From contig NZ_JABDHQ010000019.1 of assembly GCF_018709685.1 (NCBI RefSeq), positions 1 through 43,696 on the forward strand: 43,696 nucleotides of DNA, in the 5' to 3' direction. The stretch is from Akkermansia muciniphila. Lineage in GTDB: Bacteria; Verrucomicrobiota; Verrucomicrobiia; Verrucomicrobiales; Akkermansiaceae. The first letter of the stretch is position 1. Each line of letters begins with the position of its first letter. Of the stretch, positions 1 through 43,696 are shown in pieces. The position numbers were made by a program, and so were the translations under genes. The notes under the pieces are model-generated. The model ran no database searches and was not told the origin of the DNA. It was given only the letters and a program-made list of their open reading frames with translations.

Positions 1-2
1 AG

Positions 3-1313
3 AATGAGGAGGCTCTACTTCATTACAAGAAGTCTTTGAAAGGTTATAACAGGATATTAAAAATTAATCCTGCTGATGATGCCTCCTTTGCTAATAAGGG
101 AATAGTATTATCCAATCTTGGAAAGCAAAAAGAAGCGTTGAAGTGTTATATTCAAGCTCTGAAAATTAATAAAGATAATAAAATAGCGAAACAGAAAAGA
201 AGATCTTTGATTGGCAGTCAACAATTCTGGGAAAGCTTGTCTGGAAATAGTCGCATTGATTTATGGAGCGGAGATGATGACTTCAATACTTTGGCTAGTA
301 GAGAAAAATTGAAAGACTGCTCCAGTAAGGATTTATCCTGTATTCACCGTTTATGGGTAGAACAGTACCGGATATTATATTTGCTTAGCGCAGACCTTAA
401 GCAGGTAGGGCATTATACATCATCCTCCGTCTTTGAAATCTTGCTTCAAGAAGAGGGAGAAACAAAGGGGAAAGCGGCACCTTTACGGTTGTGTAGCGTG
501 GCAGCGGCCAATGACCCTACGGAAGGAACCGTGTTCCTTTCTTTGCTTCATAAAAATTGTATACCTTCCCCAAGAATTCAAAGCGATCTTTCCGTACTAC
601 AGACTTCCTTTTCTTCCGCTATTGATTCCTTGAACCAGTTCCGTCTTTACGGCAAAAAAGACGGAGAAGAAGGAACGGGACTTTGCCTAGTGTTCAACCG
701 GGATTTTTTTGCCGCTCCTGGAGAGGTTTCTCTGATTGCCGTCAAAAGGGAGGAGGAACAATTTCTCAAGGAAGAAACGGAAACAGGCCATAAACTTCCC
801 CTTTACTGGGTATTGTACTATGACTGCGAGTCCGGACACGTTTATTATACGCCTGCGTGTACGGAACACAGTTTGAATCGGGAATTGGAGATGACGGAAG
901 ATTCTTTTCGAAAATCTGACCGTAAGAGAGTTAAGAATATTGGGGAATCACTGAAAAGAATTCGGTACTATTTTAAGTCAATCAGCAAGAAATATCAGCA
1001 GACGGCCTTGGAAATGCTTATTTACCTGAGGCATCTGGTGAAGGATGCCGCATTCAAGGATGAAAAGGAATTGAGGATTTTATCGTTGCATCCGTATAAT
1101 GATTCGTCCCTCAAGGTATTGACGGGGAAAAATTGTCTGTCGGTCAATTATCTGCCTGTCATTCATGATAAGGAAGAGTATTTGAATCAAGTGATTGCGG
1201 GACCGAAATTGAAGGATTTTACCAATCTGGTGGATGTGGCCAAGTTCAGGCTCCATCATTTAGGAGGAAAGAAGGAAGTGGAGTTTCGCCAGTCACGGAC
1301 GCCTTTGAGCTGA
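3..1313 (+). CDS. TPR protein with DUF2971-like C-terminal domain (5' end cut by the window)
   Basis: The reading frame is open to the first base of the window, so the start lies upstream; a TTG at 36 is probably internal. The first ~50 residues are a tetratricopeptide repeat pair (EEALLHYKKSL; ALKCYIQALKINKDNKIA). From about residue 120 the protein resembles DUF2971-type proteins: a position-specific YTSSSVFEILL stretch, then LRLCSVAAANDPTEG (the family's conserved NDP-E), a central SLNQFRLYGKKDG...GTGLCLVF segment (family: shY...kGvclvF) and a late FKDEKELRILSL (family: EkEwRi). DUF2971 has no firmly established activity. The gene is visibly AT-richer than those to its right, which may indicate acquisition. 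A short GC hairpin follows it. The TPR and DUF2971 assignments are from motif reading and the biological role is unknown. Confidence 0.7.
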   Translation, partial: NEEALLHYKKSLKGYNRILKINPADDASFANKGIVLSNLGKQKEALKCYIQALKINKDNKIAKQKRRSLIGSQQFWESLSGNSRIDLWSGDDDFNTLASREKLKDCSSKDLSCIHRLWVEQYRILYLLSADLKQVGHYTSSSVFEILLQEEGETKGKAAPLRLCSVAAANDPTEGTVFLSLLHKNCIPSPRIQSDLSVLQTSFSSAIDSLNQFRLYGKKDGEEGTGLCLVFNRDFFAAPGEVSLIAVKREEEQFLKEETETGHKLPLYWVLYYDCESGHVYYTPACTEHSLNRELEMTEDSFRKSDRKRVKNIGESLKRIRYYFKSISKKYQQTALEMLIYLRHLVKDAAFKDEKELRILSLHPYNDSSLKVLTGKNCLSVNYLPVIHDKEEYLNQVIAGPKLKDFTNLVDVAKFRLHHLGGKKEVEFRQSRTPLS

Positions 1314-1336
1314 TGAGACGGCAGGAAAATGGGAGT

Positions 1337-1354
1337 GAAGGCCTCCCGGCCTTC
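1337..1354. terminator. Hairpin between two convergent genes
   Basis: A perfect 7-bp stem (GAAGGCC / GGCCTTC) with a TCCC loop lies 24 nt after the stop of the TPR/DUF2971 gene and before the convergent lipoprotein gene. There is no clear T-run on either side, so termination is plausible but not certain. Confidence 0.35.
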
Positions 1355-1453
1355 ATCGTTGAAGAATTCCGGAGTGTAGCGAAGGGGAAATAAGATGTGT
1401 GTTTTTAAGCTTTCGCGTTGCTTCGGAAGAAGGGGGCATTAGGTTCAGAAGAC

Positions 1454-2005
1454 TTAATGCCTAGGCTCTTCCCTATGGACCGTCAACGTGTGCGGATGCT
1501 GGGGAAGGGTGAAGCACCAGCCGAAGAGGCGTACAAAGCGGTAGTAAAGTCCCTTGCGGCTGGCGTGCTGGGTGGTCATGAGGTCGTAGAAGGCCAGGTC
1601 TATCTGGCTTCTGGCGATGGGGGCCCCGTTCATTTTGGCGTGCAGCATGGCGTCGTGGAACAGGGAAGGGAGGAGCATGTCCGGCGGGGTGGTTCCCCAG
1701 GTGACGCCGTCCCAGCCGTAGCCGGGAGAGATGGTGAATGTGCCGCCCTCCGCTTCCAGACGGATGGAAGGGTCGTAAACGCTGGAGGCTGTCCAGTGGC
1801 CGAAGTCCGCCTTTTTTCTCCCGCTGGTCCAGCTGATGGTGTTTTTAGTGATGTAGAAGGGCTTGCCTTCATAAAGGGTTCCTTCATACCATCCGGCCAC
1901 GGCTTCCGGAGCAGGGGAGGGCACGGAGCACGATTCCAGCAGCACCGCAACGCACGCTGTTGTGAATAACATGAAAATATCATGTGAATAAAAAAGAGAG
2001 GGCAT
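1454..2005 (-). CDS. Small lipoprotein with DUF1353-like domain
   Basis: 183 aa if started at the ATG at 2005, or 172 aa from the ATG at 1972. The N-terminus is hydrophobic and ends in a lipobox-like LESC, so export and lipidation are likely, although the stretch lacks the usual positive charge. The core (TFTISPGYGWDGVTWG, then PSLFHDAMLHA, then RSQIDLAFYDLM) matches the pattern of DUF1353 proteins: a glycine-aspartate-rich turn, an LHD-type motif and a D-x-x-F-x-x-M end. DUF1353 has no known biochemical activity. The gene begins 31 nt after the stop of the metallophosphoesterase on the same strand and is probably co-transcribed. Longer upstream in-frame sequence overlaps that neighbour and is not believed to be coding here. 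Confidence 0.65.
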   Translation of the reverse strand: MPSLFYSHDIFMLFTTACVAVLLESCSVPSPAPEAVAGWYEGTLYEGKPFYITKNTISWTSGRKKADFGHWTASSVYDPSIRLEAEGGTFTISPGYGWDGVTWGTTPPDMLLPSLFHDAMLHAKMNGAPIARSQIDLAFYDLMTTQHASRKGLYYRFVRLFGWCFTLPQHPHTLTVHREEPRH

Positions 2006-2036
2006 AGGTTGGCAGGGAGGGTTCCGAATGGTTGTT

Positions 2037-2894
2037 TTATTGGATTTCCAGCACGATGATTTCCGGAGGGCAGCAGAAGCGGAGGGGAAGAACGCTGCAC
2101 CCCAGCCCGCGCGTGATGAGGAATGGGGTTCCATTCAGCTGGGACCAGGGATAGGAGAATTTGGCCTTCTCCCGGGAGATGTTCGCCAGGGGCTTGCCGC
2201 CGGGCAGGCAAATCTGTCCGCCGTGGGTGTGGGCGCTGATAACGGCGTCCGCCGTGCCGGGAGCCAGCAACGGAAAGATGTCCGGTACGTGGGATAGCAG
2301 GATGTGGGGAATGTCCGGGGAGAGGCGCAGCGGCAGTTCCTCCGGCCTGATTCTCAGGTGGTAGTCATCACGGACGGAGGAAAGCTGGAGGTCCCTTCCT
2401 CCGGGGAGGTGCAGCAGCAGGGAATCGTTCCACATGGGCAGGATGCCCAGTTCTGAAAACATGTTCCGCCACAGGTCCCAGCCGTAGTACTGGTCATGGT
2501 TGCCCTGCACGGCAAAGATGCCCAGGGGGGCTTTCAGCATCTTGAAGTATTCCCGGGCGGTTTCCGGGCTCATGCTGCTCTCCCGGGTGTGGCCGTTGGC
2601 ATAGTCCCCCATCAGGAAGATCATGGCCGGCTGGGCCTCCATGATTTTTTCCATGTACCGGTGCGCCTGGTCGCCGCCGTTCGGGCGCAGATGGAAGTCT
2701 CCGGCAATCACGATCCGGAGCGGGGAGCCGCCTTTTTCCTTCCATTGCGGCACTTCCAGCGCGGTTGTGACGGTTTCCACGCGCCTGGGTTCCACCTGCC
2801 ACGCCCACATGAATAAGGAAAAGCCGATCATCAGTACTGAGACAGAGATGATTGCAAGTTTGTTGAGAAGGGGATGACGCGGGCGTGACTTCAT
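2037..2894 (-). CDS. Membrane-anchored metallophosphoesterase (YkuE-like)
   Basis: 285 aa from the ATG at 2894; a TTG at 2942 would add 16 residues and cannot be excluded. Residues ~10-33 form one transmembrane or signal-anchor segment. The calcineurin-like phosphoesterase motifs are complete and in order: GDFH (65-68), GDY (96-98), GNHD (131-134), SHVPD (201-205) and HTHGGQ (222-227), giving the dinuclear metal site. The family hydrolyses phosphomonoesters or phosphodiesters; the YkuE group acts near the membrane and some members process lipid A intermediates, but the substrate cannot be read from sequence. It is the first gene of a two-gene unit with the DUF1353-like lipoprotein and is divergent from the NifU-like gene at 3047. 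Confidence 0.85.
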   Translation of the reverse strand: MKSRPRHPLLNKLAIISVSVLMIGFSLFMWAWQVEPRRVETVTTALEVPQWKEKGGSPLRIVIAGDFHLRPNGGDQAHRYMEKIMEAQPAMIFLMGDYANGHTRESSMSPETAREYFKMLKAPLGIFAVQGNHDQYYGWDLWRNMFSELGILPMWNDSLLLHLPGGRDLQLSSVRDDYHLRIRPEELPLRLSPDIPHILLSHVPDIFPLLAPGTADAVISAHTHGGQICLPGGKPLANISREKAKFSYPWSQLNGTPFLITRGLGCSVLPLRFCCPPEIIVLEIQ

Positions 2895-2952
2895 GCGGGG
2901 CGGGCTCCGGACTGATGATGAAGCATTTCGCCCGGTTTTCAATCATTCGTGT

Positions 2953-2980
2953 TTGCCAATCGGGATTTTGCTGGTATGAT
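2953..2980 (+). promoter_or_regulatory. Promoter of the NifU-like/GGGtGRT operon
   Basis: TTGCCA (2953-2958), a 16-nt spacer and TATGAT (2975-2980), with TGG just before the -10 (extended -10). This predicts a start near 2987 and a leader of about 60 nt. It lies in the divergent gap with the metallophosphoesterase. Confidence 0.55.
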
Positions 2981-3046
2981 CCGTCCCGCTCAAGGTGGGG
3001 CTGTCCGATGACTGCAGGCCCATCTTCATATTAACATCCTAATACC

Positions 3047-3739
3047 ATGCAGTTTACACACGAAATCGAACAAATGTGTTGCGTCAAGAAAGGCTGCAAC
3101 CATGGTCCGGCCCCCATCCCGCAGGAAGGCAACTGGACGCAATCCAAGGAGATCACGGATATTTCCGGCCTGACCCACGGCGTGGGCTGGTGCGCTCCCC
3201 AGCAGGGCACCTGCAAGCTGACGCTGAACGTCAAGAACGGCATCGTTGAAGAAGCCCTTGTGGAAACCAGCGGCTGCTCCGGCATGACCCACTCCGCCGC
3301 CATGGCCGCGGAAATCCTGCCCGGCAAGACCGTGCTGGAAGCGATGAACACGGACCTCGTGTGCGACGCCATCAATACCGCCATGCGCGAACTGTTCCTG
3401 CAGATCGTGTACGGCCGCACCCAGAGCGCTTTCTCCGAAGGCGGCCTGCCCATCGGCGCCGGCCTTGAAGACCTCGGCAAAGGCCTCCGCTCCCAGATCG
3501 GCACCCTGTACGGCACCCGCGCCAAGGGCCCCCGCTACCTGGAAATGGCTGAAGGCTACATCACCAAGCTGGCTCTGGACGAAGACGGTGAAATCATCGG
3601 CTACGAGTTCGTCCGCATGGGCCCGATGATGGAAATGATCAAGAAGGGCATGGACGCCAATGAAGCCCTCGCCAAGTGCACGGGCAATTACGGTCGTTTT
3701 GACGAGGCCGCCAAGTACATTGATCCTCGTCACGAATGA
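3047..3739 (+). CDS. NifU N-domain-like iron-sulfur scaffold protein, partner of GGGtGRT
   Basis: 230 aa. The protein resembles the NifU/IscU N-terminal scaffold superfamily around SGCSGMTHSAAMAAEIL (about residues 75-91), which corresponds to the GC-containing cluster-ligand loop. Further cysteines occur in MCCVKKGC (10-17), GWCAPQQGTC and DLVCDA. In anaerobes this family is regularly encoded directly upstream of the GGGtGRT protein, as here (45-nt gap). The biochemical job of the pair is not established; the scaffold label comes from the fold family. Codon use is strongly biased towards C-ending codons compared with the neighbours, which suggests high expression. The ATG at 3047 is the first in frame after the predicted promoter. 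Confidence 0.8.
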   Translation: MQFTHEIEQMCCVKKGCNHGPAPIPQEGNWTQSKEITDISGLTHGVGWCAPQQGTCKLTLNVKNGIVEEALVETSGCSGMTHSAAMAAEILPGKTVLEAMNTDLVCDAINTAMRELFLQIVYGRTQSAFSEGGLPIGAGLEDLGKGLRSQIGTLYGTRAKGPRYLEMAEGYITKLALDEDGEIIGYEFVRMGPMMEMIKKGMDANEALAKCTGNYGRFDEAAKYIDPRHE

Positions 3740-3784
3740 GATTGAATTAAGAAGAGAATATCAACTTCAAGCACTATTACCATT

Positions 3785-4792
3785 ATGCCTCTTTTCGAAT
3801 CCTACGACCGCCGCATCAAGCAGATCAATGAAGCCCTGGCCAAATACGGCATCGGCTCCATTGAAGAAGCGGAACAACTCTGCCTTTCCAAGGGCATCAA
3901 CGTTCGCGAAATCGTGAACGGCATCCAGCCCATCGCGTTTGAAAACGCCGGCTGGGCCTATGTGGTGGGCGCCGCCATCGCCATCAAGAAGGGCTGCACG
4001 AAGGCCGCCGACGCCGCTGAAGCCATCGGTGAAGGCCTCCAGTCCTTCTGCATCCCCGGTTCCGTTGCGGATGACCGCAAGGTGGGCCTGGGCCACGGCA
4101 ACCTGGCCGCCATGCTCCTGCGTGATGAAACGGAATGCTTCTGCTTCCTGGCCGGGCACGAATCCTTTGCCGCCGCTGAAGGCGCCATCGGCATTGCCAA
4201 GTCCGCCAACCGCGTCCGCAAGCAGGACCTCCGCGTCTGCCTGAACGGCCTTGGCAAGGATGCCGCGTACATCATCTCCCGCATCAACGGCTTCACGTAC
4301 GTGCAGACCAAGTTCGACTATGCCACGGGCAAGCTGAACATCATCCAGGAGAAGGCTTTCTCCAAGGGCCCGAAGGCCGCCGTGCGCGTGTACGGCTGCG
4401 ACGACGTGCGCGAAGGCGTGGCCGTCATGTGGAATGAAGGCGTGGACGTTTCCATCACCGGGAACTCCACCAACCCCACCCGCTTCCAGCACCCGGTAGC
4501 CGGCACCTACAAGAAGGAATGCAACGAGAAGGGCAAGAAGTACTTCTCCGTGGCTTCCGGCGGCGGTACGGGCCGCACCCTGCACCCGGACAACATGGCT
4601 GCCGGTCCCGCCTCCTACGGCATGACCGATACCATGGGCCGCATGCACTCCGACGCCCAGTTCGCCGGCTCCTCCTCCGTGCCCGCCCACGTGGAAATGA
4701 TGGGCCTCATCGGCATGGGCAACAACCCGATGGTCGGCGCTTCCGTAGCGGTGGCCGTGGCTGTTGAAGAAGCCGCCAAGGAAAACGCCTGA
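3785..4792 (+). CDS. GGGtGRT family protein
   Basis: 335 aa, typical for the family. The naming motif SGGGTGRTLHPDN is near residue 258. A C-terminal stretch rich in Gly, Ala and Met follows (MMGLIGMGNNPMVGASVAVAVAVEEAAKENA region). Conserved cysteines occur in EQLCLS, KKGCTKA, QSFCIPGS, TECFCF and RVCLNG. The family is widespread in gut anaerobes and clostridia, nearly always next to a NifU-like protein, and has no assigned activity. Translation starts at the ATG at 3785, 45 nt after the partner gene, and the transcript ends at the strong hairpin just downstream. Codon bias matches the partner and differs from most other genes in the window, consistent with high expression. Confidence 0.88.
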   Translation: MPLFESYDRRIKQINEALAKYGIGSIEEAEQLCLSKGINVREIVNGIQPIAFENAGWAYVVGAAIAIKKGCTKAADAAEAIGEGLQSFCIPGSVADDRKVGLGHGNLAAMLLRDETECFCFLAGHESFAAAEGAIGIAKSANRVRKQDLRVCLNGLGKDAAYIISRINGFTYVQTKFDYATGKLNIIQEKAFSKGPKAAVRVYGCDDVREGVAVMWNEGVDVSITGNSTNPTRFQHPVAGTYKKECNEKGKKYFSVASGGGTGRTLHPDNMAAGPASYGMTDTMGRMHSDAQFAGSSSVPAHVEMMGLIGMGNNPMVGASVAVAVAVEEAAKENA

Positions 4793-4812
4793 GCGCTCCG
4801 TTAAAAATTCAC

Positions 4813-4849
4813 AGAGCCGCTTCCCTGATGAGGGGAAGCGGCTCTTTTT
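4813..4849. terminator. Strong rho-independent terminator after GGGtGRT gene
   Basis: A 13-bp perfect stem (AGAGCCGCTTCCC / GGGAAGCGGCTCT) with a 7-nt loop is followed by TTTT. It lies 20 nt after the stop codon and before a convergent gene. Confidence 0.9.
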
Positions 4850-4920
4850 ATGGCTTGGTGAACAAGGGAAGGGCGGAAAAGGAGGAATTACCGGCTCCCG
4901 CTGCTATTTCCTTCCGAAAA

Positions 4921-5511
4921 TCAGCTCCCGATGCGGAACCGTCCGTCCCGGTCCGTGCGCGGAGGCAGCCCGCGTGAAGGCGCGGATCTTCTGGAAACAG
5001 TCGCCGGTCTGGCTGCGGACGGCCTGACCACGCGGATTTCCGTCCGCCCGGTAGCAGCGGGTACAACAGTTTTCCCGGGTTCCGCGGCATGGACCGGAGC
5101 AGGGGCGGGGACTGTCCCGGCCACCAGTTTTTGCTGTTCATGGGACTTGTAGGCGCGCTGCAGGGTAAAATCTCTCTGTTCCCCGGGTTTCAGGGAGTAG
5201 TCCGCCTTCTTGGATTCCCCCGCTTTCCGGGCCAGGGGCTCCACGCGTTGCTGCAATTGCGCGGCGGTTTCCAGCTTGCCAGCCACCCATTCCGGATTCC
5301 ATTCCGGGGTTGAACTTTTCAGGGATTGAAGGAGTTCCGCGGCCTTTTTGCCGCTTTCCATGGCAGCCTTGTAATCGCCTTCCTTTTCCAGCCGCGCGGC
5401 GCGCGTCAGGGAAAGGTTGGCTTCGTAAAACGTGTCTCCGGGATCGCCGAGGGCCGTCATGGACGCCAGGATCATGCAGAGCAGGGAACAGGGTAGAAGA
5501 TGTCTTTTCAT
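4921..5511 (-). CDS. Small secreted protein of unknown function with RFRIGS tail
   Basis: 196 aa from the ATG at 5511. An N-terminal signal peptide (KRHLLPCSLLCMILASMTALG) is followed by a helical TPR-like segment of about 70 residues (DPGDTFYEANLSLTRAARL... to PEWNPEWVAGKL). A low-complexity Pro/Ala/Arg-rich region leads to the C-terminal RFRIGS. Both the helical segment and the six-residue tail match the much larger secreted protein at 38322-41066: DPxDxYxEA, LTRAA, DYxxA and PxWxP are shared positions. The two therefore look like members of one secreted family. Function is unknown. A longer N-terminal extension to 5592 is possible but would bury the signal peptide. Confidence 0.75.
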   Translation of the reverse strand: MKRHLLPCSLLCMILASMTALGDPGDTFYEANLSLTRAARLEKEGDYKAAMESGKKAAELLQSLKSSTPEWNPEWVAGKLETAAQLQQRVEPLARKAGESKKADYSLKPGEQRDFTLQRAYKSHEQQKLVAGTVPAPAPVHAAEPGKTVVPAATGRTEIRVVRPSAARPATVSRRSAPSRGLPPRTDRDGRFRIGS

Positions 5512-5521
5512 GATTGTTGGA

Positions 5522-5549
5522 ACTATAGCATGCGGGTCCGTTTTGGAAA
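5522..5549 (-). promoter_or_regulatory. Promoter of the small RFRIGS protein gene
   Basis: On the minus strand: TTTCCA, 16 nt, TATAGT. The -10 ends 10 nt before the ATG at 5511, so the predicted transcript would have almost no leader. Confidence 0.45.
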
Positions 5550-5629
5550 GGCCTTTCTTCCGGCATGTCCACATGGAGCAGGGGAAGGCCACGGCCTGGA
5601 GATGAGCGGGAGGATGGATGTTTCCTCTT

Positions 5630-6312
5630 TTATGAACGAAGCCTATCTAATTTGCGGCGAAGCATTTGAAGAATTTCCTGCGGGGTGCGGCCGGGTTCCC
5701 TGATCCAATCGTAAAACTTTTCCCCATTGACCGGAATCCTCACGTTCCCCAGCTGTTTCAGTCTAATGCCTATGTGTTCAGACCAGCAATTGTTACGATA
5801 TACCCCTCCGCTTCCAACGCCAAAAAAGTGCCTCATTATCATGCTTATTTTAATGTGGAGCATATTCTGCTCTTTTGCTTTCAATATTCTCTTATTGATG
5901 GATATACGCCACTCCTTCTCTATTTTGGTCAGATTCCTCTTCCGCCATGTATCAGCATAGAAACGGCATTCATTCTCACTGATGATCTTGCCATTTAAAG
6001 CTTCCCGCAGGCACGCCGGATTAAAAGGCTTAGTGATGTCTTTCCGGACCCGGCGGATGGCATCAAAGTGTTTGATATATCAAGGTTCATGAATTTTTTC
6101 ACACAGTGATTACCTACGGTCAGTTTTTTTCTATTGATCATGTTTTGAATGATACAGTGCTCTTTAATAACGTGCCCGCAAATGCATGTACCTTCTTCCT
6201 CCTCCAAAAATGTTTCCACGTGTTCCCATTCCCGCAACGCAGACAGGAACCACTTGGATTCGGAATTAGCTACCAGCTCTGAGCAGAATTGATCCATATA
6301 TGAATTATTCAT
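5630..6312 (-). pseudogene. Frameshifted Cys-cluster (putative zinc-binding) protein gene
   Basis: Two reading frames on the minus strand make one protein when joined by a -1 shift. Frame one starts at 6312 (MNNSYMDQFC) and carries CICGHVIKEHC and VGNHCVKKF, a CxC-x7-C plus C arrangement that could bind zinc. It should stop being meaningful at LDISNT. The neighbouring frame then continues without a stop (FDAIRRVRKDITKPFNPA... down to RRKLDRLRS) for ~145 residues, giving about 227 aa in all. The shift must lie between 6063 and 6079, because an in-frame TGA (6080-6082) blocks the second frame upstream of this. No slippery heptamer was seen in the zero frame, so mutation (or a sequencing error) is preferred over programmed frameshifting. 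The gene is markedly AT-rich relative to its neighbours, suggesting transfer. Function is unknown. Confidence 0.65.
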
Positions 6313-6467
6313 GATTTTATTTTCTATTCATGAGGCGTGCGTGAATGCGCCCTCACCATTCAGGGAAATTTTCAAAATGCATTTCCCCTTCTATATGTTT
6401 CCCCCTCGTCTCTTTCAGCAGGCGCGGGTTTCTTCCTTATTCCAAGCATTTCCGTACCCGGCACAAC

Positions 6468-6496
6468 TTGACGGAAAGGCGGGAGTGCCGTATGAT
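6468..6496 (+). promoter_or_regulatory. Promoter of the methylase-xerD unit
   Basis: TTGACG (6468-6473), 17-nt spacer, TATGAT (6491-6496), ending 16 nt before the ATG at 6513. This is among the best sigma-70-type matches in the window. Confidence 0.6.
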
Positions 6497-6512
6497 GGTT
6501 TAGACCTGATAT

Positions 6513-7646
6513 ATGACCCGGAACGAGCCATCATCCACTCCCGCTCTGCCGATGGAGGAAGACCCCAGATACCTGACGGAACAGATTGTGACGTATCTGG
6601 GCAACAAGCGTTCCCTGTTGCATTTCCTGGGTACGGGGCTGGAGGAGGTGAAAAGCCGCCTGGGGAAGGAGAAATTGAGGGCAGGAGACCTGTTTTCCGG
6701 CAGCGGCATTGTAGCCCGTTTCCTGAAGAAGCATTCGGAGGAATTGATTGTCAATGATCTGGAGGAATACAGCCGCATCGTCAACACCTGCTACCTGAGC
6801 AACCCGGAGGAAGTGGAGAATCTGGAGCTGGAGAGGCATTACCGGCGCCTGCTGCGGTATATGGAAGAGCATGAGTCCCCGGGCTTTATCACGGAATTGT
6901 ACGCTCCCAAAAATCCGGACAGCATCACGCCGGAAGACCGCGTTTTTTATACGCGCCGCAATGCCGTGTACCTGGATACGGCCCGGCAGACCATCAACCT
7001 GCTTCCGGAAGACGTCAGGCCGTATTTCATCGCCCCCCTTCTGGCGGAAGCCTCCGTGCATACGAACACGTCCGGCGTGTTCAAGGGGTTTTACAAGGAC
7101 AGGCAGGGCGTGGGCAAATTCGGCGGCACGGGCGGCAACGCCCTCGCCCGCATCCTGGGGGATATTTCTCTACCGTTTCCCGTGTTTTCCAGATTTGAAT
7201 GCCAATATTCCATCCATTGCCGGGATGCCAATGAACTGGTTGCGGAATTGCCGGAGATGGATGTGGTGTATCTGGACCCCCCTTACAACCAGCATCCGTA
7301 CGGTTCCAATTATTTCATGCTGAACCTGCTGTCTTCCTATGAAAAGCCGGAGGAAACCAGCCGCGTCTCCGGCATTCCCACGGATTGGAAGCGTTCCACG
7401 TACAACAGCCGCCAGCACGCCCCGGCGGCCCTGTTCCGGCTGCTGGAAGAGTGCCCGGCCAGGTTTATCCTGCTTTCCTACAGCTCGGAGGGGTTCATCA
7501 GCTATGAGGAGATGACGGAGTTCCTGGGGCGCCTGGGCCGCATTGTGACGCTGGAAACGCCGTACGCCACCTTCCGGGGGAGCCGGAATTTGAGGAACCG
7601 CCCTCAGAACGTGACGGAGTTCCTGTTCCTGGTGGAACGTTTTTAA
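6513..7646 (+). CDS. DNA adenine methylase (D12/DPPY class)
   Basis: 377 aa; an ATG at 6552 would shorten it by 13 residues. Motifs of N6-adenine methyltransferases of the alpha (D12) class are present in order: YLGNKRS (28-34, cofactor side), DLFSGSG (59-65, S-adenosylmethionine binding) and DPPYNQHPYGSNYF (255-268, catalytic). The ~190-residue insert between them would hold the target recognition part. It is longer than Dam (~280 aa). No restriction endonuclease gene is adjacent, so it is probably a solitary methylase, or its partner is elsewhere. The downstream recombinase gene starts after 22 nt, so the two are likely co-transcribed from the promoter at 6468. The recognition sequence cannot be read from the protein. 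Confidence 0.85.
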   Translation: MTRNEPSSTPALPMEEDPRYLTEQIVTYLGNKRSLLHFLGTGLEEVKSRLGKEKLRAGDLFSGSGIVARFLKKHSEELIVNDLEEYSRIVNTCYLSNPEEVENLELERHYRRLLRYMEEHESPGFITELYAPKNPDSITPEDRVFYTRRNAVYLDTARQTINLLPEDVRPYFIAPLLAEASVHTNTSGVFKGFYKDRQGVGKFGGTGGNALARILGDISLPFPVFSRFECQYSIHCRDANELVAELPEMDVVYLDPPYNQHPYGSNYFMLNLLSSYEKPEETSRVSGIPTDWKRSTYNSRQHAPAALFRLLEECPARFILLSYSSEGFISYEEMTEFLGRLGRIVTLETPYATFRGSRNLRNRPQNVTEFLFLVERF

Positions 7647-7650
7647 CGGG

Positions 7651-7656
7651 AAGGAG
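7651..7656 (+). promoter_or_regulatory. Shine-Dalgarno-like site for xerD
   Basis: AAGGAG lies 12 nt before the ATG at 7669. Clear Shine-Dalgarno sequences are rare in this window, so this one supports the chosen start. Confidence 0.45.
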
Positions 7657-7668
7657 AGGTAGAAGGTC

Positions 7669-8556
7669 ATGCAAGCCCATCTGGAACGCTTCATCCGTTT
7701 TCTGGCCGCAGAGAAGGGCTTGAGCGCCGCCTACCAGCTTTCCGTGAGGCAGACGCTGGAGGAATTCGCCCGGTTCCTGGGAACGGAGGACGCCGATCTT
7801 TCCCAGGTGGACATCGGCAGGCTTACGGAGTTCCTGCGGCATTTGCAGGCCCGCGGCATGGCCCGCAGTTCCATGCGGGTGGAAATGGTGCATTTGCGCA
7901 TTTTCTTCCGCTGGCTGGCCGGGATGGGGATGCTGGAAAAAGACCCTTCCGCTTTTCTGGAAATGCCCCGGCAGGGGCTGTCCCTTCCCCATGTGCTGGA
8001 TCAGCAGACCGTTTCAAAATTGCTTGAAAACATTGACGTTCAAGATATTCCTCTTGGATGCAGAGACAGGGCGCTGCTGGAGATGATTTATGCCTGCGGC
8101 ATGCGGGTGAGTGAAGTAATTAGCTGTAAATTAGAGAGTTTTGACGCTGATGACGCGTTCGTCAGAGTCCAGGGGAAGGGGGACAAGACGCGGCTGGTTC
8201 CCGTAGGAAGATCGGCTCTGGAGGCGTTGAAGGCGTATCTGGAGAAAGGAAGGCCCAAACTGGTCAAGCCGGGAACGAAGAGCCATATTTTCCTGACGGT
8301 GCGCGGGAGGCCGCTGACCAGGGAACGGGTGCGCCAGATTCTTCAGGAGCGCGCCAGGGCCGCGGGAATAGACCAGCACGTTTTCCCGCATATTCTGCGG
8401 CATTCCTTTGCCACGCATCTGCTGGAGAATGGCGCGGACCTGCGCATCATTCAGGAGATGCTGGGCCACGCGGATATTTCCACCACGCAGATCTACACGC
8501 ATCTGGAACAGCAGCGGCTGAACGCCATTCATCACCGTTTTCATCCCAGGGGGTGA
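7669..8556 (+). CDS. xerD: Tyrosine recombinase XerC/XerD family
   Basis: 295 aa, the usual length for Xer proteins. It has an N-terminal SAM-like core-binding domain (1-~85) and a C-terminal catalytic domain with the complete active site: R146 (ACGMRVSE), K170 (GKGDKTRLVP), H241 and R244 (HILRHSFATHLL), H267 (LGHADIS) and Y276 (TQIYTHL). These proteins resolve chromosome dimers at dif, usually as a XerC/XerD pair under FtsK control. It is the second gene of a unit with the adenine methylase. A dif-like sequence lies only 102 nt downstream, an arrangement better known from single-recombinase systems such as XerH/difH and XerS. Whether this is XerC, XerD or a lone Xer cannot be settled without the rest of the genome. 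Confidence 0.88.
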   Translation: MQAHLERFIRFLAAEKGLSAAYQLSVRQTLEEFARFLGTEDADLSQVDIGRLTEFLRHLQARGMARSSMRVEMVHLRIFFRWLAGMGMLEKDPSAFLEMPRQGLSLPHVLDQQTVSKLLENIDVQDIPLGCRDRALLEMIYACGMRVSEVISCKLESFDADDAFVRVQGKGDKTRLVPVGRSALEALKAYLEKGRPKLVKPGTKSHIFLTVRGRPLTRERVRQILQERARAAGIDQHVFPHILRHSFATHLLENGADLRIIQEMLGHADISTTQIYTHLEQQRLNAIHHRFHPRG

Positions 8557-8632
8557 AGGTGCGGTGCAGGATTCCTGCATGAGGCATGGCCGGGGGGATG
8601 ATTGGGAAGTATCCTGTTTAAAGACAGTATTC

Positions 8633-8716
8633 AACGGGCTTTGTTCACTAGCTCTATATTTTGCATTACATATATTATGCGAAGTATTAACAGGGGTATT
8701 CTCCAGCCCGTTTTTC
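8633..8716 (+). terminator. Inverted repeat with T-tract bracketing the dif-like site
   Basis: AACGGGCT (8633-8640) and AGCCCGTT (8705-8712) are perfect 8-bp complements. The right arm runs into TTTTTC, as in a terminator. The 64 nt between the arms contain the dif-like site, whose centre is within 1 bp of the centre of the repeat. It may end the xerD transcript, or it may be an architectural element of the recombination site. Confidence 0.4.
8658..8685 (-). other. dif: dif-like Xer recombination site
   Basis: Read on the minus strand, the 28-bp site has an 11-bp XerC-type arm ACTTCGCATAA, a 6-bp centre TATATG and an 11-bp XerD-type arm TAATGCAAAAT. The inner arms form a dyad (GCAT...ATGC). 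By hand alignment against remembered reference sites, 21 of 28 positions match Bacillus subtilis dif and 20 of 28 match Escherichia coli dif. It lies 102 nt after a xer gene in an otherwise gene-free AT-rich tract. It is either the chromosomal dimer-resolution site, marking the replication terminus, or a dif-like site carried by an element. Confidence 0.7.
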
Positions 8717-9039
8717 TTTTCTACAGGGTTTCCCGGACTGCCCCGTTCATCAGAACCGACAAGAGGGAGCGCCGCCAGCCTTTTGCAGCCATTCGAATCA
8801 ATATAACTCGACCGAAAGGCAGGTTCTCTTTCCAATTGCCTCCTTGGCTCCCATCCAGTCAATTTCTAGAACCCGCGCGCTCCCTGGATGCCTTTCTTCT
8901 TCCCGTTTCCAAGCAGCCAGCCGGGCGCTTCCATTCAAACCGTGGGGCTCCTATCTTGGCTATCTTGGTAGAACTCTCCCGATCTTCTCTGGGGAAGATA
9001 ACTACCGGCATTTAGATGTCCCTTCCCTGCGCTTCTCTC

Positions 9040-9068
9040 TTGCCAGATCATCTTTCATCCGTCATAAT
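9040..9068 (+). promoter_or_regulatory. Promoter of the secreted protein gene at 9078
   Basis: TTGCCA (9040-9045), 17 nt, CATAAT (9063-9068). The -10 ends only 9 nt before the ATG, predicting a leader of roughly 0-4 nt. Confidence 0.55.
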
Positions 9069-9077
9069 GAAAAAAGC

Positions 9078-10373
9078 ATGAATACTTTCGTCTCTCTTTG
9101 CCTTATCGGAGGCCTCAGCCTGGGGTCCCTCTGCTATGCCCAGCACATGGATAATGATGCCAAGAAGAAGGTGATCAAGGATTTGGAGAATCTCCTCGCC
9201 CTGAACAGGTCTGCGGAAACCAAGGTGATCAATGCCGCCATCAGCAAGCTTAATTCCGCCGGCAGAGACCCCAGCGCCGCGTACGACCTGCTGATCCAGT
9301 CCAAGAAGTTCCTCATGGAGGCGGAAAAGGAGAAGGATAAGAGCCAGGGAAAGAGCGCGAAGATCGCCTCCAATTCCCTGAAGGACTGGATGGACCGCGA
9401 GGCCAAGAAGTACCAGGACAAGAATGCCCGCAAAGGGTTGATGCTCCAATATCAATGGGGCGTGCTGGTACTCAGGGCCCGGCTTAAGGAGAACCTGATG
9501 AATGCCACGTCAAGCGCCACCAACGGAGCGGAGGAGGAGTCCCTGGACGTGACGGAGTTCCAGAAGCCCGCCATGGATTTGCTGAACGCCTACCTTTCCG
9601 CCTGCGCGGACCCGGATTTCATTGATCCCTCCGCCACGGCTTCCTCCAAAAACAACGGAGGAGGAGCCGGCAAATCCGGCGCCCGCATTGCGGAACAGTC
9701 CGTCCTGAATACGGAGGTGGGAGAAGCCCTGGGCATCAGCAGCATGTCCTCCAAGGCCTTCCCTGATTCCATGAAGAACCGTGACGAGATTTTTGACAAG
9801 CTGTTCTTTACGGGCTACCGCAAGACGCGCAACCTTCCCGCCCTCAGGCAGGCATGGAGCAAGAGAATTTCCATGGAAGTGGCCCTGGGCAAGGTCAGCC
9901 ATGCCATTTCCACCGGCAAGAAGTCCGGCATGCAGGGCCGCATCGCCAATGCGTCTGAAGACGAGTTCGACGAGCAGGATTCCTCCATCCTGGACCGTTT
10001 GCGCTGGCGCTGTGAACTGGATTGCTTTGACCTGGGCGACCAGGCGAACGCCACACGGAACATGATGACGCTGATCCGGACCACGGTGGACCCCGTGCGC
10101 CGGGAACAGGGAATCCGGACGCTCCGTGACAAGCTGATCCAGAGCATGAAGAGCATGGTCACAGCCTCAGAGGATGGGAGCATGGCGGACAGTTCCTCTT
10201 CATCTTCATCCGCCGCGCCGCGCCCCGCAGTGCGGCCGCCCAGAAGGAAAACCCCTCCCACCACGATTACGACCAGCCGTGAAATGGATGATCCCGGCGC
10301 CATCGGTACGGATGTGCCTAAGCCGCCCAAGCCGGACCCCACCCGGAGCGACGATTTTTTTGAAGACGCGTAA
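9078..10373 (+). CDS. Secreted protein of unknown function
   Basis: 431 aa from the ATG at 9078, chosen because it begins a clear signal peptide (MNTFVSLCLIGGLSLGSLCYAQ) just after a good promoter. The mature part is mostly helical and charged (KKVIKDLENLL, LNSAGRDPSAAYDLLIQSKKFLMEAEKEKDK), resembling TPR-like or coiled helices but without a repeat that can be named. Residues ~355-431 are low complexity: a serine run, then proline/arginine-rich sequence and an acidic end (DDFFEDA). No family was recognised. The same layout of signal peptide, helical body and disordered Pro-rich tail recurs in other secreted proteins of this window, suggesting a periplasmic or envelope role, but no function is assigned. 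Confidence 0.7.
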   Translation: MNTFVSLCLIGGLSLGSLCYAQHMDNDAKKKVIKDLENLLALNRSAETKVINAAISKLNSAGRDPSAAYDLLIQSKKFLMEAEKEKDKSQGKSAKIASNSLKDWMDREAKKYQDKNARKGLMLQYQWGVLVLRARLKENLMNATSSATNGAEEESLDVTEFQKPAMDLLNAYLSACADPDFIDPSATASSKNNGGGAGKSGARIAEQSVLNTEVGEALGISSMSSKAFPDSMKNRDEIFDKLFFTGYRKTRNLPALRQAWSKRISMEVALGKVSHAISTGKKSGMQGRIANASEDEFDEQDSSILDRLRWRCELDCFDLGDQANATRNMMTLIRTTVDPVRREQGIRTLRDKLIQSMKSMVTASEDGSMADSSSSSSSAAPRPAVRPPRRKTPPTTITTSREMDDPGAIGTDVPKPPKPDPTRSDDFFEDA

Positions 10374-10438
10374 CAGGTTTTAGCCAAGTCTGTTGCCTGA
10401 ACGGCGGCTCCGGCGCCCATGGAATGCACAGAGCATCC

Positions 10439-10468
10439 TTGACGTTTGGAGCCGTCCTTTTATACAGT
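10439..10468 (+). promoter_or_regulatory. Promoter of the iron-containing alcohol dehydrogenase gene
   Basis: TTGACG (10439-10444), 18 nt, TACAGT (10463-10468), or 16 nt to TATACA (10461-10466). The -10 ends 6-8 nt before the ATG at 10475, so the predicted transcript start falls on or next to the start codon. Confidence 0.5.
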
Positions 10469-10474
10469 AGGGGC

Positions 10475-11635
10475 ATGTATCAGCCATTTCAGTTTTTCAT
10501 GCCCGCGCAGATTTTCTTTGGCGCGGGTTCTTTGGACAATCTTGGTTCCGCCCCCCTGCCCGGCGCCAAGGCCCTGATCGTCATCGGCGGCACGTCCGTC
10601 CGGCGTCTCGGTTATCTGGACCGCGTTCAGGACCTGTTGAAACGGCAGGGAGTAGACAGCGTCGTTTTTGACAAGGTCCAGCCCAACCCCGTGGTGGAGC
10701 ACGTGATGGAAGCGGCCGCCCTGGCCAAGGAGACAGGGTGTGATTTCGTCATCGGCCTGGGCGGAGGCAGCAGCATGGATTCCGCCAAGAGCATTGCCGT
10801 GATGGCCGCCAATCCGGGAACCTATTGGGATTACATCCAGGGCGGTTCCGGCAGGGGCCTGCCTATTCCCAACAAGCCCCTTCCCATTGTCTGCATCACC
10901 ACCACGGCAGGCACGGGAACGGAAGCGGACCCGTGGACCGTCATCACGAAGGAGGATACGCAGGAGAAGATCGGCTTCGGCTTCAAGGGCACCTTCCCCA
11001 CCATGTCCATCGTGGACCCGGAGCTGATGCTTTCCGTTCCGCCCAAATTGACGGCTTACCAGGGCTTTGACGCCTTTTTCCACGCCGTGGAGGGGTACAT
11101 GGCCACGATCGCCTCTCCCATGGGGGATATGTTCGCGCTCCAGGCCATTGAATACGTCTCCAAGTATCTTCCCCGCGCCGTGCATAACGGGGATGACCTG
11201 GAGGCGCGCGCCTACGTGGCGCTGGCCAATACGTATTCCGGTTTTGTGGAAACGATTTCCTGCTGCACCTCGGAGCATTCCATTGAACACGCCCTGAGCG
11301 CCTTCCATCCGTCCCTGCCCCACGGCGCTGGGCTGATCATGATTTCCTGGGCCTATCATGAAGCTTATGCTCCTTCCTGCCCGGAACGTTACGCCAGGGT
11401 AGCCGCCGCCATGGGGCAGGAAGCTTCCGTGGACGGCTTCCTGAACGGGCTGAACAAGTTGAAGGAGGCCTGCGGCGTGGACAAGCTGAAGATGTCCGAG
11501 TACGGCATCACTCCGGATTTGTTTGAGGAGTACGCCAAAACGGCCTTTTCCACCATGGGCAACCTGTTTGAGCTGGACCGCTGCAAGTTTACTCCGGCGG
11601 ATGTCGTCAGCATCCTGGAAAAGTCCTATTCCTAA
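10475..11635 (+). CDS. Iron-containing alcohol dehydrogenase
   Basis: 386 aa, typical of group III (Fe-ADH) enzymes. The dinucleotide-binding signature GLGGGSSMDSAKSIA is near residue 100 and TTTAGTGTEADPWTVI follows. Metal ligands are seen as GFDAFFHAVEGY (Asp and His) and the HSIEHALSAFHPSLPHG segment (two further His). The closest types are butanol/1,3-propanediol dehydrogenase-like and YqhD-like enzymes that reduce aldehydes with NAD(P)H in fermentation. The exact substrate is not predictable. The start at 10475 fits the promoter and the usual N-terminus (FQFFMPAQIFFGAGSL). Its stop codon overlaps the stop of the convergent DUF190 gene by 3-4 nt, leaving no room for a separate terminator. 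Confidence 0.87.
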   Translation: MYQPFQFFMPAQIFFGAGSLDNLGSAPLPGAKALIVIGGTSVRRLGYLDRVQDLLKRQGVDSVVFDKVQPNPVVEHVMEAAALAKETGCDFVIGLGGGSSMDSAKSIAVMAANPGTYWDYIQGGSGRGLPIPNKPLPIVCITTTAGTGTEADPWTVITKEDTQEKIGFGFKGTFPTMSIVDPELMLSVPPKLTAYQGFDAFFHAVEGYMATIASPMGDMFALQAIEYVSKYLPRAVHNGDDLEARAYVALANTYSGFVETISCCTSEHSIEHALSAFHPSLPHGAGLIMISWAYHEAYAPSCPERYARVAAAMGQEASVDGFLNGLNKLKEACGVDKLKMSEYGITPDLFEEYAKTAFSTMGNLFELDRCKFTPADVVSILEKSYS

Positions 11636-11985
11636 GAGCGGGAACCGCCTACGGAACGAATGCGGACAGGCTGCGTGCACGCCAGACAGCCGTGCGGCAG
11701 CCTGTCCAGCCAGCAGGAGATTTTTTCCAGGAACGTTTCAATGCGTTCGGAGGTGTCCATGATCTCAATGATGACGGGCACCTTCTCGGTAATTTCCCAG
11801 AATTTGGGGCTCATCAGGCGCGTATGCCGGCCGAACCCCATCAGTCCCTTGTAAACGGTGCAGCCGGCCATGCCGTAGCGCCGGGCGGCATACGCTACAG
11901 CTTCGTGAATGGGGGTGTGCCTGACGGCGTCAGTGCTGCTGACGTAGATGCGCAGCATGAGGGTTTCTTCCGGAGTATTCATCAA
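11632..11985 (-). CDS. DUF190 family protein
   Basis: 117 aa. The sequence fits DUF190, small PII-like fold proteins: LRIYVSSTDAVRHTPIHEAVAYAARRYGMAGCTVYKGLMGFG, then VPVIIEIMDTSERIETFL. Members are often encoded beside crcB/fluC fluoride channel genes, as here, where the channel gene ends 8 nt upstream, so the pair is an operon. A role in sensing or regulating fluoride export is plausible from this linkage but unproven. The gene converges on the alcohol dehydrogenase and the two stop codons overlap. Confidence 0.85.
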   Translation of the reverse strand: MMNTPEETLMLRIYVSSTDAVRHTPIHEAVAYAARRYGMAGCTVYKGLMGFGRHTRLMSPKFWEITEKVPVIIEIMDTSERIETFLEKISCWLDRLPHGCLACTQPVRIRSVGGSRS

Positions 11986-11993
11986 GTTGTTTC

Positions 11994-12362
11994 CTATCTG
12001 GCGGCCAAGTATCCCAGGCCAATGGCAATGAGGCCCCCGGCAAAGCTGAGGAGGGTGTAAAGAAAGAAGGCCGGGAAGTTCCCTTCCTTCAGCAGAAGGA
12101 AGGATTCATTCATCAGCGTGGAAAAGGTGGTGAAGCCGCCGCACAGCCCCACGGTAAGGAAAAGCCGCGTTTCCGTATGCAGCAGCAGGCCCCGGCTGAA
12201 CAGCCCGTAGAGGACGCCCAGGACCAGGCATCCCAGCAGGTTGACCGCCGCCGTTCCCCACGGAAAGGGACTCATGGAGCTGGTCTGGACAAAACGGGCC
12301 AGCAGAAAGCGCAGCACGCCTCCCGCAAAGCTTCCCAGCCCGACCATCATCAGCATTTTCAT
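11994..12362 (-). CDS. crcB: Fluoride channel CrcB/FluC
   Basis: 122 aa with four predicted membrane helices. Family motifs are present: GGVLRFLLAR near residue 14, WGTAAVNLLGCLVLG near 39 and GLCGGFTTFSTLMNES near 72. The TTFST segment holds the pore phenylalanine and the central sodium-site residues. CrcB proteins form dual-topology dimers that export fluoride. It is the first gene of a two-gene unit with the DUF190 protein. No fluoride riboswitch was recognised in the 380 nt upstream. The ATG at 12362 is preferred; a second Met lies two codons later. Confidence 0.92.
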   Translation of the reverse strand: MKMLMMVGLGSFAGGVLRFLLARFVQTSSMSPFPWGTAAVNLLGCLVLGVLYGLFSRGLLLHTETRLFLTVGLCGGFTTFSTLMNESFLLLKEGNFPAFFLYTLLSFAGGLIAIGLGYLAAR

Positions 12363-12742
12363 GATAGCGGCTTTTCTCCGGTTGAATGGGAATAAGGCTC
12401 CGGGCGCGGTTCCAAAGTGGCCGTGACCGGATAGTTCAGAAAAAGGCGGCCGAAGACTGGAGGAAACGGCCCGTTTCCTTGAACGGAATGGCGGCGTCCG
12501 GCGTTTCCGGGAATGGGTTTAAAGGCGTTCATGTTCGTATGGGGATATCCTTTACCGGGTACAAGGCTTCTGCATCCGGTGTGATACAGAAGCCATCAGC
12601 CTGCCGTGCAGGCGGTTTAGGGAGCGTTCCCAGGGAAGAGCCTCATTTCCTTTAAGCGTGTGCAGGTAAAATAACCCGTTTTTTCCATATCTCCAGCCTT
12701 TTATTCTTGATCGCGGGTTTAAATCCGTATTCCCTTTCTTCC
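12363..12742. other. 380-bp divergent gap between crcB and the PfkB kinase
   Basis: No gene was found. It holds a perfect interrupted palindrome AGGAAACGG-C-CCGTTTCCT (12461-12479) and a looser hairpin GGCTTCTG/CAGAAGCC (12565-12594). Both could be operators or transcript structures. No known riboswitch was recognised. Confidence 0.5.
12461..12479. repeat. Perfect 9-bp palindrome with 1-nt centre
   Basis: AGGAAACGG, one C, then CCGTTTCCT. No T-run follows on either strand, so it is more like an operator or an architectural site than a terminator. Confidence 0.4.
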
Positions 12743-13702
12743 ATGTCCCAGCCCCTGCTTGTTACCGGAACCATCGGAATTGATACCATCCTCACTCCCC
12801 GCGGACGTGCGGAGGGCGTGCTGGGCGGTTCCGTTTCCTTTGCGGCCGTGGCGGCCCTGATGTTCGCGGACCGGGTGGACGCCGTCAGCATCATCGGGGA
12901 GGATTTTCCCACCCATTATGAAGAGTCCCTGGCGGCCAAGGGACTGCGCATGGACGGCGTGGAGAGGAAGAAGGGGCCGTCCTTTTCCTGGACCGGGGAA
13001 TATTTTGACAATATGAACAAGCGCAGGACCGTCTGCGCCAATGATTCCGTCATGCTGGAATGGAACGTTCACGTGCCGGAACCTCTCCAGAGCCACCCGG
13101 TGCTGGCGTGCTGCTGCATGGTTCCGGCCCAGCAGCTCAAGTGCATGGAACAGTGCCCGGACGCCTCCCTGGTGCTTTCCGATTCCATGGACAAGTGGCT
13201 GCGCCGCCAGCCGGAGCTGCTGGACGCCGTGATCAGCCGTTCCCACATCACCATGATGAATGAGGATGAAGCCAAGGAGTACGCCCATGCGTCCACCGTG
13301 CTGGAGGCCGGGGAGTTCCTTCTTTCCAAGGGGGCCGTTTATGCGGTGGTGAAGCAGGGGGAATACGGCGCCACACTCCTCGGACGCGGGCCGGAGGGAG
13401 GGACGGACATTTTCCGTTGCCCGGCCTACCCGCTGAAAACCCTGGTGGACCCCACCGGGGCGGGAGATACGTTCCTGGGCGCCCTGGCCGGTTATCTTGC
13501 CACCCTGCCGCCGGGCCTTCCTTCCTTTGAGGAGATGAAGAGAGGCATTATTTACGGCACCGTAGCCGCCTCCTTCACCTGCGAGTCCTTTTCCGCGGAC
13601 GCCCTTCTTTCCATGACGGCGGAGACTTTCTGCAAGCGCCTGGAAGAGTATGTGGCCATGTGCCGCATTCCCACAGGCTGCGTTTCCATACGGGAGAATT
13701 GA
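12743..13702 (+). CDS. PfkB family carbohydrate kinase
   Basis: 319 aa. It is a ribokinase-like fold: an N-terminal substrate lid (GTIGIDTILTPRGR, GGSVSFAAVAALMF) and the C-terminal PfkB signature DPTGAGDTFLGALAGYL near residue 247, with Asp of GAGD as the catalytic base. The TWGxN-type middle region is replaced by cysteine-rich LACCCMVPAQQLKCMEQC, which is unusual. The substrate (a sugar, nucleoside or similar) cannot be told. The start at 12743 was chosen because it puts the conserved first beta strand (LLVTGTIGIDTI) at the usual place; an in-frame ATG at 12707 would add 12 residues. It ends at a hairpin shared with the convergent lpxC-fabZ gene. Confidence 0.83.
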   Translation: MSQPLLVTGTIGIDTILTPRGRAEGVLGGSVSFAAVAALMFADRVDAVSIIGEDFPTHYEESLAAKGLRMDGVERKKGPSFSWTGEYFDNMNKRRTVCANDSVMLEWNVHVPEPLQSHPVLACCCMVPAQQLKCMEQCPDASLVLSDSMDKWLRRQPELLDAVISRSHITMMNEDEAKEYAHASTVLEAGEFLLSKGAVYAVVKQGEYGATLLGRGPEGGTDIFRCPAYPLKTLVDPTGAGDTFLGALAGYLATLPPGLPSFEEMKRGIIYGTVAASFTCESFSADALLSMTAETFCKRLEEYVAMCRIPTGCVSIREN

Positions 13703-13708
13703 TTAAGG

Positions 13709-13743
13709 AAAAACCCCGGCGCGGGCATGCACGCCGGGGTTTT
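13709..13743. terminator. Bidirectional terminator
   Basis: AAACCCCGGCG (13711-13721), a 10-nt loop, CGCCGGGGTTT (13732-13742) and a further T. The A-run on the left and T-run on the right let it serve both the PfkB gene and the convergent lpxC-fabZ gene. Confidence 0.85.
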
Positions 13744-13770
13744 GTAAAGACGGGGCTGCGTTCAGGCAGG

Positions 13771-15087
13771 TCAGATGTCCTGAAGACCGAATTTGAGCTC
13801 TGCTTCCGATACCACCTGGCCGTTCACCAGGCAGCGGCCGAGGGCCTGGCCGATGTTGCCGCGCATCTTGGTCATCTCCGCTTCAATGATGAGCGTATCA
13901 CCGGGGACCACGGGACGGCGGAATTTGATCTTGTCCGCGCTCATGAAGTAGCCGAGCTTGGTGGCGTTGCCGGGCTGGCGCAGCATGACGATGGAGGCCA
14001 CCTGGGCCATGGCTTCCAGTTGCAGGACGCCCGGCATGACCGGATGCCCCGGGAAATGGCCCTGGAAGAAGAGTTCATTCATCGTCAGGTTCTTCAGGCC
14101 GCGGCACTTGGTTTCCCCTTCAAAGCCAATGATGCGGTCCACCATCAGGAAGGGATAGCGGTGCGGCAGGAGGTTCATCACTTCATTGATGTCTAGCACG
14201 GCGTCTCCGTACGGCACGTTGACCGGGTTGGGGGCCATTTGCTGGTTGCGGCGGTGTTCCTTCTTCAGCTTGGCGGTCAGCTCCGTGTTCGGGCCGTGGC
14301 CCGGCTTGATGGCGATCACGTGGCCCAGGATGGGCTTTCCGCACAGGCTGAGGTCACCGATGAGATCCATGGCCTTGTGGCGGGCGAATTCATTGATGAA
14401 GCGCATGGGCTCCTTGCTCATGAGTTCCTCTCCGCGGATGACCACGGCGTTTTCCAGGCTGCCGCCCTTGATGAGGCCTTTTTCCAGCAGGGGCTTGATG
14501 TCCTCGTAAAAGGTGAAGGTACGGGCCGGGGCCAGTTCCTTTTCATACGTTTCAGGCGTGATGACCGCGTCAAAGTACTGGGTGATGCGGTTTTCCGGGC
14601 CCACGCAGGTGACGGAGACGCGGAATTGCTTGGAGGGGAGAATGGTCAGGATGGAACCGCCCTTGGTTTCAATGGTGACGGCTTCCCGCACTTCCAGATA
14701 GCGCCGCGGCACATCCAGTTCCACGATGCCGGCGCTCTTGATCAGCTCCACGTAGGGGGCGGAGGAACCGTCCCCGATGGGCGGTTCATTGGCGTCCATT
14801 TCAATGACGGCGTTGTCAATCCCCATGCCCGTGAGGGCGGAAAGGATGTGTTCCACGGTGTGTACCTTGACGGAGCCTTCCGCCAGGCTGGTGGCGCGCT
14901 CCACGGTCTGCACCTTTTCCACGTCCGCGTTGATGAAGGGCTGGTCCGGAATGTCCACCCGGCGGAATTTAATGCCGAAGTCGGCAGGGGCCGGCTTCAG
15001 CGTCAGGGTCACGGGCTGTCCCGTATGCAAAGAGGTACCGGCCAGGGAGGCCGGAGAGCCGACAGTTCTTTGGTTTCCACATGCCAT
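13771..15087 (-). CDS. lpxC/fabZ: Bifunctional LpxC-FabZ: UDP-3-O-acyl-GlcNAc deacetylase / 3-hydroxyacyl-ACP dehydratase
   Basis: 438 aa, a fusion of two enzymes. Residues ~1-285 are LpxC, the zinc deacetylase committing UDP-acyl-GlcNAc to lipid A. Zinc and catalytic residues are visible: E79 and H80 (KVHTVEH), H237 and D241 (FARHKAMDLIGD) and H256. Residues ~295-438 are FabZ: LLPHRYPFLMVDRI, then GHFPGHPVMPG with H344 and the catalytic E358 in LQLEAMAQ. The natural fusion is known from Bacteroidota and Verrucomicrobiota and couples lipid A and fatty acid synthesis, two pathways that compete for 3-hydroxyacyl-ACP. Both active sites appear intact. The promoter lies immediately upstream, with very little leader. 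Confidence 0.95.
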   Translation of the reverse strand: MACGNQRTVGSPASLAGTSLHTGQPVTLTLKPAPADFGIKFRRVDIPDQPFINADVEKVQTVERATSLAEGSVKVHTVEHILSALTGMGIDNAVIEMDANEPPIGDGSSAPYVELIKSAGIVELDVPRRYLEVREAVTIETKGGSILTILPSKQFRVSVTCVGPENRITQYFDAVITPETYEKELAPARTFTFYEDIKPLLEKGLIKGGSLENAVVIRGEELMSKEPMRFINEFARHKAMDLIGDLSLCGKPILGHVIAIKPGHGPNTELTAKLKKEHRRNQQMAPNPVNVPYGDAVLDINEVMNLLPHRYPFLMVDRIIGFEGETKCRGLKNLTMNELFFQGHFPGHPVMPGVLQLEAMAQVASIVMLRQPGNATKLGYFMSADKIKFRRPVVPGDTLIIEAEMTKMRGNIGQALGRCLVNGQVVSEAELKFGLQDI

Positions 15088-15096
15088 ATGCGGGGA

Positions 15097-15125
15097 ATGC
15101 TAGTTAATGAGCTCCCGTTTGGAAA
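15097..15125 (-). promoter_or_regulatory. Promoter of lpxC-fabZ
   Basis: On the minus strand: TTTCCA, 17 nt, TAGCAT. The -10 ends 9 nt before the ATG at 15087. The boxes match the consensus at four positions each. Confidence 0.4.
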
Positions 15126-15245
15126 GCACGAAATCACGGATTTTCCTGTAAATTCAGGGAATGGACGGTATTCCGGCGTGTCATCCGGTGAGGGAGCGGA
15201 GAAAGGGCGCTTGAAAAAACGCCTTTCTCCCGGTAGTGATGTTCC

Positions 15246-16148
15246 ATGCACATCACAGCAGGCCCCGGCATTTCCCGCGCATTCATTCTCGGCGCCGGGC
15301 TGGGCACCCGTCTGCGGCCCCTGACCAGCGTGCTTCCCAAGCCGCTGATTCCCTTTTTCCATGAGCCCCTGGTGCTGCATTCCATGCGCCGCTGTTATGA
15401 CTGCGGCATCCGGGAGTTCATTATCAACACACACCATCTGGCGGAAGCCTGGGACCGCGTGTTCCCGGACCGTTCCTGGAACGGGTGCCCCGTCCATTTC
15501 AGCCATGAAGCCGTACTGCTGGATTCAGGCGGCGGCGTCAGGAAGGTCAAGCCCTGGGCCTCCGCGGAGGAACCCCTGCTGGTGATGAACGGGGACATGG
15601 CGGCCACCTTTGACCTGCACCGGCTGCTGGAGGACCATCTGCGGAACCGTCCCGCCGTGACGCTGGCCCTCCGGACTGCCGGAGACAAGAGGAATGTGGG
15701 CTTTGACCCTTCCTCCGGACTGGTGACGGATATGCGGCACGCCCTGGGGCGCGATCCCGGTTCCCGCCAGTTTACCGGGGCATACTGCATGGAACCGGAG
15801 GTTTTCAGCCATATCCCTCCCCATGGGGCCGTTTCCATCATTCCCGTTTTTCTGGACTACATCCGCCAGGGCCGTCTGCGCGGCATGCCGGCGGACGACG
15901 GCCTGTGGATGGACATGGGTACTCCGGAGTCCTACATCCAGGCCCATCTGGATTTTCCCTCCCCTGCTCCGCGCATTCATCCGGACGCGGAAGTGTCTCC
16001 CGGGGCCTCCGTGGACGCTGCCAGCGTGATCGGGCCCCGCGCCGTCGTGGAAGAAGGCTGCCGCCTGCGGGAATGCATTGTTTGGCCCGGCGTCCGCGTT
16101 CCCGCCGGCACCCGTGCGGAACGGCGGATTTTTCATCTCTCTCTTTGA
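15246..16148 (+). CDS. Sugar-phosphate nucleotidyltransferase
   Basis: 300 aa. The N-terminal signature AFILGAGLGTRLRPLTSVLPKPLIP (residues ~12-36) is that of NTP-transferases that make nucleotide sugars from sugar-1-phosphates. Metal-binding VMNGDMAATFDL follows near residue 117. The C-terminal part (HPDAEVSPGASVDAASVIGPRAVVEEGCRLRECIVWPGVRV) is a short left-handed beta-helix of hexapeptide type. The overall layout resembles MurU-like and GDP-mannose pyrophosphorylase-like enzymes, but the sugar is not determinable. It is upstream of, and nearly abuts, the NAGPA-like gene (10-nt gap), so the two are probably co-transcribed. A TTGAAA -35-like box lies at 15211-15216 but its -10 partner is poor. 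Confidence 0.83.
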   Translation: MHITAGPGISRAFILGAGLGTRLRPLTSVLPKPLIPFFHEPLVLHSMRRCYDCGIREFIINTHHLAEAWDRVFPDRSWNGCPVHFSHEAVLLDSGGGVRKVKPWASAEEPLLVMNGDMAATFDLHRLLEDHLRNRPAVTLALRTAGDKRNVGFDPSSGLVTDMRHALGRDPGSRQFTGAYCMEPEVFSHIPPHGAVSIIPVFLDYIRQGRLRGMPADDGLWMDMGTPESYIQAHLDFPSPAPRIHPDAEVSPGASVDAASVIGPRAVVEEGCRLRECIVWPGVRVPAGTRAERRIFHLSL

Positions 16149-16158
16149 CTGCCCACCC

Positions 16159-16902
16159 ATGCCTTTCCTGCGTTTTCTCCTTTTCCTCTCATTCTTCTGC
16201 GGCACGGTCCAGGCGGAACACCGCGTGTTCACCAGAAAAGACGGCTTCCTGTCCATGCGGGACAAGCTGAACGTCTATTTTTTCCAGTCCGGCACGCACC
16301 GCCTTCTGGTGCGGGATGAAGGGAGCGTCAGGGCTCCCCGGTACGGTTCCCTGGACAAGGCCATGAGGAAAAGTCCCTGCGTGGCCGGAGTCAACGGCGG
16401 ATTCTTCGGCGCGGACGCGGAGGGAACCCCGCTGGGCCTCGTCGTCCAGGACGGCAAGCGCCTTTCTCCGCTGGCCACGGGTTCCTTCGCCGTTTCCGGA
16501 GTCGTTTATGAGGACGGTAAAAGCGATCTGGCCCTTGTCCGCAGTTCCGTGCTGAAACGCATGAAAAAACTGCCCGTCATGCAGGCGGCCATTCAGGGCG
16601 GCCCCTTTCTGGTGGAGAACGGTTCAGCCGTAAAGGGGCTTAACGCGCAGAAGTCCACCTACCGCACCTTCATCGCTACGGACGGCGGCAAGCGATGGTG
16701 CATCGGCGTTTCCTCCTCACTGACGCTGAAGGAACTGGCCGATTGGCTGGCTTCTCCCGGAGCGCTGGGGGATTTCAGGGTAAAGACGGCGCTGAACCTG
16801 GACGGAGGCTCTTCCTCCGCCTTCTGGTGCCATGAGTCCGGCATTTCCTACCCCGCATTCAAGCAGGTCAGGAATTACCTGGGCGTAGCGCCGCGCCGGT
16901 AA
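16159..16902 (+). CDS. Secreted phosphodiester glycosidase (NAGPA domain) protein
   Basis: 247 aa from the ATG at 16159, which starts a signal peptide (MPFLRFLLFLSFFCGTVQA). The mature protein fits the NAGPA domain, named after the human uncovering enzyme that removes GlcNAc from a phosphodiester. Motifs are VAGVNGGFFGADAEGTPLGLVV near residue 75, VMQAAIQGGPFLV, and the diagnostic ALNLDGGSSSAFW near residue 215. Bacterial members are thought to act on phosphodiester-linked sugars of envelope polymers. Here the substrate is unknown. The gene follows the nucleotidyltransferase closely, suggesting a shared envelope-polysaccharide role. Its last 28 nt overlap the 3' end of the convergent lnt gene. 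Confidence 0.82.
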   Translation: MPFLRFLLFLSFFCGTVQAEHRVFTRKDGFLSMRDKLNVYFFQSGTHRLLVRDEGSVRAPRYGSLDKAMRKSPCVAGVNGGFFGADAEGTPLGLVVQDGKRLSPLATGSFAVSGVVYEDGKSDLALVRSSVLKRMKKLPVMQAAIQGGPFLVENGSAVKGLNAQKSTYRTFIATDGGKRWCIGVSSSLTLKELADWLASPGALGDFRVKTALNLDGGSSSAFWCHESGISYPAFKQVRNYLGVAPRR

Positions 16903-18758
16903 ACGCCGTCCTTCACGGGGCCGGCGTTTCTCTTTCCCTTATTCATCCTGCGCAGGAGAAGAGCCGCAAACAGCAGGAAACAGGCCAGGACGGCCCAGTC
17001 CCCCAGCATGGCGTACAGGGTTATCTCCGTACAGCCCACGGGCAGCGTGGCGTTCATCACCCCCCGGGTAAACGGGGAACCGGAGGAATCCCTCAAATCC
17101 GCAATGACCGCGCCGTTGGGCGCCAGGGCCACGCTGACGCCGGTATTGGCGGCGCGGACCATGGAGCGGCGCAGTTCAATGCACCGGAACGCCGCATTGC
17201 GCCAATGCTGTTCATTGGCGCTGGAGCGGTTGAACCAGCCGTCATTGGTGACGTTCACCATCAGCTGGGGCTCCTGCCGCACGAAGCGGCGCACCCAGCC
17301 CCCCACCACGTCCTCAAAGCACACCAGCGGGATGACGCCCACCGTGACGGAGCTTCCCGGGCGGATGGGAACGGGAACGGGCTCCGTGGAGGCGCCCGGC
17401 GTGTAATTCAGTCCCATGGCCGTTCCGGCGGAAGCTTCAAAGGCCTTTTCCAGGAACGGGAAGGTTTCGCGCATGGGAATGTATTCTCCGAAGGGGACCA
17501 GCATGGCCTTGGCATGCGGCCTGGCCGTGGAATAGTCCCCCTCAAACACGGTGAGGCAATTGTAGGCCCGTGCCACACGGCCTTCATCGGAAAGGTAAAT
17601 GTCATCCGTTCCCGTGAGCAGGATGAAGTTGCCCAGATTGTTCCGGATGGCCTGCACGTAGTCCTCCTCCGCGCTCAGGAAATTGACGTTGTCCTGCTCC
17701 GGAAAGAGCTCCCCCGTGGAATCACGGTAAAAGGTGGAGATGGGGAAGGAGCTCTCCGGCCAGATCACCCAGGACGGCAGGTCCAGGGAGGCCTCCGTCC
17801 CGTTTCTGGCGGCCTCTTCCAGGGTCCGGGCTTGAAGGTCCAGCAATCCCTGCTCCGTCGTATCCAGCAAAGCCCTGTAAACGGCGCCCCTGTTGGCGGC
17901 GTCCCATTTTTCCTTCTGGCTCAGGTTCAACTGCACGGTCATGACGGGAACGGTCCATTTGCCGTTCCCGGTAGCTGTGCCGGACTGGGGGGAGTAGCGC
18001 GCCGTCCAAAGCACGCCCACGACAAACATGACCAGCAGGACGGAGACCAGGGAGAAGAAGTCCCAGGGCACCGTGCGCCTGCCTTCATGCACCACCATGG
18101 TTCCGGCCCGGCGGCAAACGCGCCACAGCCAGATGGAAAAGACTACCGGAATAAAGGCTAGGGTCGTCACCCCCGTGTATTCCGCCCACTGGGCCAGGGG
18201 ATTGCCGTACAGGGCCACGCCCAGGTTGTTCCAGCCGAAGCCCGGTATCAGCCAGCCCCGCACCCATTCCAGGCACACCCACAGGGCCGCTCCGCCCAGC
18301 GCGGCGGCGGCGCTGGGCAGCATGTCCGCCATGGCCCAGGCTTTCCAGGCGGCCCGGCGGTCCGTTCCCGTTTGCCGCGCATCCGGCAGGGGCTGGGCGT
18401 CCGGGCGGAAGAACACGCCCATGACCAGCGCCCAGACGCCGGGAAACAGGCCCCCGTAAAAAATCATCAGCGGAATGTAGCCCAGCGTGCTGACCTCATT
18501 CACCCACCAGAAGGAGATGCCGTAATACGCCACACCGAAGAGCCAGCCGTACAGGGCATAAGCCAGGGCCCCTTTCCTCCCCTGCCGGCGGGGGCCGTAC
18601 CACAGCGCCGTGAGCAGCGGCAGGAAGCCTATCCAGACGCAGCCGCTCCAGTCCACGGGAATAAAGGAACAGGCCGTCAATACGCCGGAAAGGGCGGCCA
18701 GGAGCAGCCCGGCCCAGACAGGCAGGAGGCGGGGGGGGGAGGGAGAAGCGGTGTTCAT
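16875..18758 (-). CDS. lnt: Apolipoprotein N-acyltransferase
   Basis: 627 aa, longer than the ~510 aa of the E. coli enzyme. An N-terminal block of several membrane helices (residues 1-~240) precedes a periplasmic nitrilase-like domain with the catalytic triad: Glu in WVIWPESSFP, Lys in HAKAMLVPFGEYIP and Cys in IPLVCFEDVVG. A last membrane helix follows (MLGDWAVLACFLLFAALLLRR). Lnt adds the third acyl chain to outer-membrane lipoproteins. The start at 18758 gives a normal N-terminus; 18797 would add 13 residues. Extra length lies mainly in the loop RPDAQPLPDARQTGTDRR and in the nitrilase domain. The stop region overlaps the convergent NAGPA-like gene by 28 nt. Confidence 0.92.
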   Translation of the reverse strand: MNTASPSPPRLLPVWAGLLLAALSGVLTACSFIPVDWSGCVWIGFLPLLTALWYGPRRQGRKGALAYALYGWLFGVAYYGISFWWVNEVSTLGYIPLMIFYGGLFPGVWALVMGVFFRPDAQPLPDARQTGTDRRAAWKAWAMADMLPSAAAALGGAALWVCLEWVRGWLIPGFGWNNLGVALYGNPLAQWAEYTGVTTLAFIPVVFSIWLWRVCRRAGTMVVHEGRRTVPWDFFSLVSVLLVMFVVGVLWTARYSPQSGTATGNGKWTVPVMTVQLNLSQKEKWDAANRGAVYRALLDTTEQGLLDLQARTLEEAARNGTEASLDLPSWVIWPESSFPISTFYRDSTGELFPEQDNVNFLSAEEDYVQAIRNNLGNFILLTGTDDIYLSDEGRVARAYNCLTVFEGDYSTARPHAKAMLVPFGEYIPMRETFPFLEKAFEASAGTAMGLNYTPGASTEPVPVPIRPGSSVTVGVIPLVCFEDVVGGWVRRFVRQEPQLMVNVTNDGWFNRSSANEQHWRNAAFRCIELRRSMVRAANTGVSVALAPNGAVIADLRDSSGSPFTRGVMNATLPVGCTEITLYAMLGDWAVLACFLLFAALLLRRMNKGKRNAGPVKDGVYRRGATPR

Positions 18759-18893
18759 GGTAAAAAGCCTTCTTTTCCGGAAAAGGCACGCCGGCATTCT
18801 TCCTTATGCTGACTCATTCCTGCAACAAAAAAGATTGCAAAATTCGGCCAAATGCGGAAATAGTGGGCGCAGTTCATACAACCCATCACACAT

Positions 18894-19127
18894 ATGGCAG
18901 ATATCGACGAAAAAACACCTCTTAACGTCCCCGGCAAGTTTTACGTGGACAGCTCCTGCATTGACTGCGACCTTTGCCGTGAAACGGCTCCGGAAAACTT
19001 TGGCAGGGATGATGACGAAGGCGTCTCCTACGTCAAGAAGCAGCCTGACAACGACGAAGAAACGGCTGCCTGCGTGGAAGCCATGGAAGGCTGCCCCGTG
19101 GAAGCCATCGGTGACGACGGCGAATAA
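18894..19127 (+). CDS. Small [4Fe-4S] ferredoxin
   Basis: 77 aa, acidic. Cysteines are C22, C25 and C28 (SCIDCDLC) and C67 (EGCPVEAIG), the ligand pattern of single-cluster ferredoxins; C60 may form a disulfide as in some homologues. It is likely a soluble electron carrier for fermentative or biosynthetic enzymes. It is monocistronic, divergent from lnt and followed by two consecutive hairpins. Confidence 0.88.
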   Translation: MADIDEKTPLNVPGKFYVDSSCIDCDLCRETAPENFGRDDDEGVSYVKKQPDNDEETAACVEAMEGCPVEAIGDDGE

Positions 19128-19149
19128 TATAGTTTCATATTATTTTTCA
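19123..19149 (+). terminator. AT-only hairpin with T-run overlapping the ferredoxin stop codon
   Basis: AATAATAT (19123-19130) pairs perfectly with ATATTATT (19137-19144) around AGTTTC and runs into TTTTT. The left arm contains the ferredoxin stop. The stem is weak alone but may assist the stronger hairpin downstream. Confidence 0.35.
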
Positions 19150-19153
19150 AACC

Positions 19154-19190
19154 GCCCGGGGCTGTTGACATTCAACGCTCCGGGCTTTTA
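19154..19190 (+). terminator. Rho-independent terminator after ferredoxin
   Basis: GCCCGG (19154-19159) pairs with CCGGGC (19180-19185), extended by GGC/GCT and GTTGA/TCAAC with one bulged T and a CAT loop. It is followed by TTTTA and lies between the ferredoxin and DciA-like genes. Confidence 0.75.
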
Positions 19191-19200
19191 ATTGATATTC

Positions 19201-19644
19201 ATGCCTTTTCCGCAGTCTCCATACGTCCCTGACCGGGACCGTCCGGATCCCTACGCCTCCCCTGCCCGGTATGAATACCTTTCCCGTGACGAACGGGAGG
19301 TGCGGCAGGCGCTGGCGGACTGGTTCCAGGTTTCCCCCGGAACCAGTGAGACGCGGAATCTCCATACGGCGGAGTCCCTGCTGGGGGATATTCTCGCCAA
19401 ACTGCCCCTGGATGAAGAAGGGATGGATCCGGAACTTCTCCGGAAAGGCTGGATGGCCGCCGCAGGGCCCTTCCTGGGCCAGCAGGCCAACCTGCTGTCC
19501 ATCGTCAAGGGAGTGGCTACCGTGCAGGTGCTCCAGCCCGCCATGCGCTACCACCTCCAGCAGTGGCAGGGCGCCCTGCTGGGAAAGCTGAAGGAGCAGT
19601 TCGGCAAGAATGCCGTCCATTCCATCCGCATACGGATAGGATAA
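19201..19644 (+). CDS. DciA-like (DUF721) protein, possible helicase loader
   Basis: 147 aa from the ATG at 19201; a TTG at 19192 is also in frame. The C-terminal ~90 residues fit the DUF721/DciA layout: RKGWMAAAGPFLGQQANLLSIVKGVATVQVLQPAMRYHLQQWQGALLGKLKEQFG, then a final beta strand ending SIRIRIG. DciA is the ancestral bacterial factor that helps load the replicative helicase DnaB, used where DnaC or DnaI is absent. The N-terminus is a disordered Pro/Asp/Arg-rich segment. Similarity in this family is low, so the function is inferred from layout only. The gene is probably expressed separately from the ferredoxin because of the terminator between them. Confidence 0.62.
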   Translation: MPFPQSPYVPDRDRPDPYASPARYEYLSRDEREVRQALADWFQVSPGTSETRNLHTAESLLGDILAKLPLDEEGMDPELLRKGWMAAAGPFLGQQANLLSIVKGVATVQVLQPAMRYHLQQWQGALLGKLKEQFGKNAVHSIRIRIG

Positions 19645-19723
19645 TTTTTCCTTCGGACAGGCGCCCTACCCTGTCAATCTCCTGCTCTTCATTGCGTTAA
19701 CGGAGATTGAAAACATGTTCGGG

Positions 19724-19912
19724 ATTTGTAATCCGCTGTCAAACGGATTTTTTTCTTTCCTGATTTACGGTCAGGGCCTTTCTGCCGTTTCCCGCGGCTT
19801 TCCCAAAGGAGAAAATCGCAGGAAATTAAATGTTGGATATTTTTATCATCAGCTTTTAATCAGTAAATTAACTATTTTATTGCCGTTAATGTTTCTTTAG
19901 CGGATTACAAAT
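19724..19912. repeat. 189-bp segment bounded by perfect 13-bp inverted repeats
   Basis: ATTTGTAATCCGC (19724-19736) and GCGGATTACAAAT (19900-19912) are exact reverse complements, 163 nt apart, 85 nt upstream of the PEP-CTERM gene. No target-site duplication flanks them. The layout is that of a small invertible element, a possible promoter switch, but inversion has not been shown. Confidence 0.5.
19730..19754 (+). terminator. Terminator after the DciA-like gene
   Basis: AATCCG (19730-19735), an 8-nt loop, CGGATT (19744-19749) and a further five T. The left arm overlaps the left copy of the 13-bp inverted repeat and can alternatively pair with GGATT just upstream. Confidence 0.65.
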
Positions 19913-19996
19913 TCTGTAGCTTCATCATGAATCAAGTGAAATACGCGCCATGGCGGGCGCGGCCCTTTCGCTTTCCAGCAGCAACTTAATATACTG

Positions 19997-20749
19997 ATGA
20001 ACACGACCTTCTTTCTGGCATTATCCACAGCGGCAGCCCTGGCGGCATCCGGAGCGGAAATATGGAGCTCCCTGGATGGAATCATTCCGGAACTGAAGAT
20101 GGGGGAAACCGCGGTCACCCGCATTAATTATTCCTCCGGAAGCGCTCTGATCGCGAATGGAGGGCCCTCCGCAAATACCGTGCAGTCCGTCCTTGGTGCC
20201 CTGGACGCCGGATGGTATTCCGGCACCAGGAATAACAATACCGGTACGCTTGCTTCCGTGACGGCGGACGGCACTACCAACCTGGTTTCCGCCACCGGCG
20301 CAGGCGGAGGGTTTACCGCCGTCAAATTCCATGAAGTGTCCGCAACTACCCTGTCCGGATATGAAGCCCTGAGGATTTCCTTTGATACGGGAGGGCTTTA
20401 CGACGCCAGCAGAACGGGGCAGCCCCAGAATTTCAGCCTTTGGTACAGCCTGGGGGGAGAGGCAGATTCCCTTCTCCAGGCCGGGTCCACGATTTCCGGG
20501 CTGGCGGGGAATGTCAGCAACAATTCCTATGGCTGGACGATTTCCAAAGAGGAGTACGGCAGCTTGTTTGACCGGGGAGCCACCTTTTACCTGGTGATGA
20601 ATACCGGCGTTCTTAATACCAGCTACGCTTACCAGGAGCTTGCCGTGAGCAATTTCAGCATGGAGGGCCTTTTGGTTCCGGAGCCTTCCTCCGCTGCCGT
20701 CACGCTGCTCGGGCTTGGTGTCTGCGCCCTCAGAAGGAAAAGAAGGTGA
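19997..20749 (+). CDS. PEP-CTERM sorting domain surface protein
   Basis: 250 aa. There is an N-terminal signal peptide (NTTFFLALSTAAALAASGA), a mature part rich in Gly, Ser, Thr and Asn of likely beta structure, and a C-terminal PEP-CTERM signal: VPEPSS, a hydrophobic helix (AAVTLLGLGVCAL), then the basic tail RRKRR. Such signals direct proteins to exosortase for processing and surface attachment; no exosortase gene lies in this window. The function of the ectodomain is unknown. A TATACT sequence at 19990-19995 almost touches the ATG. The gene sits downstream of a possible invertible segment and upstream of the GH20 gene (77-nt gap), so it may belong to the same mucin-related locus. Confidence 0.83.
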   Translation: MNTTFFLALSTAAALAASGAEIWSSLDGIIPELKMGETAVTRINYSSGSALIANGGPSANTVQSVLGALDAGWYSGTRNNNTGTLASVTADGTTNLVSATGAGGGFTAVKFHEVSATTLSGYEALRISFDTGGLYDASRTGQPQNFSLWYSLGGEADSLLQAGSTISGLAGNVSNNSYGWTISKEEYGSLFDRGATFYLVMNTGVLNTSYAYQELAVSNFSMEGLLVPEPSSAAVTLLGLGVCALRRKRR

Positions 20750-20826
20750 GACAACAGAAAAGACCAGTGTTCCGCGCCATTTAAAGTTTGATGAAAGAGA
20801 GGCTTTTATTTAAGTGTATTACTATT

Positions 20827-22797
20827 ATGCGACTAACATCCTCCCTCCTTTTGCTGGCATCAGGCCTGATGCTCTGTTCCCCCTCTTCCTACGGAGACTG
20901 GACTTCCCCGCACCCCCTCCAGCAGGAAAAAGCCGCACCGGTGCCCCTCATCCCCTTCCCGGCCCAGGTAGACTGGAAACCGGGAACATGCCCTAAAAAA
21001 GCGCCCGTTTCCGTGAAAAAGAACGCCGCCCTGGCCAAAACGCTGGGCAAGGAAGGCTACGAGCTCCAGATCCGCCCCAACGGCATCCTGATCAGGGCGG
21101 CTGCCGACGCAGGCGTTTTTTATGCCCGCAGGACGCTGGACCAGCTGGGCGCCAAGGGGGATTACCCGTGCTGCGACATCAAGGACAGCCCGGCATTCGC
21201 CATCCGCTGCTTCATGCACGACGTAGGCCGCAATTTCCGGCCCATTGAAACGCTCAAGGCGGACATTGACGAGATGGCCCGGCTCAAGATAAACGCCTTC
21301 CACTGGCACCTGACGGACTACCCCGCATGGCGCATCCAGTGCAAGAAGTACCCTGTTTTAAATGATCCCTCCAAGAGGATCAAGGGGCGGGACGTCAACG
21401 ACACTTATACCTACGACCAGATCCGGGACCTGTTCCGGTACGCCAAAAAGCGCCACATCCAGATCATTCCGGAAATCGACATGCCGGGGCACAGCACCTA
21501 TTTCCAGAATTGCTTCGGTTTTCCGATGCACGACCCCAGGGGCGCTAAGATTCTGGAGGAACTGCTGGAAGAATTCTGCCGGGAAATTCCGGTGGAAATG
21601 TCCCCCTACCTCCACATCGGCGCGGATGAAATCCACATCCCCAACGGGAAGCAGTTTGCGGACCGGATGGCGGCCAAGGTCAAATCTTTGGGACGCCAGC
21701 CCATCCAGTGGGCGGGCAATAACGACCTGCCCGTTTCCGGAGACAGTTACGCCCAGTTGTGGAATGACGAGAATTCCGTAGGCCTGCCGAACCCCGCCAA
21801 GCAGAAGAACCCCTATTTTGACTCCACGGCAGGCTACATCAATTCCTTTGACCCCGGCATCCTGGTGCGCAGGAATTTCTTCCGCCAGCCCTGCGGAACG
21901 GCGAAGAGCGACGACCATTCCCTGGGCGTCATCCAGTGCCTGTGGCCGGATACCCGGGTGGAGGACAAGAAGAACATCCCCATCCAGAGCCCCCAGTGGC
22001 CGGCCATGTTCGCCATGGCGGAGCGCAGCTGGAAGGGCATTCCGGAGGACGGCTCCCGCTTTGCCGGAAAATTGCCGGAAAAGGATACGGAGGCCTATCA
22101 GGCCTTCTCCCTGTTTGAAAAACGCATGGAAGCCCTGGCCGGAAACAAGCCCTTCCCCTACTGGCGGGATTCCTTCGTGGAATGGACCGTGTCCGGCCCC
22201 GTTCCGAAAGACAGGCAGGAGGAAGTGAGGAACGGCCTGCTGGCCGGAAAATCCCCCGCGGGCGTGGAGCAGCTCCAGGCGCGCGGCGGCAACCTGTACT
22301 TCCGCACGCGTGCGGGAGCGGAAGGCCTGTTCTCCAAGACCAAGCCAGGCAATACCGCCTGGGCGGAGACGACCTTTTACGCGCCCAAGGCAGGCACCAT
22401 GTACGCCATGGTGGGCTTTGACGCTCCGGCCCGCTCCACACGGCGCTGTTCCGGCGTTCCGGCTGCCGGGGAATGGTCCCAGTGCGGCACCAGGATATGG
22501 GTGAACGGCAAGGAAGTGAAAAACCCCCAGACCTATAAGCTGGCAGGCCAGCGGCGTTATGAAAAGCACACCTGGAATTCTCCCGCCAATGAAATATCCT
22601 TTGACAATGAGGAATTCTGGTGGGCGCGGCCTCCGGTCCCCTTCCAGGTAAAGGCCGGGGAAAACAAAATCCTGATTGAACAGCCGTACACGGGCAGCTT
22701 CCAGTCCTGGGGCGTCAGCTTCATTCCGGTGAAAAAATCGGGAGACCGCTGGGTTGCCGATCCAAGCTATTACGTCAAGACCAGGGGGAAAAAGTAG
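20827..22797 (+). CDS. GH20 beta-N-acetylhexosaminidase, secreted
   Basis: 656 aa from the ATG at 20827, which begins a proper signal peptide (MRLTSSLLLLASGLMLC); 20788 would add 13 residues. An N-terminal GH20b-like domain (PLIPFPAQVDWKPG...) leads to the GH20 barrel: FMHDVGRNFRPIETLKADID, NAFHWHLTDYPAWRI, IPEIDMPGHS, and the catalytic pair D267-E268 in HIGADEIHI. A tryptophan-rich region follows. About 170 residues at the C-terminus form an extra beta-rich domain, perhaps carbohydrate binding. The enzyme removes terminal GlcNAc or GalNAc from glycans such as mucin O-glycans. The sulfatase gene begins 21 nt downstream, so the pair can desulfate and trim the same glycans. Confidence 0.92.
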   Translation: MRLTSSLLLLASGLMLCSPSSYGDWTSPHPLQQEKAAPVPLIPFPAQVDWKPGTCPKKAPVSVKKNAALAKTLGKEGYELQIRPNGILIRAAADAGVFYARRTLDQLGAKGDYPCCDIKDSPAFAIRCFMHDVGRNFRPIETLKADIDEMARLKINAFHWHLTDYPAWRIQCKKYPVLNDPSKRIKGRDVNDTYTYDQIRDLFRYAKKRHIQIIPEIDMPGHSTYFQNCFGFPMHDPRGAKILEELLEEFCREIPVEMSPYLHIGADEIHIPNGKQFADRMAAKVKSLGRQPIQWAGNNDLPVSGDSYAQLWNDENSVGLPNPAKQKNPYFDSTAGYINSFDPGILVRRNFFRQPCGTAKSDDHSLGVIQCLWPDTRVEDKKNIPIQSPQWPAMFAMAERSWKGIPEDGSRFAGKLPEKDTEAYQAFSLFEKRMEALAGNKPFPYWRDSFVEWTVSGPVPKDRQEEVRNGLLAGKSPAGVEQLQARGGNLYFRTRAGAEGLFSKTKPGNTAWAETTFYAPKAGTMYAMVGFDAPARSTRRCSGVPAAGEWSQCGTRIWVNGKEVKNPQTYKLAGQRRYEKHTWNSPANEISFDNEEFWWARPPVPFQVKAGENKILIEQPYTGSFQSWGVSFIPVKKSGDRWVADPSYYVKTRGKK

Positions 22798-22818
22798 GAT
22801 TCCAGCTTTCCGGTTGCC

Positions 22819-24867
22819 ATGAGAAGTAAACATTTATTCCCCCTGCTGGCTTTTCTGCTGGCGGTTCCTTTCGCCACGGCCGCCCAGCGGCCCAATGTCA
22901 TTCTCATCCTGATGGATGACATGGGCTGGGGGGACCTGCCCTCCTACCAGGACCAGCGCATGAAGGAGGGGCTTCCCGCCATGGACAACCCCGGCCTGCG
23001 CTCCCTGGCCAGAGAGGGAATGACGCTGACGCGCCATTATTCCTCCGCCCCGCTCTGCGCCCCTGCCCGGGGCTCCCTGTTCACGGGCGTGCACCAGGGC
23101 CATGCCAAGGTGATCCGGGACAGGTCCTTTGACCTGCCCATTGAAAATGCCCCCACCCTCGGCACGGTCATGCAGTCCGCCGGGTACAGGACGGCTCTCA
23201 TCGGCAAATGGGGGATAGGCGGCGGCCGGGAGCATGCGGGCACCCCGCAGGAATCCACGGCCTACCCTACCAAACGCGGCTTTGACTATTACTTCGGCTA
23301 CCTGGACCACGTCAGCGGCCACCACCATTATCCCAAGGAAGACCCCAATCCCATTTCTCCGACCAAAAGAAGCGGCATCTGGGACGGGGACAAGTGCATT
23401 ACGGCGGATTGCGACAAGGCCTATTCCGTGGACCTGCTGACGGCCCGCGCCAAAAAATGGATTATAGACACAAACCGCCAGAACCCCCGCCAGCCCTTCT
23501 TTCTGGCGCTGACCCACATCGCCCCCCACTCCCAGCTTCAAATACCCACCGGCCCGTATCCGGAAGGCCGCGGCGTGAAAGGCGGCGTACAGTGGCTGGG
23601 GAAGCCCCACAAGCTGGTCAACACCGCGGAGGGCAAGATCAACTCCTACATCTATCCGCGCTATGCGGACAAGAAATGGCCCATGGCGCAGAAGAGGTAC
23701 GCCACCATGATCGCTCGCCTGAGCGATTCCTTTGAAGACCTCATCCAGACCCTGAAGGACCTGAACATTGACAAGAACACCGTCATCATCATGACGTCCG
23801 ACAACGGGCCCCATGACGAGGGCGGCCAGAATCCGCAGTTTTTCCGCAATTACGGGCCTTTTGACGGCATCAAGCAGGATGCGTGGGAGGGCGGCTTCCG
23901 CGTTCCCGCCATCGTGCGCTGGCCCGGCCACGTTCCGGCCGGTTCCGTAAGCGACCATCCGTCCCAGTTCCACGACTGGATGGCGACGCTGGCCGCCATC
24001 GGCGGCGTCAGGGCGCCCTTCCGCAGCGACGGCGTTTCCCTGCTCCCCACTCTGCTGAACAAGGGGGCCCAGCCGGAAAGCCGCCTGTACATGGAGTACA
24101 GCGCCAAGATGTCCCAGAGCAAGAAGACGACGCCCGGCTACAAGGACTTCCTGCCGTCCAGGAGGAACGCCGTCCGTGGTGACGAGCAGATGGTTTACAT
24201 CGGCAAATACAAGGGAGTGCGCACCAACATCCAGTCCCATGCGGACCCGTTTGAGATTTACGATACCGCGAAGGACCCGGCGGAACGCCATGACCTGAAA
24301 GACACGCCGGAAGGCAAAAAGATGCAGCCCGTCATGCATGACAGAGTGCTGAGGATGCGGCGCATTTACGATTACACCCATCCGGAACGCGGCACCTTTG
24401 CCCAGCGGCCCTATGATGAAGAACCCGTTCCGGCCCTCAGGAAGGAGGAGATGCCCGGAAAACTGGTTCCCCTGACGGCGCAGTCCGCCCAGGGCGTCCG
24501 CCGGAAGGACGGCAGCATGAAAAGAGTGCTTTACCTGAACGTTCCGGAAACGGGGAAATACGTCTTTTTCATGAAAACTCCGGCCAAAAAGGGGGCCATG
24601 GCATTCGTCAGGCTGCACGACGCTCACCTGCTGGATGCGGAATACGGCTACAGGCCCGGCACGGAGGTATCCTCCTCCATGGGGGAAAATACCACGGAAG
24701 GCGCGCCTGACCAGACGGGCCTGAAACCCATCCCGCTGGAAAAGGGCTGGCATCCCCTCCTGGTGGAGACGGAAGGCTTTTCCGAGCTTCCCACCCTCTT
24801 CTGGCAGAAGGAAGGCGGCAAAAAAGAGGCCATTCCGGCCCGGGCCTTCCGCGTGGCGGCCCCCTGA
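22819..24867 (+). CDS. Secreted type I sulfatase
   Basis: 682 aa. A signal peptide (MRSKHLFPLLAFLLAVPFATAA) precedes the sulfatase domain: NVILILMDDMGWGDLP with metal-binding D33-D34, and the formylglycine motif C80-A-P-A-R84 in SAPLCAPARGSLFTG. Cys at the first position needs oxidation by an anaerobic maturase, not seen here. Further motifs are GKWGIGGG, HIAPHSQ and MTSDNGPHDEGG. The last ~150 residues (from about NVPETGKYVFFM) look like an added beta-sandwich of PA14 type. Probable substrates are sulfated sugars of mucin or host glycosaminoglycans, judged from the adjacent GH20 enzyme. It is the last gene of the unit and ends at a clear terminator. Confidence 0.92.
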   Translation: MRSKHLFPLLAFLLAVPFATAAQRPNVILILMDDMGWGDLPSYQDQRMKEGLPAMDNPGLRSLAREGMTLTRHYSSAPLCAPARGSLFTGVHQGHAKVIRDRSFDLPIENAPTLGTVMQSAGYRTALIGKWGIGGGREHAGTPQESTAYPTKRGFDYYFGYLDHVSGHHHYPKEDPNPISPTKRSGIWDGDKCITADCDKAYSVDLLTARAKKWIIDTNRQNPRQPFFLALTHIAPHSQLQIPTGPYPEGRGVKGGVQWLGKPHKLVNTAEGKINSYIYPRYADKKWPMAQKRYATMIARLSDSFEDLIQTLKDLNIDKNTVIIMTSDNGPHDEGGQNPQFFRNYGPFDGIKQDAWEGGFRVPAIVRWPGHVPAGSVSDHPSQFHDWMATLAAIGGVRAPFRSDGVSLLPTLLNKGAQPESRLYMEYSAKMSQSKKTTPGYKDFLPSRRNAVRGDEQMVYIGKYKGVRTNIQSHADPFEIYDTAKDPAERHDLKDTPEGKKMQPVMHDRVLRMRRIYDYTHPERGTFAQRPYDEEPVPALRKEEMPGKLVPLTAQSAQGVRRKDGSMKRVLYLNVPETGKYVFFMKTPAKKGAMAFVRLHDAHLLDAEYGYRPGTEVSSSMGENTTEGAPDQTGLKPIPLEKGWHPLLVETEGFSELPTLFWQKEGGKKEAIPARAFRVAAP

Positions 24868-24875
24868 ATCTGTGA

Positions 24876-24906
24876 GGCGGGGACGGTTTTCCGTCTCCGC
24901 CGCTTT
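24876..24906 (+). terminator. Terminator after the sulfatase gene
   Basis: GGCGGGGACGG (24876-24886), TTTT loop, CCGTCTCCGCC (24891-24901), with one G-T pair, then GCTTTT. It closes the PEP-CTERM/GH20/sulfatase group before the convergent acyltransferase gene. Confidence 0.8.
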
Positions 24907-24925
24907 TCCCCCGCAGCCCCGGAAG

Positions 24926-25879
24926 TCATTTTCCCCCGGTCATCAGGATGAGGGCGCGCGGGAAATACCGCTTGATAAACAAATAAACGCCACGCGCCAG
25001 CATGTAAACCACAGGCGCCAGGCACCACCACGCCCAGGCGGGCCATGGAGACGGGAAGCACATTTCCACGCCCGTCAAAGCAATCAGCACAAAGATATGG
25101 GAGCAATACACGAAGAAGCTGCCGGAGGCCCATTCCGCCATGCGCCGCGCCGCGCCTGAATTGACGGTTTTCAGCACTATCCCGAAGCTCAGGAAGGCCA
25201 GCACGGCCAGCCCTGAAAAAGCGGCGGCCGGAACCGGGAAGGTATCCGTACAGCTTGCCCAGACCAGCGCCGCACAGGCCAGCAGAATGGAGCCGTGGAC
25301 GGCCAGGGGCAGTTTTTCCCAGCGGTTCAGGCAGTCCGGCACGGAAGACGCCAGCAGGAGGCCGAGCACAAAATCCCCGAACATGTAGGGGCTGGGCCAT
25401 GCCAGGGAATCATCCCACCGGTTCAGGAAAAGGCACAACAGGCCCAGCGAGTAAAGAACCCAGCGGACCCTGGAAAGAAGAAACGCGGCCAGCGTGAATA
25501 TCATCAGGTCACGCAAAAACCACATGGGGGTGAGCATGGGGCACGCCCCCAGGCCGAATACGGAAGCCAGCGCGCCGGGAGAAACGGGCATTCCCGCCAG
25601 CAGCCAGTAGGCCGCGCACCAGAACAGGTACGGGCGCAGCAGGGACATCAGCCGCCCGGCGGTCCATTTGGCCGCGCCCGCCCCCAGCAGGCGTGGCGCG
25701 GAAAAATACCCCGCCAGCAGGAAAAACACCGCCAGCGCAGGGCCAATCAGCCATTGGTTGGGAGGGAATCCCGCGGAAGGGACATGCTGCATGACGACCA
25801 CCAGCGTGGCCAGCAGGCGCGCAATCTCCACCCAGGGCAAACGGCCCTGAAAGACAGGGGTGGCGGAGAGAGCGGTCAT
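24926..25879 (-). CDS. Acyltransferase family 3 membrane protein
   Basis: 317 aa from the ATG at 25879. Eight to ten hydrophobic helices are visible. The first segment RLPWVEIARLLATLVVVMQHVPSAG corresponds to the family's N-terminal helix with its conserved basic/His region, and FFLLAGYFSAPRL to the family's second motif. Acyltransferase-3 proteins O-acylate carbohydrates of the envelope (for example surface polysaccharide acetylation). The target here is unknown. In-frame sequence upstream to 26173 overlaps the acetyltransferase gene in another frame and is probably not translated. It lies 61 nt after that gene on the same strand, probably in one unit. Confidence 0.78.
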   Translation of the reverse strand: MTALSATPVFQGRLPWVEIARLLATLVVVMQHVPSAGFPPNQWLIGPALAVFFLLAGYFSAPRLLGAGAAKWTAGRLMSLLRPYLFWCAAYWLLAGMPVSPGALASVFGLGACPMLTPMWFLRDLMIFTLAAFLLSRVRWVLYSLGLLCLFLNRWDDSLAWPSPYMFGDFVLGLLLASSVPDCLNRWEKLPLAVHGSILLACAALVWASCTDTFPVPAAAFSGLAVLAFLSFGIVLKTVNSGAARRMAEWASGSFFVYCSHIFVLIALTGVEMCFPSPWPAWAWWCLAPVVYMLARGVYLFIKRYFPRALILMTGGK

Positions 25880-25940
25880 GACGGCGCCATTCTGGACGAA
25901 CCGTGCCGCAAAAGCACTATTTTTATTGCCCGTCCGTTTT

Positions 25941-26576
25941 TTAGCATCCTTCCAGTATTCCGCCGGCCACGGGTTCAATTTCTCCAAAGCTTTTGACTCC
26001 GGGCGGGTTCTCCACATGAAGGCCAAGGTGCTTTTCCATCCAGACCACGTGGTACCAGCGGTGGAATTTATACCCGCACCGGTGGAATTTGCCCGCCATG
26101 TGAAACCCCAGCTTTTCATGAAACCTGATGCTGTCCGCGGCAAGGTATTCATCTTCTTTCTCCGGACAGGCAATGCAGGCGTACAGGTTCAGGATTCCCT
26201 GCTCCTTCAGAATGAGTTCCAGGGCTTCATAAAGCCTGGAGCCTATGCCCAGTCTTTTTCTGTCCGGAGCCACATAGACGGAAAGCTCCGCGTCCCACTC
26301 ATAAGCCGCCCGTTCATGAAAGGCGCCCGCATAGGCATATCCCAGAATTTCCCCGTCCGCTTCCGCTACCAGCCAGGGATATTTTTCCTGTACGCGCCTG
26401 ATCCGTGCGGCAAACTCCTCCGGGGAGGGAATTTCATATTCAAAGGTAACCGCCGTAGCTGCCACATAAGGCCCGTAAATGGACAGGAGCGCCTCCGCAT
26501 CCCGTTCCGTTGCCGCCCGCAGGCTGATTCCGTGCCTGTGTCCGGCAAGAGGCTGTGAAGGCGTGCACGTATCCAT
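25941..26576 (-). CDS. GNAT acetyltransferase, phosphinothricin acetyltransferase-like
   Basis: 211 aa from the ATG at 26576; a start at 26639 would add 21 unlikely residues. The fold is GNAT of the PAT/Bar group: ISLRAATERDAEALLSIYGPYVAATAVTFEYEIPSPEEFAARI at the start, ILGYAYAGAFHERAAYEWDAELSVYVAPDRKRLGIGSRLYEAL around the acetyl-CoA loop (RKRLGIGSRL), and HEKLGFHMAGKFHRCGYKFHRWYHVVWMEK near the end. PAT-like enzymes acetylate phosphinothricin or methionine derivatives; many in gut bacteria have unknown substrates. The final ~25 residues go beyond the usual family end. Confidence 0.83.
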   Translation of the reverse strand: MDTCTPSQPLAGHRHGISLRAATERDAEALLSIYGPYVAATAVTFEYEIPSPEEFAARIRRVQEKYPWLVAEADGEILGYAYAGAFHERAAYEWDAELSVYVAPDRKRLGIGSRLYEALELILKEQGILNLYACIACPEKEDEYLAADSIRFHEKLGFHMAGKFHRCGYKFHRWYHVVWMEKHLGLHVENPPGVKSFGEIEPVAGGILEGC

Positions 26577-26723
26577 GGCCCTTTCTTCATACCGTGCCGG
26601 GGCCGTTCTGTCACTCTTTCTATTGACGGAAGGCCGCAACTTTTGCGGCGCTCCATGGAGGTTTCCAGCCGCACCGGAGAGTAGGTCCTCTCCCGTGTTT
26701 TTCTATGGCCCTTCTGTTGGGGA

Positions 26724-26742
26724 CAAGGGGCTTGCCCCCTTG
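26724..26742. repeat. Perfect 7-bp inverted repeat with 5-nt loop
   Basis: CAAGGGG, loop CTTGC, CCCCTTG. No T-run follows. It is possibly part of a larger intergenic repeat or a structured transcript. Confidence 0.4.
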
Positions 26743-26985
26743 CAAACTCCCAATGAAAAACGGGGAGAGGAAAATTTCCCTCCGCTACGCTTCAGAACAA
26801 TTTCCTGGACGAAGGCCGGAGGCCTCCGCTCCCAGCCGGCGGATGAAGGACTATTCCCGGGAACATGCCCTTCCCAGCATTTTTTAACAGCCACCTTGCC
26901 GGAAACAAGAAGCTGATTCATCTTACCCTGCGGGCCCATGCCTCGCATTCCTGTCCAACCGGGAATCCCCGCTTTCCCGTCCCAT

Positions 26986-27018
26986 AAAAAACGGCCGGAT
27001 TCCCGAAGGGACCCGGCC
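26986..27018 (-). terminator. Terminator of the small unknown gene on the minus strand
   Basis: On the minus strand: GGCCGG, a partly paired loop (GTCCC/GGGAA), CCGGCC, then G and a run of six T. It begins 36 nt after the stop of the gene at 27054-27485. Confidence 0.85.
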
Positions 27019-27053
27019 ATTGGAAAGGATGCCCCGTGCACCAGGGCCTGCGT

Positions 27054-27485
27054 TCAGGAATAAAAACCGGTGTCCGGTTCCCGTTCCTGCCGCCTGCGCT
27101 TGAAGTAGGGGTTGCGGTAACGGTGGATGCAGTTCCTGGGGGCGCCCGGGGTATAGTGGAGCGGGTTCGCCTCCCTGGCGGCTTCCCGGCTCAATATCTC
27201 CACAAAGTCCTTCAGGGACATTTCCAGGTCCGCATCATGGCATGCCAGAGCGGCGGATATGCGCACCATGCCGTTGTCATAATCCACATACATGGCGAAC
27301 AGCGTGGTCTGGTACAGATGCCACGGTTCGTCATCCGTTTCTCCGGACTGGTGGCCGCTGATGGCCTCCAGCAGCCATGTCAGCGCGTGTTCCAGTTCCA
27401 GATTGTCCAAAACATCCCGTATAAGGGACGTTTCATGGCCAAAGACGGCCACGCTTTCCTGTTGTCTTGCCCTGTTGATTTTCAT
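27054..27485 (-). CDS. Small protein of unknown function
   Basis: 143 aa from the ATG at 27485, which is preceded by a good Shine-Dalgarno AAGGAGA 8 nt upstream. No signal peptide or membrane segment. The sequence is a mixed alpha/beta globular type (SVAVFGHETSLIRDVLDNLELEHALTWLLEAI; HLYQTTLFAMYVDYDNGMVRISAALACHDAD) with a basic tail (NPYFKRRRQE). No family was recognised. It lies 116 nt downstream of hpt on the same strand and ends at a strong terminator. An upstream in-frame extension to 27584 is unlikely given the ribosome-binding site. Confidence 0.65.
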   Translation of the reverse strand: MKINRARQQESVAVFGHETSLIRDVLDNLELEHALTWLLEAISGHQSGETDDEPWHLYQTTLFAMYVDYDNGMVRISAALACHDADLEMSLKDFVEILSREAAREANPLHYTPGAPRNCIHRYRNPYFKRRRQEREPDTGFYS

Positions 27486-27491
27486 GTCTTG

Positions 27492-27500
27492 GTTCTCCTT
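27492..27500 (-). promoter_or_regulatory. Shine-Dalgarno site of the small unknown gene
   Basis: On the minus strand AAAGGAGAA lies about 7 nt before the ATG at 27485. This is one of the few strong Shine-Dalgarno sequences in the window and decides the start. Confidence 0.6.
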
Positions 27501-27601
27501 TCCGGTTTCCCTGGTCTGTGCGGGACGGCGGATCATCCTACCGCTCCAACGTACTTGGACACTTTTATTCAGCAGGTTGTTCAATTTGAAACGGGATTAT
27601 T

Positions 27602-28123
27602 TCAATCCATGTCCACTTTTCCGATATAGGGCAATTCCCGGTAACGCCCGTCCAGGTCCATTCCGAACCCCACCAGGAAGTCATTTCCCCAGGTAAAAGC
27701 GACGTAATCAGCCTCAAAGGGCACTTTGCGGCAGCAATGCTTGTCCACGGCCACGGCGGTGAGCACCCGCTTCACGCCCCTGTTTTTCAATTCCCGGCAG
27801 ACTTCGGCAAGCGTGGCGCCCGTGTCCAGCACGTCGTCCACCACCAGAACGGGTTCCTCCGGATGGAAGGAGCCGCAGTCACCCTCCCAGACAATGGAGC
27901 CGGAGGCCGCCATTCCCGCATAGCTGGTGACCTTGACGGCTTTCACCGCGGGACGGGATTTCAAATGCCCCGTCAGCAGGGTCGCGAAAGGAAGGGCGCC
28001 CTTCAACAACAGGAGCAGAACGTAGTTCCGCCCCGCCATGTCGGCGTCAATGGAAGCGGCCAGTTCCTTGACGCGGTCATTGATGGCCTGCTCCCCAATC
28101 AAGGGAGTGATGGTGTAAGTCAT
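27602..28123 (-). CDS. hpt: Hypoxanthine phosphoribosyltransferase
   Basis: 173 aa, normal for bacterial HPRT. The PRPP-binding motif VLVVDDVLDTGATL is near residue 92, the N-terminal LLLLLKGALPFATLL matches the lid loop with the conserved Lys-Gly, and FLVGFGMDLDGRYRELPYIG is the family's C-terminal signature. It converts hypoxanthine (and guanine) with PRPP to IMP or GMP in purine salvage, in the cytoplasm. A promoter lies directly upstream. The next gene on the strand is an unknown 116 nt away, with its own ribosome-binding site. Confidence 0.93.
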   Translation of the reverse strand: MTYTITPLIGEQAINDRVKELAASIDADMAGRNYVLLLLLKGALPFATLLTGHLKSRPAVKAVKVTSYAGMAASGSIVWEGDCGSFHPEEPVLVVDDVLDTGATLAEVCRELKNRGVKRVLTAVAVDKHCCRKVPFEADYVAFTWGNDFLVGFGMDLDGRYRELPYIGKVDMD

Positions 28124-28135
28124 GGAAGCGGAGGA

Positions 28136-28163
28136 ATGATAACGTCCCGGACATGGAAATCAA
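28136..28163 (-). promoter_or_regulatory. Promoter of hpt
   Basis: On the minus strand: TTGATT, 16 nt, TATCAT. The -10 ends 12 nt before the ATG at 28123, implying a leader of about 5 nt. Confidence 0.5.
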
Positions 28164-28370
28164 CCTTGGAAGAAGAATGATTGGCGGGCGGAAACGCTTC
28201 CGGCATGGGTCCCTTCCCGCCTGAACGCGGCGGCGGCCGTTTCTTCCGCTTTCCGCTTGCAGGAGTTTGCCCATGAATTTTATCCGTTGTCCAGGGTTTG
28301 CGGAAAGTGGCGGACGGGGGCGCATTTAACGGTAGCGTCCCCCTGCACCGCATGGTAAAGTGGGGCAGAA

Positions 28371-31205
28371 ATGACTGATTCCCCTTCCAAACGCCTTTTT
28401 ATTCTGGATGGAATGGCTCTGGCCTATAGAGCCCATTTTGCCTTTTTCTCCAACCCCATCCGCAATTCCAAGGGAGTCAACACGTCCGCCGTGTACGGCT
28501 TTGCCAATACGCTGCTGGGCATTCTGGAGCATGAGCGGCCCACGCACATCGCGGCCTGCTTTGATACTTCTGCTCCCACGGAGCGCCACCAGCTTTACCC
28601 GGCCTACAAGGCCAACCGGGAATCCATGCCGGAGGATCTGAGCGCGCAGATGCCGCTGATTTTCCGGCTTCTGGAGGCCATGAATATTCCCATCCTGCGT
28701 TATGAGGGATATGAGGCGGACGATACGATAGGCACGCTGGCGCGCCTGGCGGACGATACGAAGGAGTTCCAGACCTACATGGTCTCCCAGGACAAGGACC
28801 TGGGGCAGCTCATTTCCCCCACCTGCTTCCTGTGGCGTCCCGGCAAGCGGGGCAATGACCATGAGGTGATTAACCTGGAAAAGCTTAAAGAGAACTGGGG
28901 CATTGAACGCGCGGACCAGGTGATTGACATCCTGGCCCTGATGGGGGACAGCTCCGACAATATTCCGGGGATTCCCGGCGTGGGTGAAAAAACGGCCAAG
29001 CTGCTGATCGGGGAGTTCGGCTCCGTGGAAAACCTGCTGGCCAACACGGACAAGCTGAAGGGGAAGCGCAGGCAGATGGTGGAGGAGAACGGCGCGCTGG
29101 CCACCCTTTCCAAGCAACTGGCCACCATTGACCGGGAAGTGCCCCTGACGGTAAGCCTGCCTGACCTGGTGAAGAAGGAACCGAGCCCGGAGGACCTCCT
29201 GGCCCTTCTCCAGGAGCTGGAATTCCGTGCCATGCAGTCCAAGCTGTTCGGTAAAAAAGCCCCGGAGGCCAGAAAAGCCCCCATCCCCGCGGATGACCTG
29301 TTTGCTCCGGCCGGGACGCCGGAGCCCGCGGCGGAAGCGCCTGCCGCTCCCGCACAGCCCAGGCAGCAGCATGAAGCGGGCCAAATGGATTTGTTTGAAG
29401 AACGCCATCTGAAAACGGCGGATGATTTCAAGCATGAATACCTTATTGCGGATACGGCGGAAGCCCGCGCCGCCATGGCGGCGGAACTGGAAAAGCATGG
29501 TTCCTGGTGTTTCAAGGCGGAGGCCACGGGCCAGAATCCCCTGACGGACGAGCTGCGGGGGATCGCCTTCTGCGCGGAACCGCGCAAGGCATGGTACCTG
29601 CCCGTTTCCGGTCCGGAGGCTCTGGAAGCGGTGAGGCCGCTTCTGGAAGGCACTGCGGAAAAGATCGGCCACCACCTGAAGTTTGACCTGGAAATCCTGC
29701 GCGCCAACGGCATCCGGGTAAAGGGGCCCTTTTTTGACACGATGCTGGCCCATGCCCTGATCGCCCCCGGCATGAAGCATGACCTGGACCTTCTGGCGGA
29801 GAGCTTCCTGCAATATTCCACCATCAAGCTGAAGGACATCGCCGCGCCGGGAGCCAGGAAGCGGGAACTGGATACCAGCGGCATTTCCGTAGAAGTCATG
29901 GGCAAGTATTCCGCGGAGGACGCGGATATTACCCTCCAGCTTTCCGGCATCCTGAAAAAGCAGGTGAAGGAGAGCGGCATGCAGGAGCTCTTCCGCACGG
30001 TGGAACTGCCCCTGCTGCCCGTGCTGGCGGACATGGAGTTTACCGGAATACGCGTGCTTCCGGAGTCCCTGGAAAAGGCTTCCGTGAAGGTGGGCGCCAT
30101 CATTGACGGCCTGCGGGAGAGGATTGAAGAAGCCGCGGGCCACCCCCTCAACCTGAATTCCCCCAAGCAGCTCGGAGATTTCCTGTTCGGGGAGCTGGAG
30201 CTGGTGAAGAAGCCCAAGAAGACGCGGACGGGCCAGTTCGTGACGGATGAAGACACCCTCTCCGCCCTGGCTCCCGGCCACCCCATTGTGGCGGATATCC
30301 TGGCCTACCGGGAGAACATGAAGCTGAAAAGCACGTACCTGGACACGCTGCCCAAGTACATCTGCCCGCGGGACGGCCGCATCCACACCCAGTTCCACCA
30401 GATGCTGACCACTACCGGGCGGCTGGCCTCCCAGGACCCCAACCTGCAGAATATTCCGGTAAGGACGGAACAGGGGCGCCTGATCCGCACGGCCTTCGTC
30501 CCCGCCTCTGATGAGTACACCATGCTTTCCGCGGACTATTCCCAGATTGAGCTGCGCATCATGGCGGCGCTTTCCGGAGACCCCGCCATGTGCGAGGCGT
30601 TCCAGGCCGGCAGGGACATTCACACGGAAACCGCGGCCAGGGTGTACGGCATTTCCCGCGACGAGGTGGAGGTGACCATGCGCCGCGCGGCCAAGACGGT
30701 AAACTTCGGCATCATTTACGGCATTTCCGCCTTCGGCCTTTCTCAGCGGCTGGGATGCTCCCGCAGTGAGGCCGCCACCCTGATTGAAAATTACTTCACC
30801 CAGTTCCCGGTGGTCAAGTCCTTCATGGAGAACCTGGTGCACAAGGCGGAAAAGACCGGTTACGCGGAAACGCTGCTGGGCCGCAGGAGGATGATTCCGG
30901 AAATCAATTCCGCCAACAAGACCATCAAGTCAGCCGCGGAGCGCACCGCCATCAACACCCCCATCCAGGGCACCGCGGCGGACATGATCAAGATAGCCAT
31001 GATCCATGTGAACAAATTGCTGGAGGGAACCAGGTCCCGGCTGATCCTCCAGATTCACGATGAATTGCTGGTGGACCTGCACAAGGATGAAACGGACCTC
31101 ATCCCCAAGATTGAGGAGGCCATGATCGGCGCCCTGCCCCTCCCCAACGGCGTCCCCATCCTGGTGGAGGCCAGGACGGGGAGCAACTGGCTGGAAGCCC
31201 ACTGA
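28371..31205 (+). CDS. polA: DNA polymerase I
   Basis: 944 aa with three domains. The 5'-nuclease domain (1-~290) is complete: LFILDGMALAYR, YEADDTIGTLA, VSQDKDLGQLI, ALMGDSSDNIPGIPGVGEKTA. A Pro/Ala-rich linker (~305-330) follows. The 3'-5' exonuclease domain (~345-530) has Exo II D439 (KFDLEIL) and Exo III Y513-x3-D517 (YSAEDAD), but Exo I reads FKAEAT where E. coli has FDTET: the first metal-binding Asp is Lys382, while E384 is kept. The polymerase domain is intact: LSADYSQIELR (motif A), RRAAKTVNFGIIYG (motif B), LQIHDELLVD (motif C). It works in Okazaki fragment maturation and repair. Proofreading is probably weakened. A -10-like TAAAGT with TGG lies 9 nt upstream of the ATG. Confidence 0.95.
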   Translation: MTDSPSKRLFILDGMALAYRAHFAFFSNPIRNSKGVNTSAVYGFANTLLGILEHERPTHIAACFDTSAPTERHQLYPAYKANRESMPEDLSAQMPLIFRLLEAMNIPILRYEGYEADDTIGTLARLADDTKEFQTYMVSQDKDLGQLISPTCFLWRPGKRGNDHEVINLEKLKENWGIERADQVIDILALMGDSSDNIPGIPGVGEKTAKLLIGEFGSVENLLANTDKLKGKRRQMVEENGALATLSKQLATIDREVPLTVSLPDLVKKEPSPEDLLALLQELEFRAMQSKLFGKKAPEARKAPIPADDLFAPAGTPEPAAEAPAAPAQPRQQHEAGQMDLFEERHLKTADDFKHEYLIADTAEARAAMAAELEKHGSWCFKAEATGQNPLTDELRGIAFCAEPRKAWYLPVSGPEALEAVRPLLEGTAEKIGHHLKFDLEILRANGIRVKGPFFDTMLAHALIAPGMKHDLDLLAESFLQYSTIKLKDIAAPGARKRELDTSGISVEVMGKYSAEDADITLQLSGILKKQVKESGMQELFRTVELPLLPVLADMEFTGIRVLPESLEKASVKVGAIIDGLRERIEEAAGHPLNLNSPKQLGDFLFGELELVKKPKKTRTGQFVTDEDTLSALAPGHPIVADILAYRENMKLKSTYLDTLPKYICPRDGRIHTQFHQMLTTTGRLASQDPNLQNIPVRTEQGRLIRTAFVPASDEYTMLSADYSQIELRIMAALSGDPAMCEAFQAGRDIHTETAARVYGISRDEVEVTMRRAAKTVNFGIIYGISAFGLSQRLGCSRSEAATLIENYFTQFPVVKSFMENLVHKAEKTGYAETLLGRRRMIPEINSANKTIKSAAERTAINTPIQGTAADMIKIAMIHVNKLLEGTRSRLILQIHDELLVDLHKDETDLIPKIEEAMIGALPLPNGVPILVEARTGSNWLEAH

Positions 31206-31225
31206 CCCATTTGCCCGGTCCAGGG

Positions 31226-31270
31226 GGAACGGAGATGCCGCCGGGTCTTCTCCGCTCCTCCCGTATTTTT
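31226..31270 (+). terminator. Probable terminator after polA
   Basis: GGAACGGAGA (31226-31235) pairs with TCTCCGCTCC (31249-31258) with one mismatch. The T-run (31266-31270) begins a few nt after the stem, so efficiency is uncertain. Confidence 0.45.
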
Positions 31271-31310
31271 AAATTGACGGATGCTTTCAGATGTTGGAAG
31301 TTTTCACATC

Positions 31311-33356
31311 ATGCATGTATCATCCCTTCCCGTGATTGCCCTGGCGGCCTGTTCCTGCGTTTGCCTTCAAGACGCCGCCGCATCCGTCATCTATCCGGGA
31401 ACGGCCCCCGGAGCTCCCGCCGCCCATCGGGAGGGAGATGTTTACACCTTGAGCAACAAGGTGCTGACAGCCTCATGGAAGGTTTCCGGCAGCAGGCTGG
31501 TTCCCCTGGGGATCGTGAACCGGGAACGGGATGGCAAGGGAGAGAAGAACGACGCTTCCGGCGGACAGGCTCCGGAGTTGTTCCGTCTTTCCACGGAGAA
31601 GGAAGGCTACAACCTCCCCTCCTCCCGGTTTGTGATGGAGGGAACGCCCTCCATCAGCGCGCTGAAAGGCCGCGCCGCGAGTCCCCGGCTGGGGGAACGG
31701 CTGGAGGGGGTGGTGATTTCCGCCGTCTTCAGGGACAAGCAGAGCGGGCTCACGGTTTATTGGAAGGCGGAGCTGAGGGAAGGTTCCTCCTACGTCAAGG
31801 AAACCTACAGGATTGAAGCGTCCAGAGAGGTGGATTTGAAGAAAATCCAGCTGATTGATTTGCTGGACCCCGCCCTGGCCGTGAAGGGCTCCGTACCCGG
31901 CAGCCCCCTGGTCAGCGGGAAGGAGGGCACATTTGCCGGCATAGAACTTCCCGTAGCCAGGGCGCATGTTAGCGGCGGAACGGGGACCGTAGGGTTTGAC
32001 TGCAACCTGCCCATGGGGCCGGGAAGCGCCCAGACTTTCACCACGGTGCTGGGCGTATGGCCGGAAAACCAGCTGCGCCGCGGCTTTCTTTATTATCTGG
32101 AACGGGAGCGGGCCGCGCCCTACCACCAGTTCCTGCATTATAACGGCTGGTATGACGACGGCCTGGACCCTACGGAGGAAACGCTCGTCAAGACCGCCGG
32201 AGAATACAGGAAGGAGCTGGGTTCCCGCCAGGTGAAGCTGGACGGCTTTGTCCTGGATGACGGGTGGGACGACGTGAATGAAGACCTCTGGCAGCCATCC
32301 ACCAAAAAATTCCCGCACGGATTTGGACCTGTGGTCAAGGCGGTGGGGCGGATTCCCTCCGGGTTCGGCATCTGGATTTCCCCGCTGGGCGGATATTTTG
32401 GCCCGGAAAAGCGGGTGCAGCACGCCAAGGAAAAAGGCATTCTGCCCGCGGACGCCGCGGGGTTCGACCTCTCCTTCCCCAAGTATTACGAGTGGTTCAA
32501 AAAACGCTGTTCCGACCTGATGAAGAAAGACAAGGTGACATATTTCAAATGGGACAAGGCCGGGGACGGCATCAGTCCCCATTTCATGGCCCTTCTTTCC
32601 ATCGCCAGCGAGCTTCGCCGGGAAAATCCCCGCCTGTTCATTAATACGACGGTGGGTACCTGGCCCTCCCCCTTCTGGCTCAACCATGTGGATTCCACCT
32701 GGCGCAGCGGCACGGCGGACGTGGGCTGGACCGGCAAGGGAAATGACCGTGAACAGTGGATCACGTTCCGTGACGGCGCCTGCTACAACGTCATTGTCAA
32801 GCCGGGTCCCCTTTACCCGCTGAATTCCATCATGCACCATGGCATGGTGCTGGGCACCAAGTTCCAGGCGGAGCGTGTCAGCAAGGGGCAGGACGGAAAA
32901 CAGGATAACAGGAACCTTAAAAACGACGCCCGCATTTATTTTGGTTCCGGAGCCAATCTTCAGGAGCTTTACCTTACCCCTGCCATGATGGACAAAAAGG
33001 CATGGGATGACGTAGCGGCAGGAGCGCGCTGGGCGCGGCGCTTCCAGGACGTTCTGGCGGACGCGCACTGGGTGGGCGGCAACCCGAACCAACTGGAACC
33101 TTACGGTTACGCGGCCTGGAGCCCGCGGGGCTGCACGCTGGCCCTCCGCAATCCGGACGACAGGCCGCGGTCGATTGAGCTGGATGCCGGGACCGTCTTT
33201 GAGCCCGTTCCAGGGCAGCCCGCTGTTTTCTCCATGAAAGCCTCCTACCCGGACCAGCGCGTCAAGACGCTGAAACTGGAACAGGGCAAGCCCGTGAGCG
33301 TGGAGCTCCAGCCCTTTGAGGTGCTGGTATTTGACATGAGAACGGACGGACGCTGA
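31311..33356 (+). CDS. Secreted GH36-like alpha-galactosidase family glycoside hydrolase
   Basis: 681 aa from the ATG at 31311, which begins a signal peptide (MHVSSLPVIALAACSCVCLQDAAA). An N-terminal beta-sandwich is followed by a barrel with clan GH-D features: HYNGWYDDGLDPTEE, VKLDGFVLDDGWDD, FGIWISPLGGYFG and TYFKWDKAGDG, where D415 corresponds to the nucleophile of GH36 enzymes (family: KWD). A GTADVGW stretch near 465 may hold the acid/base. A short C-terminal beta domain ends the protein. Members act on alpha-linked galactose or N-acetylgalactosamine, fitting mucin use, but the exact activity is not predictable. It is monocistronic, lying between the polA hairpin and its own terminator. 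Confidence 0.8.
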   Translation: MHVSSLPVIALAACSCVCLQDAAASVIYPGTAPGAPAAHREGDVYTLSNKVLTASWKVSGSRLVPLGIVNRERDGKGEKNDASGGQAPELFRLSTEKEGYNLPSSRFVMEGTPSISALKGRAASPRLGERLEGVVISAVFRDKQSGLTVYWKAELREGSSYVKETYRIEASREVDLKKIQLIDLLDPALAVKGSVPGSPLVSGKEGTFAGIELPVARAHVSGGTGTVGFDCNLPMGPGSAQTFTTVLGVWPENQLRRGFLYYLERERAAPYHQFLHYNGWYDDGLDPTEETLVKTAGEYRKELGSRQVKLDGFVLDDGWDDVNEDLWQPSTKKFPHGFGPVVKAVGRIPSGFGIWISPLGGYFGPEKRVQHAKEKGILPADAAGFDLSFPKYYEWFKKRCSDLMKKDKVTYFKWDKAGDGISPHFMALLSIASELRRENPRLFINTTVGTWPSPFWLNHVDSTWRSGTADVGWTGKGNDREQWITFRDGACYNVIVKPGPLYPLNSIMHHGMVLGTKFQAERVSKGQDGKQDNRNLKNDARIYFGSGANLQELYLTPAMMDKKAWDDVAAGARWARRFQDVLADAHWVGGNPNQLEPYGYAAWSPRGCTLALRNPDDRPRSIELDAGTVFEPVPGQPAVFSMKASYPDQRVKTLKLEQGKPVSVELQPFEVLVFDMRTDGR

Positions 33357-33382
33357 CACATGGGAAGCCCCATGAATGGAAT

Positions 33383-33416
33383 ACCATGCCTTCCCCTCCG
33401 GCCGGCATGGTTTTTT
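33383..33416 (+). terminator. Terminator after the GH36-like gene
   Basis: ACCATGCC (33383-33390), a 13-nt loop, GGCATGGT, then a run of T to 33416. It lies before the convergent membrane-fusion gene. Confidence 0.8.
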
Positions 33417-33498
33417 ACGGGCTGGCTCCGGTGACGGAAACCGTATTGAAAGAACGGCTTTCCCGGGTGAAGGGAGTGGGGAAATCCTCCCGCGAGCT

Positions 33499-34608
33499 TT
33501 AAAGCACCAGGGCGTCCCCTTCCTGGAATTCCGGGATGGTGACCAGGGATTTGCCGTCCTTCAGCGCCACCACGTGCACCTTGCGCTCCTGCACGCCTTC
33601 CGGGGTTTTCACCCGGATGGAGCTCCCATCCCGGACGGCCTGGGAGGGAATCCATACGGAGGCGGGAACGTGAACGTTGATATTCACCTGAAGGGCCATG
33701 TTGACGGGGGCCACCTGCCATTCGGAAACGTGGGAGCCGTTAGGCTCCAGGGAGGCGATCAGCACGGCGGAATTGCGTTCGGAATCCAGCGCGGAGTCTA
33801 CCGCCGTCACGTGGCCCAGCCATTGCAGACGTTTGCCGTTGTTCAGCACGCAGGAGGCGGTCAGGGCCGTATTGATTTTGCCCTGCTCATCCCTGGGCAG
33901 CGCGGAAAATTCTTCCAGCGGCACGGGAACGCGTATCATCCGCTCCTGAAGGGGGATCACCTTTCCCACGGGCTGCCCGGCAACCACGCGGGCCCCGGCG
34001 CCTACGGAACATTCCACTACCTGGCAGGTATAGGGGGCTTCCAGCACCGTATCCCGGAGGGCCTGCTCCGCCTCAGCCACGTACGCCTCCGCGGCGTTCA
34101 GCCGCGCGTTCACGGCCCGGCGCTGCGGCACCCGGAGCACCAGCTCGGATTCCTTGCCGCTTTTGGAGACGGAGCTGTACGTCTTTTTAATGGCTTTCAG
34201 GGCTTCCGCCTGTTCCGTGGAGACGTCCAGGCGAGCCTGTTCCAGTTCCGCCTGGGCATTCGCCAGCCGGGCGCGGTATTCAAATTTTTCCAGCTCCAGC
34301 AGGGGGGTTCCCTTCAGGATGATTTCCCCCGCGTTAAAGAGGGGGTGCACCTTGTCCACTTTTCCGGAAACACCGGGAGAAAGCATGGTCAGGTGGGAAG
34401 CCTTCACCACGCCGGGCGCGGAAATGGTCAGAACGTTTTCCTGCAAATGCAGGGGTTCCGCCGTTCCGGCGGAGGAGGCCTCGTCCCTTTCTCCGGAGGA
34501 GGAGAAAGACGGGTCCGTGATAATGGCCGTGCCGATCAAGAGAGCGACGATCCCCAGGCCGATGCCTATGGACCATGATGTTCCCTTTTTGTGAGGGGCC
34601 TCGCTCAT
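33499..34608 (-). CDS. HlyD-type membrane-fusion (periplasmic adaptor) protein without a pump gene
   Basis: 369 aa. One N-terminal membrane segment (SIGIGLGIVALLIGTAIIT) anchors it. Next come a first lipoyl half (ISAPGVVKASHLTMLSPGVSGKVDKVHPLFNAGEIILKGTPLLEL), a coiled-coil hairpin (~105-185, ARLANAQAELEQARLDVSTEQAEALKAIKK), a second lipoyl half (DTVLEAPYTCQVVECSVGAGARVVAGQPVGKVIPL) and a beta-barrel. This is the plan of adaptors for RND, ABC or MFS tripartite exporters. No inner-membrane pump or TolC gene is adjacent. The gene is preceded, with a 27-nt gap, by the YbjN-like gene. Its partner transporter must be elsewhere, or the protein has another role. Confidence 0.83.
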   Translation of the reverse strand: MSEAPHKKGTSWSIGIGLGIVALLIGTAIITDPSFSSSGERDEASSAGTAEPLHLQENVLTISAPGVVKASHLTMLSPGVSGKVDKVHPLFNAGEIILKGTPLLELEKFEYRARLANAQAELEQARLDVSTEQAEALKAIKKTYSSVSKSGKESELVLRVPQRRAVNARLNAAEAYVAEAEQALRDTVLEAPYTCQVVECSVGAGARVVAGQPVGKVIPLQERMIRVPVPLEEFSALPRDEQGKINTALTASCVLNNGKRLQWLGHVTAVDSALDSERNSAVLIASLEPNGSHVSEWQVAPVNMALQVNINVHVPASVWIPSQAVRDGSSIRVKTPEGVQERKVHVVALKDGKSLVTIPEFQEGDALVL

Positions 34609-34635
34609 GAACAGCTCCGGGGGGAACGCGGCCCG

Positions 34636-35091
34636 TTATTTGGGGTATTCCGTCTCCATGATGTGGGAGTAGGCTTCCGCCGTTTCCACAGCCACGGTTT
34701 CAATGTTCTTCATCAACTGGGCAAACTGGGCTTCCGTAAGGTCCATGCCTTCCAGAACGAAGGACTGGCGGTAGTAGACGTATCCGCTGTCGGGGTCCAG
34801 CTGGAAGGCGCCGGCCGTCTGGTCCGCATTCAGTTCACTGAGGATGATGCTGACTTCCACACGGCGGTGTTCAGGCACCTTGGCGGCAAAGAGCACGTCA
34901 ATGACCAGCGTCTCCGGATGCTCTATCATCGTGTACAGGAGGCTCACGGGCGTGAACGTATCACAGGGGACGAACGCGATGCCCGTTCTGAGATTGAGGT
35001 TGTCTGCGGAAGTGATCCATTCCGTTTCTTCCCCTCTCTTTCTGAGAACGGTGTACACACGGTCCAAAAGGCTGAGCTGCTGGTTTTCCAT
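34636..35091 (-). CDS. YbjN-like / type III chaperone-fold protein
   Basis: 151 aa, acidic, no signal peptide. The two halves fit the YbjN domain (a fold shared with type III secretion chaperones): an N-terminal beta sheet with LLYTMIEHPETLVIDVLFAAKVPEHRR, then NADQTAGAFQLDPDSGYVYYRQSFVLEGMDLTEAQFAQLMKNIETVAVETAEAYSHIM. The FxLDPDSGxVxYRxxFxLEG block is the recognisable signature. YbjN proteins are poorly characterised and affect envelope phenotypes in E. coli. It is probably co-transcribed with the downstream adaptor gene; the connection between the two is unknown. Confidence 0.7.
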   Translation of the reverse strand: MENQQLSLLDRVYTVLRKRGEETEWITSADNLNLRTGIAFVPCDTFTPVSLLYTMIEHPETLVIDVLFAAKVPEHRRVEVSIILSELNADQTAGAFQLDPDSGYVYYRQSFVLEGMDLTEAQFAQLMKNIETVAVETAEAYSHIMETEYPK

Positions 35092-35239
35092 ATTGAAAAT
35101 TGGTTAACAGGAGGGTTGCTTGCAAAGGCGCATGCAACGTACGCGCCCGTTTACTGGATTCAAGCTTACTGGCAACCTTCTGATTCGTCAAGCTCTCCTG
35201 ACGCAAAGAAATTGAAAAAGAATGTACGCATCCGGCATG

Positions 35240-35271
35240 AAAACAGACGCCGCCCGGATGGACGGCGTCTG
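35240..35271 (-). terminator. Terminator of purB
   Basis: On the minus strand: CAGACGCCG, a 10-nt loop, CGGCGTCTG, then TTTT. It lies 46 nt after the purB stop codon. Confidence 0.75.
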
Positions 35272-35316
35272 AAAATACAATGGGTGCCGCAGCGCACGCC
35301 TTCTTCCGGCGTTCGC

Positions 35317-36741
35317 TTACAGGATGTCTCCCGGCATGTAGCAGGCGCCGTCCGGGAACCTGCCCGTCAGCTCCCGCACCATGGCCTGGAATGCCTCCAC
35401 CTGGGCGTCGGCCATGCCCGTGGCGGAGGAGTTGGAGTCAAAGATGTCCTGGAGAGCCTCCCTGCCGATGCCCAGGCGGCCGTCTGCCGCCAGGCGGTCC
35501 AGCAGGTTGTTTTCCATGATCTTTCCGGCCCGCAGGTCGTTGGAGACGGCTACGGCGTGCTCCTTGATGACCTCATGGGCGGTTTCACGGCCAATGCCGC
35601 GCTTGACGGCCTCCATCAGGATGGTGGTGGTCATCAGGAAAGGCAGGTAGCGGCGCAGTTCCGCGGCCACCACGGCTTCATACACGCCCATCTGGTTCAG
35701 GACGGTCAGGAAGGTTTCAAACAGGCCGTCCGCGGCATAGAAGGAATCAGGCATCACCACGCGGCGCACCACGGAGCAGGATACGTCCCCCTCGTTCCAC
35801 TGCTCCCCGGCCAGGCCGGAGACCATCATCAGGTAGCCCTTCAGGATGACGTGGAAGCCGTTGACGCGTTCGCAGGAGCGGGCGTTCATCTTGTGCGGCA
35901 TGGCGCTGGAACCGGTCTGCCCCTTGGCAAAGCCTTCCGTAGCCAGTTCATGGCCGGCCATCAGGCGCAGGGTCTTGGCAAAGGAGGAGCAGCCGGAGGT
36001 CAGCTCCACCAGGCCGGAAACCACGGAGAAGTCCAGGGAGCGGGGATATACCTGCCCCACGTTCATCCACTTGGAGGGGATGCCCAGGTGGGCGCACACG
36101 CGGTCCTCCAGTTCCAGGACGCGGGCGGCATCCTTCCCGAAGAGGGAGAGCTGGTCAAGCTGGGTGCCCACGGCGCCTTTCAGCCCGCGGACGCTGTAAC
36201 GGTCCATCAGGGAAATCCAGGTTCCCAGGCCGTGCACGATGTCTTCCCCGAACATGGCCACGCGCTTGCCCATGGTGGTGGTCTGCGCGGCCACGTTATG
36301 CGTGCGCCCGGCAATGGTTACGTGCTTCCACTGTTCGGACAGGGCGCTCATGCGGTTCAGCACGGCCACGGCCTTGTCACGGATGATCTGCATGGACTTC
36401 CAGATCTGAAGCTGTTCCACGTTTTCCGTCAGGTCGCGGGAGGTCATGCCCTTGTGGATGTGCTCGCACCCGGCCAGCTCGCAGAATTCTTCAATGCGCG
36501 CCTTCACGTCGTGGCGCGTAACGCGTTCGCGGGCGTCAATGGCGGGCAGGTTCACCTGGTCCTTCACCCGTTCATAGGCCTCAATCACGCCGTCCGGAAT
36601 ATCCAGCCCCAAATCCTTCTGGGCCTTCATCACGGCAATCCAGAATTCGCGTTCCAGAATGATGCGGCCCTCTGCGGACCAGATGGATTTCATGGCGGAG
36701 GATGCGTACCTTTCAGCCAGGACATTGGGAATCACGCTCAT
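35317..36741 (-). CDS. purB: Adenylosuccinate lyase
   Basis: 474 aa. The fumarase/aspartase superfamily signature loop GSSAMPHKMN (277-286) carries the catalytic serine, and the general acid His is at H148 (AGRTHNV). Other conserved segments are HIHKGMTSRDLTENVEQLQ near 95 and WNEGDVSCSVVRRVVMPDS near 318. The enzyme acts twice in purine synthesis, making AICAR and AMP with release of fumarate. The length is in the range of the longer PurB type. The start at 36741 gives the usual N-terminus. A TATAAC -10-like box (minus strand, near 36764-36769) lies 22 nt upstream, without a good -35. Confidence 0.95.
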   Translation of the reverse strand: MSVIPNVLAERYASSAMKSIWSAEGRIILEREFWIAVMKAQKDLGLDIPDGVIEAYERVKDQVNLPAIDARERVTRHDVKARIEEFCELAGCEHIHKGMTSRDLTENVEQLQIWKSMQIIRDKAVAVLNRMSALSEQWKHVTIAGRTHNVAAQTTTMGKRVAMFGEDIVHGLGTWISLMDRYSVRGLKGAVGTQLDQLSLFGKDAARVLELEDRVCAHLGIPSKWMNVGQVYPRSLDFSVVSGLVELTSGCSSFAKTLRLMAGHELATEGFAKGQTGSSAMPHKMNARSCERVNGFHVILKGYLMMVSGLAGEQWNEGDVSCSVVRRVVMPDSFYAADGLFETFLTVLNQMGVYEAVVAAELRRYLPFLMTTTILMEAVKRGIGRETAHEVIKEHAVAVSNDLRAGKIMENNLLDRLAADGRLGIGREALQDIFDSNSSATGMADAQVEAFQAMVRELTGRFPDGACYMPGDIL

Positions 36742-36942
36742 ATCAAAATGTGTGTATGCGGGGGTTATAAAAAACGGTGGACCGCCATGATCGTGACGGA
36801 AGGGAAAAAAGCAAGCACTTTCCCCTTTCAGGGGGCAACCGGGTTTTACGGTTCATTCCCGGCAACGGGCGGAAAAGCCGCCGCTTTACGGGGTTCTTTC
36901 CCAAGGGCCGGGGAACCGGGCTTCTGCGGGGAAAGCTCCCCG

Positions 36943-38205
36943 TTATTCCTGTTTTTCCCGCGCCGGGGGCTCCAGCCCGTACCTGGCGTATCCGGAAACG
37001 ATTTCCTGAAGGATGGAGGAAATTTTCTCCAGGGACTGGACCGGAACGTATTCATGCCTTCCGTGGAAGTTGTGGCCTCCGGCGCACAGGTTGGGACACG
37101 GCAGCCCCATGAAGGAGAGCCGGGCGCCGTCCGTGCCGCCCCGCACCGGAATGATTTCCGGCTGCACGCCCACGGCCTCCATGGCCCTGCGGGCGTGTTC
37201 CACCAGGTGCATGTGGGGGAGAATCTTTTCCTTCATGTTGTAATAAGAATCCTTTACCTCCACCCGTACCGTTCCCTCCCCGTATTTCCGGTTCAACAGG
37301 GCCGCGCACTCCCGCATGAATTCCTTCTTGCGTTCAAATTCCTCCCTGCCGTGGTCCCGGATCAGGTATTCCCCGGTTGCCTGCTCCACATTCCCGCGGA
37401 GGGAGTCCAGATGGTAGAAGCCTTCATAACCTTCCGTAAAGGCCGGGTTCTGGAACACGGGGAGCATCCCCTGGAATTCCATGAGGACCAGGCACGCGTT
37501 CAGCATCCGGCCCTTGGCGCTGCCCGGGTGGATGCCGGCGCCGCGCACTGTCACCACGGCGGAGGCCGCATTGAAATTCTCGTACTCAATTTCCCCCAAG
37601 CCTCCCCCGTCCACGGTATAGGCAAAATCCGCGCCGAAGCGCGCCACGTCAAACGAGTCCGCGCCGCGGCCTATTTCCTCATCCGGCGTGAAGGCGATCC
37701 GGATTTCTCCGTGAGGGCGTTCCGGATGCAGCAGGAAGGAGGCGGCCATGTCCATGATCTCCGCCACTCCCGCCTTGTCGTCCGCGCCCAGCAGGGCAGT
37801 TCCGTCCGTCACCACCAGGTCCTGGCCGGCATACCTGCCCAATTCCGGAAAAACGGACGGGGAAAGCACGATTCCCTGTTCCCGGTCCAGAATGATGTCT
37901 CCGCCGTCATAGGAGTGCACGATGCGGGGCTTTACGCCGCTGCCGGAGACGCCCGGGGCCGTGTCCACATGGGCCACCCAGCCGATGACGGGCACCTGCC
38001 CGTCCACGTTGGACGGGATGGAGGCGTACACGATGCCGGAAGCCGCGTCCAGTTCCGCGTGCGCCCCCAGTTCCTCCAGTTCCGCAACCAGCATCCGGGC
38101 CAGGGCCGTCTGGCCGGGCGTGGACGGAACGGCGGCGGAATCCGCATCAGACTGGGAATCCACGGAAACATACTTCAAAAAACGGTCTAAAACGGAGATA
38201 TTCAT
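36943..38205 (-). CDS. pepT: Peptidase T (tripeptide aminopeptidase)
   Basis: 420 aa from the ATG at 38205; in-frame sequence to 38262 would add 19 residues and is not expected. Metal ligands of the M20B family are in place: His in WVAHVDTAPGV, Asp in ALLGADDKAGVAE, Glu in TPDEEIGRG, Asp in YTVDGG and His in AGGHNFHGRHEYV. It removes N-terminal residues from tripeptides in the cytoplasm and supports growth on protein-derived peptides, such as those from mucin. It is transcribed away from the TPR gene at 38322, with a promoter in the shared gap. About 200 nt separate its end from purB, too short for another gene. Confidence 0.94.
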   Translation of the reverse strand: MNISVLDRFLKYVSVDSQSDADSAAVPSTPGQTALARMLVAELEELGAHAELDAASGIVYASIPSNVDGQVPVIGWVAHVDTAPGVSGSGVKPRIVHSYDGGDIILDREQGIVLSPSVFPELGRYAGQDLVVTDGTALLGADDKAGVAEIMDMAASFLLHPERPHGEIRIAFTPDEEIGRGADSFDVARFGADFAYTVDGGGLGEIEYENFNAASAVVTVRGAGIHPGSAKGRMLNACLVLMEFQGMLPVFQNPAFTEGYEGFYHLDSLRGNVEQATGEYLIRDHGREEFERKKEFMRECAALLNRKYGEGTVRVEVKDSYYNMKEKILPHMHLVEHARRAMEAVGVQPEIIPVRGGTDGARLSFMGLPCPNLCAGGHNFHGRHEYVPVQSLEKISSILQEIVSGYARYGLEPPAREKQE

Positions 38206-38228
38206 CAGGAAAATCAAGGATTGGAAGG

Positions 38229-38256
38229 AGTCTAGCACCCGCCCCCGCGAACACAA
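38229..38256 (-). promoter_or_regulatory. Promoter of pepT
   Basis: On the minus strand: TTGTGT, 16 nt, TAGACT, with a 23-nt distance to the ATG at 38205. It is a moderate match. Confidence 0.4.
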
Positions 38257-38291
38257 GCACAAGACACGGTTTATCCTTGCGATTCAGGATG

Positions 38292-38308
38292 GTTTACAGT
38301 ATGTAAAC
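38292..38308. promoter_or_regulatory. Palindromic operator-like site upstream of the TPR gene
   Basis: GTTTAC-AGTAT-GTAAAC, a perfect 6-bp dyad with a 5-nt centre, 13 nt before the ATG at 38322. A possible promoter TTGCGA (38277-38282), 17 nt, TATGTA (38300-38305) overlaps it, so a bound repressor would block it. The regulator is unknown. Confidence 0.4.
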
Positions 38309-38321
38309 AAAGCTTCTCCCC

Positions 38322-41066
38322 ATGATGACTCCTCTCCCTCTTGGCATTACCCTGGCTTTGTCCCTGACCTGCGGCGCCCTGCCCCTTCTGGCCCAGGGCA
38401 CTTATGTGCCGGGTCCCATGCCCGTCTCCGCCGGGGCCAGGCAGGATCCTGCGGACATGTATCTGGAAGCGTTAAAGCTGGTGACCAGGGCCGCGGACCT
38501 GGTGGAAAAACGGGACTACATAGGGGCTATCCGCCTGACACAGCAGGCGGAAGAAAAATTTGGCCGCCTGGTGAAGGAATATCCCCAATGGAAGCCCAAC
38601 ATGCTCCAGACGCGCCGCCAGCTCAACAGGGAGAATCTGGACAAGTGGCAGAAACTGGCCCAGCGGCAGGCCGCCGCCGCGCCCTCCGGCCCCGGGCTGG
38701 AACTGGAACGCCCGGCCCGCGCGCCGCGCCCCAGGCCCAACATTGCCCTTCCCCCCGGCTACAAGGGAGTGGAATTCCCCAACCGTCCCGGCGAGCCCCT
38801 GGTCAACACCATTCCGTCCTCCTCCGTTGCCCCGGGCGCGGCCCCGGAAGTAGTGGAAAGCAATTACGAGCGCATCCGCAGGCTGCTGGACAAAACCATC
38901 ATGGAGAACAAGGCCCTGGTCCAGGCGCTCAAGCGCACCCGGAAGGAACAGGAGGACATTCTGGCAAAACTGGCTGTTGCGTCCGCCGGGGAATCCGTCT
39001 ACCGTGATGAGCTGCTCAAGGTCAAAAAGCAGATGGACGACGAGAGGAAGACCAGCAACAAGCTTCTCAAGACCCTTACCAAGCGCGTGGATGAACTGGA
39101 ACTGACTGTCGCCACCCTGAGCCGGGAAAAAACCCAGTACCTGGAGCAGATAGCCTCTTTGCAGCTTCAGCTCAAGGAGCATCAGGACAAGCTGGCCCAG
39201 GTCACGGATGACAGGAACGCCCTCAAGAAGGAGCGCGACCAGCTCGCCGCCCTGGTGGAACTCAACAGCCCGGATAAAACCAAGAACCTGCTGGACCGCA
39301 ACCTGACGCTGGCGGCCCTGCTCAAGGACGCGCAGAATAAAATAAGCGCCCTGGAGACGGCCAAGTCGGACTCGGAAGAACAGCGGAAGGCCAACCTGAA
39401 AGCCTTGGAGGAGGCGCGCGGCGAATCCGCGGACCTGAAGCAGAAGCTCATTGCCATCCGGGATGAAAACATCGGCTACCGCAAGCGCATCACGGAGCTG
39501 AATACCAAGCTGATCAATGCGGACGTGGAGCTTTCCAAGCTGGAAGCCAATCCGGGCAAAAGCCCCCTGCTGCTGGAAGAAAACCAGCTGCTGCGCTCCA
39601 CCATAGCCAAGCAGCTCCGCATCCTTTCCGTGCAGGACCAGAGCCGCTCCCTCCTCATCAGCACATATAAGCGGCTGCACCAGGAGAACCCGGAAACGGC
39701 GGAAATAGCCGCCCTGATGGACAATGAAGAGGCCATCAAGCTCACTCCGGCGGAAAAGCAGATTGTCAACGCCATCGCCAGCGACAACAAAATCAACATC
39801 CCCCTGACGGACCAGCAGAAGGAAAAAATCAACAAGCTGGCGCTGGCCCTGTCCGCAGAACGGGACAAGGCCGCCCAGCTGGCAAAGGACCTGGAGCAGG
39901 CGCGCACCCAGCCGAAGACCAAGGCGGCCAAGTCCGCCAAAAATGACAAGGCCCAGGCGGAAACCCTGGCCCGCACCCAGAAGGCCCTGGAACAGAAAAA
40001 CCTCCAGGTGGAGGAACTTACCCGGCAGATGGATGAGCTGAAAACCCGGTTTGCGGAACAGGCGCGCCTGGCCGCCATTTCCGCCGGAGCCATCACGCCG
40101 GACCAGGAAAAAGCGCTGAACCGGAGCATGGAAACCACCGTGCGCAGAAAGCTGGAAGCGGAGGCCCTGGGACAGGGCGCCGCGGAGGCCTTCGCCAAAA
40201 AGCGTTATGCCGCCGCAGAACAGCTTTACCGCACCCTGCTGGACTTCCAGCCGGCCCACGTTCCGGCCCTGGTCAACCTGGGCACCATCCTGCTCCAGCG
40301 CAACAAGGCGGAGGAAGCCATAGAATACCTGAAAAAGGCCACGGAGCTGGACGCATCCTCCTCTCCCGCGTGGTTCATGATGGGCGTGGCCCAGTACCGC
40401 TCCGGACAGGACCAGCATGCCATCGCCTCCCTGACGGAAACCGTCCGTCTGGACCCGGCCAACGCCCCGGCCCTGCTTTACCTGGGCAACCTGGAAACCA
40501 GCGCCGGCAATTATGAAAAAGCGGTGGGCCACTTTGAAAACGCCCTGAAAATCCAGCCGGAATCATCGGACGCCCATTTCAACCTGGCCTGGACTTATTC
40601 CCGCCTGGGCCGCACGGCGCAGGCGCGCAAGAGCTATGATGCCGCCATCCGCTGCGGCGGACTGCCGGATTCCGACCTGGAACTGGCCATCACCGGCGCC
40701 ACCACCCTCCCCGTCAAAAAAGCGGCTCCCGGCAACGCCCCCGCGGGCGCCGCAAATGAACAGGGCATGCAACTGGCGGCTGTGAGTAATCCGGCGGACA
40801 TTCCCCATGACGGCCATGAGGTGCCCGCCAGCGTGGCGGAAGACCCCAATGCCGTGGAAAAACCGTCTGCGGGCCCCAAGCAGGTCGTCGTCAGCCACCG
40901 TCCGGAAACCGCGGCCGCCTCCCTGGAAACCCAGGTCCGGGAAACAGGCTCCGCGGCTATTCCCGCACAGCCGCAGGCGGAAGCCGCGACCGCCGCTGCG
41001 GAACAGCCCAGGCCGGAAAAACAGGAAGCGCCGCGCAGGAGAAGCCGCTTCCGCATCGGCTCCTGA
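38322..41066 (+). CDS. Large secreted coiled-coil and TPR protein with RFRIGS tail
   Basis: 914 aa. A signal peptide (PLGITLALSLTCGALPLLAQG) is followed by a ~75-residue helical domain (DPADMYLEALKLVTRAADLVEKRDYIGAI... PQWKPNM) shared with the small protein at 4921-5511. Next come a Pro/Arg-rich linker, a long coiled coil (about residues 185-590; e.g. DELELTVATLSREKTQYLEQIASLQLQ), a block of at least four TPRs (about 615-780; e.g. VPALVNLGTILLQRNKAEEAIEYLKKATELD) and a disordered Pro/Ala/Glu tail ending RRRSRFRIGS. The layout suggests a periplasmic scaffold that holds several partners. Function is unknown. It heads a probable three-gene unit with the genes at 41106 and 41951 (gaps 39 and 11 nt). 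Confidence 0.83.
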   Translation: MMTPLPLGITLALSLTCGALPLLAQGTYVPGPMPVSAGARQDPADMYLEALKLVTRAADLVEKRDYIGAIRLTQQAEEKFGRLVKEYPQWKPNMLQTRRQLNRENLDKWQKLAQRQAAAAPSGPGLELERPARAPRPRPNIALPPGYKGVEFPNRPGEPLVNTIPSSSVAPGAAPEVVESNYERIRRLLDKTIMENKALVQALKRTRKEQEDILAKLAVASAGESVYRDELLKVKKQMDDERKTSNKLLKTLTKRVDELELTVATLSREKTQYLEQIASLQLQLKEHQDKLAQVTDDRNALKKERDQLAALVELNSPDKTKNLLDRNLTLAALLKDAQNKISALETAKSDSEEQRKANLKALEEARGESADLKQKLIAIRDENIGYRKRITELNTKLINADVELSKLEANPGKSPLLLEENQLLRSTIAKQLRILSVQDQSRSLLISTYKRLHQENPETAEIAALMDNEEAIKLTPAEKQIVNAIASDNKINIPLTDQQKEKINKLALALSAERDKAAQLAKDLEQARTQPKTKAAKSAKNDKAQAETLARTQKALEQKNLQVEELTRQMDELKTRFAEQARLAAISAGAITPDQEKALNRSMETTVRRKLEAEALGQGAAEAFAKKRYAAAEQLYRTLLDFQPAHVPALVNLGTILLQRNKAEEAIEYLKKATELDASSSPAWFMMGVAQYRSGQDQHAIASLTETVRLDPANAPALLYLGNLETSAGNYEKAVGHFENALKIQPESSDAHFNLAWTYSRLGRTAQARKSYDAAIRCGGLPDSDLELAITGATTLPVKKAAPGNAPAGAANEQGMQLAAVSNPADIPHDGHEVPASVAEDPNAVEKPSAGPKQVVVSHRPETAAASLETQVRETGSAAIPAQPQAEAATAAAEQPRPEKQEAPRRRSRFRIGS

Positions 41067-41105
41067 CGCCCGCTTCCCTCCCCACCCTTTCCTCTGAAAA
41101 CCGCC

Positions 41106-41939
41106 ATGTACCAAGTTTCCATTTTAGGCCTGGGCCTCATCGGCTCGCGAATTGCACGCCACATGACCAGCCTGGGCGACAAGGTTACCGTATGGAACCG
41201 CACGCCCCGGGAGGACTTTCCGGAGGCGGTTGCCACGCCGGCGGATGCCGCCCGCGCCTCCAAAATCATCCAGCTCTATCTCAAGGACAGGAACGCCTGC
41301 CTGGAAGTGTTTGAACAAATGAGGGGCGCGCTGACCCCGGAACACATCATCCTGAACCATTCCACCATTGACCTGGCCACCGTAGGAAAACTCTCCCTGA
41401 TGTGCTCCGCCATCGGCTGCACGTATGTGGACTGCCCGTTCACCGGCTCCCGCCTGCCTGCGGAAAAAGGGGAGCTGGTCTATTACGCGGGAACGGATTC
41501 CTCCACCCTGGACCGCATACGGCCCATTCTGGAACACAGCTCCCGGGACATCCTGCATCTGGGCGGCATCGGGGCCGGCACCGTCGTCAAGCTGGTCACC
41601 AACATGGTCTCCGCCACCATGGTGCAGAGCCTGAGCGAGGCCCTGTCCATCACTCAGGCATACGGCATTTCCCCGGAACTGCTGGGCCAGGCCATCTCCC
41701 GGAACGTCATCGCCTCCCCATTGGCGGCCTTCAAGCTCCCCCTGATGGCGGAGCGTGACTTCAGCACCCATTTCTCCCTGGATAACATGAGGAAAGACAG
41801 CATCTACGCCCAGGAACTGGCCGCGGAAAAGGGAATCCACCCGCCCGCCGCCGCCCTGGTCTCCTCCATCATGGGGAAGCTGTGCCGTGAAGGGCATGCG
41901 GAAAAAGACTTCGGCTGCCTGGCGGAACAATTTGACTAA
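41106..41939 (+). CDS. 3-hydroxyisobutyrate dehydrogenase-family oxidoreductase
   Basis: 277 aa. The N-terminal Rossmann motif is GLGLIGSRIARHM (about 8-20), with VWNRTP at the end of the second strand suggesting NADP(H) preference. The substrate-binding LNHSTIDLATV, the variable DCPFTGSRLPAEKGEL (family: DAPVSGG), and the catalytic Lys in GAGTVVKLVTNMV are in place. The C-terminal domain is the expected helical part. Beta-hydroxyacid dehydrogenases include 3-hydroxyisobutyrate, tartronate-semialdehyde and glyoxylate reductases; the substrate is unknown. It is odd that it lies between two genes for secreted proteins, with short gaps, and may simply be co-transcribed. Confidence 0.83.
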   Translation: MYQVSILGLGLIGSRIARHMTSLGDKVTVWNRTPREDFPEAVATPADAARASKIIQLYLKDRNACLEVFEQMRGALTPEHIILNHSTIDLATVGKLSLMCSAIGCTYVDCPFTGSRLPAEKGELVYYAGTDSSTLDRIRPILEHSSRDILHLGGIGAGTVVKLVTNMVSATMVQSLSEALSITQAYGISPELLGQAISRNVIASPLAAFKLPLMAERDFSTHFSLDNMRKDSIYAQELAAEKGIHPPAAALVSSIMGKLCREGHAEKDFGCLAEQFD

Positions 41940-41950
41940 CCTCCCTGTTC

Positions 41951-43507
41951 ATGAAATTCAGAGGAACATGCGCCGCCCTGCTGCTGGCCCTTCTCCCGCC
42001 GCCCGTTCTGGGCCAGGAGAAGAAGGAAGCTCCGGCCGCGGAACCGCAGCCTCCTCAGGAAGCGCCTTCCGTCCCCGTTCCGGACACCTCCCTGATTGAC
42101 GACGCTTCAGACCGGGCCGTTCCGGAGGGCAGCTCCAACGTCAGCCCCGTTCTCCCTGCCCCGCAGCAGCCGGGGGCCTCCCCCGCCGGAGCCGGCAGGG
42201 AGGAGCCTTCCATCAAACGCCAGCCGTTCACCAGCGTTTCCGCGTCCAAGCAGTTCCACGTCATCGGGATGGACGCCCTGCTTGCCGGAGCCATTGCCAC
42301 GCGTGCGGATTCCATACGCGCCGCCCTGGTGAAAATCCTCAAGCAGCCTGACGAATGGAAAAATAAAATCATCATCCGCCTGGTGGGGGAGCCGGGAAGC
42401 CCCGTTCCCGCCAATCCCATCCGCCTGCAAACCCTGATTGTGGGAAGCAGCCTCTCCTACAACATCTTCATTCACCTGGGCCGCGGCATCAACCAGGACA
42501 GGCTCCGCCACGGCATCGTCTCCACCCTGCTTTATGAAATGATGCTGCGCGCCGTGGACGCGGAGGGGCTGCCGGATGAAGTGACGCTCCCCCCGTGGCT
42601 CATTTCCGGACTGGAACAGGCCGTCCTGTGGCACAATAACGAGGCGGACCGGGCCATGTACTCTACGCTGTTCCAGCAGTCCGGCATCATGACTCCGGAA
42701 GAAATCCTGAACTGCAAGGAACCGGAAAAGGAACTGGACGCCACTTCCTACGCCGCCTATCAAACCTCCTGCGGGGCCCTGGTGCTCTGCCTGCTGAACC
42801 AGGAAAACGGCCCGGAAGGGATGAAACAGCTTCTGGACCAGGCCATCCTGGGCAATGACGACCCCAAAAACCTTATCAGGCGCCATTTTCCGCAGCTCAA
42901 CCTAACCCCCTCCTCCCTTCACAAATGGTGGACGCTCCAGCTCTCCCGCATGGCTACCCCTCCCCTGACGGAAACCCTGACGATCACGGAAACGGAACGG
43001 CATCTTCAGGAAGCCCTTACCCTGGTGAAGTATGACCCGGATACCCGGACCACCGCCACCTTTCCCCTGGATGACCTGGAACAGGCCCATTCCCTGACGG
43101 ACCTGAACAGGCAGCTCTCCAACATCTCCGGCAGCCTGCTCAATCTCAGCCGCCGGTGTTTTCCGGCTTACCGGCCCGTCATTGTAGAATACGCCAAACT
43201 CGCCGCCCTGATGCAGACGGGCAGGATCCACAGCCGGGAAGCCGCGCCAAAAATCAGCCAGCTCCGGGAAATCAGGGAGCTTTCCATGAAAACCGCCCGG
43301 CGCGTACGGGACTACATGGACTGGTATGAGATCAATACGCGGACCGGAACCGGCAAGACCTTTGCCTCCTACGCGGCAGCCGTCAAGCTGCTCCGCGAAC
43401 AGGACCAGCCGGCCAACACCCCTATTTCCCGGTACCTGGACGATATTGAGAAACTATACACCCTTCCGGCCAGGGCCCCCATCCCGTCCCTGCACGGAAA
43501 AAATTGA
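41951..43507 (+). CDS. Secreted protein resembling a gluzincin peptidase without its zinc motif
   Basis: 518 aa. A signal peptide (MKFRGTCAALLLALLPPPVLG) precedes a ~75-residue Pro/Ala-rich linker. The middle (about 105-330) has the layout of peptidase MA-type gluzincins: a helix at DRLRHGIVSTLLYEMMLRAV where HExxH would be expected, then LPPWLISGLEQAVLW matching the family's LPxWLxEGxA segment, and helices after it. The zinc-binding histidines are absent (YEMML in place of HExxH), so if related it is a non-catalytic member. The C-terminal ~180 residues are helical (ETLTITETERHLQEALTLVKY...). It is the last gene of the unit that begins at 38322. Function is unknown. Confidence 0.6.
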   Translation: MKFRGTCAALLLALLPPPVLGQEKKEAPAAEPQPPQEAPSVPVPDTSLIDDASDRAVPEGSSNVSPVLPAPQQPGASPAGAGREEPSIKRQPFTSVSASKQFHVIGMDALLAGAIATRADSIRAALVKILKQPDEWKNKIIIRLVGEPGSPVPANPIRLQTLIVGSSLSYNIFIHLGRGINQDRLRHGIVSTLLYEMMLRAVDAEGLPDEVTLPPWLISGLEQAVLWHNNEADRAMYSTLFQQSGIMTPEEILNCKEPEKELDATSYAAYQTSCGALVLCLLNQENGPEGMKQLLDQAILGNDDPKNLIRRHFPQLNLTPSSLHKWWTLQLSRMATPPLTETLTITETERHLQEALTLVKYDPDTRTTATFPLDDLEQAHSLTDLNRQLSNISGSLLNLSRRCFPAYRPVIVEYAKLAALMQTGRIHSREAAPKISQLREIRELSMKTARRVRDYMDWYEINTRTGTGKTFASYAAAVKLLREQDQPANTPISRYLDDIEKLYTLPARAPIPSLHGKN

Positions 43508-43696
43508 CGGAAAAACGTTCCATCGCACGGAACATTCCATTCTTTCCATGCAAAACTTAAAGAAGTCGCTCGCGCCGCGCGGAAGATTTTCTATCAAAAT
43601 ACGCGTACATTCGTGATATTTTGACTTATCAATCCGCACTCCAATGATTGCTTCATTTGCCCTAAGTGAATCAAGCAGAATTGGATAACTTAACGG

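Follow-up and report, generated by a model that had tools for sequence, protein, structure and literature searches.

A 28-bp sequence in Akkermansia muciniphila is almost certainly the chromosomal dif site of this genome and is of the ordinary XerCD type. It lies in a window of 43,696 nucleotides (the whole stretch of DNA analyzed here), beside a gene for a XerD-like recombinase. The identification rests on computation: the site is present once, is conserved where its flanks are not, lies at or near a switch in GC skew, and has octamers of convergent polarity around it, and genes for XerC, XerD, and FtsK-gamma are encoded. What is unusual about this otherwise ordinary XerCD dif site is its clade-specific arrangement. 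Several independent lines of evidence place the terminus and dimer-resolution site of this widely studied gut genus.

The 28-bp site and its conservation

The site occupies positions 8658..8685 on the minus strand, where it reads ACTTCGCATAA-TATATG-TAATGCAAAAT (in full, ACTTCGCATAATATATGTAATGCAAAAT), with two 11-bp arms and a 6-bp center. A reading made earlier from the sequence alone had reported a dif-like Xer site here, and its letters, strand, and coordinates proved exact. Based on alignment with E. coli dif, ACTTCGCATAA (8675..8685, minus strand) is the presumed XerC-binding arm and TAATGCAAAAT (8658..8668, minus strand), which faces xerD, is the presumed XerD-binding arm; the central hexamer TATATG spans 8669..8674 on the same strand. 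The arms form a dyad that agrees at 8 of 11 positions, and the G+C content is 25% in the site versus 59% across the window. The 28-mer is identical to B. subtilis dif at 21 of 28 positions. It shares 20 of 28 positions with E. coli dif, the letters of which were taken from a table (PMC2731167), and both values reproduce the earlier hand counts. In the XerD arm, E. coli has TTATGT where this site has TAATGC. The site is apparently noncoding: xerD ends before it and the next conserved gene lies beyond it, and open frames of 137 and 243 amino acids overlap it mechanically.

A degenerate pattern made independently from E. coli dif and B. subtilis dif, with up to 3 mismatches allowed, matched the window once, at 8658-8685, and matched 0 of 100 dinucleotide shuffles. 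Across 13 whole genomes, the same pattern matched 7, once each and always at the same site, and the other 6 carry variants of the site that lie more than 3 mismatches away and gave no match. The sequence-only reading had considered that a better dif might exist elsewhere, and this pattern found none in the 13 genomes.

The exact 28-mer occurs once in its own 2.86-Mb genome. Allowing up to 3 mismatches, we found it in 62 of 76 Akkermansia genomes, with one copy in each, and a reversed-pattern control gave 0 matches throughout; the site at this threshold was absent from 14 of the 76, including 8 of the 55 good-quality genomes. Of 97 genomes of the family, 15 have the 28-mer within 3 mismatches, and a looser pattern is found in 58. 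A second pattern, applied to 26 genomes of genera g6, g13, and g10, matched 25 (23 of them new), so that all patterns combined place the site in 81 of the 97. In clade B and genus g11, a search with 24 genes of the window found none of them in the stretch around dif, and the site is intact beside unrelated flanks, with conservation fading at approximately the edges of the 28 bp. This is the opposite of the other outcome that had been considered, in which the flanks would be kept and the 28 bp lost.

A dif site was previously predicted for A. muciniphila ATCC BAA-835 using Proteobacteria and Firmicutes profiles, according to passages of Kono 2011 (PMC3025954); that prediction concerns the same genus and may correspond to the present site. 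Passages of PMC9241678 state that one A. muciniphila lineage has multiple dif sequences and XerCD copies, whereas each of the 62 genomes in which we found the site had a single dif-like copy.

Copy number also bears on the suggestion that the site is the attachment site of an integrative element or phage carrying this xer gene. A tyrosine recombinase beside a recombination site would fit such an element, as would the DNA to the right of dif, which is variable among clade-A genomes (G084, G071, and G028). However, each genome has one copy, the XerD protein is vertically inherited in the genus and present beyond it, and the full 28-mer occurs in 0 viral contigs. In addition, no second, half, or hybrid site was detected within 9.5 kb to the right of dif in 7 clade-A genomes, where the best candidates had 11 to 13 mismatches. 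We therefore consider an attachment site highly improbable and abandon that alternative in favor of a chromosomal dif.

Matches to the two half sites in viral contigs were tried separately. Nine contigs contain CATATATTATGCGAAGT, eight of them 4.7 to 7.7 kb long, and these looked like small phages at first but are eight near-identical fragments of one phage type plus one other contig. We dropped them as chance matches because the second arm differs at 7 to 8 of 11 positions. The other half site matched 12 viral contigs, in which 6 to 11 of 11 positions of the second arm differ, and these were likewise dropped.

Skew and octamer polarity at the terminus

Because the genome itself is in 48 contigs, we read GC skew in three single-contig relatives from a sample of 20 stretches per genome, each of 19.9 kb, together with the dif region. 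Along each genome, the sampled skew runs from negative to positive to negative. The switch from positive to negative falls between 2.57 and 2.63 Mb in G055 (dif at 2,632,477) and between 2.22 and 2.30 Mb in G038 (dif at 2,261,323). In G028 it falls at dif, with a skew of +0.100 in the 10 kb before the site and −0.026 in the 10 kb after it. With the skew origin taken as the middle of the bracket in which negative turns to positive, dif is separated from that origin by 49% (G055), 47% (G038), and 49% (G028) of the circle. Several genomes show weak skew within 10 kb of dif, and in G055 the skew is near zero already from 2.55 Mb onward.

We also noted the position of dnaA in these relatives (G055:C1:31-1392, G038:C1:31-1398, and G028:C1:68-1429), which is 1.07 to 1.20, 0.97 to 1.05, and 1.22 to 1.30 Mb, respectively, from the GC-skew origin. 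Given that these distances exceed 0.95 Mb, dnaA is not a marker of the origin by skew in these Akkermansia.

The E. coli KOPS octamer GGGNAGGG points toward dif from both sides at 29 of its 32 occurrences in the window. The left flank (1..8657) has five on the plus strand and one on the minus strand, and the right flank (8686..43696) has 24 on the minus strand and two on the plus strand, so that both are mostly dif directed. The best switch point in the window is tied between 8173-9020, which contains dif, and 4866-7982. When 22 loci were pooled, 165 of 177 octamers were convergent (left, 91 plus and 8 minus; right, 4 plus and 74 minus), with two loci having no octamer on the right and one having none on the left. 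Keeping one clade-A member left 12 loci with a similar count (left, 48 plus and 5 minus; right, 1 plus and 33 minus).

Convergence of GGGNAGGG ranked first among 56 same-letter permuted patterns, the other 55 of which averaged 0.68 convergent, indicating that GC skew accounts for part but not all of the polarity. Across 60 sampled stretches, the octamer occurs 358 times on the leading strand versus 68 times on the lagging strand; the top strand-bias z among the octamers counted belongs to GGGCAGGG. In the Verrucomicrobiota genomes examined, the octamer that guides FtsK in E. coli keeps the polarity that it has in that species. A switch of KOPS polarity at dif has been described over diverse replicons in PMC13342612, passages of which name Akkermansia only as lacking extra replicons. 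Our literature search, in which most sources were available short of full text, returned no description of KOPS in Akkermansia. Based on the skew switch in three relatives and the octamer convergence, it is very probable that the site is the chromosomal dif and marks the replication terminus, which the sequence-only reading had raised as one of two possibilities.

Recombinases and FtsK

The gene beside dif, read earlier as a xer gene, encodes a XerD-like tyrosine recombinase of 295 amino acids (7669..8556, plus strand), as judged by profiles, phylogeny, and structural relatives. The protein scores 322.7 bits against NF001399 (cutoff, 279) and 321.3 bits against the XerD model TIGR02225, just under the cutoff of 329.6, compared to 294.6 bits against the XerC model TIGR02224. 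Among solved structures, the closest is that of E. coli XerD (1a0p; E value, 2.2e-51), with the presumed active-site blocks aligned. In a tree, the protein groups with XerD and apart from XerC (100/100).

The genome contains four matches to this protein, namely itself, genes on contigs C12 and C19, and a weak match on C23. The C12 gene is XerC-like, with 326.1 bits against the XerC model, just under the cutoff of 335.15, and an FtsK-gamma domain is encoded on C44. FtsK-gamma was present in all six genomes tested. The genus search recovered both XerD-like and XerC-like genes in all 12 genomes in which xerD adjoins dif, and in 9 of the 76 genus genomes, all of them drafts, only one of the two matched at the search threshold.

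The match on C19 (G000:C19:18431-19330, L004) is an accessory Xer-like recombinase, full length with ∼31% identity, which was found in 2 of 15 genomes searched, the other being at G047:C1:1122058. The gene on C23 (L005) is integrase-like and more distant, and the two genes after it resemble, by eye, an abortive-infection toxin-antitoxin pair.

XerD identity between Akkermansia clades is 52 to 55%, which prompted us to consider xenologous replacement of xerD. This was rejected, as all Akkermansia XerD proteins group together, with support of 94/95 in one tree and as one side of a 99/96 branch in another that included 11 of the 12 adjacency genomes (G101 was left out) and 20 XerD rows from the 64 other genus genomes. 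The split of XerC between clades resembles that of XerD, and the two trees agree in outline.

The sequence-only reading had also proposed a lone-Xer arrangement, in which the adjacent recombinase acts alone as in XerS/difSL or XerH/difH. Passages of the literature on those systems tie gene-site linkage to a single recombinase whose gene lies beside its own site, as the earlier reading had stated and as seen here, and in Akkermansia the adjacency is kept in 12 genomes. Set against this are the XerC-like partner, present in every one of those 12 genomes with a tree that follows that of XerD in outline, and the FtsK-gamma domain. The adjacent protein is XerD-like rather than XerS-like (94 bits against the XerS model, with a cutoff of 267), and the site has the classical 28 bp with a 6-bp center, whereas passages on difSL describe 31 bp with an 11-bp center. 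We consequently give a lone recombinase very little credence and retain a system with two recombinases. Adjacency is unusual for a system with two recombinases, given that linkage typifies those with one, and the locus is a counterexample to linkage as the mark of a single recombinase.

The features shared with the XerCD/dif/FtsK systems of E. coli and B. subtilis include the 28-bp 11-6-11 site, the XerC, XerD, and FtsK-gamma genes, placement at the terminus, and convergence of GGGNAGGG. From these we infer binding by XerC and XerD, cleavage, and activation by FtsK at dif. On a dimeric chromosome, each dif copy would be bound at its two 11-bp arms by XerC, encoded on C12, and XerD, the gene of which lies 101 bp from the site, and convergent GGGNAGGG octamers would lead FtsK there. 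FtsK would then activate XerD, followed by strand exchange in the 6-bp center, and the dimer would be converted to two monomers before division, as in E. coli. The recombination reaction need not differ despite the adjacency.

The position of xerD relative to dif

The xerD stop codon ends at 8556, 101 bases before dif; the adjacency noted by the sequence-only reading therefore stands, and its spacing of 102 nt is corrected to 101. The spacer (8557..8657) is poorly conserved, and no terminator was found in it. Passages of a survey of XerCD/dif systems place xerC mostly near dif and xerD mostly near the origin (PMC3025954), in contrast to the arrangement here. The passages of that survey on predicted dif sites make no mention of xerD adjacency in Akkermansia. 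Our search of the literature, mostly in sources short of full text, likewise yielded no description of xerD beside dif in a two-recombinase system.

A check of gene and site across the genus, called for by the sequence-only reading, showed conservation of the site (62 of 76 genomes) and only in part of the adjacency, which we found in 12 of the 62 dif-bearing genomes, with the end of XerD 79 to 139 bp before dif in the same orientation. None of the other 50 encodes XerD within at least 1.5 kb on that side, and 46 of them also lack it within 1.5 kb on the opposite side. The 11 adjacency genomes placed in the tree form one clade (100/100). G102, on a long branch, is its probable but uncertain sister (93/76); there, gene order is kept up to methyltransferase-xerD, and a gene of 923 amino acids separates xerD from dif, leaving a gap of 2,984 bp. 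Where both are on the same contig, xerD and dif are 36 kb (G009), 53 kb (G033), 89 kb (G073), and 219 kb (G146) apart. For other genera, four single-contig genomes give distances of 2.06 to 2.07 Mb (G048 and G036), 2.37 Mb (G019), and 2.40 Mb (G082). In the remaining family genomes, the two are on different contigs or one of them was not found. This range (adjacent, 3 kb, 219 kb, and megabases apart) offers a natural set for asking if the position of xerD matters.

To look for the adjacency outside Akkermansia, we used five typed reference sites to scan 80 XerD-like loci from named genomes, many of the flanks being short and a divergent dif being expected to escape. Only one locus (L020), a contig of a named Akkermansia metagenome-assembled genome, had a site with up to 5 mismatches, in the same xerD-dif arrangement and with 94% XerD identity. 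Another (L072) had a site with 6 mismatches ∼4 kb from the gene.

Given that xerD is apart from dif in other Akkermansia and other genera, xerD became the neighbor of dif within Akkermansia, and the adjacency, by this comparison of genomes, is a derived arrangement of one clade of the genus. The likeliest cause is a rearrangement of the terminus region, and a single inherited event accounts for the pattern. We also considered that, in the A. muciniphila group, xerD and dif are a linked module at the terminus under selection, in which xerD, duplicated last, would have a dosage or late burst of expression tied to the completion of replication, or would supply XerD locally. Twelve genomes of one clade retain the linkage, several of them with the far-side DNA replaced or extended. 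On the other hand, no sequence sign of functional coupling was seen in spacer conservation or a terminator, a gene intervenes between xerD and dif in G102, and xerD and dif are apart without visible cost in G146 (∼219 kb) and in four other genera (∼2.1 to 2.4 Mb). With one inherited event sufficient, we view selected linkage as unlikely and prefer simple descent of a rearranged terminus. If the linked module were real, two-recombinase systems could evolve gene-site linkage too, and such linkage would be no hallmark of a single recombinase.

To the left of dif, the DNA is stable among close relatives. A gene for a D12-class adenine DNA methyltransferase (6513..7646, plus strand; PF02086, 73.1 bits) lies 22 bp upstream of xerD, with which it possibly shares one operon, and both G102 (L305) and the clade-A genomes examined have it next to xerD. 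To the right, the DNA differs among clade-A relatives (L129, L132, and L133), with G084 carrying ∼0.9 kb and G071 3.8 kb of additional DNA and G028 showing no homology within 9.5 kb. In G102 (L305), we observed two small genes that look HU/IHF-like by eye, 701 to 965 and 3,348 to 3,618 bp to the right of dif.
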